From Acidobacteriaceae bacterium (GTDB taxonomy: Bacteria > Acidobacteriota > Terriglobia > Terriglobales > Acidobacteriaceae), in the NCBI GenBank assembly GCA_025356095.1, contig JANXUR010000027.1:1-44282 (forward strand): a DNA stretch of 44,282 nt, read 5' to 3'. The notes beneath the pieces were generated by a model that saw only the letters and a program-made list of their open reading frames with translations, made no database searches and was not told the DNA's origin. The stretch's first letter is position 1, and each line of letters starts with the position of its first letter. The translations under genes and the position numbers were made by a program. This document shows, piece after piece, positions 1 through 44,282 of the stretch.

Positions 1-383
1 GCATCCATAGTGTACGCCTCGCCCCAGCAGTGCGAAGGGCTGGTGGCGTGGGTGGATGTGGTGTTGGCCGTGGCCAGCCGGTTCAGCGCATCGTAGCGGT
101 ACACCGTGCTGCGCGTACTGTCGCGGTTGTTGGTGATGCCCATGACGTTGCCGTTGTCCCCGGCTCCCCAAGCGTAGTTGTAAGTAAGGTCGAGCAGGTT
201 CGCCGGGGTGGAGTCTTGGTCGGTGCACAGGTGGGTGCTGACCAGCGCGGTGCCGGTGGTGCCGTACATCCAGCAGGGTTGCAGGCGGTTGTTGTAGATC
301 TCGGTGAGAGACAGGGGCGCGCCCGTGCCCGCTGCCGCCGGGGTGTTCGTGGTGGCAGTCCATGCCTCGATATACCTCACCGG
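1..383 (-). pseudogene. RHS-repeat protein fragment, 5'-truncated
   Basis: The minus strand is open for 127 codons and runs off the left edge. The translation contains the RHS/YD-repeat signature YRYDALNRLATA followed by CWGEAYTMDA, and upstream the elements LTEIYNNRLQPCW and LTYNYAWGAGDNGNV, all typical of the repeat shell of RHS/wall-associated toxins. An in-frame TGA lies at 384-386 and no ATG precedes the conserved part. The piece therefore looks cut at its 5' end, with a GTG at 380 as the only early start. RHS proteins are normally over 1000 residues long and surface-exposed. The window shows only an internal segment, so I cannot say whether a toxin tip exists. The truncation sits about 80 bp before the copper operon promoter, consistent with a rearrangement point. 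Confidence 0.7.
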
Positions 384-464
384 TCACAGCTTTCACCACG
401 GCCGCTGAGGCAGCGGCAAGGTTTGGTCTGCTAACCGGGTGCCGCTCCGGTAGTCCTAATGAAC

Positions 465-492
465 TTGCCAATTCTTGCGCCGGGAGTACAAT
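465..492 (+). promoter_or_regulatory. Probable sigma-70 promoter of the copper operon
   Basis: TTGCCA (465-470) and TACAAT (487-492) are separated by 16 bp. Transcription would start near 499-500, which is the ATG of the first gene, so that message may be leaderless. The hexamer GGAGTA occurs twice, at 483-488 and 495-500, flanking the -10 box as a 12-bp-period direct repeat. This is a possible response-regulator site, but it is not a recognised consensus. Confidence 0.45.
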
Positions 493-499
493 TAGGAGT

Positions 500-943
500 A
501 TGAGGTTCAAGAAGACAGCGACGGGAATTCTGACACTGATGCTGGTGTTGATGTCCTGTCTGGCGTCGGCTTGTGCGGCGTCGTGCGACGCGAAGGCTCT
601 CGGTTCAGTGTCCACCAATCGTACCGCTCCGTCTAAGCAGACACCATCTGACACCGCCTCAATGTCTAGCGATTGCAAGGGCATGACAGAAGGCGGAGAC
701 ACTCAGACCGCGAAAAGCCAGACGGCGATCATTGTCGAGAATACTCAGTGTCTTCACACGGCGTGTAATCACGACGAAGCAGACATCGTCACCGATACGG
801 CTGTCCACTTTGAACACGTTTATCTAGTTTCCCCTGTCTTCCTGACGGAGGTCACGAACGCTGACCTTCGCCAGTCGAGCACTCCCGCGTACTGCTCCCC
901 TCCAAGTTCTCCCCTTTCCCGAATCTCCGCCCTCCGAATCTAG
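500..943 (+). CDS. Small secreted Cys/His-containing protein at head of copper operon
   Basis: This 147-residue protein begins with a clear signal peptide (charged MRFKK, then a hydrophobic stretch ending near SCLASACAAS). The reading frame continues upstream to 362, but the signal peptide and the promoter at 465-492 favour the ATG at 500. The mature part has scattered Cys residues and a CLHTACNHDEA segment that could bind a soft metal. The rest is low-complexity Ser/Thr-rich sequence. I recognise no named domain. It precedes the multicopper oxidase gene, as another small Cys-rich exported protein precedes the Cus operon at 17.1 kb, so a periplasmic copper-binding role is plausible. An AGGAG lies only 1 nt before the ATG, too close for a normal ribosome site. 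Confidence 0.6.
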   Translation: MRFKKTATGILTLMLVLMSCLASACAASCDAKALGSVSTNRTAPSKQTPSDTASMSSDCKGMTEGGDTQTAKSQTAIIVENTQCLHTACNHDEADIVTDTAVHFEHVYLVSPVFLTEVTNADLRQSSTPAYCSPPSSPLSRISALRI

Positions 944-1094
944 TCCCGACATTTCCTCGCCTATTTGACGCATTGCGTCCTGGCCGGAGTATGCCGTCTT
1001 GTCGTCCTATGCTCGAACGAGTTCGGGCGACTACATGCGATACGTCCTTTGCCGGTGCGCTTAATCAATGGCTTCACTGTCTCAGGAGTTCTCC

Positions 1095-2600
1095 ATGGCC
1101 AATCGCCGCTCATTTCTTCAAAGTGCTCTCGGTATCACCGCAGGGCTGTTTACCACTGACAAGTTGCTCGCCGAGGCACCCCAAAGTGCCGCCCAGAAGT
1201 TGAAAAAACGCCGAATGCAAGGCGACCGCCCTGCATTTAATACTCCCGTCGTAACGCCGGATATTGGAGACTTGCCGTATACGATGGATGGCGATATCAA
1301 AGTATTCCACTTGATCGCGCAGGTCGTGGAACAACGGATCTCGCCGGACAAGAAAATTTACGCATGGGGTTTCAATGGCTCCGCGCCGGGACCAACTATT
1401 CAAGTCACACAGGGCGACCGCGTTCGGGTGATCTTCGACAACCAGCTCCCCGAACCAAGCTCCATCCACTGGCATGGATTTGAAGATCAAATCCAGTACG
1501 ACGGCGAGCCAGGAATCAGCCAGCCGCCAGTCAAGCCCGGCGGGCGCTTTGTGTACGAGTTCGATATCCATCAGGAGGGGACGTACTTCTATCACTCCCA
1601 TATGGCGATGCAGGAGATGGCCGGGATGCTCGGAACCTTCATCATGCACCCCAAGGAGCCATACAAGCCCCATTGCGATAAAGATTTCGCCATCAACCTG
1701 CAGGAGTACGCCGTACTCCCCAACAATACGGTCCCCAACACGATGAACATGGAGTTCAACTGGTTGCTGTTGAACGGCAAGGCTGGCCCGGCGACGACAC
1801 CTCTCATCGTTCGCCTGGGCGACCGTGTGCGGGTTCGATTCGTAAACCTCGGCATGGACCACCACCCGATGCACATCCACGGACACACGTTCTATACGAC
1901 GGGGACGGAGGGTGGAAGAATCCCCGAAGTAGCGTGGTGGCCTGGAAACACTGTCCTTGTGGGCGTCGCCCAGAGTCGCACGGTGGAGTTCGTAGCGAAC
2001 AATCCCGGCGATTGGATGCTGCACTGCCACTTACCCCACCACATGATGAATCAGATGTCTTCCAACGTGGGCAAGATGACGCGAATGCCTGGAATGCCGG
2101 CAGGCGTAGACATGAATACCGGTATGGGAATGCTCCAAGGTACACCGGGAGCCCCGCTGGGGGATGACTATGGCACCAGCCTCGGGCGAGGAATGGGGGT
2201 CGGAGGGACCTCCGACATGGCTACGACGAACGGGCCACTGTCAGAGCCAAAAGCGAAAGAGGCTATGAAAGCAATGCAACATGGTTCCGGTCAGGACATG
2301 CCCGGAATGGACATGGGCGGAATGCAGATGGGTGACATGAAAGCTGATATTGCGCCGAACGCGAACGACGTTCCGAACTTTCCTCAGGACGCCTACATGG
2401 AAGGCCCGATGATGTCGATGGACAAGATGGTGGACCGACCGGAGAACTACGGTCTGAAGCCCGGATGGAGCCAGTTCATGCAAGGCATGATGACCTTCGT
2501 TCGCGTATTACCTCCCGACAAGTACGACGAGGTGATCGCTCAAATGAAGCAGGCTAACCGCCCGAACGATCCCTATTCCTCCGTCCTCAACCGCGGCTAA
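1095..2600 (+). CDS. Tat-exported multicopper oxidase (CopA/PcoA-like copper oxidase)
   Basis: This 501-residue periplasmic oxidase would oxidise Cu(I) or phenolic substrates using O2. The start at 1095 has AGGAG 6 nt upstream and begins MANRRSFLQSALG, a twin-arginine signal. All four copper motifs are present: HWH (about 125-127), YHSH (166-169), HPMHIHGH (257-264) and HCHLPHHMMNQM (310-321), which holds the type-1 Cys, His and axial Met and completes the trinuclear centre. The C-terminal 170 residues are Met-rich (GMDMGGMQMGDM and similar), as in copper-resistance oxidases. It is followed after 24 bp by the outer-membrane factor gene, so the two are probably co-transcribed. The family call is secure; the exact substrate is inferred from the operon. 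Confidence 0.93.
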   Translation: MANRRSFLQSALGITAGLFTTDKLLAEAPQSAAQKLKKRRMQGDRPAFNTPVVTPDIGDLPYTMDGDIKVFHLIAQVVEQRISPDKKIYAWGFNGSAPGPTIQVTQGDRVRVIFDNQLPEPSSIHWHGFEDQIQYDGEPGISQPPVKPGGRFVYEFDIHQEGTYFYHSHMAMQEMAGMLGTFIMHPKEPYKPHCDKDFAINLQEYAVLPNNTVPNTMNMEFNWLLLNGKAGPATTPLIVRLGDRVRVRFVNLGMDHHPMHIHGHTFYTTGTEGGRIPEVAWWPGNTVLVGVAQSRTVEFVANNPGDWMLHCHLPHHMMNQMSSNVGKMTRMPGMPAGVDMNTGMGMLQGTPGAPLGDDYGTSLGRGMGVGGTSDMATTNGPLSEPKAKEAMKAMQHGSGQDMPGMDMGGMQMGDMKADIAPNANDVPNFPQDAYMEGPMMSMDKMVDRPENYGLKPGWSQFMQGMMTFVRVLPPDKYDEVIAQMKQANRPNDPYSSVLNRG

Positions 2601-2624
2601 GCGCAGCCACATAGGAGAACAACG

Positions 2625-4274
2625 ATGAAGACTTTAGCCATGGCCGCCGCGTTGTTGATAGCGACGAGTGCAGCCGCTCAAGACCAATCTATGGCCGGTA
2701 TGCAGATGCCGGCACCGAAAAAGCCCGCGACCCAATCGCGCCAACCGTCCACGCCGACTAAGAAGCCCAAGACGTCCGCTCCCAAGTCGGATGAGATGTC
2801 TGGCATGGACATGAGCGGCGAGTCCCAAGGCAAGAAAAAGCCGATGGACGGCGTGGACATGGAGCATATGCAGGGAATGCAAATGGACGGTGCGGATGCT
2901 CAAGCCCCTGCTCAGGCATCCATTACTCATTCCACGATGACCCTGCAGGAACCGGAAGACCCGTCACATATGACGGGTAGCAACATTCCCGCTCCCGAAC
3001 TCTTGAAGGATGTGGCGGGCCGTCCAGCGAAGACCCTTGCCGATTTTCTTGCTATGGCGGACAAGACCAATCCAACCATCGCTCAGGCCAACGCTTTCGT
3101 CCAACGCTCTTCGGCTCAGGCAAAACAAGCGGGGCTTTATCCCAATCCGACCGTCGGCTATCAGGGGGAACAAATACGCGGAGGGAGTTACGGGGGAGGA
3201 GAGCAAGGAGGGTTTGTTCAGCAGACGGTTGTTCTTGGCGGAAAGCTGGGACTTCGCCGCAATATCTATGACCAACAGAAGCGATCGGACGAAATCGGCG
3301 TGGAAGAGCAGACGCTTCGCGTTCACAGCGATGTGACGCAAGCCTTTTACTCCGCGCTCACTGCCGAGGCTCTTGTTAACGTCAGAAGGCGCTTGTTGGG
3401 GCTAACTCTCGATGCTGTCGAGACGGTACATCAACTCGCAAACGTGGGGCAGGCCGACTCACCTGACATTCTGCAAACGGAAGTGGAGTCGGAGCAGGCG
3501 AAGGTTGATTTTGTCCGCGCACAGCGCGAGTTCCTGCAAAGCTATCGCACGCTTGCCACAATGGCCGGGCAGCGGGACATGACCGTTTCGCCGCTTCAAG
3601 GAGACCTCGAACACCCTCCCTTGATTGATGCCGATCAACAGGTCGCGCTCATCGTGGCGAACAGCCCTGAGGTGAGACGCGCCCAGCAAGAAGTCACCAT
3701 TGCCGAGGCGCGGTTGAAGGATGCGCGACGTGAACCGATCCCGGACCTTCAAATCAAGGTCGGAGAACAGTACAACGGCGAGTTTGTGCGAGAAAACCCG
3801 AATGTTCCGGCAGGCGCACAGAGCTTCGCCACTGCCGGGATCAACATACCTTTGTGGAACCACAATCAAGGCAACAAGGAGGCAGCCAGCGTAGAAATCG
3901 AACGTGCGCGCCAAGGCGTTCAGCGCACCCAGCTTTACCTTCAGCACGAAGCGTCGCCGCTTGCACAATCTTACGAGACTGCACGCTTCGAGTCGGATCG
4001 CTACAAGACTCAACTCATCCCACGTGCGCAACGTGCATACGAGCTCTACCTCACGAAGTACCAGAACATGGCGCAGGCTTACCCTCAAGTGCTCGTCTCA
4101 CAGAGAACTCTGTTTCAGCTTCAGGTGAGCTATCTGATGGCCCTTCAAGAAACTTGGCGAAGTGCTATCGCGCTTCAAAACTTCACACTGACGGGTGGCC
4201 TCAATGACCCGCAATCGAGCGGCCCATCGACCACAACGGTCAATCTACCTACCTCCGCCGGAGGTGTTGAATGA
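2625..4274 (+). CDS. TolC-family outer-membrane factor with Met-rich N-terminal extension
   Basis: This 549-residue outer-membrane efflux protein has a signal peptide (MKTLAMAAALLIATSAAAQ). About 100 residues follow that are rich in Met, Lys and Pro, with clusters such as MAGMQMP, DEMSGMDMSG and MEHMQGMQMDGA. The usual OEP coiled-coil repeats start near residue 140 (KTLADFLAMADKTNPTIAQAN). AGGAG at 2613-2617 lies 7 nt before the ATG. The Met clusters resemble those of CopB/PcoB proteins, so the extension may bind Cu(I) in the periplasm; that is inference. The stop codon overlaps the next ATG (ATGA at 4271-4274). No inner-membrane pump or adaptor is encoded in this operon. The factor would have to use a pump encoded elsewhere, for example the Cus-type system at 10.5-16.6 kb, or act alone. 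Confidence 0.88.
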   Translation: MKTLAMAAALLIATSAAAQDQSMAGMQMPAPKKPATQSRQPSTPTKKPKTSAPKSDEMSGMDMSGESQGKKKPMDGVDMEHMQGMQMDGADAQAPAQASITHSTMTLQEPEDPSHMTGSNIPAPELLKDVAGRPAKTLADFLAMADKTNPTIAQANAFVQRSSAQAKQAGLYPNPTVGYQGEQIRGGSYGGGEQGGFVQQTVVLGGKLGLRRNIYDQQKRSDEIGVEEQTLRVHSDVTQAFYSALTAEALVNVRRRLLGLTLDAVETVHQLANVGQADSPDILQTEVESEQAKVDFVRAQREFLQSYRTLATMAGQRDMTVSPLQGDLEHPPLIDADQQVALIVANSPEVRRAQQEVTIAEARLKDARREPIPDLQIKVGEQYNGEFVRENPNVPAGAQSFATAGINIPLWNHNQGNKEAASVEIERARQGVQRTQLYLQHEASPLAQSYETARFESDRYKTQLIPRAQRAYELYLTKYQNMAQAYPQVLVSQRTLFQLQVSYLMALQETWRSAIALQNFTLTGGLNDPQSSGPSTTTVNLPTSAGGVE

Positions 4275-4900
4275 GACGCCCTGTGGTAATTGGTAGTGCC
4301 TTCGTCGTAGTGGCCTTGGCTGTGTCGGTGGGAGCCTACGTTTACATGCGGACTGCGATGCACGGCTTCAGTGCGAGGGCAGAACCTTCCAGCACGGAAA
4401 GGATGCTCGCAACCTACGCCCGTGCGACAGCGATGCCATCGTCCGCGAAGACGATGAAGAATCCGGTACAAGGCAGCCCCGAAGTCCTCCACGAGTCCAT
4501 GGCGCACTTTGCAGACCATTGTTCTGTCTGCCATGCGAACAATGGGACCGGTAATACGATGTTCGGCAACGGCCTTTATCCGAAACCGCCCGACCTTCGG
4601 CTTGCCCGCACTCAAGATCTCACCGATGGGGAAATCTTCTACATTGTGGAGAACGGAATCAGGATGTCGGGGATGCCTGCCTTTGGCGGATCGGACTCCA
4701 GCGAAGACAGTTGGAAGCTGGTCTACTTCATCCGTCACCTCCCTCGATTGACGCCTACTGAGGAGACCCAGATGGAGTCCTTGAACCCTAAGACTCCCGA
4801 AGAAGCGCAGGAGGATAGGGAGGAAGAGCAATTCTTAAACGGCGGAGAGCCTTCTGCCAAAACACCAACGATGGACCACATGAAAGGACACAAACAATGA
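4271..4900 (+). CDS. Membrane-anchored monohaem cytochrome c
   Basis: This 209-residue protein has an N-terminal membrane anchor (residues 5-25, no cleavage site seen), a linker, and one class I cytochrome c domain. The haem site is CSVCH at 84-88 and the likely axial Met is in MSGMPAFG at about 135. The C-terminus is charged and ends in a His/Met-containing tail (DHMKGHKQ). It overlaps both neighbours by ATGA, so translation is coupled from the outer-membrane factor through to the next gene. A plausible role is to take electrons from the copper oxidase reaction or pass them to it in the periplasm; only the operon position supports this. Confidence 0.88.
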   Translation: MRRPVVIGSAFVVVALAVSVGAYVYMRTAMHGFSARAEPSSTERMLATYARATAMPSSAKTMKNPVQGSPEVLHESMAHFADHCSVCHANNGTGNTMFGNGLYPKPPDLRLARTQDLTDGEIFYIVENGIRMSGMPAFGGSDSSEDSWKLVYFIRHLPRLTPTEETQMESLNPKTPEEAQEDREEEQFLNGGEPSAKTPTMDHMKGHKQ

Positions 4901-5253
4901 AACGCTTATTTCTATTTGTTCTTACACTCGGGCTGTTCGCAACCACAGCCTTTGCTCACAACGGAATGATTCACCTGATGGGAACTGTATCTGCGGTCAC
5001 GGACAACAGTATCAGTGTGAAAGGAACGGACGGCAAAACTCAGACCGCTGTAATCACGGCGACCACCAAATTCTCGAAAGGAACCGCTGCAGTTACGCTC
5101 AAGGACATCAAGGTTGGAGACCGCATCGTAATCGATACGACGAAGAAGGGAGAACAATTCACCGCCGTTGAGGTGAAGGTCGGCGCGATGAAGATGAGCG
5201 GCGATATGAGCGGCATGAAGATGGATCATCCTGCCGCGACGACACCTCACTGA
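4897..5253 (+). CDS. Small exported DUF5666-like protein with Met/His tail
   Basis: This 118-residue protein has a signal peptide (MKRLFLFVLTLGLFATTAFA) and a mature N-terminus AHNGMIHLMG. The single small beta-rich domain resembles DUF5666/OB-like folds (GTVSAVTDNSISVKGTDG, then VGDRIVIDTTKKGE). The tail is MKMSGDMSGMKMDH, a likely Cu(I) or Ag(I) binding segment. It overlaps the cytochrome gene by ATGA and closes the copper operon. Its job is probably periplasmic metal buffering or delivery; this is inferred from composition and location. Confidence 0.75.
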   Translation: MKRLFLFVLTLGLFATTAFAHNGMIHLMGTVSAVTDNSISVKGTDGKTQTAVITATTKFSKGTAAVTLKDIKVGDRIVIDTTKKGEQFTAVEVKVGAMKMSGDMSGMKMDHPAATTPH

Positions 5254-5335
5254 AGCGCACGTTGACCCGTTTGTGTGGAAGGGTCGAGATACTGTGCTCC
5301 GTCCCTCCACTCAAGCGGAACAGAAGGAGAACCAC

Positions 5336-5890
5336 GTGAGCAAACGACTCGCAAAATCCTTTGCCTATTCACCCACAACATATCGGATAGTCGAAGGACT
5401 CGAAAGAATTTTTACACCTCTGCGTTACTGGCATCGCGCGCAATACCAGCGTCATTTCAACAAGCTCTACAAGTGGGAGCGCATTTTCAGCGGCGTGTAT
5501 CCATATTTCGGAACAGCCTTGAAACACATTCCAAGAGATCGACCAGTCGGGTATGACAACGCTGAGTCAGCAGTGTCATTAGGCCGACAGACGCCGATGC
5601 TGCCCAGCGAATACCCGGTCATCTATTGGCTTTCCAGACTTCTTCCGCTGAATCCGACGTTGTTGGATTTAGGCGGTCATCTCGGACTCAGCTACGAGTG
5701 GTACAAGAAGTACGACATCTATCCTCCGAATCTGCGCTGGATCGTTTATGACGTTCCGGCCGTAGTGCTGGAAGGGCAACGAATTCTTAAGGCCGAACCG
5801 AGAGACACTTCTCGACAGCCGGATTCAGGTGTTTATCCAGGTACGAGAGAATTTCTGGAACATTATCAATGGACTTACCTTCGGTCTTGA
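5336..5890 (+). pseudogene. Methyltransferase-like gene (TIGR04325-like), C-terminally truncated
   Basis: The GTG at 5336 has AAGGAG 6 nt upstream and is preferred over the in-frame GTG at 5273. The protein contains the segment YPVIYWLSRLLPLNPTLLDL, then GGHLGLSYEWYKKYD and LRWIVYDVPAVVLEGQRIL, which resemble the Rossmann-like start of putative methyltransferases of the TIGR04325 type. Homology ends near residue 150. From about 5790 the reading frame passes antisense through the minus-strand gene ending at 5787, and its last 30 residues (PRDTSRQPDSG onward) look random. The SAM-binding fold would be incomplete, so I regard this as a remnant cut by a rearrangement. The family call is moderately sure; the truncation rests on the overlap and the loss of plausible sequence. 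Confidence 0.6.
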
Positions 5891-6512
5891 GTTGCATGAA
5901 GCGCCGTTCAATGTAGTTCAGCGCGACGCGCACAGCGCGAGGGCGAAGCGTATTGAGCGAGTAGCTCCATACATCCTTCTCAAGAGAGTCTGGTTCGTCG
6001 TAACACAGACATTCAGATTCGTCTTCCGAAAGCGTGTCGATAATTTTCCAAGCGAGAGGATCGAGATCGACCGGGAGAACGTCTTTCTTGATTGCGTCTT
6101 CAAGCATGTCAACGATTGCAAAGCGAGTCGGGAGCCAATCAGCATCGTGGCCGTGCCAATCGCTGTCGTTGGATTGTTCCGGGATAACGGCTGGGCGTTC
6201 GCAAATCCACTCTGCAAGTCCGGGGAGTGCAGGCCAAGCCAGATCGACATCTCGCCTCGTGGCCTCGCGGAATCCTTGAAGTGCCGCGCGCACATACGTC
6301 GGAGGCAGTGCTTTGAAGTCTTCGAGGCGTTCGGCATATCGCTCAGGAGCAGCCTCGATTGCAGCCATAAGCTCGCGTGCTAGTCCTTGATAAGAAGGAC
6401 CAAAAGGTTCGCTCCGATTCGGCGACCATCTCCGAAGGTAGTTAAGCACCTCATCCACAGACATCGCCTGAAGGTCGGCGCTATCGGCGGGGCTCTTTCC
6501 TCCAAGAGCCAT
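5787..6512 (-). CDS. C-terminal part of frameshifted helical protein, unknown function
   Basis: The frame encodes 241 residues starting MALGGKSPADSADLQ. Its N-terminus overlaps by 133 bp the end of the upstream frame, which reads into implausible sequence (TFGDGRRIGANLLVL). The two pieces join smoothly as RRYKNPVVHG followed by MALGGKSPADSADLQAMSVD if one base is restored near 6515. I therefore take this as the second half of one gene of roughly 660 codons rather than an independent gene. It is helical and acidic, with no motif I recognise. The stop at 5787 lies at the junction with the methyltransferase remnant, so the true C-terminus may also be lost. Confidence 0.6.
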   Translation of the reverse strand: MALGGKSPADSADLQAMSVDEVLNYLRRWSPNRSEPFGPSYQGLARELMAAIEAAPERYAERLEDFKALPPTYVRAALQGFREATRRDVDLAWPALPGLAEWICERPAVIPEQSNDSDWHGHDADWLPTRFAIVDMLEDAIKKDVLPVDLDPLAWKIIDTLSEDESECLCYDEPDSLEKDVWSYSLNTLRPRAVRVALNYIERRFMQLKTEGKSIDNVPEILSYLDKHLNPAVEKCLSVRP

Positions 6513-7771
6513 AGCTCCCCATGCACTACAGGGTTTTTATACCGCCGCGCGACACCGAACTCCTGTTCAAGAGCCTCGACTTGTCTCTGGCGATCTTGTG
6601 AAAGGCTCTGCCGGATCGGTTCATACCGTTCAAGAGTCCATTGCCGCATGGTCTGATCAATCTCTTGATCCGAAAGTCCACGCTCGACCATGCGTTCGCG
6701 TTTGAGACCAGCATCAATCAGTGCCAGGACAGCATCTTGCTGCTGGGCAGACAGATTCGGGAAGACGGTTCGTGCAAGCTGGTTGTATTCCTGTCGAAGC
6801 CCAAAATCATGAAACAGCGCTGCATTCACGAGCTTCTGTGCTGTAAGCTCAACGTCCAGCGCAGGGTACTTCGCAAGCAGGAACAGTTGAATTCGCTCAA
6901 AGACTGCGAACGGCTGTTTCTCCAATACCTGTTGCGCTACCTGCCATCTTCCGTCTGTAATCAAGCACTCGACAGCCCGCAGGACTCCTGAGATGAGCAG
7001 GTACTTTGCTTCCTCGTGCATGTCCGAGCCGTCGAGGAGCGCGCGCCAGATGTACGAGTAATCCTCTACTGGTCGAGGCATATTTTTGTATTGCGGATAT
7101 TGTTGCGCGAGAGCAAACACCAGCTTCTTCGAGAGGAGAGAGATGTAATCGACTCCCAAGCTGTGCGCAAGTCGTTCGCCACTTTGGCGAAGAATTCTCG
7201 CATAGTCGAAGCTACGGATCGCGGTACGCGCGTCGTGACGATAGACACGGCCTGACGGGCTCGTGGTCACGGGGCGAGGATCGGGAACAACGTCAAGAAC
7301 CGAACCCAGAACGGTCAGTGCAGCTTTCGTTTCTCCCGCCTCTGCTAGATTCACTGCGACCTCGCCCGCGCTGTCCATTCCAATTTGACCGTTGCCACGG
7401 GCTGAACGTGCCCACGACTCCGCCAGCTTGGCAGCCGATGATGGCGGCATGGCTCGTGCGGCAGCAAGCATATCCTGCATAACGAAGGGATTCCCTGTTT
7501 CTCGGAAGCCCCCCATAATTTCAGCAACTAGATCTGGTTTGAGACCTGCCATACGGGACAGGTAGCGGCTAGCTGGCCATAGGTAGAACGTGATGACATT
7601 GCCTTCGCGAGTCTCGGTCGGAAGGTTTGAGAAGAACTTCGCCTTGCGGAGCGGTTCGATCCACTCTGGATTCTCCAGACGCTCGAAGAAGTAGCGCTGC
7701 TGTTCCAAGTAGGGCATACCCGCGATCGCGTGCGTGACGAGTTCAGGAGTTGGCTTCGCGCAAGATTTCAT
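6380..7771 (-). CDS. N-terminal part of large alpha-helical (HEAT-like) protein, frameshifted
   Basis: The start at 7771 has GGAGGG about 6 nt upstream, inside the end of the preceding gene, with a 29-bp overlap, so translation is coupled. The protein opens with GMPYLEQQRYFFERLENPEW and continues as helix-pair repeats (for example RYLSRMAGLKPDLVAEIMGG), suggesting an alpha-solenoid scaffold. I do not recognise a named family, catalytic motif or membrane segment. Real coding sequence ends near 6515, and the last 40 codons of this frame are out of phase with the continuation at 6512. The position beside a CRISPR remnant and an integrase suggests a mobile or defence-type module, but nothing in the sequence proves that. 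Confidence 0.65.
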   Translation of the reverse strand: MKSCAKPTPELVTHAIAGMPYLEQQRYFFERLENPEWIEPLRKAKFFSNLPTETREGNVITFYLWPASRYLSRMAGLKPDLVAEIMGGFRETGNPFVMQDMLAAARAMPPSSAAKLAESWARSARGNGQIGMDSAGEVAVNLAEAGETKAALTVLGSVLDVVPDPRPVTTSPSGRVYRHDARTAIRSFDYARILRQSGERLAHSLGVDYISLLSKKLVFALAQQYPQYKNMPRPVEDYSYIWRALLDGSDMHEEAKYLLISGVLRAVECLITDGRWQVAQQVLEKQPFAVFERIQLFLLAKYPALDVELTAQKLVNAALFHDFGLRQEYNQLARTVFPNLSAQQQDAVLALIDAGLKRERMVERGLSDQEIDQTMRQWTLERYEPIRQSLSQDRQRQVEALEQEFGVARRYKNPVVHGELWLLEERAPPIAPTFRRCLWMRCLTTFGDGRRIGANLLVLLIKD

Positions 7772-8399
7772 CGAGACCCTCCATGCCTTCGTAAAATGTG
7801 CGGATCACTCCGAGTATGAAGTTTTCGAGTGCCGCGAAATTCTGTAGTAACTCGTCTTCCTCCGGGGCATTTTGTTGAACATTGAAATGCGCGTAGCGAA
7901 TAAACCAGCGTCGGAGACTCACCCACTCCCTTGAAAGAGGTTGCACCGCCTCCGGACGGTTCGCGCTTGCTGGATCGTTTGCTCTGAACATTTGCGCGGC
8001 CTGTTCTTCCTGATTCACGTCTCCGCGGCGATGTTCCTCAATCAGGCGCTGCAGGAGTGTTAATAAGTAACGAGGAATTGTCGCTTCTGGCGAGGCCGTC
8101 TGTTCGGCTCCTGAATCAGGATCAGCGGAATCTGCGATCCCAACGGCATCCAATCCCTCGTTCCGCCAAACAGAATCGACCTCTCGAAGAATGAAGGTGG
8201 TGTCTGCGCGCTCCTTCCTAGTTACGCTCTGCAAATCTTGGAGCCCCGTGCAAAGGTCACGGCCAGCATGACAAATCATCTGCGCACGGCCGGGAGCCTT
8301 CGGATCGGCAAGGCAGCGGAGGGCAGACAGATAAGCCTCATTCAATGAGGCAGACCTGCCGGCCAACCACTGGGCGATTTTTTCCTGATCGGGGCTCAT
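7743..8399 (-). CDS. Helical protein of unknown function, partner of the large solenoid protein
   Basis: This protein has about 218 residues. The frame is open up to 8513, but ATG 8399 (MSPDQEKIAQWLAGRSASLN) begins the well-behaved sequence and the upstream 38 residues look non-coding. The protein is mostly helical: an N-terminal section with HAGRDLCTGLQDL, an acidic Pro/Ala-rich linker near the middle, and a C-terminal section (WVSLRRWFIRYAHFN, then a long helical tail ending GLDEILREANS). This layout recalls HEPN-like helical proteins, but no RxxxxH-type nuclease motif is clear, so I leave it unnamed. It overlaps the next gene, so the two products probably act together. Confidence 0.65.
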   Translation of the reverse strand: MSPDQEKIAQWLAGRSASLNEAYLSALRCLADPKAPGRAQMICHAGRDLCTGLQDLQSVTRKERADTTFILREVDSVWRNEGLDAVGIADSADPDSGAEQTASPEATIPRYLLTLLQRLIEEHRRGDVNQEEQAAQMFRANDPASANRPEAVQPLSREWVSLRRWFIRYAHFNVQQNAPEEDELLQNFAALENFILGVIRTFYEGMEGLDEILREANS

Positions 8400-8837
8400 T
8401 GTCAGGCGGCGTTCCTGACGCTGTTTTCGTAGACTCCAACCGGATTCAAGTTTATCTCCGCCGAGTACGGCACCGAAAGGAGACGACGATCCGTGAGAGT
8501 GTTTCCAAGTCAACCACCGGGGCTTTGCTGACTACCCGCCCACCTGAGCATCTGGAGACGCAAGCTCAACGTGGAATCACAGATGGGAACTGGCTTCTTG
8601 AGAAGAAAGAATTGTCCCTGCCTGTATTCTCCCGAGTTCGGGAATGTTCGAGTGTCCGCAGGCACACGGAGCGTCCCGACGTAGTCGCCAAGAACACCGA
8701 CCACCACAGCGAGGCCGCTTGAATCCGGGATAAGAGCGATGACAGAGTGTGGGCCGAAGCCCGAGGCAATGGCTCGAAAAATTTTCTGATTGTCCGACAG
8801 CGGCTCTCGTGCAGCAGTTGAACGCCCGCCTGAGGTA
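8400..8837. other. Largely gene-poor stretch with one uncertain minus-strand ORF (8510-8896)
   Basis: No recognised gene lies here. A minus-strand frame (8510-8896, 128 codons) has a plausible coding segment, with protein-like runs such as PHSVIALIPDSSGLAVVVGV and KIFRAIASGF and a reasonable third-position GC bias. Its only ATG, at 8896, would read through the inverted repeat and CRISPR repeat, so its N-terminus cannot be genuine. It may be the tail of a gene whose start was removed when the CRISPR/integrase side was rearranged. No product is assigned. Confidence 0.3.
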
Positions 8838-8882
8838 GGCTCAGCCCTTTCGCACCGGCGGCGGGGGCGAAAGGGCTGAGCC
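8838..8882. repeat. Perfect 16-bp inverted repeat (REP-like or terminator-like hairpin)
   Basis: The arm GGCTCAGCCCTTTCGC (8838-8853) is exactly complementary to the arm at 8867-8882, with a 13-base GC-rich loop between. There is no T-run on either side, so it is not a standard intrinsic terminator. It lies 2 bp before the first CRISPR-like repeat. Its symmetric form resembles dispersed REP/MITE-type palindromes, but copy number cannot be judged from one window. Confidence 0.65.
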
Positions 8883-8884
8883 AC

Positions 8885-8986
8885 GTCGCTCCCCACCCCG
8901 GGGCTGCGGATTGAAACATGGAGATCGGGTTCGGATATTACGTGTGGGTGAGGTCGCCCCCCACGAGGGGGAACGTGGATCGAAAC
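8885..8986 (+). CRISPR. Decayed two-repeat CRISPR remnant, type I-C-like repeats
   Basis: Two related 33/34-base repeats (8885-8917 and 8953-8986) flank one 35-base spacer (8918-8952). Both begin GTCGC followed by C-rich then G-rich halves that can pair, and end GGATTGAAAC or GGATCGAAAC, the hallmark 3' end of many type I-C (and I-B/I-U) repeats. Spacer length fits type I-C. The copies differ at several central positions, as expected for a decayed array end. No cas gene is visible in the window. The second repeat ends immediately before the stop codon of the integrase gene at 8987, so the array appears to have been cut there. Confidence 0.6.
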
Positions 8987-10306
8987 TCACCGTGACGACT
9001 TGGCTCGGGTTGGTACCGTCATAAGCTTATTGCGATCTGGTGCCCGCCTCGGGGGCGGCGGCACGGATGATTTGGCCGGGCCGGGCGTGAATGCCAAAGC
9101 TGGAGCCGGACTGTCGCAATAGATAGCCCACGCATCCATTAGGACACGGCGCTTCTCAAACAGGTCGCCGCGCCGGTACGCTGCTTCCACCTTGGACGGG
9201 ATCAGGTGCGCCAGGGCCATCGCTGCCACGTCCCGCGGCGTATCGGTCTCCTCGGCCGTCCAGTCGCGGAAGGTTGAGCGGAAGCCGTGGACCGTAATAT
9301 CGCTCCGCTCCATCCGGCGCAAGGTCATAAGCATGCTCATGTTGGAAAGGGACTTTCCTGGTTTCGCGCCCGGGAACACAAAGCTGTCATTGCCACTGCT
9401 AAGGTCCTGCATTCGCCGAAGCAGCGACAGCGCTCCCGGAGAGAGCGGGACTCGATGTTCGCGGCCGGTCTTCATCCTGACGGCGGGGACGGTCCACACG
9501 CCAGCCTCGAAATCAATTTCATTCCAGCGGGCACCGAGGACCTCAGATGTGCGCGAGGCGGTCAAAATGGTGAGCTCCAGCGCATTAGCGGGAATTTTCT
9601 CGATCCGGCGCAATCGCGCCATGAAGGCTGGAATGTGCGCCCATGGCAGGGCAGGCTGATTCTCCACCTTGGCGACGCTCGATGGTTTGGGCAGGAGGTT
9701 CTCGATGTGACCCTTCCAGCGTGCGGGGTTTTGGCCTTCGCGATAGCCTGCCGTGATGGCGTAGCCCAACACTTTTTCGATCCTGCCGCGGATTCGGCTG
9801 GCGGTTTCGGTCATGCCGTTCCAAATGGGTTCGAGCGTGCGAATCACAAGCGGTGTATCGATTTCGCCCACTGGTACGTCGCCCATGATCGGGTAGACGT
9901 AGAGTTCCAGACTGCGAGTCCACTGCCATGCGTGCTTTTCGTTCTTGCATCCCGCCCGGTAGGTGTCAATAAACGCTTCGGCGCAAGCCTTGAAGCTGAG
10001 CTGTTTCGCTCGCGCAAGGCGGTTTGCAGCGCGTTGCGCGGCCCGCGCTTCCAGAGGATCAATCTGCTGCAACCGAATCTGGTTGCGGAAACTCAGAGCC
10101 AACTGGCGAGCTTCAGCAAGTCCCACCGCGGGGAAGGGGCCAATGCCCATATGTCGGGCGCGCCCGCAAATCATATAGCGCACGATCCAGGACTTCACGC
10201 CGGCTTGAGTGACTTGAAGGTAGAGGCCGTGACCATCGCGATAACGGCCCGGCTTCCTGACCTTCAGAACCTGCTGGTGCGAAAGTAGCGCCTGCGACTT
10301 TGCCAT
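8987..10306 (-). CDS. Tyrosine recombinase/integrase with N-terminal arm-binding domain (P4-type)
   Basis: This 439-residue protein has an N-terminal DUF4102-like arm DNA-binding domain (GRYRDGHGLYLQVTQAGVKS, about residues 20-90), a core-binding domain (about 100-200) and a catalytic domain. All catalytic residues can be placed: Arg252 (TASRTSEVLGARW), Lys279 (MKTGREHRVP), His340 and Arg343 (HGFRSTFRDW), His367 (ALAHL) and the nucleophile Tyr377 (AAYRRGD). It therefore looks active. A Pro-rich basic tail of about 45 residues follows. Such enzymes move genomic islands, usually into tRNA genes, but I found no tRNA or att duplication in the window. It lies between accessory DNA on the left and the Cus operon on the right. 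Confidence 0.93.
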   Translation of the reverse strand: MAKSQALLSHQQVLKVRKPGRYRDGHGLYLQVTQAGVKSWIVRYMICGRARHMGIGPFPAVGLAEARQLALSFRNQIRLQQIDPLEARAAQRAANRLARAKQLSFKACAEAFIDTYRAGCKNEKHAWQWTRSLELYVYPIMGDVPVGEIDTPLVIRTLEPIWNGMTETASRIRGRIEKVLGYAITAGYREGQNPARWKGHIENLLPKPSSVAKVENQPALPWAHIPAFMARLRRIEKIPANALELTILTASRTSEVLGARWNEIDFEAGVWTVPAVRMKTGREHRVPLSPGALSLLRRMQDLSSGNDSFVFPGAKPGKSLSNMSMLMTLRRMERSDITVHGFRSTFRDWTAEETDTPRDVAAMALAHLIPSKVEAAYRRGDLFEKRRVLMDAWAIYCDSPAPALAFTPGPAKSSVPPPPRRAPDRNKLMTVPTRAKSSR

Positions 10307-10448
10307 CGCATCCTAAGCTCCCAACCTACAAAACAACCCACAAAAGTTAATAGGATTCTAGCGAACCGTGTTAGACGTTGCAAGATTGAACGGACCGTAT
10401 GTGTAACAAACTAAATACTATGCCGCATCGCGTTGGACGTCACTAGAC

Positions 10449-10480
10449 ACTGTTCGGTGGAGACCAGGTCCACCAACAGT
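10449..10480 (-). terminator. Hairpin downstream of the Cus operon
   Basis: ACTGTT and GGTGGA (10449-10461, with one unpaired C) pair with TCCACC and AACAGT (10469-10480) around a 7-base loop. It lies 3 bp beyond the stop of the CusA-like gene, at the end of the minus-strand operon. There is no T-tract after it in the minus direction, so termination is plausible but unproven. Confidence 0.35.
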
Positions 10481-10482
10481 AC

Positions 10483-13400
10483 CTAAAGCACCTTTTGCGC
10501 ACCTAAGGTATTTCTAGGCTTGGGATGTGCCCGAATTTCGCGCTCGCGCAGCCACGTGAAAATTACCGGTGTTACCACCAGCACATGCAACAGGGACGAA
10601 ATCATTCCCCCCAATACAGGAGTGGCCAGCGGCTTCATAAACTCGGCACCCGTCCGGCTTGACCACATGAGGGGCAGCAGCCCCGCAACTACTGTTGACA
10701 CCGTCATCACCTTGGGCCGGAGCCGCAACAGTGCACCCTCCATCACGGCTTCATGCAAGCTTTGTACGGTCAAGGTGCCGGTCGCTGCGCGCTTGCGGGC
10801 AACCGCTTCCTCTAGATAGATGACCATCACCACGCCCGTTTGAACGGCGGTGCCGAAAAGCGCAATAAAGCCGACCCACACGGCGACGGAGAAGTTGTAA
10901 CCCATCAGCTTAAGCAGGAATACCCCGCCGGTGAGGGCGAAGGGCACGGCCAGCATTACATGCAGAGCTTCTTGCAGCGAATTGTAGATCTTGTACAGCA
11001 AGACCGACATGATCAAAAACACCGCCGGAATCACCAGCATCATCCGGTGCCGCGCGCTCAGTTGGTTCTCATATTGGCCGCTCCACTGCAAGTAGTATCC
11101 GGCGGGCAGGGTAACGCCGCGAGAGACGGCGCGTTGCGCTTCCTCAACGAATGAACCAACGTCGCGGCCCCGGACATTCAGCAGCACGGTGCCGCGCAAC
11201 AAGCCGTTTTCACTGCTCATCATGGAGGGGCCCATGACCATTCTTATGGAGGCCAACTGCGAGAGCGGAATCTGAACGCCAGCGGATCCGGTCACCATGA
11301 CGTTGCGCAGCGCTTCGGGAGTATCGCGAAAGTCGCGAGCGTAACGAACGCTGATGGGCAGGCGCTGCCGGCCGTCAATGGCGGTGGTTACATTCTTGCC
11401 GCCCACTGCGGTTTCAATTGCATCCTGAACGTCGCCGACGTTGATGCCATAGCGGGCGGCTGCGACCCGGTCGGTTTCAATCTCCAAATAGGGAGCACCG
11501 GTGATTCGTTCCGCATACAAGTCCACCGCGCCTGGCACGTCGCGCACGGTGTGCTCAATTTCGCTGGAAAGGCGTTCGATGGTGGTCAAATCGGGGCCAA
11601 ATACTTTGATGCCTATCTGCGTGCGAATGCCGGTGGAAAGCATATCAATGCGATTGCGAATGGGCTGGGTCCAAATGTTGGTGACGCCGGGCATCCGCAA
11701 CTTTGCATCCAGTCGTTGCAGAATGTCTTCTTTAGTGGTGCCCGCAGGCCACTGCTCGCGCGGCTTCAGCGTGAGGATGGTTTCGGTCATGTTGATGGGT
11801 GCCGGATCGGTAGAAGTATCGGCCCGGCCGATCTTGCCCACGACATTCACTACGGCTGGGTCAGCGGCAATAATGCGATCTTGCGCACGGAGAATTTCTG
11901 TGGCCTTGGTCAAGGAGATGGCAGGGTCGGTGATGGGCATAAACATCGCCGTCTCCTCATCCAGTGGAGGCATGAACTCCGACCCGATAGTGGTGGAAAC
12001 AAACACGGCGCAACCGAAGAGTGTGACGGCTCCGGCTAAGGTGGCGACGCGGTGACGCAGTGCCCACCCCAGCACAGGCCGATACATCCGTTGCAAAAAG
12101 AACATCACAGGGTTCTGTTGCTCGCGACGGAGTTTCCCTCGAATCAGATAGGTACAAAGTACCGGAACCAGTGTTACTGCGATAAGAGTCGAGCCCACCA
12201 TGGCGAAGGTTTTAGTGAAGGCCAGGGGATGAAATAGCTTGCCCTCCATGCCGACTAGAGCAAACACCGGAATAAAGGCCAGAATGATGATCGTCATCGC
12301 ATAAAAGATTGGACGCCCGACGAGTCGAGTTGCGTCCAGCGTGATCTGGATGATTTGTGCTTGGTATTCGCCGTGCTCACTCGCGTAGATTTCGGCGTGG
12401 CGGATGACGTTTTCAGTTACGACAATGCCTGCATCTACTAAGACCCCGACAGCGATAGCGATGCCGCCTAACGACATGATGTTCGAGGAGATGCCGAAGT
12501 AATGCATAAATAGGAACGAGGACGCGACGGCCAGTGGCAAGGGGAGTGTAACGATGAGGATACTGCGGAAGTGCCAGAGGAAGATGACGTGGGCCAGCGT
12601 CACTAGGATGATCTCTTCAATCAGTGCATGACTTAAGGTGTCCACGGCGTGATGGATGAGAGTGCTGCGGTCGTAAAAGGGTGCGATCTTTACTCCGGGA
12701 GGCAAGCCGGACTGTAACTCGGCAATTTTTTGCTTCACCGCGTTGATGACTTGAAGCGCGTTGGCTCCGGAGCGGATAACGACCACGCCTCCGACCGCAT
12801 CCTTGCCCGCCTTGTCGAGAACACCGCGGCGGAAGTCTGGCCCAAGATGGACGTTCGCGACGTTCTTCACAAAGACTGGTGTGCCGCCGCTCGAGTTGAG
12901 CACGATGTCTTCTATGTCGGTCACCGAGCGAATCAAGCCAATGCCGCGAACGGCAACTTCCGAGTCATTGACCTCCATCACTTTAGCGCCTACATTCGAG
13001 TTACTATGCTGGATAGCCTCAAACACCATGCGCAAAGGTATGTTATAAGCCCGGAGCTTTACTGGATCGAGATCAACCTGGTATTCGCGTAAAAATCCGC
13101 CGATTGTTCCTACTTCGGCTACGCCCGGCACTGAATTCAATTGATAGCGAATAAACCAGTGCTGAAGGGAATGGAGCGTACCCGAGTCGTAAGGGCCATC
13201 TACGGTGTACCAATACACTTGGCCAACACCGGTGGCATCCGGCCCCAGTACTGGCACGACGCCCTGGGGCAAGATGCCGGAGGCGAGGTTCAGCTTCTCC
13301 AGTACCCGGGTACGAGCAAAATAGAGATCAACACCGTCTTCGAAGATAAGGTTGATCATTGAAAACCCAAACGCTGATGACGACCTCACCGTCTTGATCC

Positions 13401-13635
13401 CAGCCAGACCTTGTAAGTTCACAGTAAGCGGATAAGTAATCTGGTCTTCTACCTCTTGCGGGCTTCGGCCTGCCCAATCGGTAAAGACGATGACTTGATT
13501 CTCACTTAGATCTGGTATGGCATCTATTGGGGTCCGCAGCAAGGCCCAATACCCCCACGCGGCGAAGACGATATAAGCAAGGATCACGAGTACGCGGTTT
13601 TTCAGGGAAAACTCTATCATTCGCTGAATCATCAT
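10483..13635 (-). CDS. cusA: CusA-like heavy-metal RND efflux pump (Cu+/Ag+)
   Basis: This 1050-residue inner-membrane proton/metal antiporter exports monovalent copper or silver from periplasm or cytoplasm through a tripartite channel. It has the HME-RND layout of 12 membrane segments and two large periplasmic loops. The three Met residues that form the Cu(I) site of E. coli CusA appear conserved: Met566 (AMFMPITD), Met616 (PINMTET) and Met665 (RIDMLSTGI). Asp401 ([13 protein letters not shown]) matches the proton-relay Asp. AAGGAG lies upstream of two consecutive ATGs (13635 and 13632); the second has the better spacing. The stop of the adaptor gene is 7 bp upstream. Substrate specificity for Cu/Ag rather than Zn/Co/Cd rests on the Met triad. 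Confidence 0.93.
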
Positions 13636-13642
13636 CGGCTCC

Positions 13643-15229
13643 TTAGCGCGCGTTCAGACTGGTGCGATAGCTACCCAGTCGTTGACTGCCCCTCGTTACT
13701 TCTACGGTGACGCTCCAGGTGCCGGGGGTTAATACCTTCACGTTGCCTACGTATTCGCTGCCGTTCCAAGTAAGCGAGCTGGTTTCGCGCATCTCGGCCA
13801 TCCCCATGGCGGGCATGGCAGGCATAAAGAGCGTGGCCTGCACCTGAGCGTCGGTCACCCCCTTGCCTGCGGCATCTTGCACAGATACATGCATCGCGGC
13901 TTCTGCGCCGGACCGCGGGGTTGCAGGGTCGCTGCGCAGTGAAATCCTGAGGGCTTGCTGGGTGGTGCCAGAGGCTTTCTGATTGAAATCCTTGGAGCCG
14001 CCGAACATGCCACTCAGGCCGCCGCCGATGCGGGTTTGCGAGTCGAGCAGGAAGTTGCCCTGCGAGACCACGCGATCTCCATCATGAATGCCGGCGAGTA
14101 CCGGAAAGTAGTCGTCGCCGGCTGGCCCCAGTTGGACTTCATGAGCCTCAAACGCGCCACCGCCTTTTGCCACATAGACCAGATTTCGCGTTCCTGAGTT
14201 CACCACCGCTGAACGGGGAACGGCAAGGATGCGGCTACCGGATGGGGCGAGAAGACGGGCTTGTACAAAGGCTCCCGGCCGAAGGCGAATGCCCGGATTC
14301 GCCACTTGAATGCGGGCGGAGGTAGTTCGGGTTTGCCCGTTTACTGTCGGGTCTAGAAAGCCGACATGACCATGAAGCTTCATGCCCGGTAACGATTCAG
14401 AAGTAACTTCCACCGTCTGCCCAAGATGGACTTGGGGCGTATCGGCTTCGTAGAGGTCAACCTTTACCCAAACCTGACTTAAGTCTGCGATGGAATAAAG
14501 CACATCGCCAGTGCTGACGTACTGCCCTTGGGTTACCTTACGCTCGGTAACGATTCCAGAAGCGGGAGAGTATATTGTGATGTCAATCTGAGGTTGGTCT
14601 GAGGAGGCAATGGTAGCGATCTGCTGGGGAGTGAGTCCCCAAAGCTCCAACCGTCGCTGGCTGGCTGTGATCAGGTCATCACCGCCTAAGACCGCCTGCA
14701 TATCGGTCTGGGAACCAAGACGATGGCGGCTTTCTAGTGCGAGCTTGTACTCTTCGGCGCTGGTAAGTACTTCGGGACTGTAGATCTCAGCGATCGCTTG
14801 TCCTCGGCGCACCGGTTGGCCGGTAAAGTCCACATGTAACTTGTCAATGCGACCGGCCACGCGCGCGCTAATGTTGACCAGCCCGGTCTCCGGAGCTTCC
14901 ACTCGCCCGGTAAACAGGGGAGCGCTCTCAACCACCCGGGGATGCACGACGAATGTTTGCAAGCCGATGGTGTGTTGTTCTTCGTCGCTCAGCTCAATGG
15001 CTGCGGGGGACTGCGAGGTGTCTGCCGCAGACGTACTCGGCGGGATTGTAGTTCCAGCTACTGACGGAGCATCCTCGGTGCGCGATGCGTTCGCTGCGGG
15101 TTCCATCTGCGTGGCTTGTGAAGAGCCAAAGATTCGAATTGAGAAGAGCGACAATCCATAGACTGCTACTGCAACCAACAAGCCGCCCAATATTCCAGCC
15201 AGAATAAAATTCCTCTCGCGCAGTGTCAT
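13643..15229 (-). CDS. cusB: CusB-like periplasmic adaptor with C-terminal YtkA-like domain
   Basis: This 528-residue membrane fusion protein has an N-terminal membrane anchor (about 9-30), a variable Ser/Thr-rich segment, and then the adaptor core: barrel-sandwich half-motifs ([20 protein letters not shown] and [20 protein letters not shown]), helical hairpin and beta-barrel. The last 100 residues ([20 protein letters not shown] onward) form a YtkA/FixH-like Ig-type domain with [12 protein letters not shown], a known add-on in CusB-type adaptors that could bind Cu(I). GGAGGT lies 7 nt before the ATG. Its start overlaps the stop of the outer-membrane factor by 1 nt (TAATG). It links the CusA-like pump to the outer-membrane channel. 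Confidence 0.92.
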
Positions 15230-16626
15230 TACCGCACCTCCGGGATGATGTGTACATTCGATGTGGGGTCGGATGAGCTTGCGGCGCGCGGCAACGGGGT
15301 GCCTACTGCGCGTTCTAAATTGGCCAATTGCTGTTCCAGCTCAGCGGCGGCGCGAATGTAGTTGAGCTCGACTTCGAGCGAACTGTTCTGGCTGTCCAGC
15401 AGGTTCAGGAAGTCAGTGCGGTCTGCTTGATATGCGGCGACGGTAGCCTGCAGCACTGCGCGCGCTTGGGGTCGCAGCGTATTGCTGTAGAGGTCGGCCA
15501 GCTTCTGCGCGGTGCGAACGCGCACGAGAGCCTCTTGCATCTCCGCAAAGATGGCGGCAGAGCGGCTTTCGTATTCTGCCTTCTGCGCTAGTACTGCGGC
15601 ATTGGCTTCGGCAATTTCTGCTTCGTGGCGGCCCCGGTTCAAGCCCGGCAGGGTAATCGCCAGCTCCGCCATATAGGTATTGCGGTAGCGCTGTGTCTCG
15701 GGCATTAGCATGTAGCCCGCGTTCAGGGTGTAATCAGACTTTAAGGACTTTTGTGCCAGTTGAGTGCTGATTTCGTCCTGCCGAATCACGGCAGAAATCT
15801 CTGTGAGTTCGGGACGATGTTCCAGCGCTAGCTTCTCCAGATCGAGCAGGCTGGGGAGCTTCGCTGGCGGTGCGGAGGAGCCTTCGACTTCCAGCGGCGA
15901 ACCGGGGTCGCGGCCCACTAGGGTGTTCAAGCGAGTTCGTTCCAGGTCGCCATCCTGTTCTTGTATGGCCAAGTGCTCCACCAATCGCGTCAACGCGATT
16001 TGTGCTTTCAGCATGTCTTGTTGCGGCACTTTGCCAACCACGTACTTGATGCGTGCCGATTCCACGCCTTGGCGTGCAAGCGCAACCTGCTCATCGTGAA
16101 AGCGAATCTCCTCGTCGTTTCTAAGCAACGCATAAAAGGACTGTCTCACCTGCAGCAGCACGTCGCGCTTCTTCGTCTCAACCCGTGCTTGCGCAATTTC
16201 CACGTCGCTCGCGGCCAACTGGCTACGCAGTTGGCGTTTGCCACTACCCGGCAGATTCTGGCTGAGCATGAACATGTGCTGGGTTTGGTTGAGATCCCAT
16301 GGCTTGGCAAGGGGAGTGCCCCAGCCCCGGTACATGAACTGGGGATCGTCGAGCGCCCCGGCGCTGCCGGTGCGGGCCTGTGCCACAGCCGTCTGCCGTT
16401 GCAGGGCACGAATCTCAAGGTTGTGGTCGAGTGCCAGAGTCTCAAGCTGCGCCAGTGTCATGCGCGCCGACGGAGAAACGCGGTGGTCCGCTGGCGCCAG
16501 CATGGCTGCCGTGGCAGCGAGCGGATCCGGATTCGCGGCGGGGGGCTCCGACTGTTGTGCCCGAGTCGTGGTCGCGAGCAGTGCGAGCATCAATAGTGCA
16601 AACATCAATAGTGCAAACGTCTTCAT
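15229..16626 (-). CDS. TolC/CusC-family outer-membrane efflux channel
   Basis: This 465-residue protein starts MKTFALLMFALLMLALL with a cleavable signal ending near TTTRAQ. The start at 16626 has GGAGGAG just upstream and is preferred over the in-frame ATG at 16683. Two OEP repeats follow: MTLAQLETLALDHNLEIRAL near residue 55, and a second half with LDLEKLALEHRPELTEISAV. Both are typical of the coiled-coil and barrel of metal efflux channels. It is the first structural gene of the Cus-type operon. It differs from the outer-membrane factor at 2625, which carries a Met-rich extension that this one lacks. Confidence 0.9.
   Translation of the reverse strand: MKTFALLMFALLMLALLATTTRAQQSEPPAANPDPLAATAAMLAPADHRVSPSARMTLAQLETLALDHNLEIRALQRQTAVAQARTGSAGALDDPQFMYRGWGTPLAKPWDLNQTQHMFMLSQNLPGSGKRQLRSQLAASDVEIAQARVETKKRDVLLQVRQSFYALLRNDEEIRFHDEQVALARQGVESARIKYVVGKVPQQDMLKAQIALTRLVEHLAIQEQDGDLERTRLNTLVGRDPGSPLEVEGSSAPPAKLPSLLDLEKLALEHRPELTEISAVIRQDEISTQLAQKSLKSDYTLNAGYMLMPETQRYRNTYMAELAITLPGLNRGRHEAEIAEANAAVLAQKAEYESRSAAIFAEMQEALVRVRTAQKLADLYSNTLRPQARAVLQATVAAYQADRTDFLNLLDSQNSSLEVELNYIRAAAELEQQLANLERAVGTPLPRAASSSDPTSNVHIIPEVR
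16588..16617. repeat. Tandem 15-bp duplication within a signal-peptide region
   Basis: CATCAATAGTGCAAA occurs twice head-to-tail (16588-16602 and 16603-16617). It repeats five residues (LLMFA/LLMLA) in the hydrophobic core of the signal peptide of the outer-membrane channel and keeps the frame. Confidence 0.7.
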
Positions 16627-16741
16627 CGTTCTCCTCCATAGAGCGTGGCGCAATGGCGAAGACTGCAAGCAAGCGGACTCCATGCAAACGAGCGAAGCTG
16701 CGCGAAGTAACCCTAAGAGCAGGCAGTCGAGAAGAGCGAGA

Positions 16742-17119
16742 CTAGATTTTCAGTACGGAGATGGAGTGAGCGGGAGGCAATCGAGGTGGAGAGTTGGCTC
16801 TGGTGAAGCGGTTTGCACGGGAAGCAGACGGAAGCGAGTGGTAGAGTACGTCAATGCTGGAGGCGTTCGCTTGCAGGTCTCTGGATCCCCTACCCGACGG
16901 AGTGATCGTCAGAACGCGTTCTGGACTGGTGGAAACTTGGCAGCAGGAACCGCTGGAGATGGGGACGCCTTCGCTACAGCGAGTGTCATTCGGATGGCAG
17001 CAGCCGTGCGCAGAGGTCGCCATACCCGAACCGGGCAGTAGGCATGCCAGCGCAGGCGCGGTCGCCCACAGCAGCACGAGGGCCAGCACCAATACGGTTT
17101 GAGAGCGCCATAACTTCAA
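16742..17119 (-). CDS. Small secreted Cys-rich protein preceding the Cus operon
   Basis: Counted from the TTG at 17119 this is a 125-residue protein (LKLWRSQTVLVLALVLLW, then ATAPALAC) with a good signal peptide. The frame is open upstream to 17272 but that part has no export logic. The mature part has paired cysteines: SAHGCCHPNDTRC and SGSCCQVSTSPER. This CC...CC arrangement after an ALACLLPG cleavage region occurs in small uncharacterised proteins near copper genes in Acidobacteria, as far as I can recall. The C-terminus is low-complexity and Pro-rich. A role in periplasmic copper binding is inferred from Cys content and from its place 115 bp upstream of the efflux operon. The start codon is uncertain. 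Confidence 0.55.
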   Translation of the reverse strand: MKLWRSQTVLVLALVLLWATAPALACLLPGSGMATSAHGCCHPNDTRCSEGVPISSGSCCQVSTSPERVLTITPSGRGSRDLQANASSIDVLYHSLPSASRANRFTRANSPPRLPPAHSISVLKI

Positions 17120-17224
17120 AAGTTTCGACCTTACCTTTACTCTACAGCATCCCCATAATAGCGTGTGGCTCGCCGAGATTCGGTGACGAGCTTCACAGGC
17201 TGAGCAAACCATGGTCACATCGGG

Positions 17225-17254
17225 CTTTCGGTCAGACCTTCGCCGCACCGAAAG
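17225..17254 (-). terminator. Weak hairpin after the respiratory cluster
   Basis: CTTTCGGT (17225-17232) pairs with ACCGAAAG (17247-17254) around a 14-base loop, about 23 bp beyond the last stop codon of the cluster. There is no T-tract, so this is only a candidate termination or pausing site. Confidence 0.25.
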
Positions 17255-17276
17255 TTCGACGGGTTTCCGCAATCCC

Positions 17277-18587
17277 CTACTTAGCGCCCGCCTCGGCGGT
17301 TTGCAAATCTAAACTCACCCGTTCGCCGTTCATCAACACAGACCCGGCGTCGATCAATTGCTGCCCGGTGCAATCGAAGGCTTCATAGCATCGTAGTGCC
17401 GAGACGGGGAAGAAGAACTCTACCGCCTGATTGCCTTGCGCGGAAACCGCAGGCTCGGCCTGATGAATGGTGGTGCTGAAGGCGATGCCATCGAAGTTGA
17501 GGTCACCCTTAAAGTAGGTCATTACCGGACGGATCAGGTGAGAAATGTGTTCGTCGAAGGCGAGCGCTGCCAACTTGTAGTGGCTGCCCGTGGTTGCAGC
17601 AGGTAAGGTGGTGTTCACCGAGAACTCAATGTAAGCGCCTTTGCGGAAGGCAACGACAGCAGGCGGCGCGTAGGCCACGTAATGCGCTTGGGTTTCGGTC
17701 TCTTTCACCACTAATTCCATAATCTTTTGGTAGTCGGCCTGAATTCTAGCCAATGCCTCAGGCGAAGTGTCGCGCATGGGCATCGTGGCTTCGGGGGCGG
17801 CGATGGCGGGGGCCACGACTGAATCTGGTGTGGTAGCTACAGCGGCACCCCCATCTTTTTTCGATTTGCTTCTTTTGGCGGATTCTTTTGGGAATTGCGC
17901 AGGCGGAGGCGGGGGATGCAGGGCACCTTCCTGCGCTGCGCTGTCGCTCAAATACAGCGTATAGGGCTCGCCGTTGAGGAAGAAGTGGCTATCGAGAATT
18001 GCGGCCTGACGGTCGGTTTCACTCTTGGCGTTGGCCATACGAATGGCGGCGGCTTTAGGCAACACCAGTACAAGATTCTCAGGGCGCTCCATCTTTAGGC
18101 CCATAGCTTTGCCGCGCACGTGATGAGAAATCTCCATGGCGAAGCCTTGCACTTCGGGCAAGTCTTTCAGTTCGGGCATGGCGATTTCGATAATCGGCAG
18201 CATCACATCCTGAAAGGTACGCAGAACCCGTTGATCACGGCTCACCAGTTCAGAGGAGTAAGAAGCGAAGTAGTTGCCAGTGAGCTCCACCACCGTCATG
18301 CCGCCGTAGCGGTCGAAGCGGAGCGAGCGCTGGTCGGCTTTCTGCTGGTCGGCGAGTTCGAGATCGAGCACCCGGCTGAAGTAAAAACTGTAAGGGAAGA
18401 CATGGCCTTGCACTTCCGCTCCCACCGTCTTGAGCTGTGCGTAGTATTTCTCCTGTAACGCGCGCGAGGCTGGGTCTTTGACTTCGGCGGGAGTGAGGGC
18501 CTGACCGGAGGTGAACGCGGCAAGGCCCAATACAAGAACGAAAAGTGCAAAGCTACTTTTGTGCGTAAACAATACCGGGTGCTCCAT
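17277..18587 (-). CDS. Exported protein of unknown function at end of the respiratory operon
   Basis: This protein has about 436 residues. The ATG at 18587 overlaps the end of the cytochrome lipoprotein gene by 35 bp. It has no ribosome site, whereas a TTG at 18572 has GGAG about 9 nt upstream and may be the real start. An N-terminal signal (FALFVLVLGLAAFTSGQA) is followed by a domain with VFPYSFYFSRVLDLELADQQ and SLRFDRYGGMTVVELTGNY. A Pro/Lys linker comes next (HPPPPPAQFPKESAKRSKSK), then a second folded part (YAPPAVVAFRKGAYIEFSVN). No haem, metal or catalytic motif is visible and I recognise no family. Its overlap with the cytochrome genes suggests a periplasmic or outer-membrane accessory role in the same system. 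Confidence 0.75.
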   Translation of the reverse strand: MEHPVLFTHKSSFALFVLVLGLAAFTSGQALTPAEVKDPASRALQEKYYAQLKTVGAEVQGHVFPYSFYFSRVLDLELADQQKADQRSLRFDRYGGMTVVELTGNYFASYSSELVSRDQRVLRTFQDVMLPIIEIAMPELKDLPEVQGFAMEISHHVRGKAMGLKMERPENLVLVLPKAAAIRMANAKSETDRQAAILDSHFFLNGEPYTLYLSDSAAQEGALHPPPPPAQFPKESAKRSKSKKDGGAAVATTPDSVVAPAIAAPEATMPMRDTSPEALARIQADYQKIMELVVKETETQAHYVAYAPPAVVAFRKGAYIEFSVNTTLPAATTGSHYKLAALAFDEHISHLIRPVMTYFKGDLNFDGIAFSTTIHQAEPAVSAQGNQAVEFFFPVSALRCYEAFDCTGQQLIDAGSVLMNGERVSLDLQTAEAGAK

Positions 18588-19290
18588 AAGGGGGATCAGC
18601 CACAACGCGGATGTAGCCCACCAGCGCCTGCATCTCTGACTTGGACAGAGTATATCCGTAGGGAGGCATGAGCGGCGATTTGTTGAGCGCGGGGCCACCG
18701 TGCGCGATGATAGAGGCCAAGTCGGCATCACTCATCTTGTTTAAGGTGTCGCCCTCGGTGAAGAGATGCGGGTTAACCGCAAGGTTGTCGTAGTTGGAGA
18801 CGCGCTCGGGAGTGGAATCCTGATTGTGGCAGCGGGCGCAGTACTGGTCGTTTAAGCGGCTACCGAGCATCTCCTGATAGCCGAGGGCGATGGCTTCCGA
18901 CTTCAGTTCGACGCTCTTTCCAGCCTTGGTGGTAGTGCTGGCCACCAGTTGATAGCGGCCGGGAGCCACCCCAAGGGTAACGTTGCTGGTGAACTGGCCG
19001 CTGGAGTCGGTGAGGCCGGCGACAGGTTCGAACTGGACCCCTGTAGGCCCCTGCAGCATGACGGGCGCGCCGGCGACCGCAGCACCTTGTTCGTCATTTA
19101 CCTGCACCACAAGGGGGTCATGCAAGGTGGTGCCGACGGCGGCAGACTGCTTGCCGCCGCTCGATTCCACAATGGCTGCGCCGTAGGCGGTTGGCTTCAG
19201 TGCGGTAAAGCCGTTTTGATCGTGGCGGGCGCATCCTGCGGAAAATGCTAGCGCCAGAAACGTTAGTATGCAGGCAATCGGCTTCTTCAC
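18553..19290 (-). CDS. Lipoprotein with Ig-like domain and monohaem cytochrome c domain
   Basis: This 245-residue protein starts with GTG at 19290; GTGA overlaps the stop of the octahaem gene. A lipobox FSAGC places the lipid on Cys20. Residues 45-135 form an Ig/Big-1-like beta domain (LVVQVNDEQGAAVAGAPVML, GQFTSNVTLGVAPGRYQLVA). The C-terminal cytochrome c domain has CARCH at 151-155 and a likely axial Met208 in SPLMPPYG. It probably receives electrons from the octahaem cytochrome and holds them at the membrane surface. Which membrane it sits in is not determined by the sequence. Confidence 0.88.
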   Translation of the reverse strand: MKKPIACILTFLALAFSAGCARHDQNGFTALKPTAYGAAIVESSGGKQSAAVGTTLHDPLVVQVNDEQGAAVAGAPVMLQGPTGVQFEPVAGLTDSSGQFTSNVTLGVAPGRYQLVASTTTKAGKSVELKSEAIALGYQEMLGSRLNDQYCARCHNQDSTPERVSNYDNLAVNPHLFTEGDTLNKMSDADLASIIAHGGPALNKSPLMPPYGYTLSKSEMQALVGYIRVVADPPYGAPGIVYAQK

Positions 19291-21365
19291 TTTTTCGCCT
19301 CCATGGCGTCATGCCCCTTCAGGCTCATCAAGTAGGCGGTCAGCGCGCGGGCGTCGTCGTCACTCATATCGCGTTTGGGCTCTTGCGTCCCAGCGCGCAA
19401 TGCTTGCGGATCCTTCATCCAGTTGTAGACCCATGCCGCAGTGAGGCGGGAACCCACGTGGGTAAGGGAGGGGCCAACATAACCCTTGTCCTGCTTGGTA
19501 TCTATGATGTGGCAGCCTTGGCAGCCGTACTTGGAGTAATAAAGCTGTTTGCCGAGCTCGACCTGACCTGCCGGATAGCCGGTCAGCGGCATCGAGTCGC
19601 GATCCACCTTGGGCGATTGGTACACCGTCATGATGTAGTCGGTGAGGGTGTTGATTTCCGCATCAGTTAGATTGAATTTTGGCATGCGGCGGATGAGTGC
19701 GGGCCGCAGGGTGTTGGGGTTGCGCAAGAATTGTGCCAGCCAGTCGCGCTGCACCGAACTGCCCTCGGAGGTAAGTTCCGGCGCCATCTCGCCGCCACGC
19801 CCGTTGATCATGTGGCAGGAGAAGCAGTTGAGGTCGCGAATCAGTTTGCCAGCACTCCCGGCCGCTTCGTAGTGAGACTCCGGCAAAGCTGGCACCGTCT
19901 TGGCGGCTGGCATGGCCAGTGCACGTTCGTTGTGGGAGAGCAACGCATTCACCAGCGCGTCCACTTGCGTTGCGGTGAAGGTGTACTGCGGCATCTTCAA
20001 ACCCGCGCCAAAAGCGTGAGGCTGTTTGATCTTGGCGTCGAGATAGTCGTAAAGAGTGTGTTTGACGCCGGGAGCAAAGGCCAACTGCGCCACGGGCTTG
20101 CTGCCAACTTTGGTGAGTTCGGGAGCGAAGTTTTCTGGCCGCTTTACGCCGTTCACTTCATGGCAGGCGGCGCAGCCGGAATCGCTCACCAGCCGCTTGC
20201 CGTGTTCGATCTGTTCTGGCGTGGCGGCGTCCAGATGCACATTGGCCAGCAAATCAGCATCTGCTTTGTTCATCAAGAATCCGGTTAGCAGTCCAACCTC
20301 CTGCTCGGTGAAACGGTAGCGCGGCATGGCGGTGCCGGGGTCATACTGATGCGGGTTGCGTACCCAGGCTTGCAGCCACTCGGGCTTGACCTTGGAGCCG
20401 ACTTTTGTGAGCTCGGGGCCGATATCACCGCCGACCAGATTGCCCGCAGCATTTTGCACCGCATGGCAGGATGCGCAGAATGATTGGCCATACAAGCTCG
20501 CGGCTTTGGTTTGCAGGGTTGCGTCGCCTTTCAACTTTTTGGCCTGCTCCAGTACAGCTGGTACCACCTTGCTACCCGCATCGGGGCCCGGCGTGCTAGA
20601 GGCCATAAGGAAGGCAGAGATGTCGCGGGCGTCCTCATCCTTCAGTTTGAAGTTGGGCATGGTGGCGGTAGTGGAGTAAGCCTGCGGATCCTTGAGCCAG
20701 GCATAAATCCACTCGCGGCTGGTCTTGTCGGCAATATGCTCCAGCGATGGAGGGTCGTCGGTCGCGGCAACTACCGTGCCATCGGGGCGTTTGACGGTGT
20801 GGCAATGTATGCAGCCGTATTGCGTAAGCATCTTGCGGCCAAGATTCAGCTGCGGTGTGCCTTTCAAATCCTGCTGATGGCACTGGCCGCAAGAAGACTC
20901 CAGATACTTGGCGGGAAGCAAAGGCTCGTCCCATGCATCGGTAGCCCGATGGGCGTCTTCGACAGAAGTGGCTGCGCCTTGTCCGCGATGGCAAACCGTG
21001 CAGCCGAACTCTTCGGCTTTGTGCGGCATATCGGGATGATGGCGGTAAGGCTGCTTGCTTACATCCGCCAAGCTGGCCTCTTTCAAACCGGTATGGCATG
21101 TGGTGCAGCGATCTACGACGCCGATTTCGGGCAGCCAAATCTGCTGGATGCCGGGCTCGAAGTGGCGGCGCAGGGTCACCGCGTCACTGCGCTTGCTGAT
21201 GAGCTGCTGGTAGCCGCGTTGGTAGACGCGCCAGTCGGCGAAGTAGTGCTTGGCCGGGGCAACTGCCAGCAGAATCAAGAGCAGCAGGCTGGTCCAGGCA
21301 AAGGTGCGTACCGTGTCGCCAAACAGACGCTGGCGAAGTTTTTCGATTGAGTCGGGGAGCCGCAC
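19287..21365 (-). CDS. Octahaem membrane-anchored cytochrome c
   Basis: This 692-residue protein starts with GTG at 21365, which has GGAGGAG upstream and follows the subunit IV stop directly. A membrane helix spans residues 22-37. Eight CXXCH sites are present: 87 (CTTCH), 122 (CTVCH), 159 (CGQCH), 185 (CIHCH), 297 (CASCH), 398 (CAACH), 514 (CFSCH) and 615 (CQGCH). The N-terminal part packs three haems in a compact multihaem segment. The rest is a string of class I-type domains, each with a distal Met in a motif such as TMPNFK, AMPRYR, KMPQYT or RMPKFN. It probably takes the place of cytochrome c1/f as electron acceptor of the bc complex and carries electrons across the periplasm. Confidence 0.93.
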   Translation of the reverse strand: MRLPDSIEKLRQRLFGDTVRTFAWTSLLLLILLAVAPAKHYFADWRVYQRGYQQLISKRSDAVTLRRHFEPGIQQIWLPEIGVVDRCTTCHTGLKEASLADVSKQPYRHHPDMPHKAEEFGCTVCHRGQGAATSVEDAHRATDAWDEPLLPAKYLESSCGQCHQQDLKGTPQLNLGRKMLTQYGCIHCHTVKRPDGTVVAATDDPPSLEHIADKTSREWIYAWLKDPQAYSTTATMPNFKLKDEDARDISAFLMASSTPGPDAGSKVVPAVLEQAKKLKGDATLQTKAASLYGQSFCASCHAVQNAAGNLVGGDIGPELTKVGSKVKPEWLQAWVRNPHQYDPGTAMPRYRFTEQEVGLLTGFLMNKADADLLANVHLDAATPEQIEHGKRLVSDSGCAACHEVNGVKRPENFAPELTKVGSKPVAQLAFAPGVKHTLYDYLDAKIKQPHAFGAGLKMPQYTFTATQVDALVNALLSHNERALAMPAAKTVPALPESHYEAAGSAGKLIRDLNCFSCHMINGRGGEMAPELTSEGSSVQRDWLAQFLRNPNTLRPALIRRMPKFNLTDAEINTLTDYIMTVYQSPKVDRDSMPLTGYPAGQVELGKQLYYSKYGCQGCHIIDTKQDKGYVGPSLTHVGSRLTAAWVYNWMKDPQALRAGTQEPKRDMSDDDARALTAYLMSLKGHDAMEAKK

Positions 21366-22076
21366 TTAACTCCTCCAAGGCAGAACCCAGGACCAGCCCG
21401 GGCCGCGGAAAAAGGTGCCGACTGCGGTCAGCACAACGAGTTCAAAAAGAAACCAGCTCATCACCCAAAAAGAGAGCGGCTTGCCCGCCAGCGAGCGGCG
21501 GAAGTTGGAAGAGGTATTCGCCGGTGTGTAAGCGGCTACCGCCATTAACGCCACGGTCATGACGGTGGGCACCAGTGCCACGATCACGTCGAACAGCAGC
21601 AAGAACAGGCAGAGTACGCCAGAACTAACCCAAAAGATCTGCAAACGACGCTTGCGGTCTTTGAGGAACAGCCCCTCAGCTTCCACGTTGATGTTGAAGT
21701 AGGGAATCACAATGAGTGCTAGCACCACCAGCGTGGGAACCAGAACTCCCGCCACCACGGGTGGAAAGTAGTGCAGCAGTTCCTGCAAGCCGAGGAAGTA
21801 CCACGGTGCTTTTGCTGGATTCGGCGTGTGTGAGGGGTCCGCCAAGCCTTCAAGGGGTGCGTTGAAAAAGAGCGAAATCAGCACCAGAACAATGGCCAGC
21901 AATTGCACCGCGATAGCCGCCCGAAACAGCACTTCCGGAAATGCCTGAATGACTTCTTCATCCTGCGACTTGACTTGCGCCGAGGTGCGGCGAGTCACGA
22001 ATGCAACCCGTACCGGTGCCTTGCGCTGGTCAGACGCCACCACTGCGACGAAATCCTTGCCCGTTGCGTCGCTCAT
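21366..22076 (-). CDS. Cytochrome b C-terminal domain protein (subunit IV-like)
   Basis: This 236-residue membrane protein starts at 22076 and overlaps the cytochrome b gene by ATGA. The in-frame extension up to 22421 is non-coding in character. After a soluble N-terminal 45 residues, membrane helices begin at [20 protein letters not shown]. The quinol-site motif PEWY is replaced: the matching place reads [13 protein letters not shown] (about 88-100), so the Glu is missing. More helices follow ([36 protein letters not shown]) and a C-terminal helix. With the Rieske protein and cytochrome b6-like protein it should form the quinol-oxidising core. Confidence 0.88.
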
Positions 22077-22852
22077 AACTGAGGCCTCCCGGAATCGCAG
22101 TTCGAAACGCTGGCCGCATCTTTTTGATGGGCGTAAAGGCCGCCATCCTTGCGAATGCGCCAGAAGTGAATGGCGACGAAGAAGAGCGCGGCGATGGGTA
22201 GCACCATGCAGTGCAGCACATAGAAGCGCAGCAACGCGTTGGCGTTGACGAAGTGCCCACCCAACATAAGAAAGCGAACCCGGTCGCCAACTACCGGAAC
22301 CGCCGAAGCGATATTCGAGCCGACCGTGATCGCCCAGTACGCTAGTTGATCCCATGGCAGCAGGTAGCCGGTGTAGCTGAGCAGCAGCGTGAGCAGCAGC
22401 AGCACTACACCAATTACCCAATTGAATTCACGGGGGGCGCGATAGGCTCCGCGATAAAACACGCGGAACATGTGGGCAAACACCAGAAACACCATGGCAT
22501 GAGCCGACCAACGATGCAGATTGCGCAGGAATTGCCCTGACGAAACGACGAACTGCAAATCCTTGGTGTCGGCGTAAGCCTGCGGTGCCGAAGGATGGTA
22601 GTAGAGCATCAAAAGAATGCCGGTAATGACCAGAATGCCAAAGGTGCCCAGCGTCAACGTCCCCAGATACCAGGTGGTATTCAAGCTGATCATTCGCTTG
22701 CGCACTTTGGTGGAGAGCAGATGGAGAAAGATATTCTGCTGAATCGCCATGGAGCGGTGGAGCGTGCTGGAGCCGCTGCCGCCGCGGAAGACCGAGCGCC
22801 AAGCTCGCGTCTCCGTCAGTGCGTCGAAATATTTGCTAACCCTTACACTCAT
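22073..22852 (-). CDS. Cytochrome b6-like haem b subunit
   Basis: This 259-residue protein with four membrane helices binds the two b haems of a quinol:cytochrome c oxidoreductase. The ligands are visible: His113 and His127 in [19 protein letters not shown], and His214 and His229 in [20 protein letters not shown]. The second pair is 15 positions apart, as in cytochrome b6 rather than mitochondrial cytochrome b. The [17 protein letters not shown] segment is the conserved Qo-site region. It lies 3 bp after the Rieske gene and overlaps the subunit IV gene. Confidence 0.92.
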
Positions 22853-22855
22853 TTG

Positions 22856-23350
22856 CTAGACCCTCACGAACTGCAACGGCCGAATCTCGTTGGAGCGATC
22901 CACCATCAGTTCCCCATCCTCGCTTAGCCACATGCGCAGCCACGGCAAAGGCTTGGGCGCGGGGCCTTCCTTCTTCACGCCCTCCCGGGTGAACTTGCTG
23001 CCGTGGCAAGGGCACGCGATAGTGTCAATCTCCGGCTTCCATGCGGTAAGGCAACCCAGGTGAGTGCAGACCGCGTTAAGCGCAAAAAAGCCTTCGGCTC
23101 CGCGCACCACAAAAATGCGGGTATCCACATCGAGCGTCACGGAATCCTGTCCGTAGCTTTCCGGCCTGCCCATGTTCACCACGGGTGAAGGCTCGAACAG
23201 CACATTGGGCGACAGGAACTGGTACGCAAACGCTGTGGTGCCGACGGCGGCCACGCCAAGCGACCCCAATCCCAGACGCACAAACATCTCGCGCCGGTCG
23301 AGCGTGGGCCCTGCCTCGGCCTGAATTCGGTCATTCTTCTCTTCTGCCAT
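22856..23350 (-). CDS. Rieske 2Fe-2S protein
   Basis: This 164-residue protein is counted from MAEEKNDRIQ (ATG at 23350, with GAGGG just upstream); an ATG at 23377 is also in frame. Its N-terminus has a Tat-like segment (LDRREMFVRLGLGSLG) and a single anchor helix. The cluster ligands are in CTHLGC (95-100) and CPCHGS (113-118), with the disulfide-forming Cys in each motif. It carries electrons from quinol to the cytochrome c partner of the bc module. Confidence 0.94.
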   Translation of the reverse strand: MAEEKNDRIQAEAGPTLDRREMFVRLGLGSLGVAAVGTTAFAYQFLSPNVLFEPSPVVNMGRPESYGQDSVTLDVDTRIFVVRGAEGFFALNAVCTHLGCLTAWKPEIDTIACPCHGSKFTREGVKKEGPAPKPLPWLRMWLSEDGELMVDRSNEIRPLQFVRV

Positions 23351-23446
23351 ATTTCCCTCAGCTTTAGGTGTAATCATTTTTGCGAATCTTTACTCGTGTG
23401 AAGCAGACGCATTCCACTTCGCAGTCGTCGTTGGTGCCGATCGCGG

Positions 23447-25429
23447 TCATTTCGCTGCCCCGGCCAGTGCGGGCTTGGCGCGTAACCGCATATCAATGGC
23501 TTCCACAGAAATCAGCCCTGTCGGCTCCGCTGGCAACAGGTTGTACGACTCCATGCTGATGGTCTGCACCGGGCACCGAGCCGCGCACAAGCCGCACCGG
23601 ATGCAGCGGGTCTCATCTTTCAACATGACCGATCCGATGCCCAGATTCAGTTCGTCAGGGCTCATATCTGGCAGTTCGGCTTCATACATTGCGGCGTTGG
23701 CGGAAAGATGTTCCAGCGTTTCCGCGCTGAAGCCCACGCGGTCCAGCGTCACCAATTCCAGGCAATTTTCCGGACAAACATCCACGCAACCGCCGCACAG
23801 AATGCAGAGCGACCCATCGTCGGCATAGCCTTCAAATACGGTGTTGACCCAGCAGTGCAGGCAGCGCTGTGCTTCGGCTACCGCCGATTCTTCGTCATAG
23901 CCTTCTTCCACTTCCGTCATGCCGGTGCGGCGATCCAGCGGCAGCATCGGAATCGGCTGGCGGATCAAGTCCATGTAATCGGCGGGCATGGTGTGGCGCG
24001 GCAATTCGGTGACTTCGATGATGGGTTCAGGGTGCTTGGTTCCGCGCAAGAATTCGTCAATACCCATGGCGGCGCGCTTGCCGTCACCGACGCTGTCAAT
24101 GATCATGCGTGGGCCGAAGACGCAATCGCCGCCGGCGAAAACGCCGGGTGCCGAGGTCATCAGGGTATGGGGATTTACGTTGATCAGGCCGCGCTGCGAA
24201 ACCTCAATGCCGTCTTCGGCACGCAGGAAGTCGAGATTCGTGGTCTGGCCAATCGCCATAATGACGGTGTCGCAAGCGATTTGGGTCTCGCTGTTTTCGT
24301 AGAACTGGGGATTGAATCGTTTGTTCTCGTCGAAGACAGACTTGGTTTTGAGGCACTCCAGCGCCGCTACGGTGCCGTCGCGACCAACAAAGCGCTTAGG
24401 TCCCATGCCCGGATGCAGGATGATACCTTCGGTCTCGGCTTCTTCAATCTCTTCCAAGGCGGCGGGCATCTCGTCGCGCTTCTCCAGGCAAACCACGTGG
24501 ACTTCGCGTGCGCCCATGCGCAGCGCTGAGAGGGAGATGTCCACCATTTCTTTGGTGGCAACCGCAGCCACGTTGTCGTCCGAGGGCGAGAGTTCCTCCA
24601 CGCCGGGCGTGTGCTGGCGCAGTACTTCGCGCGCGGCAGAGCGCGCTACGTCCATGGCAACGTTGCCGCCGCCAATCACCAACACGTTGTGGCCAATGGT
24701 GAATTTGTAACCCAGGTTTACATTGAGCAAGAAATCCACGCCGCGATGTACGCCATCGAGTTCCACGCCGGGGATGGTGAGGTCGCGACCGCGATGTGCG
24801 CCGACGGCGAGCAGCACCGCGTCAAAACCCTGCTGGCGAAGTTCATGCACTTGGAAGTCGCGGCCTGCGGCATGGTTTAGCTTGAGGGTGATGTCGCCAG
24901 TGTCAAGGATCTCGCGCACCTGGGCTTCGATCACGTCGCGCGGCAGGCGATATTCAGGAATGCCGAGGTACAACATGCCACCGGCGACCGGGGCGGCTTC
25001 AAAAATCGTGACCGAGTAGCCCATCAGCGCGAGGTCATGCGCGGCGGCGAGGCCGACGGGCCCACCACCCACCACAGCGATCTTGAACGGCAGTTTCTCA
25101 ACCACGCGGCCTGCATTTACGTTGATCGGATGTTTCGATTCGGGGCCGTGGCGCTCGGTGAGGAAGCGTTTGAGGGCGCGAATGGAGATGGGTTTATCAA
25201 TTTCGCCCCGGCGGCAGGCGGTTTCACAGGGATGTGCGCAAACCCGGCCGCAGATGCTGGCTAGGGGGTTGGGCTCGCGAGCATATTTATAGGCTTCCTC
25301 GAACTCGCCTTCGGCGATCAGGCCGACGTAGCGTCCCGCATTGGTGTGCGCGGGGCAGGCCATCATGCAGGGGAAGTTGGTGTGCAGCCAGTCCTCATCC
25401 ACCCGCTTGTTCAGGAAGCGCTTCAGCAT
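23447..25429 (-). CDS. FAD/NAD(P)-dependent Fe-S oxidoreductase (GltD-like) with C-terminal ferredoxin domain
   Basis: This 660-residue protein is probably cytoplasmic. Residues 1-110 hold the GltD-type Fe-S domain (Cys21, 25, 60, 64, 68 and 72: CMMACPAHTN, CGRVCAHPCETAC). An FAD site follows at 117-145 (IAVVGGGPVGLAAAHDL) and an NAD(P) site at 249-265 (VLVIGGGNVAMDVARS). A FAGGDCVFGP motif near 430-440 closes the flavin domain. The C-terminus adds two 4Fe-4S ferredoxin motifs (Cys542/545/548/552 and Cys609/612/615/619). This architecture moves electrons between NAD(P)H, flavin and ferredoxin-type clusters. Its place upstream of the Rieske gene suggests that it feeds or drains the quinone/bc module; direction and partner are inference. 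Confidence 0.9.
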   Translation of the reverse strand: MLKRFLNKRVDEDWLHTNFPCMMACPAHTNAGRYVGLIAEGEFEEAYKYAREPNPLASICGRVCAHPCETACRRGEIDKPISIRALKRFLTERHGPESKHPINVNAGRVVEKLPFKIAVVGGGPVGLAAAHDLALMGYSVTIFEAAPVAGGMLYLGIPEYRLPRDVIEAQVREILDTGDITLKLNHAAGRDFQVHELRQQGFDAVLLAVGAHRGRDLTIPGVELDGVHRGVDFLLNVNLGYKFTIGHNVLVIGGGNVAMDVARSAAREVLRQHTPGVEELSPSDDNVAAVATKEMVDISLSALRMGAREVHVVCLEKRDEMPAALEEIEEAETEGIILHPGMGPKRFVGRDGTVAALECLKTKSVFDENKRFNPQFYENSETQIACDTVIMAIGQTTNLDFLRAEDGIEVSQRGLINVNPHTLMTSAPGVFAGGDCVFGPRMIIDSVGDGKRAAMGIDEFLRGTKHPEPIIEVTELPRHTMPADYMDLIRQPIPMLPLDRRTGMTEVEEGYDEESAVAEAQRCLHCWVNTVFEGYADDGSLCILCGGCVDVCPENCLELVTLDRVGFSAETLEHLSANAAMYEAELPDMSPDELNLGIGSVMLKDETRCIRCGLCAARCPVQTISMESYNLLPAEPTGLISVEAIDMRLRAKPALAGAAK

Positions 25430-25524
25430 AGTTCGGTCACTTTCAATTCCAGCGTGCGGTGCAAACTGTGGGCGAGAAAATACGGGAGAGCCGGAGGAGC
25501 CGATCTCTCCCGTCGCAGTGTTGC

Positions 25525-26112
25525 CTACTTGCTCAGCGTAAAGTCGGCTTTGGCATCGCCCGTAGCCGCGACCGGTTTGGTCTGGGTTTTGGCGCCTTCG
25601 TGCCAGGCGACCACGCTGTATTGGCCGTCAGGCACGTTGGCAATCTTAAAGTTGCCAGCCTTGTCGGTGATTGCATAGTAAGGTGTGGGACTGACGAGCA
25701 CGTAGCCCGCCATCTCCGGGTGCACGTTGCAGAGTAGTGCTGCTGCGCCTGCCGTATCAAACTTGAACGGACGCTTGTCACCCTTGGGCCATGTGCCCAG
25801 ATTCTTGCCCGCCAGCTTTTTGCCATTCTGCTGAATCGAAGGCCAAAAGACGTTGTGGGCTACGGTGTCGCTGTTGAGGAAGTCCACAGTAGTGCCTAGC
25901 AGCACGGCAGTAATGTGGGGTTGGAAGAGCAGCCCGCGCTGATCTATCACCACGTGCTCGGCGGGTGCGGGAAAGGTCTTGCCAGCGATCGCGTCCACAT
26001 AAACAACCGACTCACCTGCGACGCCTGAGACTTTGCCGCTAATAGTTCCGGCATGGGCCACGGTGCCTAGTGCCAACGCGGCCACCACAATTAGAACAAT
26101 GCTCCGATTCAT
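25525..26112 (-). CDS. Exported cupredoxin-like protein with carboxypeptidase-regulatory-like tail
   Basis: This 195-residue protein has a signal peptide ending at AHA (about 21) and GAGGAG upstream of the ATG. The cupredoxin fold carries a complete type-1 copper ligand set: His86 (VAHNVFW), then Cys128, His131 and Met134 (LLCNVHPEM). Residues 150-195 (AITDKAGNFKIANVPDGQYS) look like a carboxypeptidase-regulatory Ig-type element. It probably carries single electrons in the periplasm. It lies between the outer-membrane barrel protein and the FAD/Fe-S enzyme. Confidence 0.88.
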   Translation of the reverse strand: MNRSIVLIVVAALALGTVAHAGTISGKVSGVAGESVVYVDAIAGKTFPAPAEHVVIDQRGLLFQPHITAVLLGTTVDFLNSDTVAHNVFWPSIQQNGKKLAGKNLGTWPKGDKRPFKFDTAGAAALLCNVHPEMAGYVLVSPTPYYAITDKAGNFKIANVPDGQYSVVAWHEGAKTQTKPVAATGDAKADFTLSK

Positions 26113-26205
26113 AAACTCTCCTCGAAAGAAACTCGATTGCCTACTTCACATAAACTTCCGGCATTGCCTACTTTGCCTAAATCGTTCAATACAGTCAAGC
26201 TGTTC

Positions 26206-27717
26206 TTAGTACACCCACTCCAGCCCGGCAACCGCCTGATTGGTGCGGAACGGGTCTGAGGCGGGATTGCCTTCGGAATCAAACACTCTCTGTTTAGGCC
26301 GAATCTGATATTCAAACGACGCTTTGATGTTGGCGTGGATGAGGAACTGAATGCCCGGTGTGATGCGGTTACGGGTAGCACCAGCAGGTGAGTAAAAATT
26401 AGTGGAGCCGCCTGCCGCGCCGTTGATAAAGTCCGCCGTGGATTGCACTCGGTCGTAGCGCATAATCGCCATGACCCACGGCAGCGCCAGATAGTCTGCC
26501 TCCAGAAACCCGCCGTTGAAGTGTGCAGGTACACCCGTGAAGAAGGCGGTGCCACCTTCGTTCGGCAACAGGTTCTTGTCGCGCCCATACATGTACAGGC
26601 CGAATAGATTAAAGGTGCGGTAGTTGAAGCTGAAGTCGCCGCCTGCTCGATAGAAGGGCTCCCGTGCGACGAGAGTGGTGGTGGCACCCAGAATCCGTTG
26701 CACCGAGCGGCCGTAGAAGTAAAAGGTGCCGAATTGCAGATACGTGTGGTCGCGCGGACCGATGGCACCCGCAGCTTGAATCTCATTTCGGCTGGCTGAG
26801 TCTTTTTCCAGATTAAAGCGGTACTGGAAGCGGCCGTAAATATCCTTGAAGTTGGCATCGGAGAACAGCCCCACCGCGGGACTGATGTTATCCCCGCCAG
26901 CTGTAGTTCCGCTGGTATTTTGGTTGATTACCGCCACCGAGTAGTGATACCCGCCGTAAGTGTGTCCGCCGCTTAGTTCCACGCCTTGGCCGGGGGCAGA
27001 GAAGGCAAAACTGTTGCTGACGTTCTGGGGCGTGGCACCGTTGAGCGCCCCGAAGTTGGCTTGGTCATAAATATCCCAGCCGCTGATGTTCCACGAACGG
27101 GCTGCGCTGAATGGCAGGTCCAGTTCAAATTGACCCACGCGAAGGTTCAACGAGTCGGTGGGCAGCTTGAGCAACCGCCCAATGTTGTGGAACTTCAGGT
27201 ACCCGTCACCCAACCCGCCCGCAGCATTCGAGCCGCCAACGTTAAAATCACTATCCACCCAGAAGGAGATGCCCCCGCCAAAGTTGCCTGCGGTAAAGAT
27301 GCTGAACAGCCCAGGCTGGAAGTCGGTCCGAGGAATCGTCGGATCAGTGGAATCCGCAGGCCGGAAGTTGTTGCGGTTGCGTCCGTAGACCTGAAAGAAG
27401 CTGTTAAAGCGCAGACCGATCGCCGGCAGCCCCGGAATGGTGCCCGGATAAATCACATGGGGCCACAACTCTTTTTGCGCCGGAGCGCCCAGCATCACCG
27501 GCGGAACCTTGAGAAAAGTTTCATCGTCCTTGGGGAACTTGAAGCCTGCGTCCTTAAATGCCTTACCAAAATCGTTCAGTTTAGGAAAATCAACGTGGCA
27601 TGTGCTACAAGAAGTGCCGTATTGCCGAGAAAATGCCGGAATAGCATGGCTGGGCTGAGCCAACGCCAACATCATTATCAATACACCGAAACCAGTTGCC
27701 CAATGCGTGAGCCGCAT
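26206..27717 (-). CDS. Outer-membrane beta-barrel protein with N-terminal haem c motif
   Basis: This protein has about 503 residues, counted from MRLTHWATGFGVLIMMLALA (ATG at 27717 with AAGGAG 6 nt upstream). The signal peptide ends near PSHA. The mature N-terminus carries one haem motif, CSTCH at 37-41 (QYGTSCSTCHVDFPKLNDFG). The rest is a run of alternating amphipathic strands rich in aromatic and Gly residues (FGGGISFWVDSDFNVGG, HTYLQFGTFYFYGRS). It ends in VAGLEWVY, a terminal aromatic as in outer-membrane barrels. It heads the respiratory cluster and could place a haem at the barrel mouth. The barrel call is by pattern, not by a named family. Confidence 0.8.
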   Translation of the reverse strand: MRLTHWATGFGVLIMMLALAQPSHAIPAFSRQYGTSCSTCHVDFPKLNDFGKAFKDAGFKFPKDDETFLKVPPVMLGAPAQKELWPHVIYPGTIPGLPAIGLRFNSFFQVYGRNRNNFRPADSTDPTIPRTDFQPGLFSIFTAGNFGGGISFWVDSDFNVGGSNAAGGLGDGYLKFHNIGRLLKLPTDSLNLRVGQFELDLPFSAARSWNISGWDIYDQANFGALNGATPQNVSNSFAFSAPGQGVELSGGHTYGGYHYSVAVINQNTSGTTAGGDNISPAVGLFSDANFKDIYGRFQYRFNLEKDSASRNEIQAAGAIGPRDHTYLQFGTFYFYGRSVQRILGATTTLVAREPFYRAGGDFSFNYRTFNLFGLYMYGRDKNLLPNEGGTAFFTGVPAHFNGGFLEADYLALPWVMAIMRYDRVQSTADFINGAAGGSTNFYSPAGATRNRITPGIQFLIHANIKASFEYQIRPKQRVFDSEGNPASDPFRTNQAVAGLEWVY

Positions 27718-27948
27718 AGTGCTCTCCTTAATCGAAGGGTGAGAAATGCCTTTCTGCCTCAACTCGATTCTGCTAATTCTCGTTGACGATGCCACATCCA
27801 TCTGTGCACCTCAGCACAACTACGTGTGATGGTTGTCACAAATAGGGAAAGCCGACCGCTTCTGCGGTATGGTGGCACGCCCCCCCCCAAGAGGCCCGAA
27901 ATGCCGGGTTCAAGAACGTGCCGTACGAATTTCTGCAAGAATAGCCGC

Positions 27949-29439
27949 ATGCTTTTCTGGAATGAACCTCGCCGCTGGTTGCAGTTCGCCCCCCCAGGTC
28001 GGCTGCGGATTGCGCTCGTCTGGGCGGTTTGGGCGTTGTGCGCCTACTGCCCTTTGGCGGTTGCGCAGGTCCCAGCCACGCCAGCCGCCGGGGCTGCTGG
28101 AGCCGCCAGCATCAAGGGCACGCTGCGCGATGCCAAGGGCGATCCAGTGGGTGAAGCGTTGGTTTCACTCACTGAAATGGAAAGCGGGCAGCCGCATCTT
28201 CTGCAAGCAAAAACTGGAGCGGATGGAAGCTTTGTGCTGGAGCCAAGCCACGCCGGAACCTATAGCTTGAAGGCACAAAAAGGCGCGGCAGAGGCGTTGG
28301 TTCAGAAGCTGGTGTTGGCTCCAGCCGAGCAAAAGCGGGTGGATTTGGTGCTGAGGGGCAAATCTGCCCCGTTGCTGCCGGCATCAGAGGCAGGAGCGAT
28401 GGAGTTTGACGACAAGCCCAGCTTCACCGTGGCGGGTGTGATTGACTCCACTGCCGCCGGTGGTCACGGCTCGGGCGAAGGACTGCGAACCAGCGAAGCC
28501 CTGGCAGAAGATACTGCGAAGCTGAAATCTGGAGAGCCACCCCCCAGCGGCGATCTCACGCAGACTCGAGAACGGTTGAGTGGGCAGATTGAATCGTCAG
28601 GTGGCGGGCCGACGAGCGCGAAACTGCACCGCCAATTGGGCGATGTTTACGAGCGGCTAGGGGACTCTCTGGCTGCGGTCCGGGAATTTGAGATGGCCGC
28701 CCGGCTGGCGCCAGTTGAGGAAAATTACTTTGAGTGGGGTGCAGAGCTGCTGCTGCATAGAGCGATTGTGCCTGCGATCGAGGTCTTCCGCAAGGGAGTC
28801 ACGGCTTCGCCTAGCTCGGCTCGGATGCAGGCCGGACTGGGCGCGGCGCTCTACGCCAGCGGCGCCGCCGAAGATGCAGCGCAGCAGATATGCGCCGCCT
28901 CCGACTTAGCCCCCACGGATGCTGCACCTTACTACTTTCTCGGCAAGATGCAGCTAGCATCACCTACCGCGCTTGCTTGTATAGAGCCTAAGCTAGCTCG
29001 GCTAGTGCACCTTCACCCCGGCGACGCCTTGGGTAATTACTATTATGCGATCGCGATTTGGCGAGGCGAGAAGGGCGATGGAGAGTTGCCCCAATGGCAA
29101 ACCGCTCTAGCCCTGACGGAAAAAGCCGCTGCATTGAACCCGAAGCTGGGCGAAGCATACTTACTGACGGGGATATTGCAATCTGCGCGGCATCATGACA
29201 AAGCGGCACTAGCGGCTTTCCAGCAGGCAATCGAAACAACCCCCAACCTAGCCGAAGCGCACTACAGGCTGGCGAATCTATACAAGCAGATGGGGGAACC
29301 TGCCAAGGCCCAGCTTTCGCTACAACAGTATAAGAGCATTCAGAAGACCGAGGCGGCAGAGGCGGAACGGAAGCGCGTGGACTTACAGCAGTTTGTTGTG
29401 ATCCTGAAGGATCAGCCCGCGACCGGCGACAGCCGATGA
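27949..29439 (+). CDS. Exported TPR protein with N-terminal carboxypeptidase-regulatory domain
   Basis: This protein has about 496 residues from ATG 27949 (MLFWNEPRRW). A hydrophobic export signal (IALVWAVWALCAYCPLAVAQ) follows a basic stretch. The frame is open back to 27826, but that part includes a run of nine C and is unlikely to be translated. Residues 45-130 form an Ig-like carboxypeptidase-regulatory domain (IKGTLRDAKGDPVGEALVSL). From about residue 210 to the end come TPR units (LHRQLGDVYERLGDSLAAVR, AEAHYRLANLYKQMGEPAKA). It is probably a periplasmic protein-protein interaction scaffold. It converges on the CRTAC1-like operon, with 27 bp between the stop codons. Confidence 0.8.
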   Translation: MLFWNEPRRWLQFAPPGRLRIALVWAVWALCAYCPLAVAQVPATPAAGAAGAASIKGTLRDAKGDPVGEALVSLTEMESGQPHLLQAKTGADGSFVLEPSHAGTYSLKAQKGAAEALVQKLVLAPAEQKRVDLVLRGKSAPLLPASEAGAMEFDDKPSFTVAGVIDSTAAGGHGSGEGLRTSEALAEDTAKLKSGEPPPSGDLTQTRERLSGQIESSGGGPTSAKLHRQLGDVYERLGDSLAAVREFEMAARLAPVEENYFEWGAELLLHRAIVPAIEVFRKGVTASPSSARMQAGLGAALYASGAAEDAAQQICAASDLAPTDAAPYYFLGKMQLASPTALACIEPKLARLVHLHPGDALGNYYYAIAIWRGEKGDGELPQWQTALALTEKAAALNPKLGEAYLLTGILQSARHHDKAALAAFQQAIETTPNLAEAHYRLANLYKQMGEPAKAQLSLQQYKSIQKTEAAEAERKRVDLQQFVVILKDQPATGDSR

Positions 29440-29466
29440 ATGCGCTTGGCATTTTTTTCGGGTCTC

Positions 29467-31251
29467 TTACGTAGCCTTGGGCCACCAAGCAGAGACAATA
29501 CCACTACCTTCTCGAATAGTAAGAATTTGATTTGCCTTCACTTGCGCGAAGCGCTCTATCTTCTGCGTAGTCGGCCACCTAACCTCGATTAAGTCCGCCG
29601 TTTGAGCCTTGCCAAGCCCAAAGTGCAGCCGCAGATCGCTTTGCGACATCACACTGGAACCACTATGTACTTCATCCATTTGAATGTGTTTGCCTGTGAT
29701 CACGCGGACGCGCGCGCCAATCGCAGTGCGATTGCAAACCGTGCCCACCAGCTTCATCTTGATCCAATTCTGCTTATTACCGCCATCATTCCGGAGCAGG
29801 GAGGGGGTGTCGCCTAAATTGAGGATCACCGCGTCTATGTCGCCGTCATTGTCATAGTCACCGAAGGCCGCGCCACGGCTTGAAAATTGATCACTGATGC
29901 CGGGCCCGAGTTCCGCCGAAACATCCTTGAACTGGCCGTTACCTAAGTTCTTATAAACCAATCGCGGGTTACGATAACTCTGCCCGATATTGTGGCCATC
30001 AATTTGCGGGTAGACGTGGCCGTTCACTTGCATGATGTCCGGCCAGCCATCGTTGTCATAGTCTACAAATCCGCAACCCCAAGCAACATACTTGTTATTA
30101 ACCCCAACCCCCGAGGTGAATGTTACATCGGTGAACGTACCATCTCCATTGTTGTGATACAGGTTGCAGGTATCGTCAGCAAAGTTAGTTTTAAAAATAT
30201 CAAACCAGCCATCGCAGTCGTAGTCCGCGACCGCTACACCCATCCCCGCTTGTTCGTGGCCGTTGTCGCTGTAGGCGCAGCCAGCGAGCACCGCGACATC
30301 GGTGAACGTTCCATCGTGATTATTGCGGAATAGAATACTGGGTTGTGAGTCAACAGCCACATAGATATCTGGCCAGCCGTCATTGTCGAAGTCATATGAG
30401 ACAGCAGTGATTGAATAGCGCGGTCCGGGCTTTAAGATGCCAGACTTCTCCGATACGTCAGTGAAGGTACCATCACCGTTATTGTGGTACAGCAGGCTTG
30501 TATCTCCTGTCAGGCCACGGGGTCCACACATTACTGGGATCGCCTTCCACTGGCACAGCGCAGGCCCCGCCGGGTCGGGATTCTTGGCTGGGTCGAGCTT
30601 GATATAGTTGCAGACAAAAAGATCCAAGTGACCGTCGCGGTCGTAGTCAAGCCAAGTGCAGCCAGCGCCCCAACGCACTTGCTCACTATAGAGACCGTTC
30701 TTGCGAGTTACATCGGAGAAGGTGCCGTCCCCATTGTTATGAAATAGAATGTTATGTCCCCAAAAGCAGCAAAAGAGATCATCCCAGCCGTCATTGTCGT
30801 AATCGCCAACGCACACCCCAGTCTGCCAACCCGCACGCGCAAGGCCCGCCTTATCGCTAACATCCGTGAAGGTGCCGTCGCGATTATTTTTATATAGATG
30901 CGAGGTAGGTGCTTGTCCGGGCGCCCACTGCGCGCCGAGTTGCGTCCCGTTCGTTAGGTAGATATCAAGCCAGCCATCATTGTCGTAGTCAAAGAAAGCA
31001 AGGCCGCTCCCCTTGGCTTCAATAATATAGCGCTTCTCCTTCGGGTTACCCCAAACGTTAGGTATCGTAAGCCCTGCGTCGTGGGCCACATCCACGAACA
31101 TGACGTCTGACGCAGACTTGGGGGGAGTGACGGCCGACAAGAGCGGAGCCTTGGAATCAAGCCGATGCATGGGCGTAGTGAGCGCATCCAAGAGCGTGCT
31201 GCCTAGGACGACGAGCGAAGAACCAAGCATGTAACGCCGCGATAATCTCAT
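29467..31251 (-). CDS. FG-GAP/VCBS repeat protein with ASPIC/UnbV C-terminal domain (CRTAC1-like)
   Basis: This 594-residue exported protein starts MRLSRRYMLGSSLVV, a Tat-like signal. It has seven calcium-loop motifs of the form DxDxDG (FDYDNDGWLDIY, GDYDNDGWDDLF, LDYDRDGHLDLF and so on) spaced through residues 90-480, forming an integrin-type beta-propeller. The last 100 residues are the ASPIC/UnbV domain (VRVITGKHIQMDEVHSGSSV, then RLHFGLGKAQTADLIEVRWP). The function of this family is unknown; surface carbohydrate or protein binding is usually assumed. It is the last gene of the minus-strand operon, 44 bp after its paralogue. Confidence 0.88.
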   Translation of the reverse strand: MRLSRRYMLGSSLVVLGSTLLDALTTPMHRLDSKAPLLSAVTPPKSASDVMFVDVAHDAGLTIPNVWGNPKEKRYIIEAKGSGLAFFDYDNDGWLDIYLTNGTQLGAQWAPGQAPTSHLYKNNRDGTFTDVSDKAGLARAGWQTGVCVGDYDNDGWDDLFCCFWGHNILFHNNGDGTFSDVTRKNGLYSEQVRWGAGCTWLDYDRDGHLDLFVCNYIKLDPAKNPDPAGPALCQWKAIPVMCGPRGLTGDTSLLYHNNGDGTFTDVSEKSGILKPGPRYSITAVSYDFDNDGWPDIYVAVDSQPSILFRNNHDGTFTDVAVLAGCAYSDNGHEQAGMGVAVADYDCDGWFDIFKTNFADDTCNLYHNNGDGTFTDVTFTSGVGVNNKYVAWGCGFVDYDNDGWPDIMQVNGHVYPQIDGHNIGQSYRNPRLVYKNLGNGQFKDVSAELGPGISDQFSSRGAAFGDYDNDGDIDAVILNLGDTPSLLRNDGGNKQNWIKMKLVGTVCNRTAIGARVRVITGKHIQMDEVHSGSSVMSQSDLRLHFGLGKAQTADLIEVRWPTTQKIERFAQVKANQILTIREGSGIVSAWWPKAT

Positions 31252-31295
31252 AAGAAATAAATGTCCGAAAAAGCGGTGGAACCGCTAAGAGATAA

Positions 31296-33104
31296 TCAAT
31301 GAGTCGGCACTATAGGGAAGGTTCTTGGAACAATCCCCACGCCTTCCTTTACAGCAATGATCCGGTCAACTTGCACGTTTGTGAGCTTATCTACCTGCCC
31401 GCTCGGCCAAGTAATTTCGAGTGAATCAATTTTTGTGTGCTTGCCCAAGCCAAACTGTATCCGCGGATCGCTGGCTGACATATATCCCATGCCGCCCTTT
31501 GCTTGCTCCACTTTCACAAAGCCTTCAGCACTCAGCTTGAGCGAAGCCCCTACTCCATCGCGATTGGACTTGGTGCCAATCAGCAATACCTCAAGCCAGT
31601 GGTTGGCGTTTCCGCCATCATTGCGCAGCAGTTCCGGGTAATCATCTCGATTGTTAATTGCGATATCCATATCGCCGTCATTATCAAAGTCAGCGGTGGC
31701 GATAGCGCGACCCACAACCGGACGGAGGAAGTCAGGCCCTAAAGAGTCCGATACCTTCTCGAACTGGCCTTTGCCCAGATTGCGGTACATCAACAAGGGC
31801 TCAGGGTATGAAATTTCACTATGATAGAGCTGAATATTATCCAGCATTGCGCCATTTACTTGAACGATATCATTCCAGCCATCGTTGTCGTAGTCGAGAA
31901 ACTTCATGGAGACGCCGCTAAGCAAAACTGCACTGTTACCTAGACCAGATCCGAACGTATCATCTATAAAAGTGCTGTCACGATTGTTCCGGTAGAGACG
32001 ATTTAGTTCGAAATCCAGGTGCGTGATGTAGATATCTAGCCAGCCATCACCGTCCACATCGGCAGCGTCAATACCCATCCCCGCCTCATAGCGCCCCTCT
32101 TCCCCGGCAGCTACGCCAGAGAGAAAAGATACATCTTCGAAAGTGCCATTGTGCTTATTGAGGAAAAGAAAATTGGGCCAGGAGTCGTTTGCAATTGCGA
32201 TGTCAGTCCAGCCGTCTCCGTTGAAATCGGCAAGCACGACGCCCATACCTTTGGACTCAGGTTTGCCGACTCCTGAACTATCACTCACGTCTGCGAAAGT
32301 ACCGTCATGATTGTTATGGAACAGTTTCGTCTTTTGGCCCCGATAGTTCCCGGGGTGGCAATAAGAACGATATCCGGGTCGCCGCTCACCACAGTAGACA
32401 TTGTTCTTCGGCGACCAATCAATATAGTTCGTTACTAGCAGATCAAGCCAGCCGTCCTTGTCGTAGTCGAACCAGCCAGCGCTCGTGGACCACCCGCCCA
32501 AGTCACCTACGCCTGCCTTTGCGGTAACATCTGTGAATGTGCCATTGCCGTTGTTGTGGTAGAGAATGGCGCTGCCGAAGCCTGTAACATACAGGTCTGG
32601 AAACCCGTCATTGTCGAAGTCCCCTACGGAGACTCCTTGAGCATAGTGTCCGATGCCGCCAACGCCCGCTCTCTCAGTAACATCAGTAAAGGTGCCGTCT
32701 CCATTGTTACGATACAAAGCGCAACGCAGCGGGCGAGAGGGCTTGTAAGCATCAGTAGCAGCGGATTGAATAAAGAACAAATCCATCAGACCATCTTGGT
32801 CAAAGTCTAGCCACGCCAGTCCTGTACCCATGGTTTCAAGGTAAAGTTTTTCGTCAGTCCCAGTGCCATCTTGGCGGAAAGTGATACCAGCACTCTGGCG
32901 GATGTCCTTAAAGCGGATAGCGATTGGTGCGTCTTTTGGGTGCGTTGCGGCCACCGCATCGGCGCATTCCGCAGTACCGGGCAGCATCAGGAGTAACGCT
33001 GCGTATATGCACAACACGGATAGAGGTGCAGACACCCTGAGTGCGATCTGGACGGCCCGCGGATTGTGATTCACATTCACGGCAAATTTAAGAAAGTCTA
33101 ACAT
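31296..33104 (-). CDS. FG-GAP/VCBS repeat protein with ASPIC/UnbV C-terminal domain, second copy
   Basis: This 602-residue paralogue of the protein at 29467 is exported by a Sec-type signal (APLSVLCIYAALLLMLPGTA) rather than a Tat-like one. It has seven DxDxDG loops (LDFDQDGLMDLF, GDFDNDGFPDLY, FDYDKDGWLDLL and others). The ASPIC/UnbV end includes GVGASLKLSAEGFVKVEQAK and IQFGLGKHTKIDSLEITWPS. It starts 6 bp after the TPR gene, so it is co-transcribed. Two adjacent but diverged copies suggest a duplication with different partners or ligands. Confidence 0.88.
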   Translation of the reverse strand: MLDFLKFAVNVNHNPRAVQIALRVSAPLSVLCIYAALLLMLPGTAECADAVAATHPKDAPIAIRFKDIRQSAGITFRQDGTGTDEKLYLETMGTGLAWLDFDQDGLMDLFFIQSAATDAYKPSRPLRCALYRNNGDGTFTDVTERAGVGGIGHYAQGVSVGDFDNDGFPDLYVTGFGSAILYHNNGNGTFTDVTAKAGVGDLGGWSTSAGWFDYDKDGWLDLLVTNYIDWSPKNNVYCGERRPGYRSYCHPGNYRGQKTKLFHNNHDGTFADVSDSSGVGKPESKGMGVVLADFNGDGWTDIAIANDSWPNFLFLNKHNGTFEDVSFLSGVAAGEEGRYEAGMGIDAADVDGDGWLDIYITHLDFELNRLYRNNRDSTFIDDTFGSGLGNSAVLLSGVSMKFLDYDNDGWNDIVQVNGAMLDNIQLYHSEISYPEPLLMYRNLGKGQFEKVSDSLGPDFLRPVVGRAIATADFDNDGDMDIAINNRDDYPELLRNDGGNANHWLEVLLIGTKSNRDGVGASLKLSAEGFVKVEQAKGGMGYMSASDPRIQFGLGKHTKIDSLEITWPSGQVDKLTNVQVDRIIAVKEGVGIVPRTFPIVPTH

Positions 33105-33110
33105 AGCCCG

Positions 33111-35705
33111 CTAGAGTGTCTGCTCGGCTATGGAGAGCGCCAATTGAAGAAACTGCGCGCGCGCACGCTCAGGCATCGGCCCAAGGGCAAGCGAGGTTGA
33201 GGTGGGAGCATCGGCGAGAGCCTGTTCGATGCGACTTACATCGAGGCCACCGGCACCGCTGCCCTTAAACCGACTGAGCACGTCACGTGCCTTTGCGATT
33301 TGGCCAGTCTGATAGTAGAAAATCCCGAGGGTAGAGTGGCTGCCCGCCCACTCAGGCAATAGATCAACGGCGCGTTCGAAACGCTCACCAGCTTGCGCCG
33401 TCTTACCTTGAAGAAGTGTGACCACGCCTAGCCCCCACAAAAGCTTGCCGGAACTAGGTAAACGGCCTAACCCTTGCTGGAGTGTATGCTCTGCCTCCGC
33501 AAGGGTGCTAACGCGAAGTTGGACCAAGGCGAGAGAAAGATAGTACTGGTCATTGTCGGGGTTGCGGGTGATGGCATCGTGAAAAATTGCAGTAGCTTTC
33601 GTGGTTTCACCGAGGTGAGCGTAGATATCGCCGAGGAGGGCTAGGTAAGTGTCATCACGCTGACCTTGTGCCGACTCACTCTGTGCCATTTCCAAAGCCT
33701 GGGCGTACAAGGCTCGCCGAAAATAGGCGTCCGCGAGGTCGAACTTGACGTCGTCCGAGGTAGGGTCCGCTTGGAGCGCGGCCTGAAAATGCGGAATAGC
33801 TTCGCTGTAGAGATGATAGCGCGACAGCAATACACCAACTCCTGTTTGGGTGCGGTAGTCGCCAGTGGTTATCTCGTCTAAATGAAGGAGTGTCTTGCGC
33901 GCTTCGTCTAGTTTCCCGAGCTTTAAATATGTCTCGCTCAGTTGGTACAGATCTTGCGGTTGGTCGGGATGCTTCTGAAGCTGCTCAATCAGGACTCCTT
34001 CATCCAGTTGACTCTGTGTTTGAGCCGGCAAGGTTGCGCGGTTGTCCAGATAGTCAAATAGATGCTGGAAGGGATAGGGGCCGGTGGAGGCATTTTTAGA
34101 AAGTGTTTGAAATACGCTAAGGTCCCTTTGCGCAGCTTCCATCTGATGGAGCCCGCGCTCCGCCATGGCAAGTTTATAGTATCCCGTGGCAGGCTCGCGA
34201 CTCACCTTGACAAACTTGCGCAACAATTCTGCTGCCTCTGCGAATTCTCGCTTGGCCATTCGTAAGTTGGCTAGTTCTAGCAGCGCATCAGAGAAATCCG
34301 GGTTAGCACGCAGCGTTTGTTGAAACAATTCTTCCGCGCGCACTTGGTGACCTTGATTGGCCTCGATCAACCCGAGATTGTAGAGGCAGGCAGCGTTTTG
34401 CGGATCTTGCTTCAAGCCTAGTTCAAAGTATTTGCGTGCCTCCTCCAGGCGACCTAAGTGCCGATACGACAAGCCCATGAAGACGTACGAACGCGCCGAG
34501 GGCTCCAGTTTAATAAGGGCATCAAACGTCGTAACAGCTTTTTCCACCTTGCCCGACATAAAGTAGCTCTCGCCAAGTGCGGCCTGCAGGTCTACCCGGC
34601 TTGGAGCTGACTTAAGACCTGATTCCAAAAGTGGAATCGCGTCCTCCCAGTAGTTCTGTGACATACTAACTCTGGCCAGCAGGAAGATAATATCGGCATT
34701 GTCTGGGGCTAAACGATGGGCGCGGACCAGTAAATCGAGGGCGTCAACTGGTCTTGACTGGTCAGAGTAGGCTTGCGCGAGTTGATACAGCGCTTCTGGG
34801 GAGTCAGGCCGCAATTTAAGAGCGCGATTGAGGGTGACTTCAGCTTTAGCGTACTGCTGATCGCGCAGGTAGGCTTCGCCGAGATTGTAAAGAATTTCGA
34901 ATGTCTCTGGCTTGAGTGAATTTGCCGTTTCTAATTCGAACTGGGCAGGCTTATATGCCTTTTCGGCTGCTAGCAGCACGCCAAGGGTGAAGTGAAATTG
35001 GATGTCGTCCTTATACTTGGGTTGCGTGGACAAATCATGTGTGAGCTTCAGGCCTTCATCTGTGCGCCCTGCTCGCATATAGGCCCGCACCAGGTTCAAC
35101 TGAGTGGCGACAGAAGCTGGCCGAACTCGTTGAAGGTGCGGAATGGCGTCGGTGGGGTCATTCTTGGCAATTAGGAGCAGTCCCAGATCGTAGTTGGCCT
35201 CGGGGTTGTTAGGATCAAAGTGAAGTACTGCCCTAAACTGCGTCTCAGCAAGGTCGGTGCGGCCTTGCGTGGCGTACAAATTGCCTAAGTTGTTCCGGGT
35301 GCGGGCTGAGGAAGGAGCGAGTTTGAGGGCGCGTTCGAAGGCGACTTGGGCTTCAGAGTAGTTCTTAGCTTCGCTATGGATGATGCCGAGTAGATTGTAG
35401 GCCTCCACGCTCGCAGGCTCCACAGCAAGAGCGGCCTGCACCGTTTCAATGGCCTCGGATATATGCCCTTGCTTGAGCTGTGCCTCGGCCGCTGCAAGTT
35501 GGGGCGCAATGCGGGTTTGCTTCTGCTCTGGCGCGTGAGTGGGTTTAGAGGCTTGGGCGGCAGCTTGCGCAGGAATTGCAAGGAGCAGTCCCATGACTGA
35601 CATAGAGCAAAGGACACGGCCCGCAAGTGCGGACGCATTAGTGCACAGCGAAAACTGTATGTTGCTGGCCGCTTGTTGGATGTAGAGAGTTTGGGTGGCA
35701 GTCAT
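33111..35705 (-). CDS. Large exported TPR-repeat protein
   Basis: This protein has about 864 residues, starting MTATQTLYIQQAASNIQF at 35705, 1 nt after the upstream stop codon. A signal-like segment (VLCSMSVMGLLLAIPAQAAAQ) is followed by tetratricopeptide units through almost all of the protein (AYNLLGIIHSEAKNYSEAQV, ALYQLAQAYSDQSRPVDALD, CLYNLGLIEANQGHQVRAEE), about 20 helix pairs in total. No catalytic motif is seen. It is probably a periplasmic scaffold for the FG-GAP proteins encoded on either side. Confidence 0.85.
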   Translation of the reverse strand: MTATQTLYIQQAASNIQFSLCTNASALAGRVLCSMSVMGLLLAIPAQAAAQASKPTHAPEQKQTRIAPQLAAAEAQLKQGHISEAIETVQAALAVEPASVEAYNLLGIIHSEAKNYSEAQVAFERALKLAPSSARTRNNLGNLYATQGRTDLAETQFRAVLHFDPNNPEANYDLGLLLIAKNDPTDAIPHLQRVRPASVATQLNLVRAYMRAGRTDEGLKLTHDLSTQPKYKDDIQFHFTLGVLLAAEKAYKPAQFELETANSLKPETFEILYNLGEAYLRDQQYAKAEVTLNRALKLRPDSPEALYQLAQAYSDQSRPVDALDLLVRAHRLAPDNADIIFLLARVSMSQNYWEDAIPLLESGLKSAPSRVDLQAALGESYFMSGKVEKAVTTFDALIKLEPSARSYVFMGLSYRHLGRLEEARKYFELGLKQDPQNAACLYNLGLIEANQGHQVRAEELFQQTLRANPDFSDALLELANLRMAKREFAEAAELLRKFVKVSREPATGYYKLAMAERGLHQMEAAQRDLSVFQTLSKNASTGPYPFQHLFDYLDNRATLPAQTQSQLDEGVLIEQLQKHPDQPQDLYQLSETYLKLGKLDEARKTLLHLDEITTGDYRTQTGVGVLLSRYHLYSEAIPHFQAALQADPTSDDVKFDLADAYFRRALYAQALEMAQSESAQGQRDDTYLALLGDIYAHLGETTKATAIFHDAITRNPDNDQYYLSLALVQLRVSTLAEAEHTLQQGLGRLPSSGKLLWGLGVVTLLQGKTAQAGERFERAVDLLPEWAGSHSTLGIFYYQTGQIAKARDVLSRFKGSGAGGLDVSRIEQALADAPTSTSLALGPMPERARAQFLQLALSIAEQTL

Positions 35706-35706
35706 A

Positions 35707-38700
35707 TTATTGCAATAACTCCAGTGCCTGCTTTGCAACCGCATGGTTGGGTTGCAGTCGCAATAAGTCATTCAGTGTGTTGACAGCTTTATCTTTCGTG
35801 CCAAGTAGAACATATATGCGGGCAAGGTTCAGATAGGCCTGGTCAAAAGCGGGGACTTGCCGGATGCACTCCGCGAGCATCGCTTCGGCTTCGGCGTAGC
35901 GCTTAAGGCGGACAAACAGGACACCAAGATTGTTCATCGCGTCGGCGTAGTCCGGCCGGAGTACGATGGCCCTTTGCAAGTAGGCGATGGCGCGCTCTGG
36001 CTGCTCTTGCTGCGCGTATAGCATTCCTAGGCTGTAGTTCGGTTCAGCTTCGTTGGATTGATGCTCAAGCGCGCTGCGGAGGAGGGGTTCTGCTTCCTGA
36101 AAATCGCGCTGGCGGCGGTACAGGTTACCTAGGTTCAGCAGTGCGGTTCCATAGTCCGGCTTCAGGCGCAAACACTCCCTGAAGTTCGTGATCGCTTGGT
36201 TGGGATGGCCTTCTTGTGCGGATATCATGCCTAGGTTATTCCAAGCCTCGGCATAGGTTGGTCGCAGTTTGACCGTCTGCTCAAGATATTGTCGGGCTTC
36301 TGGCAGTTGGTTGAGCCGAAGATAGAGGGTGCCCAGATTGTAGTGGGCGGCTGGGTCAGTCGGCTTTGCAACCAGAACCTGCTTGAATGAGCGTGTTGCC
36401 TGTTCTAGATAGCCGTGCTGAAAAAAGGCAACGCCATAGGTGAATTCATTGCGCTGGAACGCACCTTGATATAAGGTACCCTCGAAGGGAAGAGCTTTGC
36501 GCAACCGTTCGGCGGAAGAGCCGGGGGGCGACGTGACATCTGCTACGAGTGTGTCTGGAGTAACAAGTCCCTGATAGACCTTCACGATCATGCCGCCGCT
36601 ATCTACGAGAAATGAGGTGGGCAGAGGCAGATCGCGGCGACGGTCGAAAAGGTAGTGATAGATCAGATTGTAGATACCAGCCACGTCACCCGTGGCGTGC
36701 AGAATGGGTATAGTTATACCTTGCTGAGTGGCGAATGCTCGAACCCCATCAAAGTTTTGTTGGGCCTCTACATGCAGGGTCAAAAGTTTTACGCCGCTTG
36801 CTTCGAGCCTGCGGGCGTGCTGCTCAAGCTGTCTGAGTTGCTCAACTGATTCAGCCGCACTTGTATCCCAAAACGTTAGCAGGGTTGCGCTGCGCTCCGC
36901 TGTTGGTAGCGTTTGCAAGCTACCGGCAAGATCCGGCAATGAAAAGGTAGGAGCGCTCAGTGGTTCGAGTAGCCACGTGTCAACGGAAGCCGGCAATAGA
37001 TCGGTGTTCGGCTCACTTGGGAAGCTAGTTACTTCCGGCGGGTTGAACGGGGTTGCACGAAAGCTCGGCGTACCCTCTTGAAGTTCGATGCGCTGATTCA
37101 CCGGAAGTTGTTCAAACACCTGGGTAAGTCCGCTGGGCCAGCGGACGCTGGCCCGCACGGGTGCGGTATTGTTGCCGACGCCGAAGAAGAGTTCCTTGGA
37201 GTGCTGAGACAAGAATCCGGAGCCGGCTTGCAGATACTTGGTTTGCGAAAGGTTGCCAGTGTCTATGGTTACTGCCGCACCAATGGCGTCGCGATTGGAC
37301 TTTGTTCCACGCAGCCGGAAGGCAATGGAGTGGCCGATCTGCTGCATCGAATTGCGCAGAACTCTTACTTGGGGAGCGTTCCGGTTCTTCAGGATCACTT
37401 CGAGTCGGCCGTCATGGTCGAGATCGGCAAGGGCGAAGGAGCGGCTGTCATCCACAAAGTCCATGCCAAAGATGCCGGCGACTTCCGAGAAGGTGCCGTC
37501 GCGGTTATTGGCGAAAAGGACGTTTCTTTCTGGCCCGGCCCAAGCAGAATCCGAGCGAATCAGCTCGTTGATGGCGTTCCAGCCCTGTTCGTAGCCGGGC
37601 GAGGAGAGAGCATTCTGCGGTGACTTTCCCACCACCTGTCGCCAAAAGAAGCTGGACAGCTCGGGCCTATCCTGGCCTGAAATATAGCCATTGGCGGTGT
37701 AAAGGTCGGGCCAGCCGTCATGGTCGAAATCCCATGAGTCGGAAGACCAAGCCCAGCGCCCAATCTCAACTCTGGCTTGGTCGGTGACGTTTTCGAACTT
37801 GCCGTTGCCCAGATTCCGATAGAGGGTATTCCCGCGCGCATGGCGGCGATAATTGGCGAGGATGTCGGAGGGCTCGCCTTGATGAAAGTTTTGCTGCGCT
37901 GACACGCGCACGCCTGCAGCAGACCACATATTTGAGACGTAGATGTCTTGGTGACCGTCGTTGTTGAAGTCAAGCCAAGTGGCGCTCATGCCTGCACCCA
38001 CGTCCTCCACATGCGCTTCTTTTGATATTGGAGTGAAGGTGCCGTCGCTATTGTTGCGGTACAGATTGCTGCGCCCGAAGTCGTTGGCCACGTAAAGATC
38101 GGGCCAGCCGTCGGCATTCTGGTCGCCCCAGGCGCAACTAAAGCTGTAGCGGTCATTATCCACATTCAAACCCGATGCCTCGGTACGGTCGGTAAAGGTG
38201 CCGTTGCCCTCATTATGCAGCAAAATATTGGGCGGCCCGTTGCGGGCATCAAAATAAGGAACTGGATAGTGGTATTGATCCAAGCCCACATAATAGCTGT
38301 AGAGGCAGAAGTAGATGTCGAGAAAACCGTCGTGGTCGTAGTCGGCCACCGCTGCATGGGTAAATGCCCCTTGCGGCGGCTTGGCGAAGCGAAAGGCATC
38401 GGGCTTCAAGGTGAACTTGCCGTTACCCTGATTCCGAAAGAGCAAGGGACCACTGGCGCAGACGACCAGCAGGTCTTGCAGGCCTTTGTTCTCAAAGTCT
38501 GCAAAGAGCGCGCAGGCCGTGGCATCGAGCACGCCAACACCCGCCGCTTGGGTAACGTCCTCAAAGGTGCCGTCGCCGCGATTTCGATAGAGCCGGTTGG
38601 GCAGGCCCGAGGGTTGGCAAATATAGATGCTGTCGTTGCCGTCGTTCGCGATATCGCCCACGGCGACGCCGTTGTTGCCATACACATCAATGCCGCAAGC

Positions 38701-39567
38701 ACCGTCGAGCACGGTGCGCCAGTGATCCACGCCATACCGCAGTTGCTTCTGGTAGGAGTCAGTTTGGCCTAGTGTTTTCGAGGTTACATCCACAAACCCC
38801 GGTCCGCGGCTAAGGCTTACCGTCTCTTCCGTGGCTTGGAGTTGCCGCAACTGCCAACCGCCAGCACCGGCTGTTGCGTCGTTGGACCACTGCGTCTTCC
38901 AGAGGCCGATGCGCCCTTCGCGTCCGGCATCGGCGCTGGTGCTACCCGCGGGCCCGGTGGGGCCGACCAGTTCATAGCGAATGTCGGCGGTGACCACTAG
39001 GGGTGCAGCGGATATCTCGGAAAGCGCCACAATCTGAAACTCGGCGGTTTCAACCTGCCGTAGCGGGGCCAAGTACGCTTGAAGCGCTGAAAGCAGGTGT
39101 TCTTGGCTCGACGGCAAGACCTCCGGCGCAAAGTGCCGTCGGCGGACTTCAATTCCACCTCCGGAACGCAGACTTTCCTCTTGGCTGGCGACCAGAGCGG
39201 TGCAGTGGAACGCGGAGTGCAGCGAATCCCCAACCGCAGCTAGTGCTGACGGCGACTGGCGGAGCGCCGCAGTCCACCGGCCGAGCACGGTGTCGATCTC
39301 GGCGGCATATTTCTCGCTTTGGTATTCGTCCGTGCCGGGCATTGCCAGTTGCAGGACCCGCTCCAGAGGAGAGTGGTCGGGATAGTGCGGAACAAAGTGC
39401 CTTTCTGCTAGAGAAAATGCGAAATGCTGCCCTGTTTCAGGCCCTGCGGAACTCTCGAGCAATGGCGAGGCAAGCAGCGGCGAAGCAAAGAAGGCAAGCG
39501 GAGTCCAAGCCATGCCCTGCAGGAAGCTGCGCCGGGAAAAGGCCGATTTTGCGGGTTTGCGAGGCAT
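35707..39567 (-). CDS. Giant fusion: FG-GAP/ASPIC-UnbV + thioredoxin-like + TPR
   Basis: This protein has about 1286 residues, starting MPRKPAKSAFSRRSFLQGM at 39567, a clear Tat signal; an ATG at 39594 is also in frame. After about 250 residues of unrecognised sequence come FG-GAP repeats, some degenerate (FADFENKGLQDLL), others intact (ADYDHDGFLDIY, WDFDHDGWPDLY). An ASPIC/UnbV domain follows (IGAAVTIDTGNLSQTKYLQA, KELFFGVGNNTAPVRASVRW). Near residues 870-1010 is a TlpA/AhpC-like thioredoxin fold (FSLPDLAGSLQTLP, LLTFWDTSAAESVEQ, PTSFLVDSGGMIVKVYQG). The usual WCxxC is replaced by WDTSAAES, so it cannot do thiol exchange. The last 280 residues are TPR units. It is the first gene of the operon. 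Confidence 0.85.
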   Translation of the reverse strand: MPRKPAKSAFSRRSFLQGMAWTPLAFFASPLLASPLLESSAGPETGQHFAFSLAERHFVPHYPDHSPLERVLQLAMPGTDEYQSEKYAAEIDTVLGRWTAALRQSPSALAAVGDSLHSAFHCTALVASQEESLRSGGGIEVRRRHFAPEVLPSSQEHLLSALQAYLAPLRQVETAEFQIVALSEISAAPLVVTADIRYELVGPTGPAGSTSADAGREGRIGLWKTQWSNDATAGAGGWQLRQLQATEETVSLSRGPGFVDVTSKTLGQTDSYQKQLRYGVDHWRTVLDGACGIDVYGNNGVAVGDIANDGNDSIYICQPSGLPNRLYRNRGDGTFEDVTQAAGVGVLDATACALFADFENKGLQDLLVVCASGPLLFRNQGNGKFTLKPDAFRFAKPPQGAFTHAAVADYDHDGFLDIYFCLYSYYVGLDQYHYPVPYFDARNGPPNILLHNEGNGTFTDRTEASGLNVDNDRYSFSCAWGDQNADGWPDLYVANDFGRSNLYRNNSDGTFTPISKEAHVEDVGAGMSATWLDFNNDGHQDIYVSNMWSAAGVRVSAQQNFHQGEPSDILANYRRHARGNTLYRNLGNGKFENVTDQARVEIGRWAWSSDSWDFDHDGWPDLYTANGYISGQDRPELSSFFWRQVVGKSPQNALSSPGYEQGWNAINELIRSDSAWAGPERNVLFANNRDGTFSEVAGIFGMDFVDDSRSFALADLDHDGRLEVILKNRNAPQVRVLRNSMQQIGHSIAFRLRGTKSNRDAIGAAVTIDTGNLSQTKYLQAGSGFLSQHSKELFFGVGNNTAPVRASVRWPSGLTQVFEQLPVNQRIELQEGTPSFRATPFNPPEVTSFPSEPNTDLLPASVDTWLLEPLSAPTFSLPDLAGSLQTLPTAERSATLLTFWDTSAAESVEQLRQLEQHARRLEASGVKLLTLHVEAQQNFDGVRAFATQQGITIPILHATGDVAGIYNLIYHYLFDRRRDLPLPTSFLVDSGGMIVKVYQGLVTPDTLVADVTSPPGSSAERLRKALPFEGTLYQGAFQRNEFTYGVAFFQHGYLEQATRSFKQVLVAKPTDPAAHYNLGTLYLRLNQLPEARQYLEQTVKLRPTYAEAWNNLGMISAQEGHPNQAITNFRECLRLKPDYGTALLNLGNLYRRQRDFQEAEPLLRSALEHQSNEAEPNYSLGMLYAQQEQPERAIAYLQRAIVLRPDYADAMNNLGVLFVRLKRYAEAEAMLAECIRQVPAFDQAYLNLARIYVLLGTKDKAVNTLNDLLRLQPNHAVAKQALELLQ

Positions 39568-39609
39568 GGTCATACAGATTTGTGCAAGGCTCACTCCCGG
39601 CTCACTCCA

Positions 39610-39653
39610 GGCGTTAGCCCGATGCTAGCCCGGCGTTATCCCGATGCTATCAC
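39610..39653. repeat. Two imperfect 22-bp tandem repeats
   Basis: GGCGTTAGCCCGATGCTAGC and two more bases (39610-39631) are followed directly by a copy with G-to-T changes (39632-39653). They lie about 45 bp upstream of the start of the minus-strand fusion gene, so they could be in its promoter region or leader. Confidence 0.55.
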
Positions 39654-39831
39654 CGGGGCGAATCTCGCTGAGGGGAGGAAACACTACCTACCAATCTTGC
39701 AGGTTGAAGCGGCAAAGGTGCAAGGGGATGAGCCGCAGGAGGCGGGCGGAGGCGTTCGGTTCCGCTTTTGGACTGGGGACTGGGTGAGGGTGCGCCATAA
39801 TTGGTATTCCACAGGTTCAAAAAATTTGTTG

Positions 39832-39861
39832 TTGACAAGGCTAGTGCTTTCAGATTATTCT
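39832..39861 (+). promoter_or_regulatory. Probable sigma-70 promoter of the TonB-dependent receptor gene
   Basis: A perfect -35 box TTGACA (39832-39837) is followed after 18 bp by TATTCT (39856-39861, 4 of 6 match to TATAAT). This predicts a start near 39868 and a leader of about 125 nt before the ATG at 39995. Confidence 0.45.
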
Positions 39862-39900
39862 CGGCATCGCTTCAGCAAACCAGTATTTTGTCACGCAGAA

Positions 39901-39912
39901 GTAAGCGCTTAC
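39901..39912. promoter_or_regulatory. LacI-family-type operator palindrome
   Basis: GTAAGCGCTTAC is a perfect 12-bp palindrome. It matches the core of operators bound by LacI-family regulators, including catabolite-type sites. It lies about 33 bp downstream of the predicted transcription start of the receptor gene, where a bound repressor would block elongation. The regulator is not encoded in the window. Confidence 0.5.
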
Positions 39913-39994
39913 GGCGCGGGCTGTAACGGTAACTGTGAGCAAACGCGGTGCGGGGAGCGATCCTATAAGGATCCGAAAAGAGGGGATTGAGAGC

Positions 39995-42900
39995 ATGAGA
40001 ATACTTCAATATCGCCGTAAACCATGGCTAGGGGCCGTTTGCATCATGCTCCTCTGTCTGGCATTTGTGCCGTTGGCGAGTCATCAAGCCTTCGGTCAGG
40101 TGGACCAGGGTGCCATTTCCGGTTTCGTCCAAGACGCCACCGGCGCGGTCATCGCGAACGCTTCGGTCACGTTAACCAGCACTGACACCGGATTGACGCT
40201 GCAATCGCGCACTGACGCCAGCGGCGGGTACAATTTCTCGCCCGTGAGGATCGGAAACTATAAAGTTTCCGCTACCGCGACTGGTTTCTCTACCACCACG
40301 CAGTCCAACATCGTGGTCAACGTGCAACAGCACGTTGAAGTGACCCTCAAACTTAAGCCCGGTAGCGAGAGCCAGACCGTTGAGGTCACCGCGGCCGAAC
40401 CGCAACTCCAGACCGAAGATGCCTCAGTGGGCCAAGTCATCAACCAGAAGTCCGTGGTTGACCTTCCGCTGAACGGTCGCAACTTTACCTTCTTGGCGCA
40501 ATTGGCGGCGGGGGTTAACACTCCGCAGGCCGATACGCGTGGCAACGCTGCCACGGGTGCTTTTTCTGCCAACGGCTTGCGCCCAGCGCAAAACAACTAC
40601 CTCCTGGATGGTGTCGACAACAACTCCGACACAGTTGACTTCCTGAACGGAACCAACTACGTGGTGCTGCCTCCGGTGGATGCGGTGCAAGAGTTTAAGG
40701 TGCAGACCTCAGACTTTAGCGCGGAATTTGGCCGGTCCGGTGCCGCCGTACTCAATGCCTCTATTAAGTCCGGCACCAACGCCTTCCACGGCGCCGCTTG
40801 GGAATTCTTCCGCAATGACGCTCTGGACGCGAAGGACTACTTCGAGCAGAATAGCAGGAAGGGCGAACTGCGCCAGAACCAGTATGGCGGCGCAATCGGC
40901 GGTCCAATCATCAAGAACAAGCTGTTCTTCTTTGGAGACTACGAAGGTACGCGCCGGCTGCAGGGTACGATTCTGGCTGCCAATGTGCCTACAACTCTGG
41001 AACGCAGCAGCGGTTTCACCAATCTGGCGGATCTGCTCCAGTCGCCCGATCCGAACGATCCCACGAAAAATGTAAAGACGGATCTCTTGGGCCGAACCGT
41101 CCCGGTCGGAACCGTGTTTGATCCTTCCACGACTCGTGCCGTGACGGCAGGCTCTCCCGACCCGATTTCAGGTCTCTTAGCCTCTTCAAACGGATTCGTC
41201 CGCGACCCATTTGGCACCTGCGGTCCAGGTACAACTAGCTTTACTGCAGATGCGTGCGGGTTGAACCAGTTGCCAGCTAACCGTTTGGACGCCAATGCGA
41301 TCGCGTTGCTGAACCTGTACCCCAACCCAACGAGTTCCGGAATCTCGCAGAATTTTTCCAATTCGCCCAAGCTGTCGGAATCACGCCGTGCGTTTGACGT
41401 GCGGGGTGACTACAACTTCAACGAGCGCAACCAGATATTCTCGCGGTTTAGTTATGTGGACGACCCGCAGAACATCCCCGCCGTCTTTGGCGGCACGGCT
41501 GACGGCGGAGCTTTTCAGCAGGGTATTCAGACTGCACTGTCGAAACAGTTCGTAGTTGCTTACACCCATGTTTTCACGCCGAGCACGATTAACGTCGCCC
41601 GCTTCGGTTTGAATGACCTGCACACCACGCGCAATACGCAGCTCGGTAATACCACCACGAACATTCCGGCCCAATTTGGGATTCTAGGTATTCCGCAGCA
41701 CGCAGAAAATGGCGGTCTGCCGACCTTCGGCGTCAGCGGCCTCACCAGCCTAGGTGGCAGCGCTTTCTTGCCGTCTGATGAAACCAGTAAGACGCAGCAG
41801 TACACCGACGATTTCACCAAGACCTTCGGCAAGCACACCTTCAAGGCGGGCATTGAATATCAACGGGTAAGCTTCTCAACTCTGCAGCCGGGTTGGTCAC
41901 GCGGTGAGTTTGACTTCGGTGACACTTACGTGGACATTCCAGACAAGGGCGGCAGCAACGTTGGCCGGGCAGCATTCCTGTTGTCTCCCACAGCGTCCAC
42001 GGTTGGCGGCAATGACTACGTAGGTGGCCCGAACAGCGTCTTCGCCTCCAACATCGCCACCACTGATGACGGCAAGAACTACTTCGGTGCCTATGCGCAG
42101 GACGACTGGAAGGTGTCCCGGAACCTGACGGTGAATCTCGGCTTACGTTGGGATTACTTCGGCCTGATATACGAGAAGAACGGCAAACAAGCTAACTTCG
42201 TGCCCAGCGGTGGCCCGGGCGGCGGGCCTCAGTATCTGATCCCTGGAAACACAAGCCTAAGCAGCCTTAACCCGGCTTTCCCGGCACTGTTGGCTCAGGA
42301 CGGAATTGCTCTGAAGATCGGCAACTCGTCTGGTCTTGGACTAGGCACGGTGCAGCATAACAACTTCGCCCCACGCTTCGGCTTTGCCTATTCGGCGAAC
42401 TCTAAGCTGGTGGTGCGCGGCGGATTTGGCATCTTCTACAACGCCTTTGAAAATCGCGGATACGGTCCGAACATCGGAGAAAATTATCCCTTCGTGTTCA
42501 ACGTCTCCTACTTCAACAAAAACAGCGCCACGCCGATCAGCTCCGGCAGTCCGTACGCAGGTTGCTCCACGGCCAGCGCGGGTGGCTCGGCCACGTTGGA
42601 ATCAGGCTTGTCCTGCTTCTCGTTCGACCCCGCTACGGTCAGCCCCTCTGGATTGGGGTTGGAAGGCATTCAGTACAAGTACATCACTCCCTACACCATG
42701 AGCGCGAACCTGACTTTGCAGTATCAGCTCACGCCGACTCTCTCCATCCAGACTGGCTGGGTCACGACACAAGCCCGTCACTTGGAAACGTCGCCAGGGA
42801 CGAACAATGTAACGCAGTTGCTGGCCAACAATGACGACGGTGGCTTGTCTAGGCCGTTCCAGGACTTTGGGCGCGGCAGTAGCTATCGCGTAACTAATGG

Positions 42901-43792
42901 CAACAGTAACTATCATGGACTGCAGACCAAAGTGGAGAAATCCTTCTCCAACGGTTTGAGCCTGCTGTTCACCCACACTTGGGCTAAGGCTCTATCAGAT
43001 GCGGGTGACTCGCTCAATGGCGGCAGCTTGAGCGGTTACCGTGCCCCTGACATCCCGGGCTTTGGCGTCCATAGGGACTATACCCTTGCCTCGTTCAACA
43101 TCAAGAACGTAATCCACATCAGCGGTGGTTATGAGTTGCCGTTCGGCAAGGGCAAGCACTTTATGGCCAATGCTACCGGCGTCGCGCAGACTGCCCTTGG
43201 TGGATGGAGTTTGAACTGGGTGGCCACTCTGCAAGGTGGCCAACCGATTACCCTGAGTTGTCCGAATGGCACAGCCACAGGCGCTGGCTGTTACGACCTA
43301 AAGGTAGCTGGACAGGATCCCAAACTGGGTATTCACAGGTTCAGTGTTACGAACTCGGATGGCTCGGTTTCGAATTACACGGGTTTCTTCGGCAACCCAG
43401 CCGCGTTCACCCAGCCGTGCCAACTCGGACGGGATTCGGGTGGCAACTTGATCCCCCTTCTCGGTTCGCCGGCAGGTTGCGTGCCGTTGAGCGGCTTGGC
43501 GGCATTGGGTGGTCAAGGCGGTCAAGTGGATGGACCGGGCTATCATCGGCTCGATCTGTCGCTCTTTAAGGACATTCACCTTACGGAACGGTTCAAGTTG
43601 CAGTTCCGTACGGAAGCCTTCAACATCCTCAATCACCCGAACTTCAACGCCCCCAATTTTGGTGGCAACGGGGTCAACGCCATCGCCGGTTCGGGCAACT
43701 ACACCAACCCGGCCTTTGGCGCGGTTGGTGCAACACGTGACGCTCCCTATGCGGCACGTCAGATCCAATTCGGCTTGAAGCTTTACTTCTAA
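39995..43792 (+). CDS. Oar-like TonB-dependent outer-membrane receptor
   Basis: This 1265-residue protein starts MRILQYRRKPWLGAVCIMLL (ATG 39995, AGGGG 9 nt upstream; the frame extends to 39935 without better signals). The signal peptide ends near HQAFGQ. A carboxypeptidase-regulatory Ig domain comes first (GAISGFVQDATGAVIANASV, to about residue 115). The plug domain follows (VVDLPLNGRNFTFLAQLAAG, NNYLLDGVDNNSD, AEFGRSGAAVLNASIKSGTN), then a large barrel with TonB-receptor strands (FGAYAQDDWKVSRNLTVNLG). It ends in IQFGLKLYF with the terminal Phe of outer-membrane barrels. Such proteins import large or scarce substrates using TonB energy. The substrate is not visible; the LacI-type operator hints at a carbohydrate. 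Confidence 0.92.
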   Translation: MRILQYRRKPWLGAVCIMLLCLAFVPLASHQAFGQVDQGAISGFVQDATGAVIANASVTLTSTDTGLTLQSRTDASGGYNFSPVRIGNYKVSATATGFSTTTQSNIVVNVQQHVEVTLKLKPGSESQTVEVTAAEPQLQTEDASVGQVINQKSVVDLPLNGRNFTFLAQLAAGVNTPQADTRGNAATGAFSANGLRPAQNNYLLDGVDNNSDTVDFLNGTNYVVLPPVDAVQEFKVQTSDFSAEFGRSGAAVLNASIKSGTNAFHGAAWEFFRNDALDAKDYFEQNSRKGELRQNQYGGAIGGPIIKNKLFFFGDYEGTRRLQGTILAANVPTTLERSSGFTNLADLLQSPDPNDPTKNVKTDLLGRTVPVGTVFDPSTTRAVTAGSPDPISGLLASSNGFVRDPFGTCGPGTTSFTADACGLNQLPANRLDANAIALLNLYPNPTSSGISQNFSNSPKLSESRRAFDVRGDYNFNERNQIFSRFSYVDDPQNIPAVFGGTADGGAFQQGIQTALSKQFVVAYTHVFTPSTINVARFGLNDLHTTRNTQLGNTTTNIPAQFGILGIPQHAENGGLPTFGVSGLTSLGGSAFLPSDETSKTQQYTDDFTKTFGKHTFKAGIEYQRVSFSTLQPGWSRGEFDFGDTYVDIPDKGGSNVGRAAFLLSPTASTVGGNDYVGGPNSVFASNIATTDDGKNYFGAYAQDDWKVSRNLTVNLGLRWDYFGLIYEKNGKQANFVPSGGPGGGPQYLIPGNTSLSSLNPAFPALLAQDGIALKIGNSSGLGLGTVQHNNFAPRFGFAYSANSKLVVRGGFGIFYNAFENRGYGPNIGENYPFVFNVSYFNKNSATPISSGSPYAGCSTASAGGSATLESGLSCFSFDPATVSPSGLGLEGIQYKYITPYTMSANLTLQYQLTPTLSIQTGWVTTQARHLETSPGTNNVTQLLANNDDGGLSRPFQDFGRGSSYRVTNGNSNYHGLQTKVEKSFSNGLSLLFTHTWAKALSDAGDSLNGGSLSGYRAPDIPGFGVHRDYTLASFNIKNVIHISGGYELPFGKGKHFMANATGVAQTALGGWSLNWVATLQGGQPITLSCPNGTATGAGCYDLKVAGQDPKLGIHRFSVTNSDGSVSNYTGFFGNPAAFTQPCQLGRDSGGNLIPLLGSPAGCVPLSGLAALGGQGGQVDGPGYHRLDLSLFKDIHLTERFKLQFRTEAFNILNHPNFNAPNFGGNGVNAIAGSGNYTNPAFGAVGATRDAPYAARQIQFGLKLYF

Positions 43793-43813
43793 CTAGGACT
43801 CGCATCCTCACTC

Positions 43814-43847
43814 AGAAGGCGCTTGATTCAAGCGCCTTCTCTTTTTT
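43814..43847 (+). terminator. Intrinsic terminator after the receptor gene
   Basis: AGAAGGCGCTTGA (43814-43826) pairs with TCAAGCGCCTTCT (43828-43840) as a near-perfect GC-rich hairpin, followed by C and six T. It lies 22 bp after the receptor stop codon. Confidence 0.85.
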
Positions 43848-43898
43848 GTAGGCTGCAAGCTCAGGGATGCAGCGGGATGGAGTGGTAAAATTCGCAGC

Positions 43899-44282
43899 GT
43901 GAGCATCCGACGTCGAGCTGGGGGGTGGGTTTTTTGGCTGATGGCAATGAGTGCGTCGCTGATGGCCGCCACGCCGCCAGAAACGCGCCGATTGGAGGCG
44001 CAGTTCAAGCAGGCGGCGCTGCAGTATGACGCGGGGAAGCTTGCGGAGGCAGCCACCATACTCGAAGGGTTGAAGCACGCGCTGCCGCAAAGTTTTGAAG
44101 TGCAGGAACTGTTGGGGCTGGTGTACTCCGGGCAATCGAAAGACGATCTGGCGAATCCGCTGCTGGAAAAGGCGGTGCGGCTGAGGCCAAGTTCGCCCGA
44201 AGCCCACACCAACTTGGCCATCAATCTTGTGCATTTAGGAAAGCTGGAAGAAGCCGAGACCCATTTGAAAAAGGCGGTGGCA
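43899..44282 (+). CDS. TPR protein, 3' end outside the window
   Basis: A GTG at 43899 opens a frame of 128 codons that runs off the right edge. The N-terminus is basic then hydrophobic (VSIRRRAGGWVFWLMAMSAS), an export signal. Tetratricopeptide units follow (LEAQFKQAALQYDAGKLAEA, AHTNLAINLVHLGKLEEAET). It is probably another periplasmic TPR scaffold of the kind seen earlier in the cluster. It lies downstream of the receptor terminator, so it has its own promoter. No clear Shine-Dalgarno sequence decides the start. Confidence 0.7.
   Translation, partial: MSIRRRAGGWVFWLMAMSASLMAATPPETRRLEAQFKQAALQYDAGKLAEAATILEGLKHALPQSFEVQELLGLVYSGQSKDDLANPLLEKAVRLRPSSPEAHTNLAINLVHLGKLEEAETHLKKAVA

Follow-up and report, generated by a model that had tools for sequence, protein, structure and literature searches.

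The window, meaning the whole analysed stretch of 44,282 nucleotides from an Acidobacteriaceae bacterium (contig JANXUR010000027.1), contains nine open reading frames between positions 17277 and 27717, all located on the minus strand. This confirms a sequence-only reading, which had described nine same-strand genes at about these coordinates. In order of transcription, the genes are:

BAR, 26206..27717, minus strand: very probably a Cyc2-like fused monohaem cytochrome-porin of 503 residues (haem motif, AlphaFold2 model, fold comparison)
CUP, 25525..26112, minus strand: periplasmic cupredoxin with a carboxypeptidase-regulatory-like domain, 195 residues (PF00127, PF13620)
FLV, 23447..25429, minus strand: GltD-like FAD/NAD(P) oxidoreductase with N- and C-terminal Fe-S cysteines, 660 residues (Pyr_redox_2, Fer4_20, Fer4)
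RSK, 22856..23377, minus strand: Rieske 2Fe-2S protein, start at 23377 or 23350 (PF00355, PDB matches, CPCHGS-x-F)
CYTB, 22073..22852, minus strand: b6-type cytochrome b with His44, Arg234-Lys235 and Tyr62 (PF00033)
SUB4, 21366..22076, minus strand: subunit IV-like membrane protein of 236 residues (PF00032; 4-bp overlap with CYTB)
OCT, 19287..21365, minus strand: octahaem cytochrome c with an N-terminal hydrophobic segment, 692 residues (eight CXXCH, PF00034)
LIPC, 18553..19290, minus strand: monohaem cytochrome c with a lipobox-like N-terminus, 245 residues (PF13442; 4-bp overlap with OCT)
UNK, 17277..18572, minus strand: secreted-looking protein of 431 residues, a family-specific extra (model with pLDDT 75.5)

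The barrel ATG at 27717 is preceded by AAGGAG. From the barrel through cupredoxin and flavoprotein to the Rieske gene, the gaps measure 93 bp, 95 bp and 96 bp, the last value assuming the inner Rieske start at 23350 and falling to 69 bp if the upstream ATG (23377) is used. The later genes almost touch, with 3 bp between Rieske and cytochrome b, an overlap of 4 bp with subunit IV, 0 bp to the octahaem gene, and overlaps of 4 bp between octahaem and lipoprotein genes and of 20 bp between lipoprotein and last gene. Promoter- and terminator-like sites were at most 1 sd above shuffled sequences. The wider gaps at the front are in line with a barrel-cupredoxin module and a Rieske/cytochrome b complex that share the locus, but not electrons. 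The same can be said of the barrel-cupredoxin pair, which is found without the complex in eight of ten fetched barrel-only loci.

The sequence-only reading had set conservation of the gene order beyond close relatives as a test, and the order is indeed conserved that far. The exact eight-gene order of barrel, cupredoxin, flavoprotein, Rieske, cytochrome b, subunit IV, octahaem cytochrome and monohaem lipoprotein is present in 20 of 40 fetched loci, representing 11 family labels. Furthermore, one Planctomycetota contig carries barrel, cupredoxin, Rieske, cytochrome b, subunit IV and octahaem gene in matching order without the flavoprotein. Both observations argue against mere neighbourhood, which we consider highly improbable. 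As the order recurs across many families, the grouping goes beyond chance, and barrel and complex are likely to share one chain. Among the best 30 barrel places, cytochrome b accompanies the barrel at 20, and no complex lies within the fetched stretch at nine. The fetched stretch L195 (1000 bases) is without a gene and contributed no row. A plasmid collection yielded no match to the barrel (E 1e-3) or to the octahaem protein (E 1e-10).

The idea of a conserved set that could act as one chain and perhaps reach the outer membrane is supported for eight genes and does not extend to the ninth. UNK is present in eight of the 40 loci, confined to two families (f1 and f28), and is a family-specific extra outside the widely conserved set. 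It has no Pfam or NCBIfam match at E≤0.1, and its model no PDB fold match at E≤0.001.

The first gene product had been read as a haem-bearing barrel protein. The CXXCH barrel stands, and motif and model refine it to what is very probably a Cyc2-like fused cytochrome-porin. Its haem region reads AIPAFSRQY-GTS-CSTCH-VDFPKL, with a single N-terminal CXXCH followed by PXL, and its 503 residues compare with a Cyc2 criterion of at least 365. The strict Cyc2 motif AXPXFAR[Q/K][T/Y] is missed by one residue, namely Ser for Ala. Among 42 barrel relatives, a set that excludes the motif-less barrel of L070 cut by a contig end, 25 carry the strict motif, including L064 and L066 from the equivalent operon slot, and 40 carry PXL. 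Two haem-motif types (RQT and R-Q/K-Y) occupy an identical operon role; the RQT type also occurs, in three loci, at the opposite end of the gene set. The AlphaFold2 model (pLDDT 63, pTM 0.67) shows 16 strands of at least 7 residues and a poorly modelled haem site. In VIA-align, OprO (4rjw) and OprP (2o4v) are the best rows with Z 22.1, a likeness to be read with other porins tying within about 1 Z and with modest model confidence. No Pfam or NCBIfam match was obtained at E≤0.1, and the search against PDB sequences returned one meaningless hit. Fe(II) oxidation by Cyc2, the only activity tested for this family of barrels, carries electrons inwards, which counts against an outward flow.

The cupredoxin scores 22.1 bits for PF00127 (cut-off 21.2) and also matches PF13620, and its likely type-1 copper ligands are a His and the residues of Cys-x-x-His-x-x-Met. 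The octahaem protein contains eight CXXCH motifs and a hydrophobic segment at residues 18-36. Class I cytochrome c domains are supported by PF00034 over five stretches of this protein and by PF13442 in the lipoprotein cytochrome, which has one CXXCH in the window copy and in its relatives.

The families assigned earlier to the bc subunits and the flavoprotein were confirmed by Pfam, with PF00355 for Rieske, PF00033 for cytochrome b, PF00032 for subunit IV, and Pyr_redox_2, Fer4_20 and Fer4 for the flavoprotein. The accompanying remark that no described system was known with exactly this gene set does not hold for the core. Rieske/cytochrome b complexes with their own NAD(P) oxidoreductase, proposed to form NAD(P)H, are described for anammox bacteria in the available part of PMC12954380. 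Judged by sequence, there is little doubt that the core belongs to their family. The window Rieske is closest to Kuste4569/Kustd1480, and its top two PDB matches are the Kuenenia Rieske proteins 9rk4 (1e-24) and 9rk3 (6e-20). Homologues of Rieske, flavoprotein, cytochrome b and subunit IV are grouped in eight anammox loci and in Kustd1480-type loci, the latter also containing octahaem homologues with up to 35% over 660 residues. The octahaem protein of the window corresponds to the hexa- or octahaem cytochrome c that replaces cytochrome f. Subunit IV has four hydrophobic segments above a crude threshold, compared with five membrane helices in the anammox type. The window Rieske carries CPCHGS-x-F. 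The Ser adjoining the cluster is present in all 51 rows with a flavoprotein hit, accompanied by Phe in 46 and by Tyr in five, and the Kustd1480 Rieske (+335 mV) shares Ser and Phe with these 46. Across 60 flavoprotein rows, 15 columns are Cys in every ungapped row, and a 16th Cys is present in 54.

In Kuenenia, a cytochrome b histidine is proposed to bind an interface haem b (PMC12954380, available part). In K. hertensis, His43/Arg247 and His62/Arg266-Lys267 lie at the published numbers and are aligned with His44 and Arg234-Lys235 of the window. The interface His is kept in all 51 flavoprotein-linked cytochrome b rows of the window's phylum. It also occurs in 12 rows where no flavoprotein gene lies close by, and is therefore no proof of NAD(P) coupling. 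Of the 15 rows that have the His and no flavoprotein, L187, L194 and L198 are positional only, with another context and no Arg-Lys, and some of the rows counted as lacking the gene lie near contig ends (e.g., L177), where its absence is unproven. One Kuenenia model places Arg511 of the flavoprotein Kuste4570 close to the new haem (PMC12954380, available part). This position is Gly in the window and, over 60 rows, Gly in 47, Arg in 11 and a gap in two. Arg550 of the other Kuenenia complex is not aligned to an Arg in K. hertensis.

A second haem site sets the window apart. Tyr62 occupies the place of the b6 haem-cN Cys35, and this cysteine is absent from all 51 flavoprotein-linked phylum rows and present in all 36 readable anammox rows. 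With the haem-cN cysteine missing, the window complex is, on its residues, a variant that is not identical to the anammox type. Haem cN is dispensable for bc1 complexes.

The best reading of the locus is one electron path joining NAD(P)(H), menaquinol and the outer membrane, for which either direction is conceivable. The flow from NAD(P)H outwards, implied earlier, becomes one among several possible directions. As the best explanation overall, albeit a tentative one, we propose that the operon encodes a single trans-envelope path in which bifurcation yields NAD(P)H. Menaquinol would be oxidised at the positive-side site, the first electron passing from Rieske to the octahaem protein and on to lipoprotein or cupredoxin. 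The second would travel via haems bP and bN, the interface haem b with a pair of His44 as ligands, the Fe-S clusters and FAD to NAD(P)+, so that NAD(P)H would be produced by bifurcation. For the high-potential electron, the cupredoxin would be the exit towards a terminal oxidase; alternatively, the haem plug in the porin would pass it to ferric iron or another acceptor in solution. Hauser et al. regarded haem cN as an uphill step (PMC12954380, available part); its absence would remove that step. Counting against this reading, the haem-cN cysteine is present in four of 17 phylum rows without flavoprotein, the anammox complexes retain it, the Arg511 position is Gly in the window, and nine of the best 30 barrel places are without a complex. 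The rise of a quinol electron to NAD(P)+ would need a high-potential sink, and octahaem protein, cupredoxin and oxidases could serve as such. By our own argument, the negative-side electron would also have to oppose the membrane potential, making the energetics of bifurcation tight. Bifurcating NAD(P)H production as the net direction thus has somewhat less than an even chance.

The chain could instead run inwards. In that case, the porin would oxidise dissolved Fe(II) or another donor, cupredoxin and octahaem protein would deliver electrons to oxygen, and the reversed complex would lead via menaquinone to NAD(P)H. The barrel motif and fold are nearly those of Cyc2, a family whose functionally tested members are Fe(II) oxidases (PMC8406198, available part), and the genome has three COX1 matches. 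However, the window copy departs from the motif at one residue, confidence in the model of its haem site is poor, and none of 41 genomes of the family contains RuBisCO, the only fixation route searched. In addition, we argue that reverse flow from Rieske to the negative-side flavoprotein opposes the membrane potential, and regard the inward chain as rather unlikely.

Similar doubt applies to an NAD(P)H-oxidising complex, in which the flavoprotein would reduce menaquinone at the negative side, and a normal Q cycle would then supply the octahaem protein, cupredoxin and an oxidase or the outer membrane, serving respiration or the disposal of surplus reductant. This direction is energetically downhill, the missing haem cN fits a bc1-like negative site, and the window cytochrome b is the sole PF00033 match in the genome. 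Conversely, an NrfD match on the contig with the best COX1 suggests alternative complex III, and therefore a second quinol oxidase route, and Hauser et al. doubted that electrons pass from NAD(P)H to quinone in Kuenenia, as energy would be wasted (PMC12954380, available part).

The fullest version of the bifurcation proposal is distinctly unlikely. Here, a haem-cN-free complex would turn menaquinol oxidation into NAD(P)H, while the high-potential electron leaves via cupredoxin and an outward-working Cyc2-like porin onto dissolved ferric iron. If true, no bifurcating complex of this sort would, to our knowledge, have been seen before outside anammox bacteria, nor any Cyc2-like protein working as a reductase. 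NAD(P)+ reduction by a Rieske/cytochrome b complex is an open proposal from anammox bacteria, and a kindred complex without the troubling haem in many families of the phylum makes the idea testable in other organisms. Moreover, the operon pairs a Cyc2-like porin with a defined inner-membrane partner. This provides a concrete hypothesis for Cyc2 relatives of uncertain function, such as Cluster 3 according to the Cyc2 authors (PMC8406198, available part).

Among known systems, a plain b6f or bc1 complex was rejected on three grounds: flavoprotein, octahaem subunit and tree. In the tree, a 100/100 branch, at which long branches meet so that the exact split is unsure, separates seven rows that lack a flavoprotein gene nearby from the other 73, of which 62 have such a gene by our count. 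Calvin-cycle lithotrophy was rejected, given that no RuBisCO was found in the 41 genomes of the family. The Geobacter extHIJKLMNOPQS selenite/tellurite cluster likewise combines porin, multihaem cytochromes, Rieske, b-type cytochrome and membrane protein (PMC5877670), and cytochrome b, subunit IV and octahaem protein of the window resemble ExtP, ExtQ and ExtS. Nevertheless, the NCBIfam cut-offs were missed (ExtP 262.3/290, ExtQ 53.4/150, ExtS 97.9/100 bits) and the Ext system was rejected; in the available text, the ext gene list includes no flavoprotein or cupredoxin, and ExtI is not called haem-bearing. Nitrospina gracilis has a bc-like operon with Rieske, split b6-type cytochrome b and octahaem cytochrome, a type that Kuenenia and Methylomirabilis are said to have as well, and the available part of this source (PMC3578206) mentions no flavoprotein, cupredoxin or barrel.

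Cyc2 of iron oxidisers (PMC8406198, available part) shares with the window barrel a signal-like N-terminus, the single N-terminal CXXCH, PXL and an OprO/OprP-like porin barrel, and the window motif AIPAFSRQY departs from it by Ser in place of Ala; the likeness is drawn from motif and predicted fold. The barrel was found in one of six anammox genomes searched, and the anammox S. rubra locus L157, with cupredoxin and monohaem genes, is intermediate. As far as the available part of PMC12954380 describes them, Kuste4569-4574 and Kustd1480-1485 of Kuenenia encode homologous Rieske, b6-type cytochrome b, subunit IV and FAD/Fe-S NAD(P) oxidoreductase, the Kustd1480 type also including a homologue of the octahaem protein. 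Compared with these complexes, the window cytochrome b keeps the interface His and Arg-Lys, whereas the haem-cN cysteine is missing and the gene order differs. To this Kuenenia-type set, the window type adds cupredoxin, monohaem lipoprotein and Cyc2-like barrel.

The nine genes described in the sequence-only reading are present on the minus strand, separated in transcription order by 93, 95, 96, 3, -4, 0, -4 and -20 bases; use of an upstream ATG of the Rieske gene would give a third gap of 69 bases. Pfam and NCBIfam served to assign the gene families; the barrel and the last (ninth) gene matched nothing in either. The cluster contains the only PF00033 match of the genome. COX1 has three matches in the genome, and the single NrfD match lies about 5 kb from the best of these, which suggests an alternative complex III. 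RuBisCO was found in none of the 41 genomes of the family. The following features surround the cluster in the window:

1068-4900 (+) and 10483-16683 (-): multicopper oxidase, outer-membrane efflux protein and cytochrome c; RND pump; copper/metal handling, flanking the cluster
8987-10306 (-): tyrosine integrase of the phage type, some 7 kb away from the cluster
27826-39594: TPR and FG-GAP/UnbV-ASPIC proteins adjoining the barrel, two assigned by Pfam and the others by eye

The RND pump was assigned by Pfam and the adjoining adaptor- and TolC-like reading frames by eye. Genes for tRNA were absent from the window.

In a search of 297 Acidobacteriota genomes, the barrel matched in 79 at E<=0.001. 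The cytochrome b probe, NCBIfam ExtP, matched in 195 of the 297, in no case above the ExtP cut-off; its places were taken from among the matches listed. Forty stretches were fetched, of which 30 were picked for a barrel with cytochrome b nearby or, in genome G203, on two contig ends, and ten since only the barrel was listed; because of this selection, shares among the 40 do not describe a random sample. A check of the nine-gene order across the phylum, proposed in the sequence-only reading, bore out eight genes but not the ninth. The exact order barrel, cupredoxin, flavoprotein, Rieske, cytochrome b, subunit IV, octahaem cytochrome, lipoprotein occurs in 20 of the 40 loci under 11 family labels (f1, f7, f23, f25, f26, f28, f34, f41, f56, f65 and f78), whereas the ninth gene is found in only eight, all in f1 or f28. 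Loci L072 and L080 depart from this order solely in a longer cytochrome b and the lack of a separate subunit IV match. The barrel lies at the opposite end in three f1 loci (L089-L091), L085 and L086 encode a hexahaem protein and have no cupredoxin match, and the L076 cluster has no flavoprotein. Among the 30 best barrel places (L002-L031), a less selected set, 20 are accompanied by cytochrome b, nine lack it in the fetched stretch and the remaining place is truncated where its contig ends. Additional genes border the cluster in individual loci:

L071 14502-15215, L077 14552-15319, L081 14232-15266, L083 14652-16271: PAS-LuxR (GerE) regulator
L066 1068-4088: NHL-repeat protein and Paired_CXXCH cytochrome with 11 CXXCH, upstream of the barrel, same strand
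L065 12503-13318, L067 15199-15837: second cupredoxin gene, upstream of the barrel
L064 2830-4299: NrfD gene, of alternative complex III or a related complex, located shortly upstream of the barrel in a single member of the family

The regulator gene borders the cluster on the same strand in four of seven loci sampled. It lies upstream of the barrel in L077, L081 and L083, and in L071 it follows the lipoprotein gene. The pair in L066 resembles what is seen in outer-surface electron transfer clusters.

The CXXCH ascribed to the barrel protein was recovered as CSTCH, within AIPAFSRQY-GTS-CSTCH-VDFPKL. Measured against published Cyc2 hallmarks (PMC8406198), this sequence misses the Cyc2 motif by one residue; the strict motif occurs in 25 of 42 barrel relatives and PXL at the stated distance in 40. 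Barrels of two haem-motif types fill the role: those of most loci carry R-Q/K-Y, while L084 and L087-L091 have RQT. In an AlphaFold2 model from 27 sequences (pLDDT 63, pTM 0.67), 16 strands are at least seven residues long and the haem region is poorly predicted. Foldseek placed OmpF-type porins on top and OprP at rank 15. VIA-align ranked 4rjw (OprO; Z 22.1, rmsd 3.8, 319 aligned) first, with 2o4v (OprP; Z 22.1, rmsd 4.3, 321 aligned) sharing the top Z and the other listed porins mostly within 1 Z. The same two entries are named in the Cyc2 paper (PMC8406198), and Acidobacteria are among the homologues near Leptospirillum Cyc572 (PMC10654088). The barrel is termed Cyc2-like rather than Cyc2.

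In the PDB, the window Rieske protein is matched best by 9rk4 (1e-24) and 9rk3 (6e-20), the Kuste4569 and Kustd1480 proteins of Kuenenia stuttgartiensis, respectively (PMC12954380). The complexes of these two proteins combine a b6-like cytochrome b and subunit IV with a cytochrome of six or eight haems and a putative NAD(P) oxidoreductase; their Rieske potentials were measured at +303 and +335 mV (PMC12954380). A Kuste4569 segment used as probe yielded 38 Planctomycetota loci, mostly of named anammox genera; homologues of Rieske, flavoprotein, cytochrome b and subunit IV occur together in all eight listed. Of five Kustd1480-type loci fetched, four have the flavoprotein and four the octahaem homologue. 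Of 149 genomes taken from the phylum to which Scalindua rubra belongs, 11 have a barrel match; among six anammox genomes the barrel matched in S. rubra only, where barrel, cupredoxin and flavoprotein share a contig. Genome G473 of that phylum carries barrel, cupredoxin, Rieske, cytochrome b, subunit IV and octahaem cytochrome in this order up to a contig end, and a flavoprotein match was not found in the 15 kb fetched. Among the papers listed by PMC searches, none describes the gene set in Acidobacteriota in its title or abstract opening, although an earlier description is possible in the subscription literature, including the original anammox proposal. Passages of PMC5317091, PMC3578206 and PMC10451490 do not describe it, and a term search of PMC12442390 gave no match.

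In a tree of 80 Rieske and cytochrome b rows, a 100/100 branch, which carries a long-branch warning, separates 73 rows (window, relatives, anammox and other flavoprotein-linked clusters) from seven without the flavoprotein. The barrel-linked rows do not form one clade, L072, L080, L085 and L086 branching lower and L076 near the anammox rows; this suggests repeated gain or loss of the barrel link, or its spread by transfer. Further flavoprotein-linked clusters of the phylum (L163-L176, L186-L193, L202) often have a longer, apparently fused cytochrome b and a c-type protein with 5, 7 or more CXXCH. Rieske/cytochrome b clusters L179-L185 and L197 have the interface histidine and no flavoprotein match in the fetched stretch; a large protein with 8 CXXCH is encoded in several of them.

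A new haem b was modelled at the cytochrome b dimer interface of the Kuenenia complexes, on His43 or His62 (PMC12954380). In the K. hertensis proteins the published numbering holds for His43, Arg247, His62 and Arg266-Lys267, and His44 and Arg234-Lys235 of the window align with His43/His62 and Arg247/Arg266-Lys267. The histidine is present in all 51 flavoprotein-linked Acidobacteriota rows (flavoprotein match >200 bits, same strand, within 9 kb) and in 36 of 37 anammox rows, the remaining one having a gap. Rows without the flavoprotein have it in 15 of 19 cases, three by position only. Gene content, order, homology and conserved residues are established.

We infer localisation, cofactors, contacts and the direction of electron flow. 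Acidobacteriota use menaquinone. Electrons are unlikely to pass from the Rieske level to NAD(P)+ by way of this complex alone, since, by our own argument, transfer of an electron from the positive side to the negative-side flavoprotein would oppose the membrane potential. Menaquinol bifurcation with a strong sink and NAD(P)H oxidation by the complex would both be simpler directions. For the Kuenenia complexes, bifurcation is argued to be the source of NAD(P)H (PMC12954380).

At 35% over 660 residues, the best octahaem homologue is that of S. rubra L157; like the window cluster, this locus also has cupredoxin and monohaem cytochrome genes. At the flavoprotein Arg511 position the window has glycine, as do 47 of 60 rows, which counts against full equivalence with the anammox complex. 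The haem-cN cysteine (Cys35 of b6) is absent from all 51 flavoprotein-linked Acidobacteriota rows; of 17 rows of the phylum without the flavoprotein, four have it. The anammox complexes keep it in all 36 readable rows, whereas the window has Tyr62 in its place.
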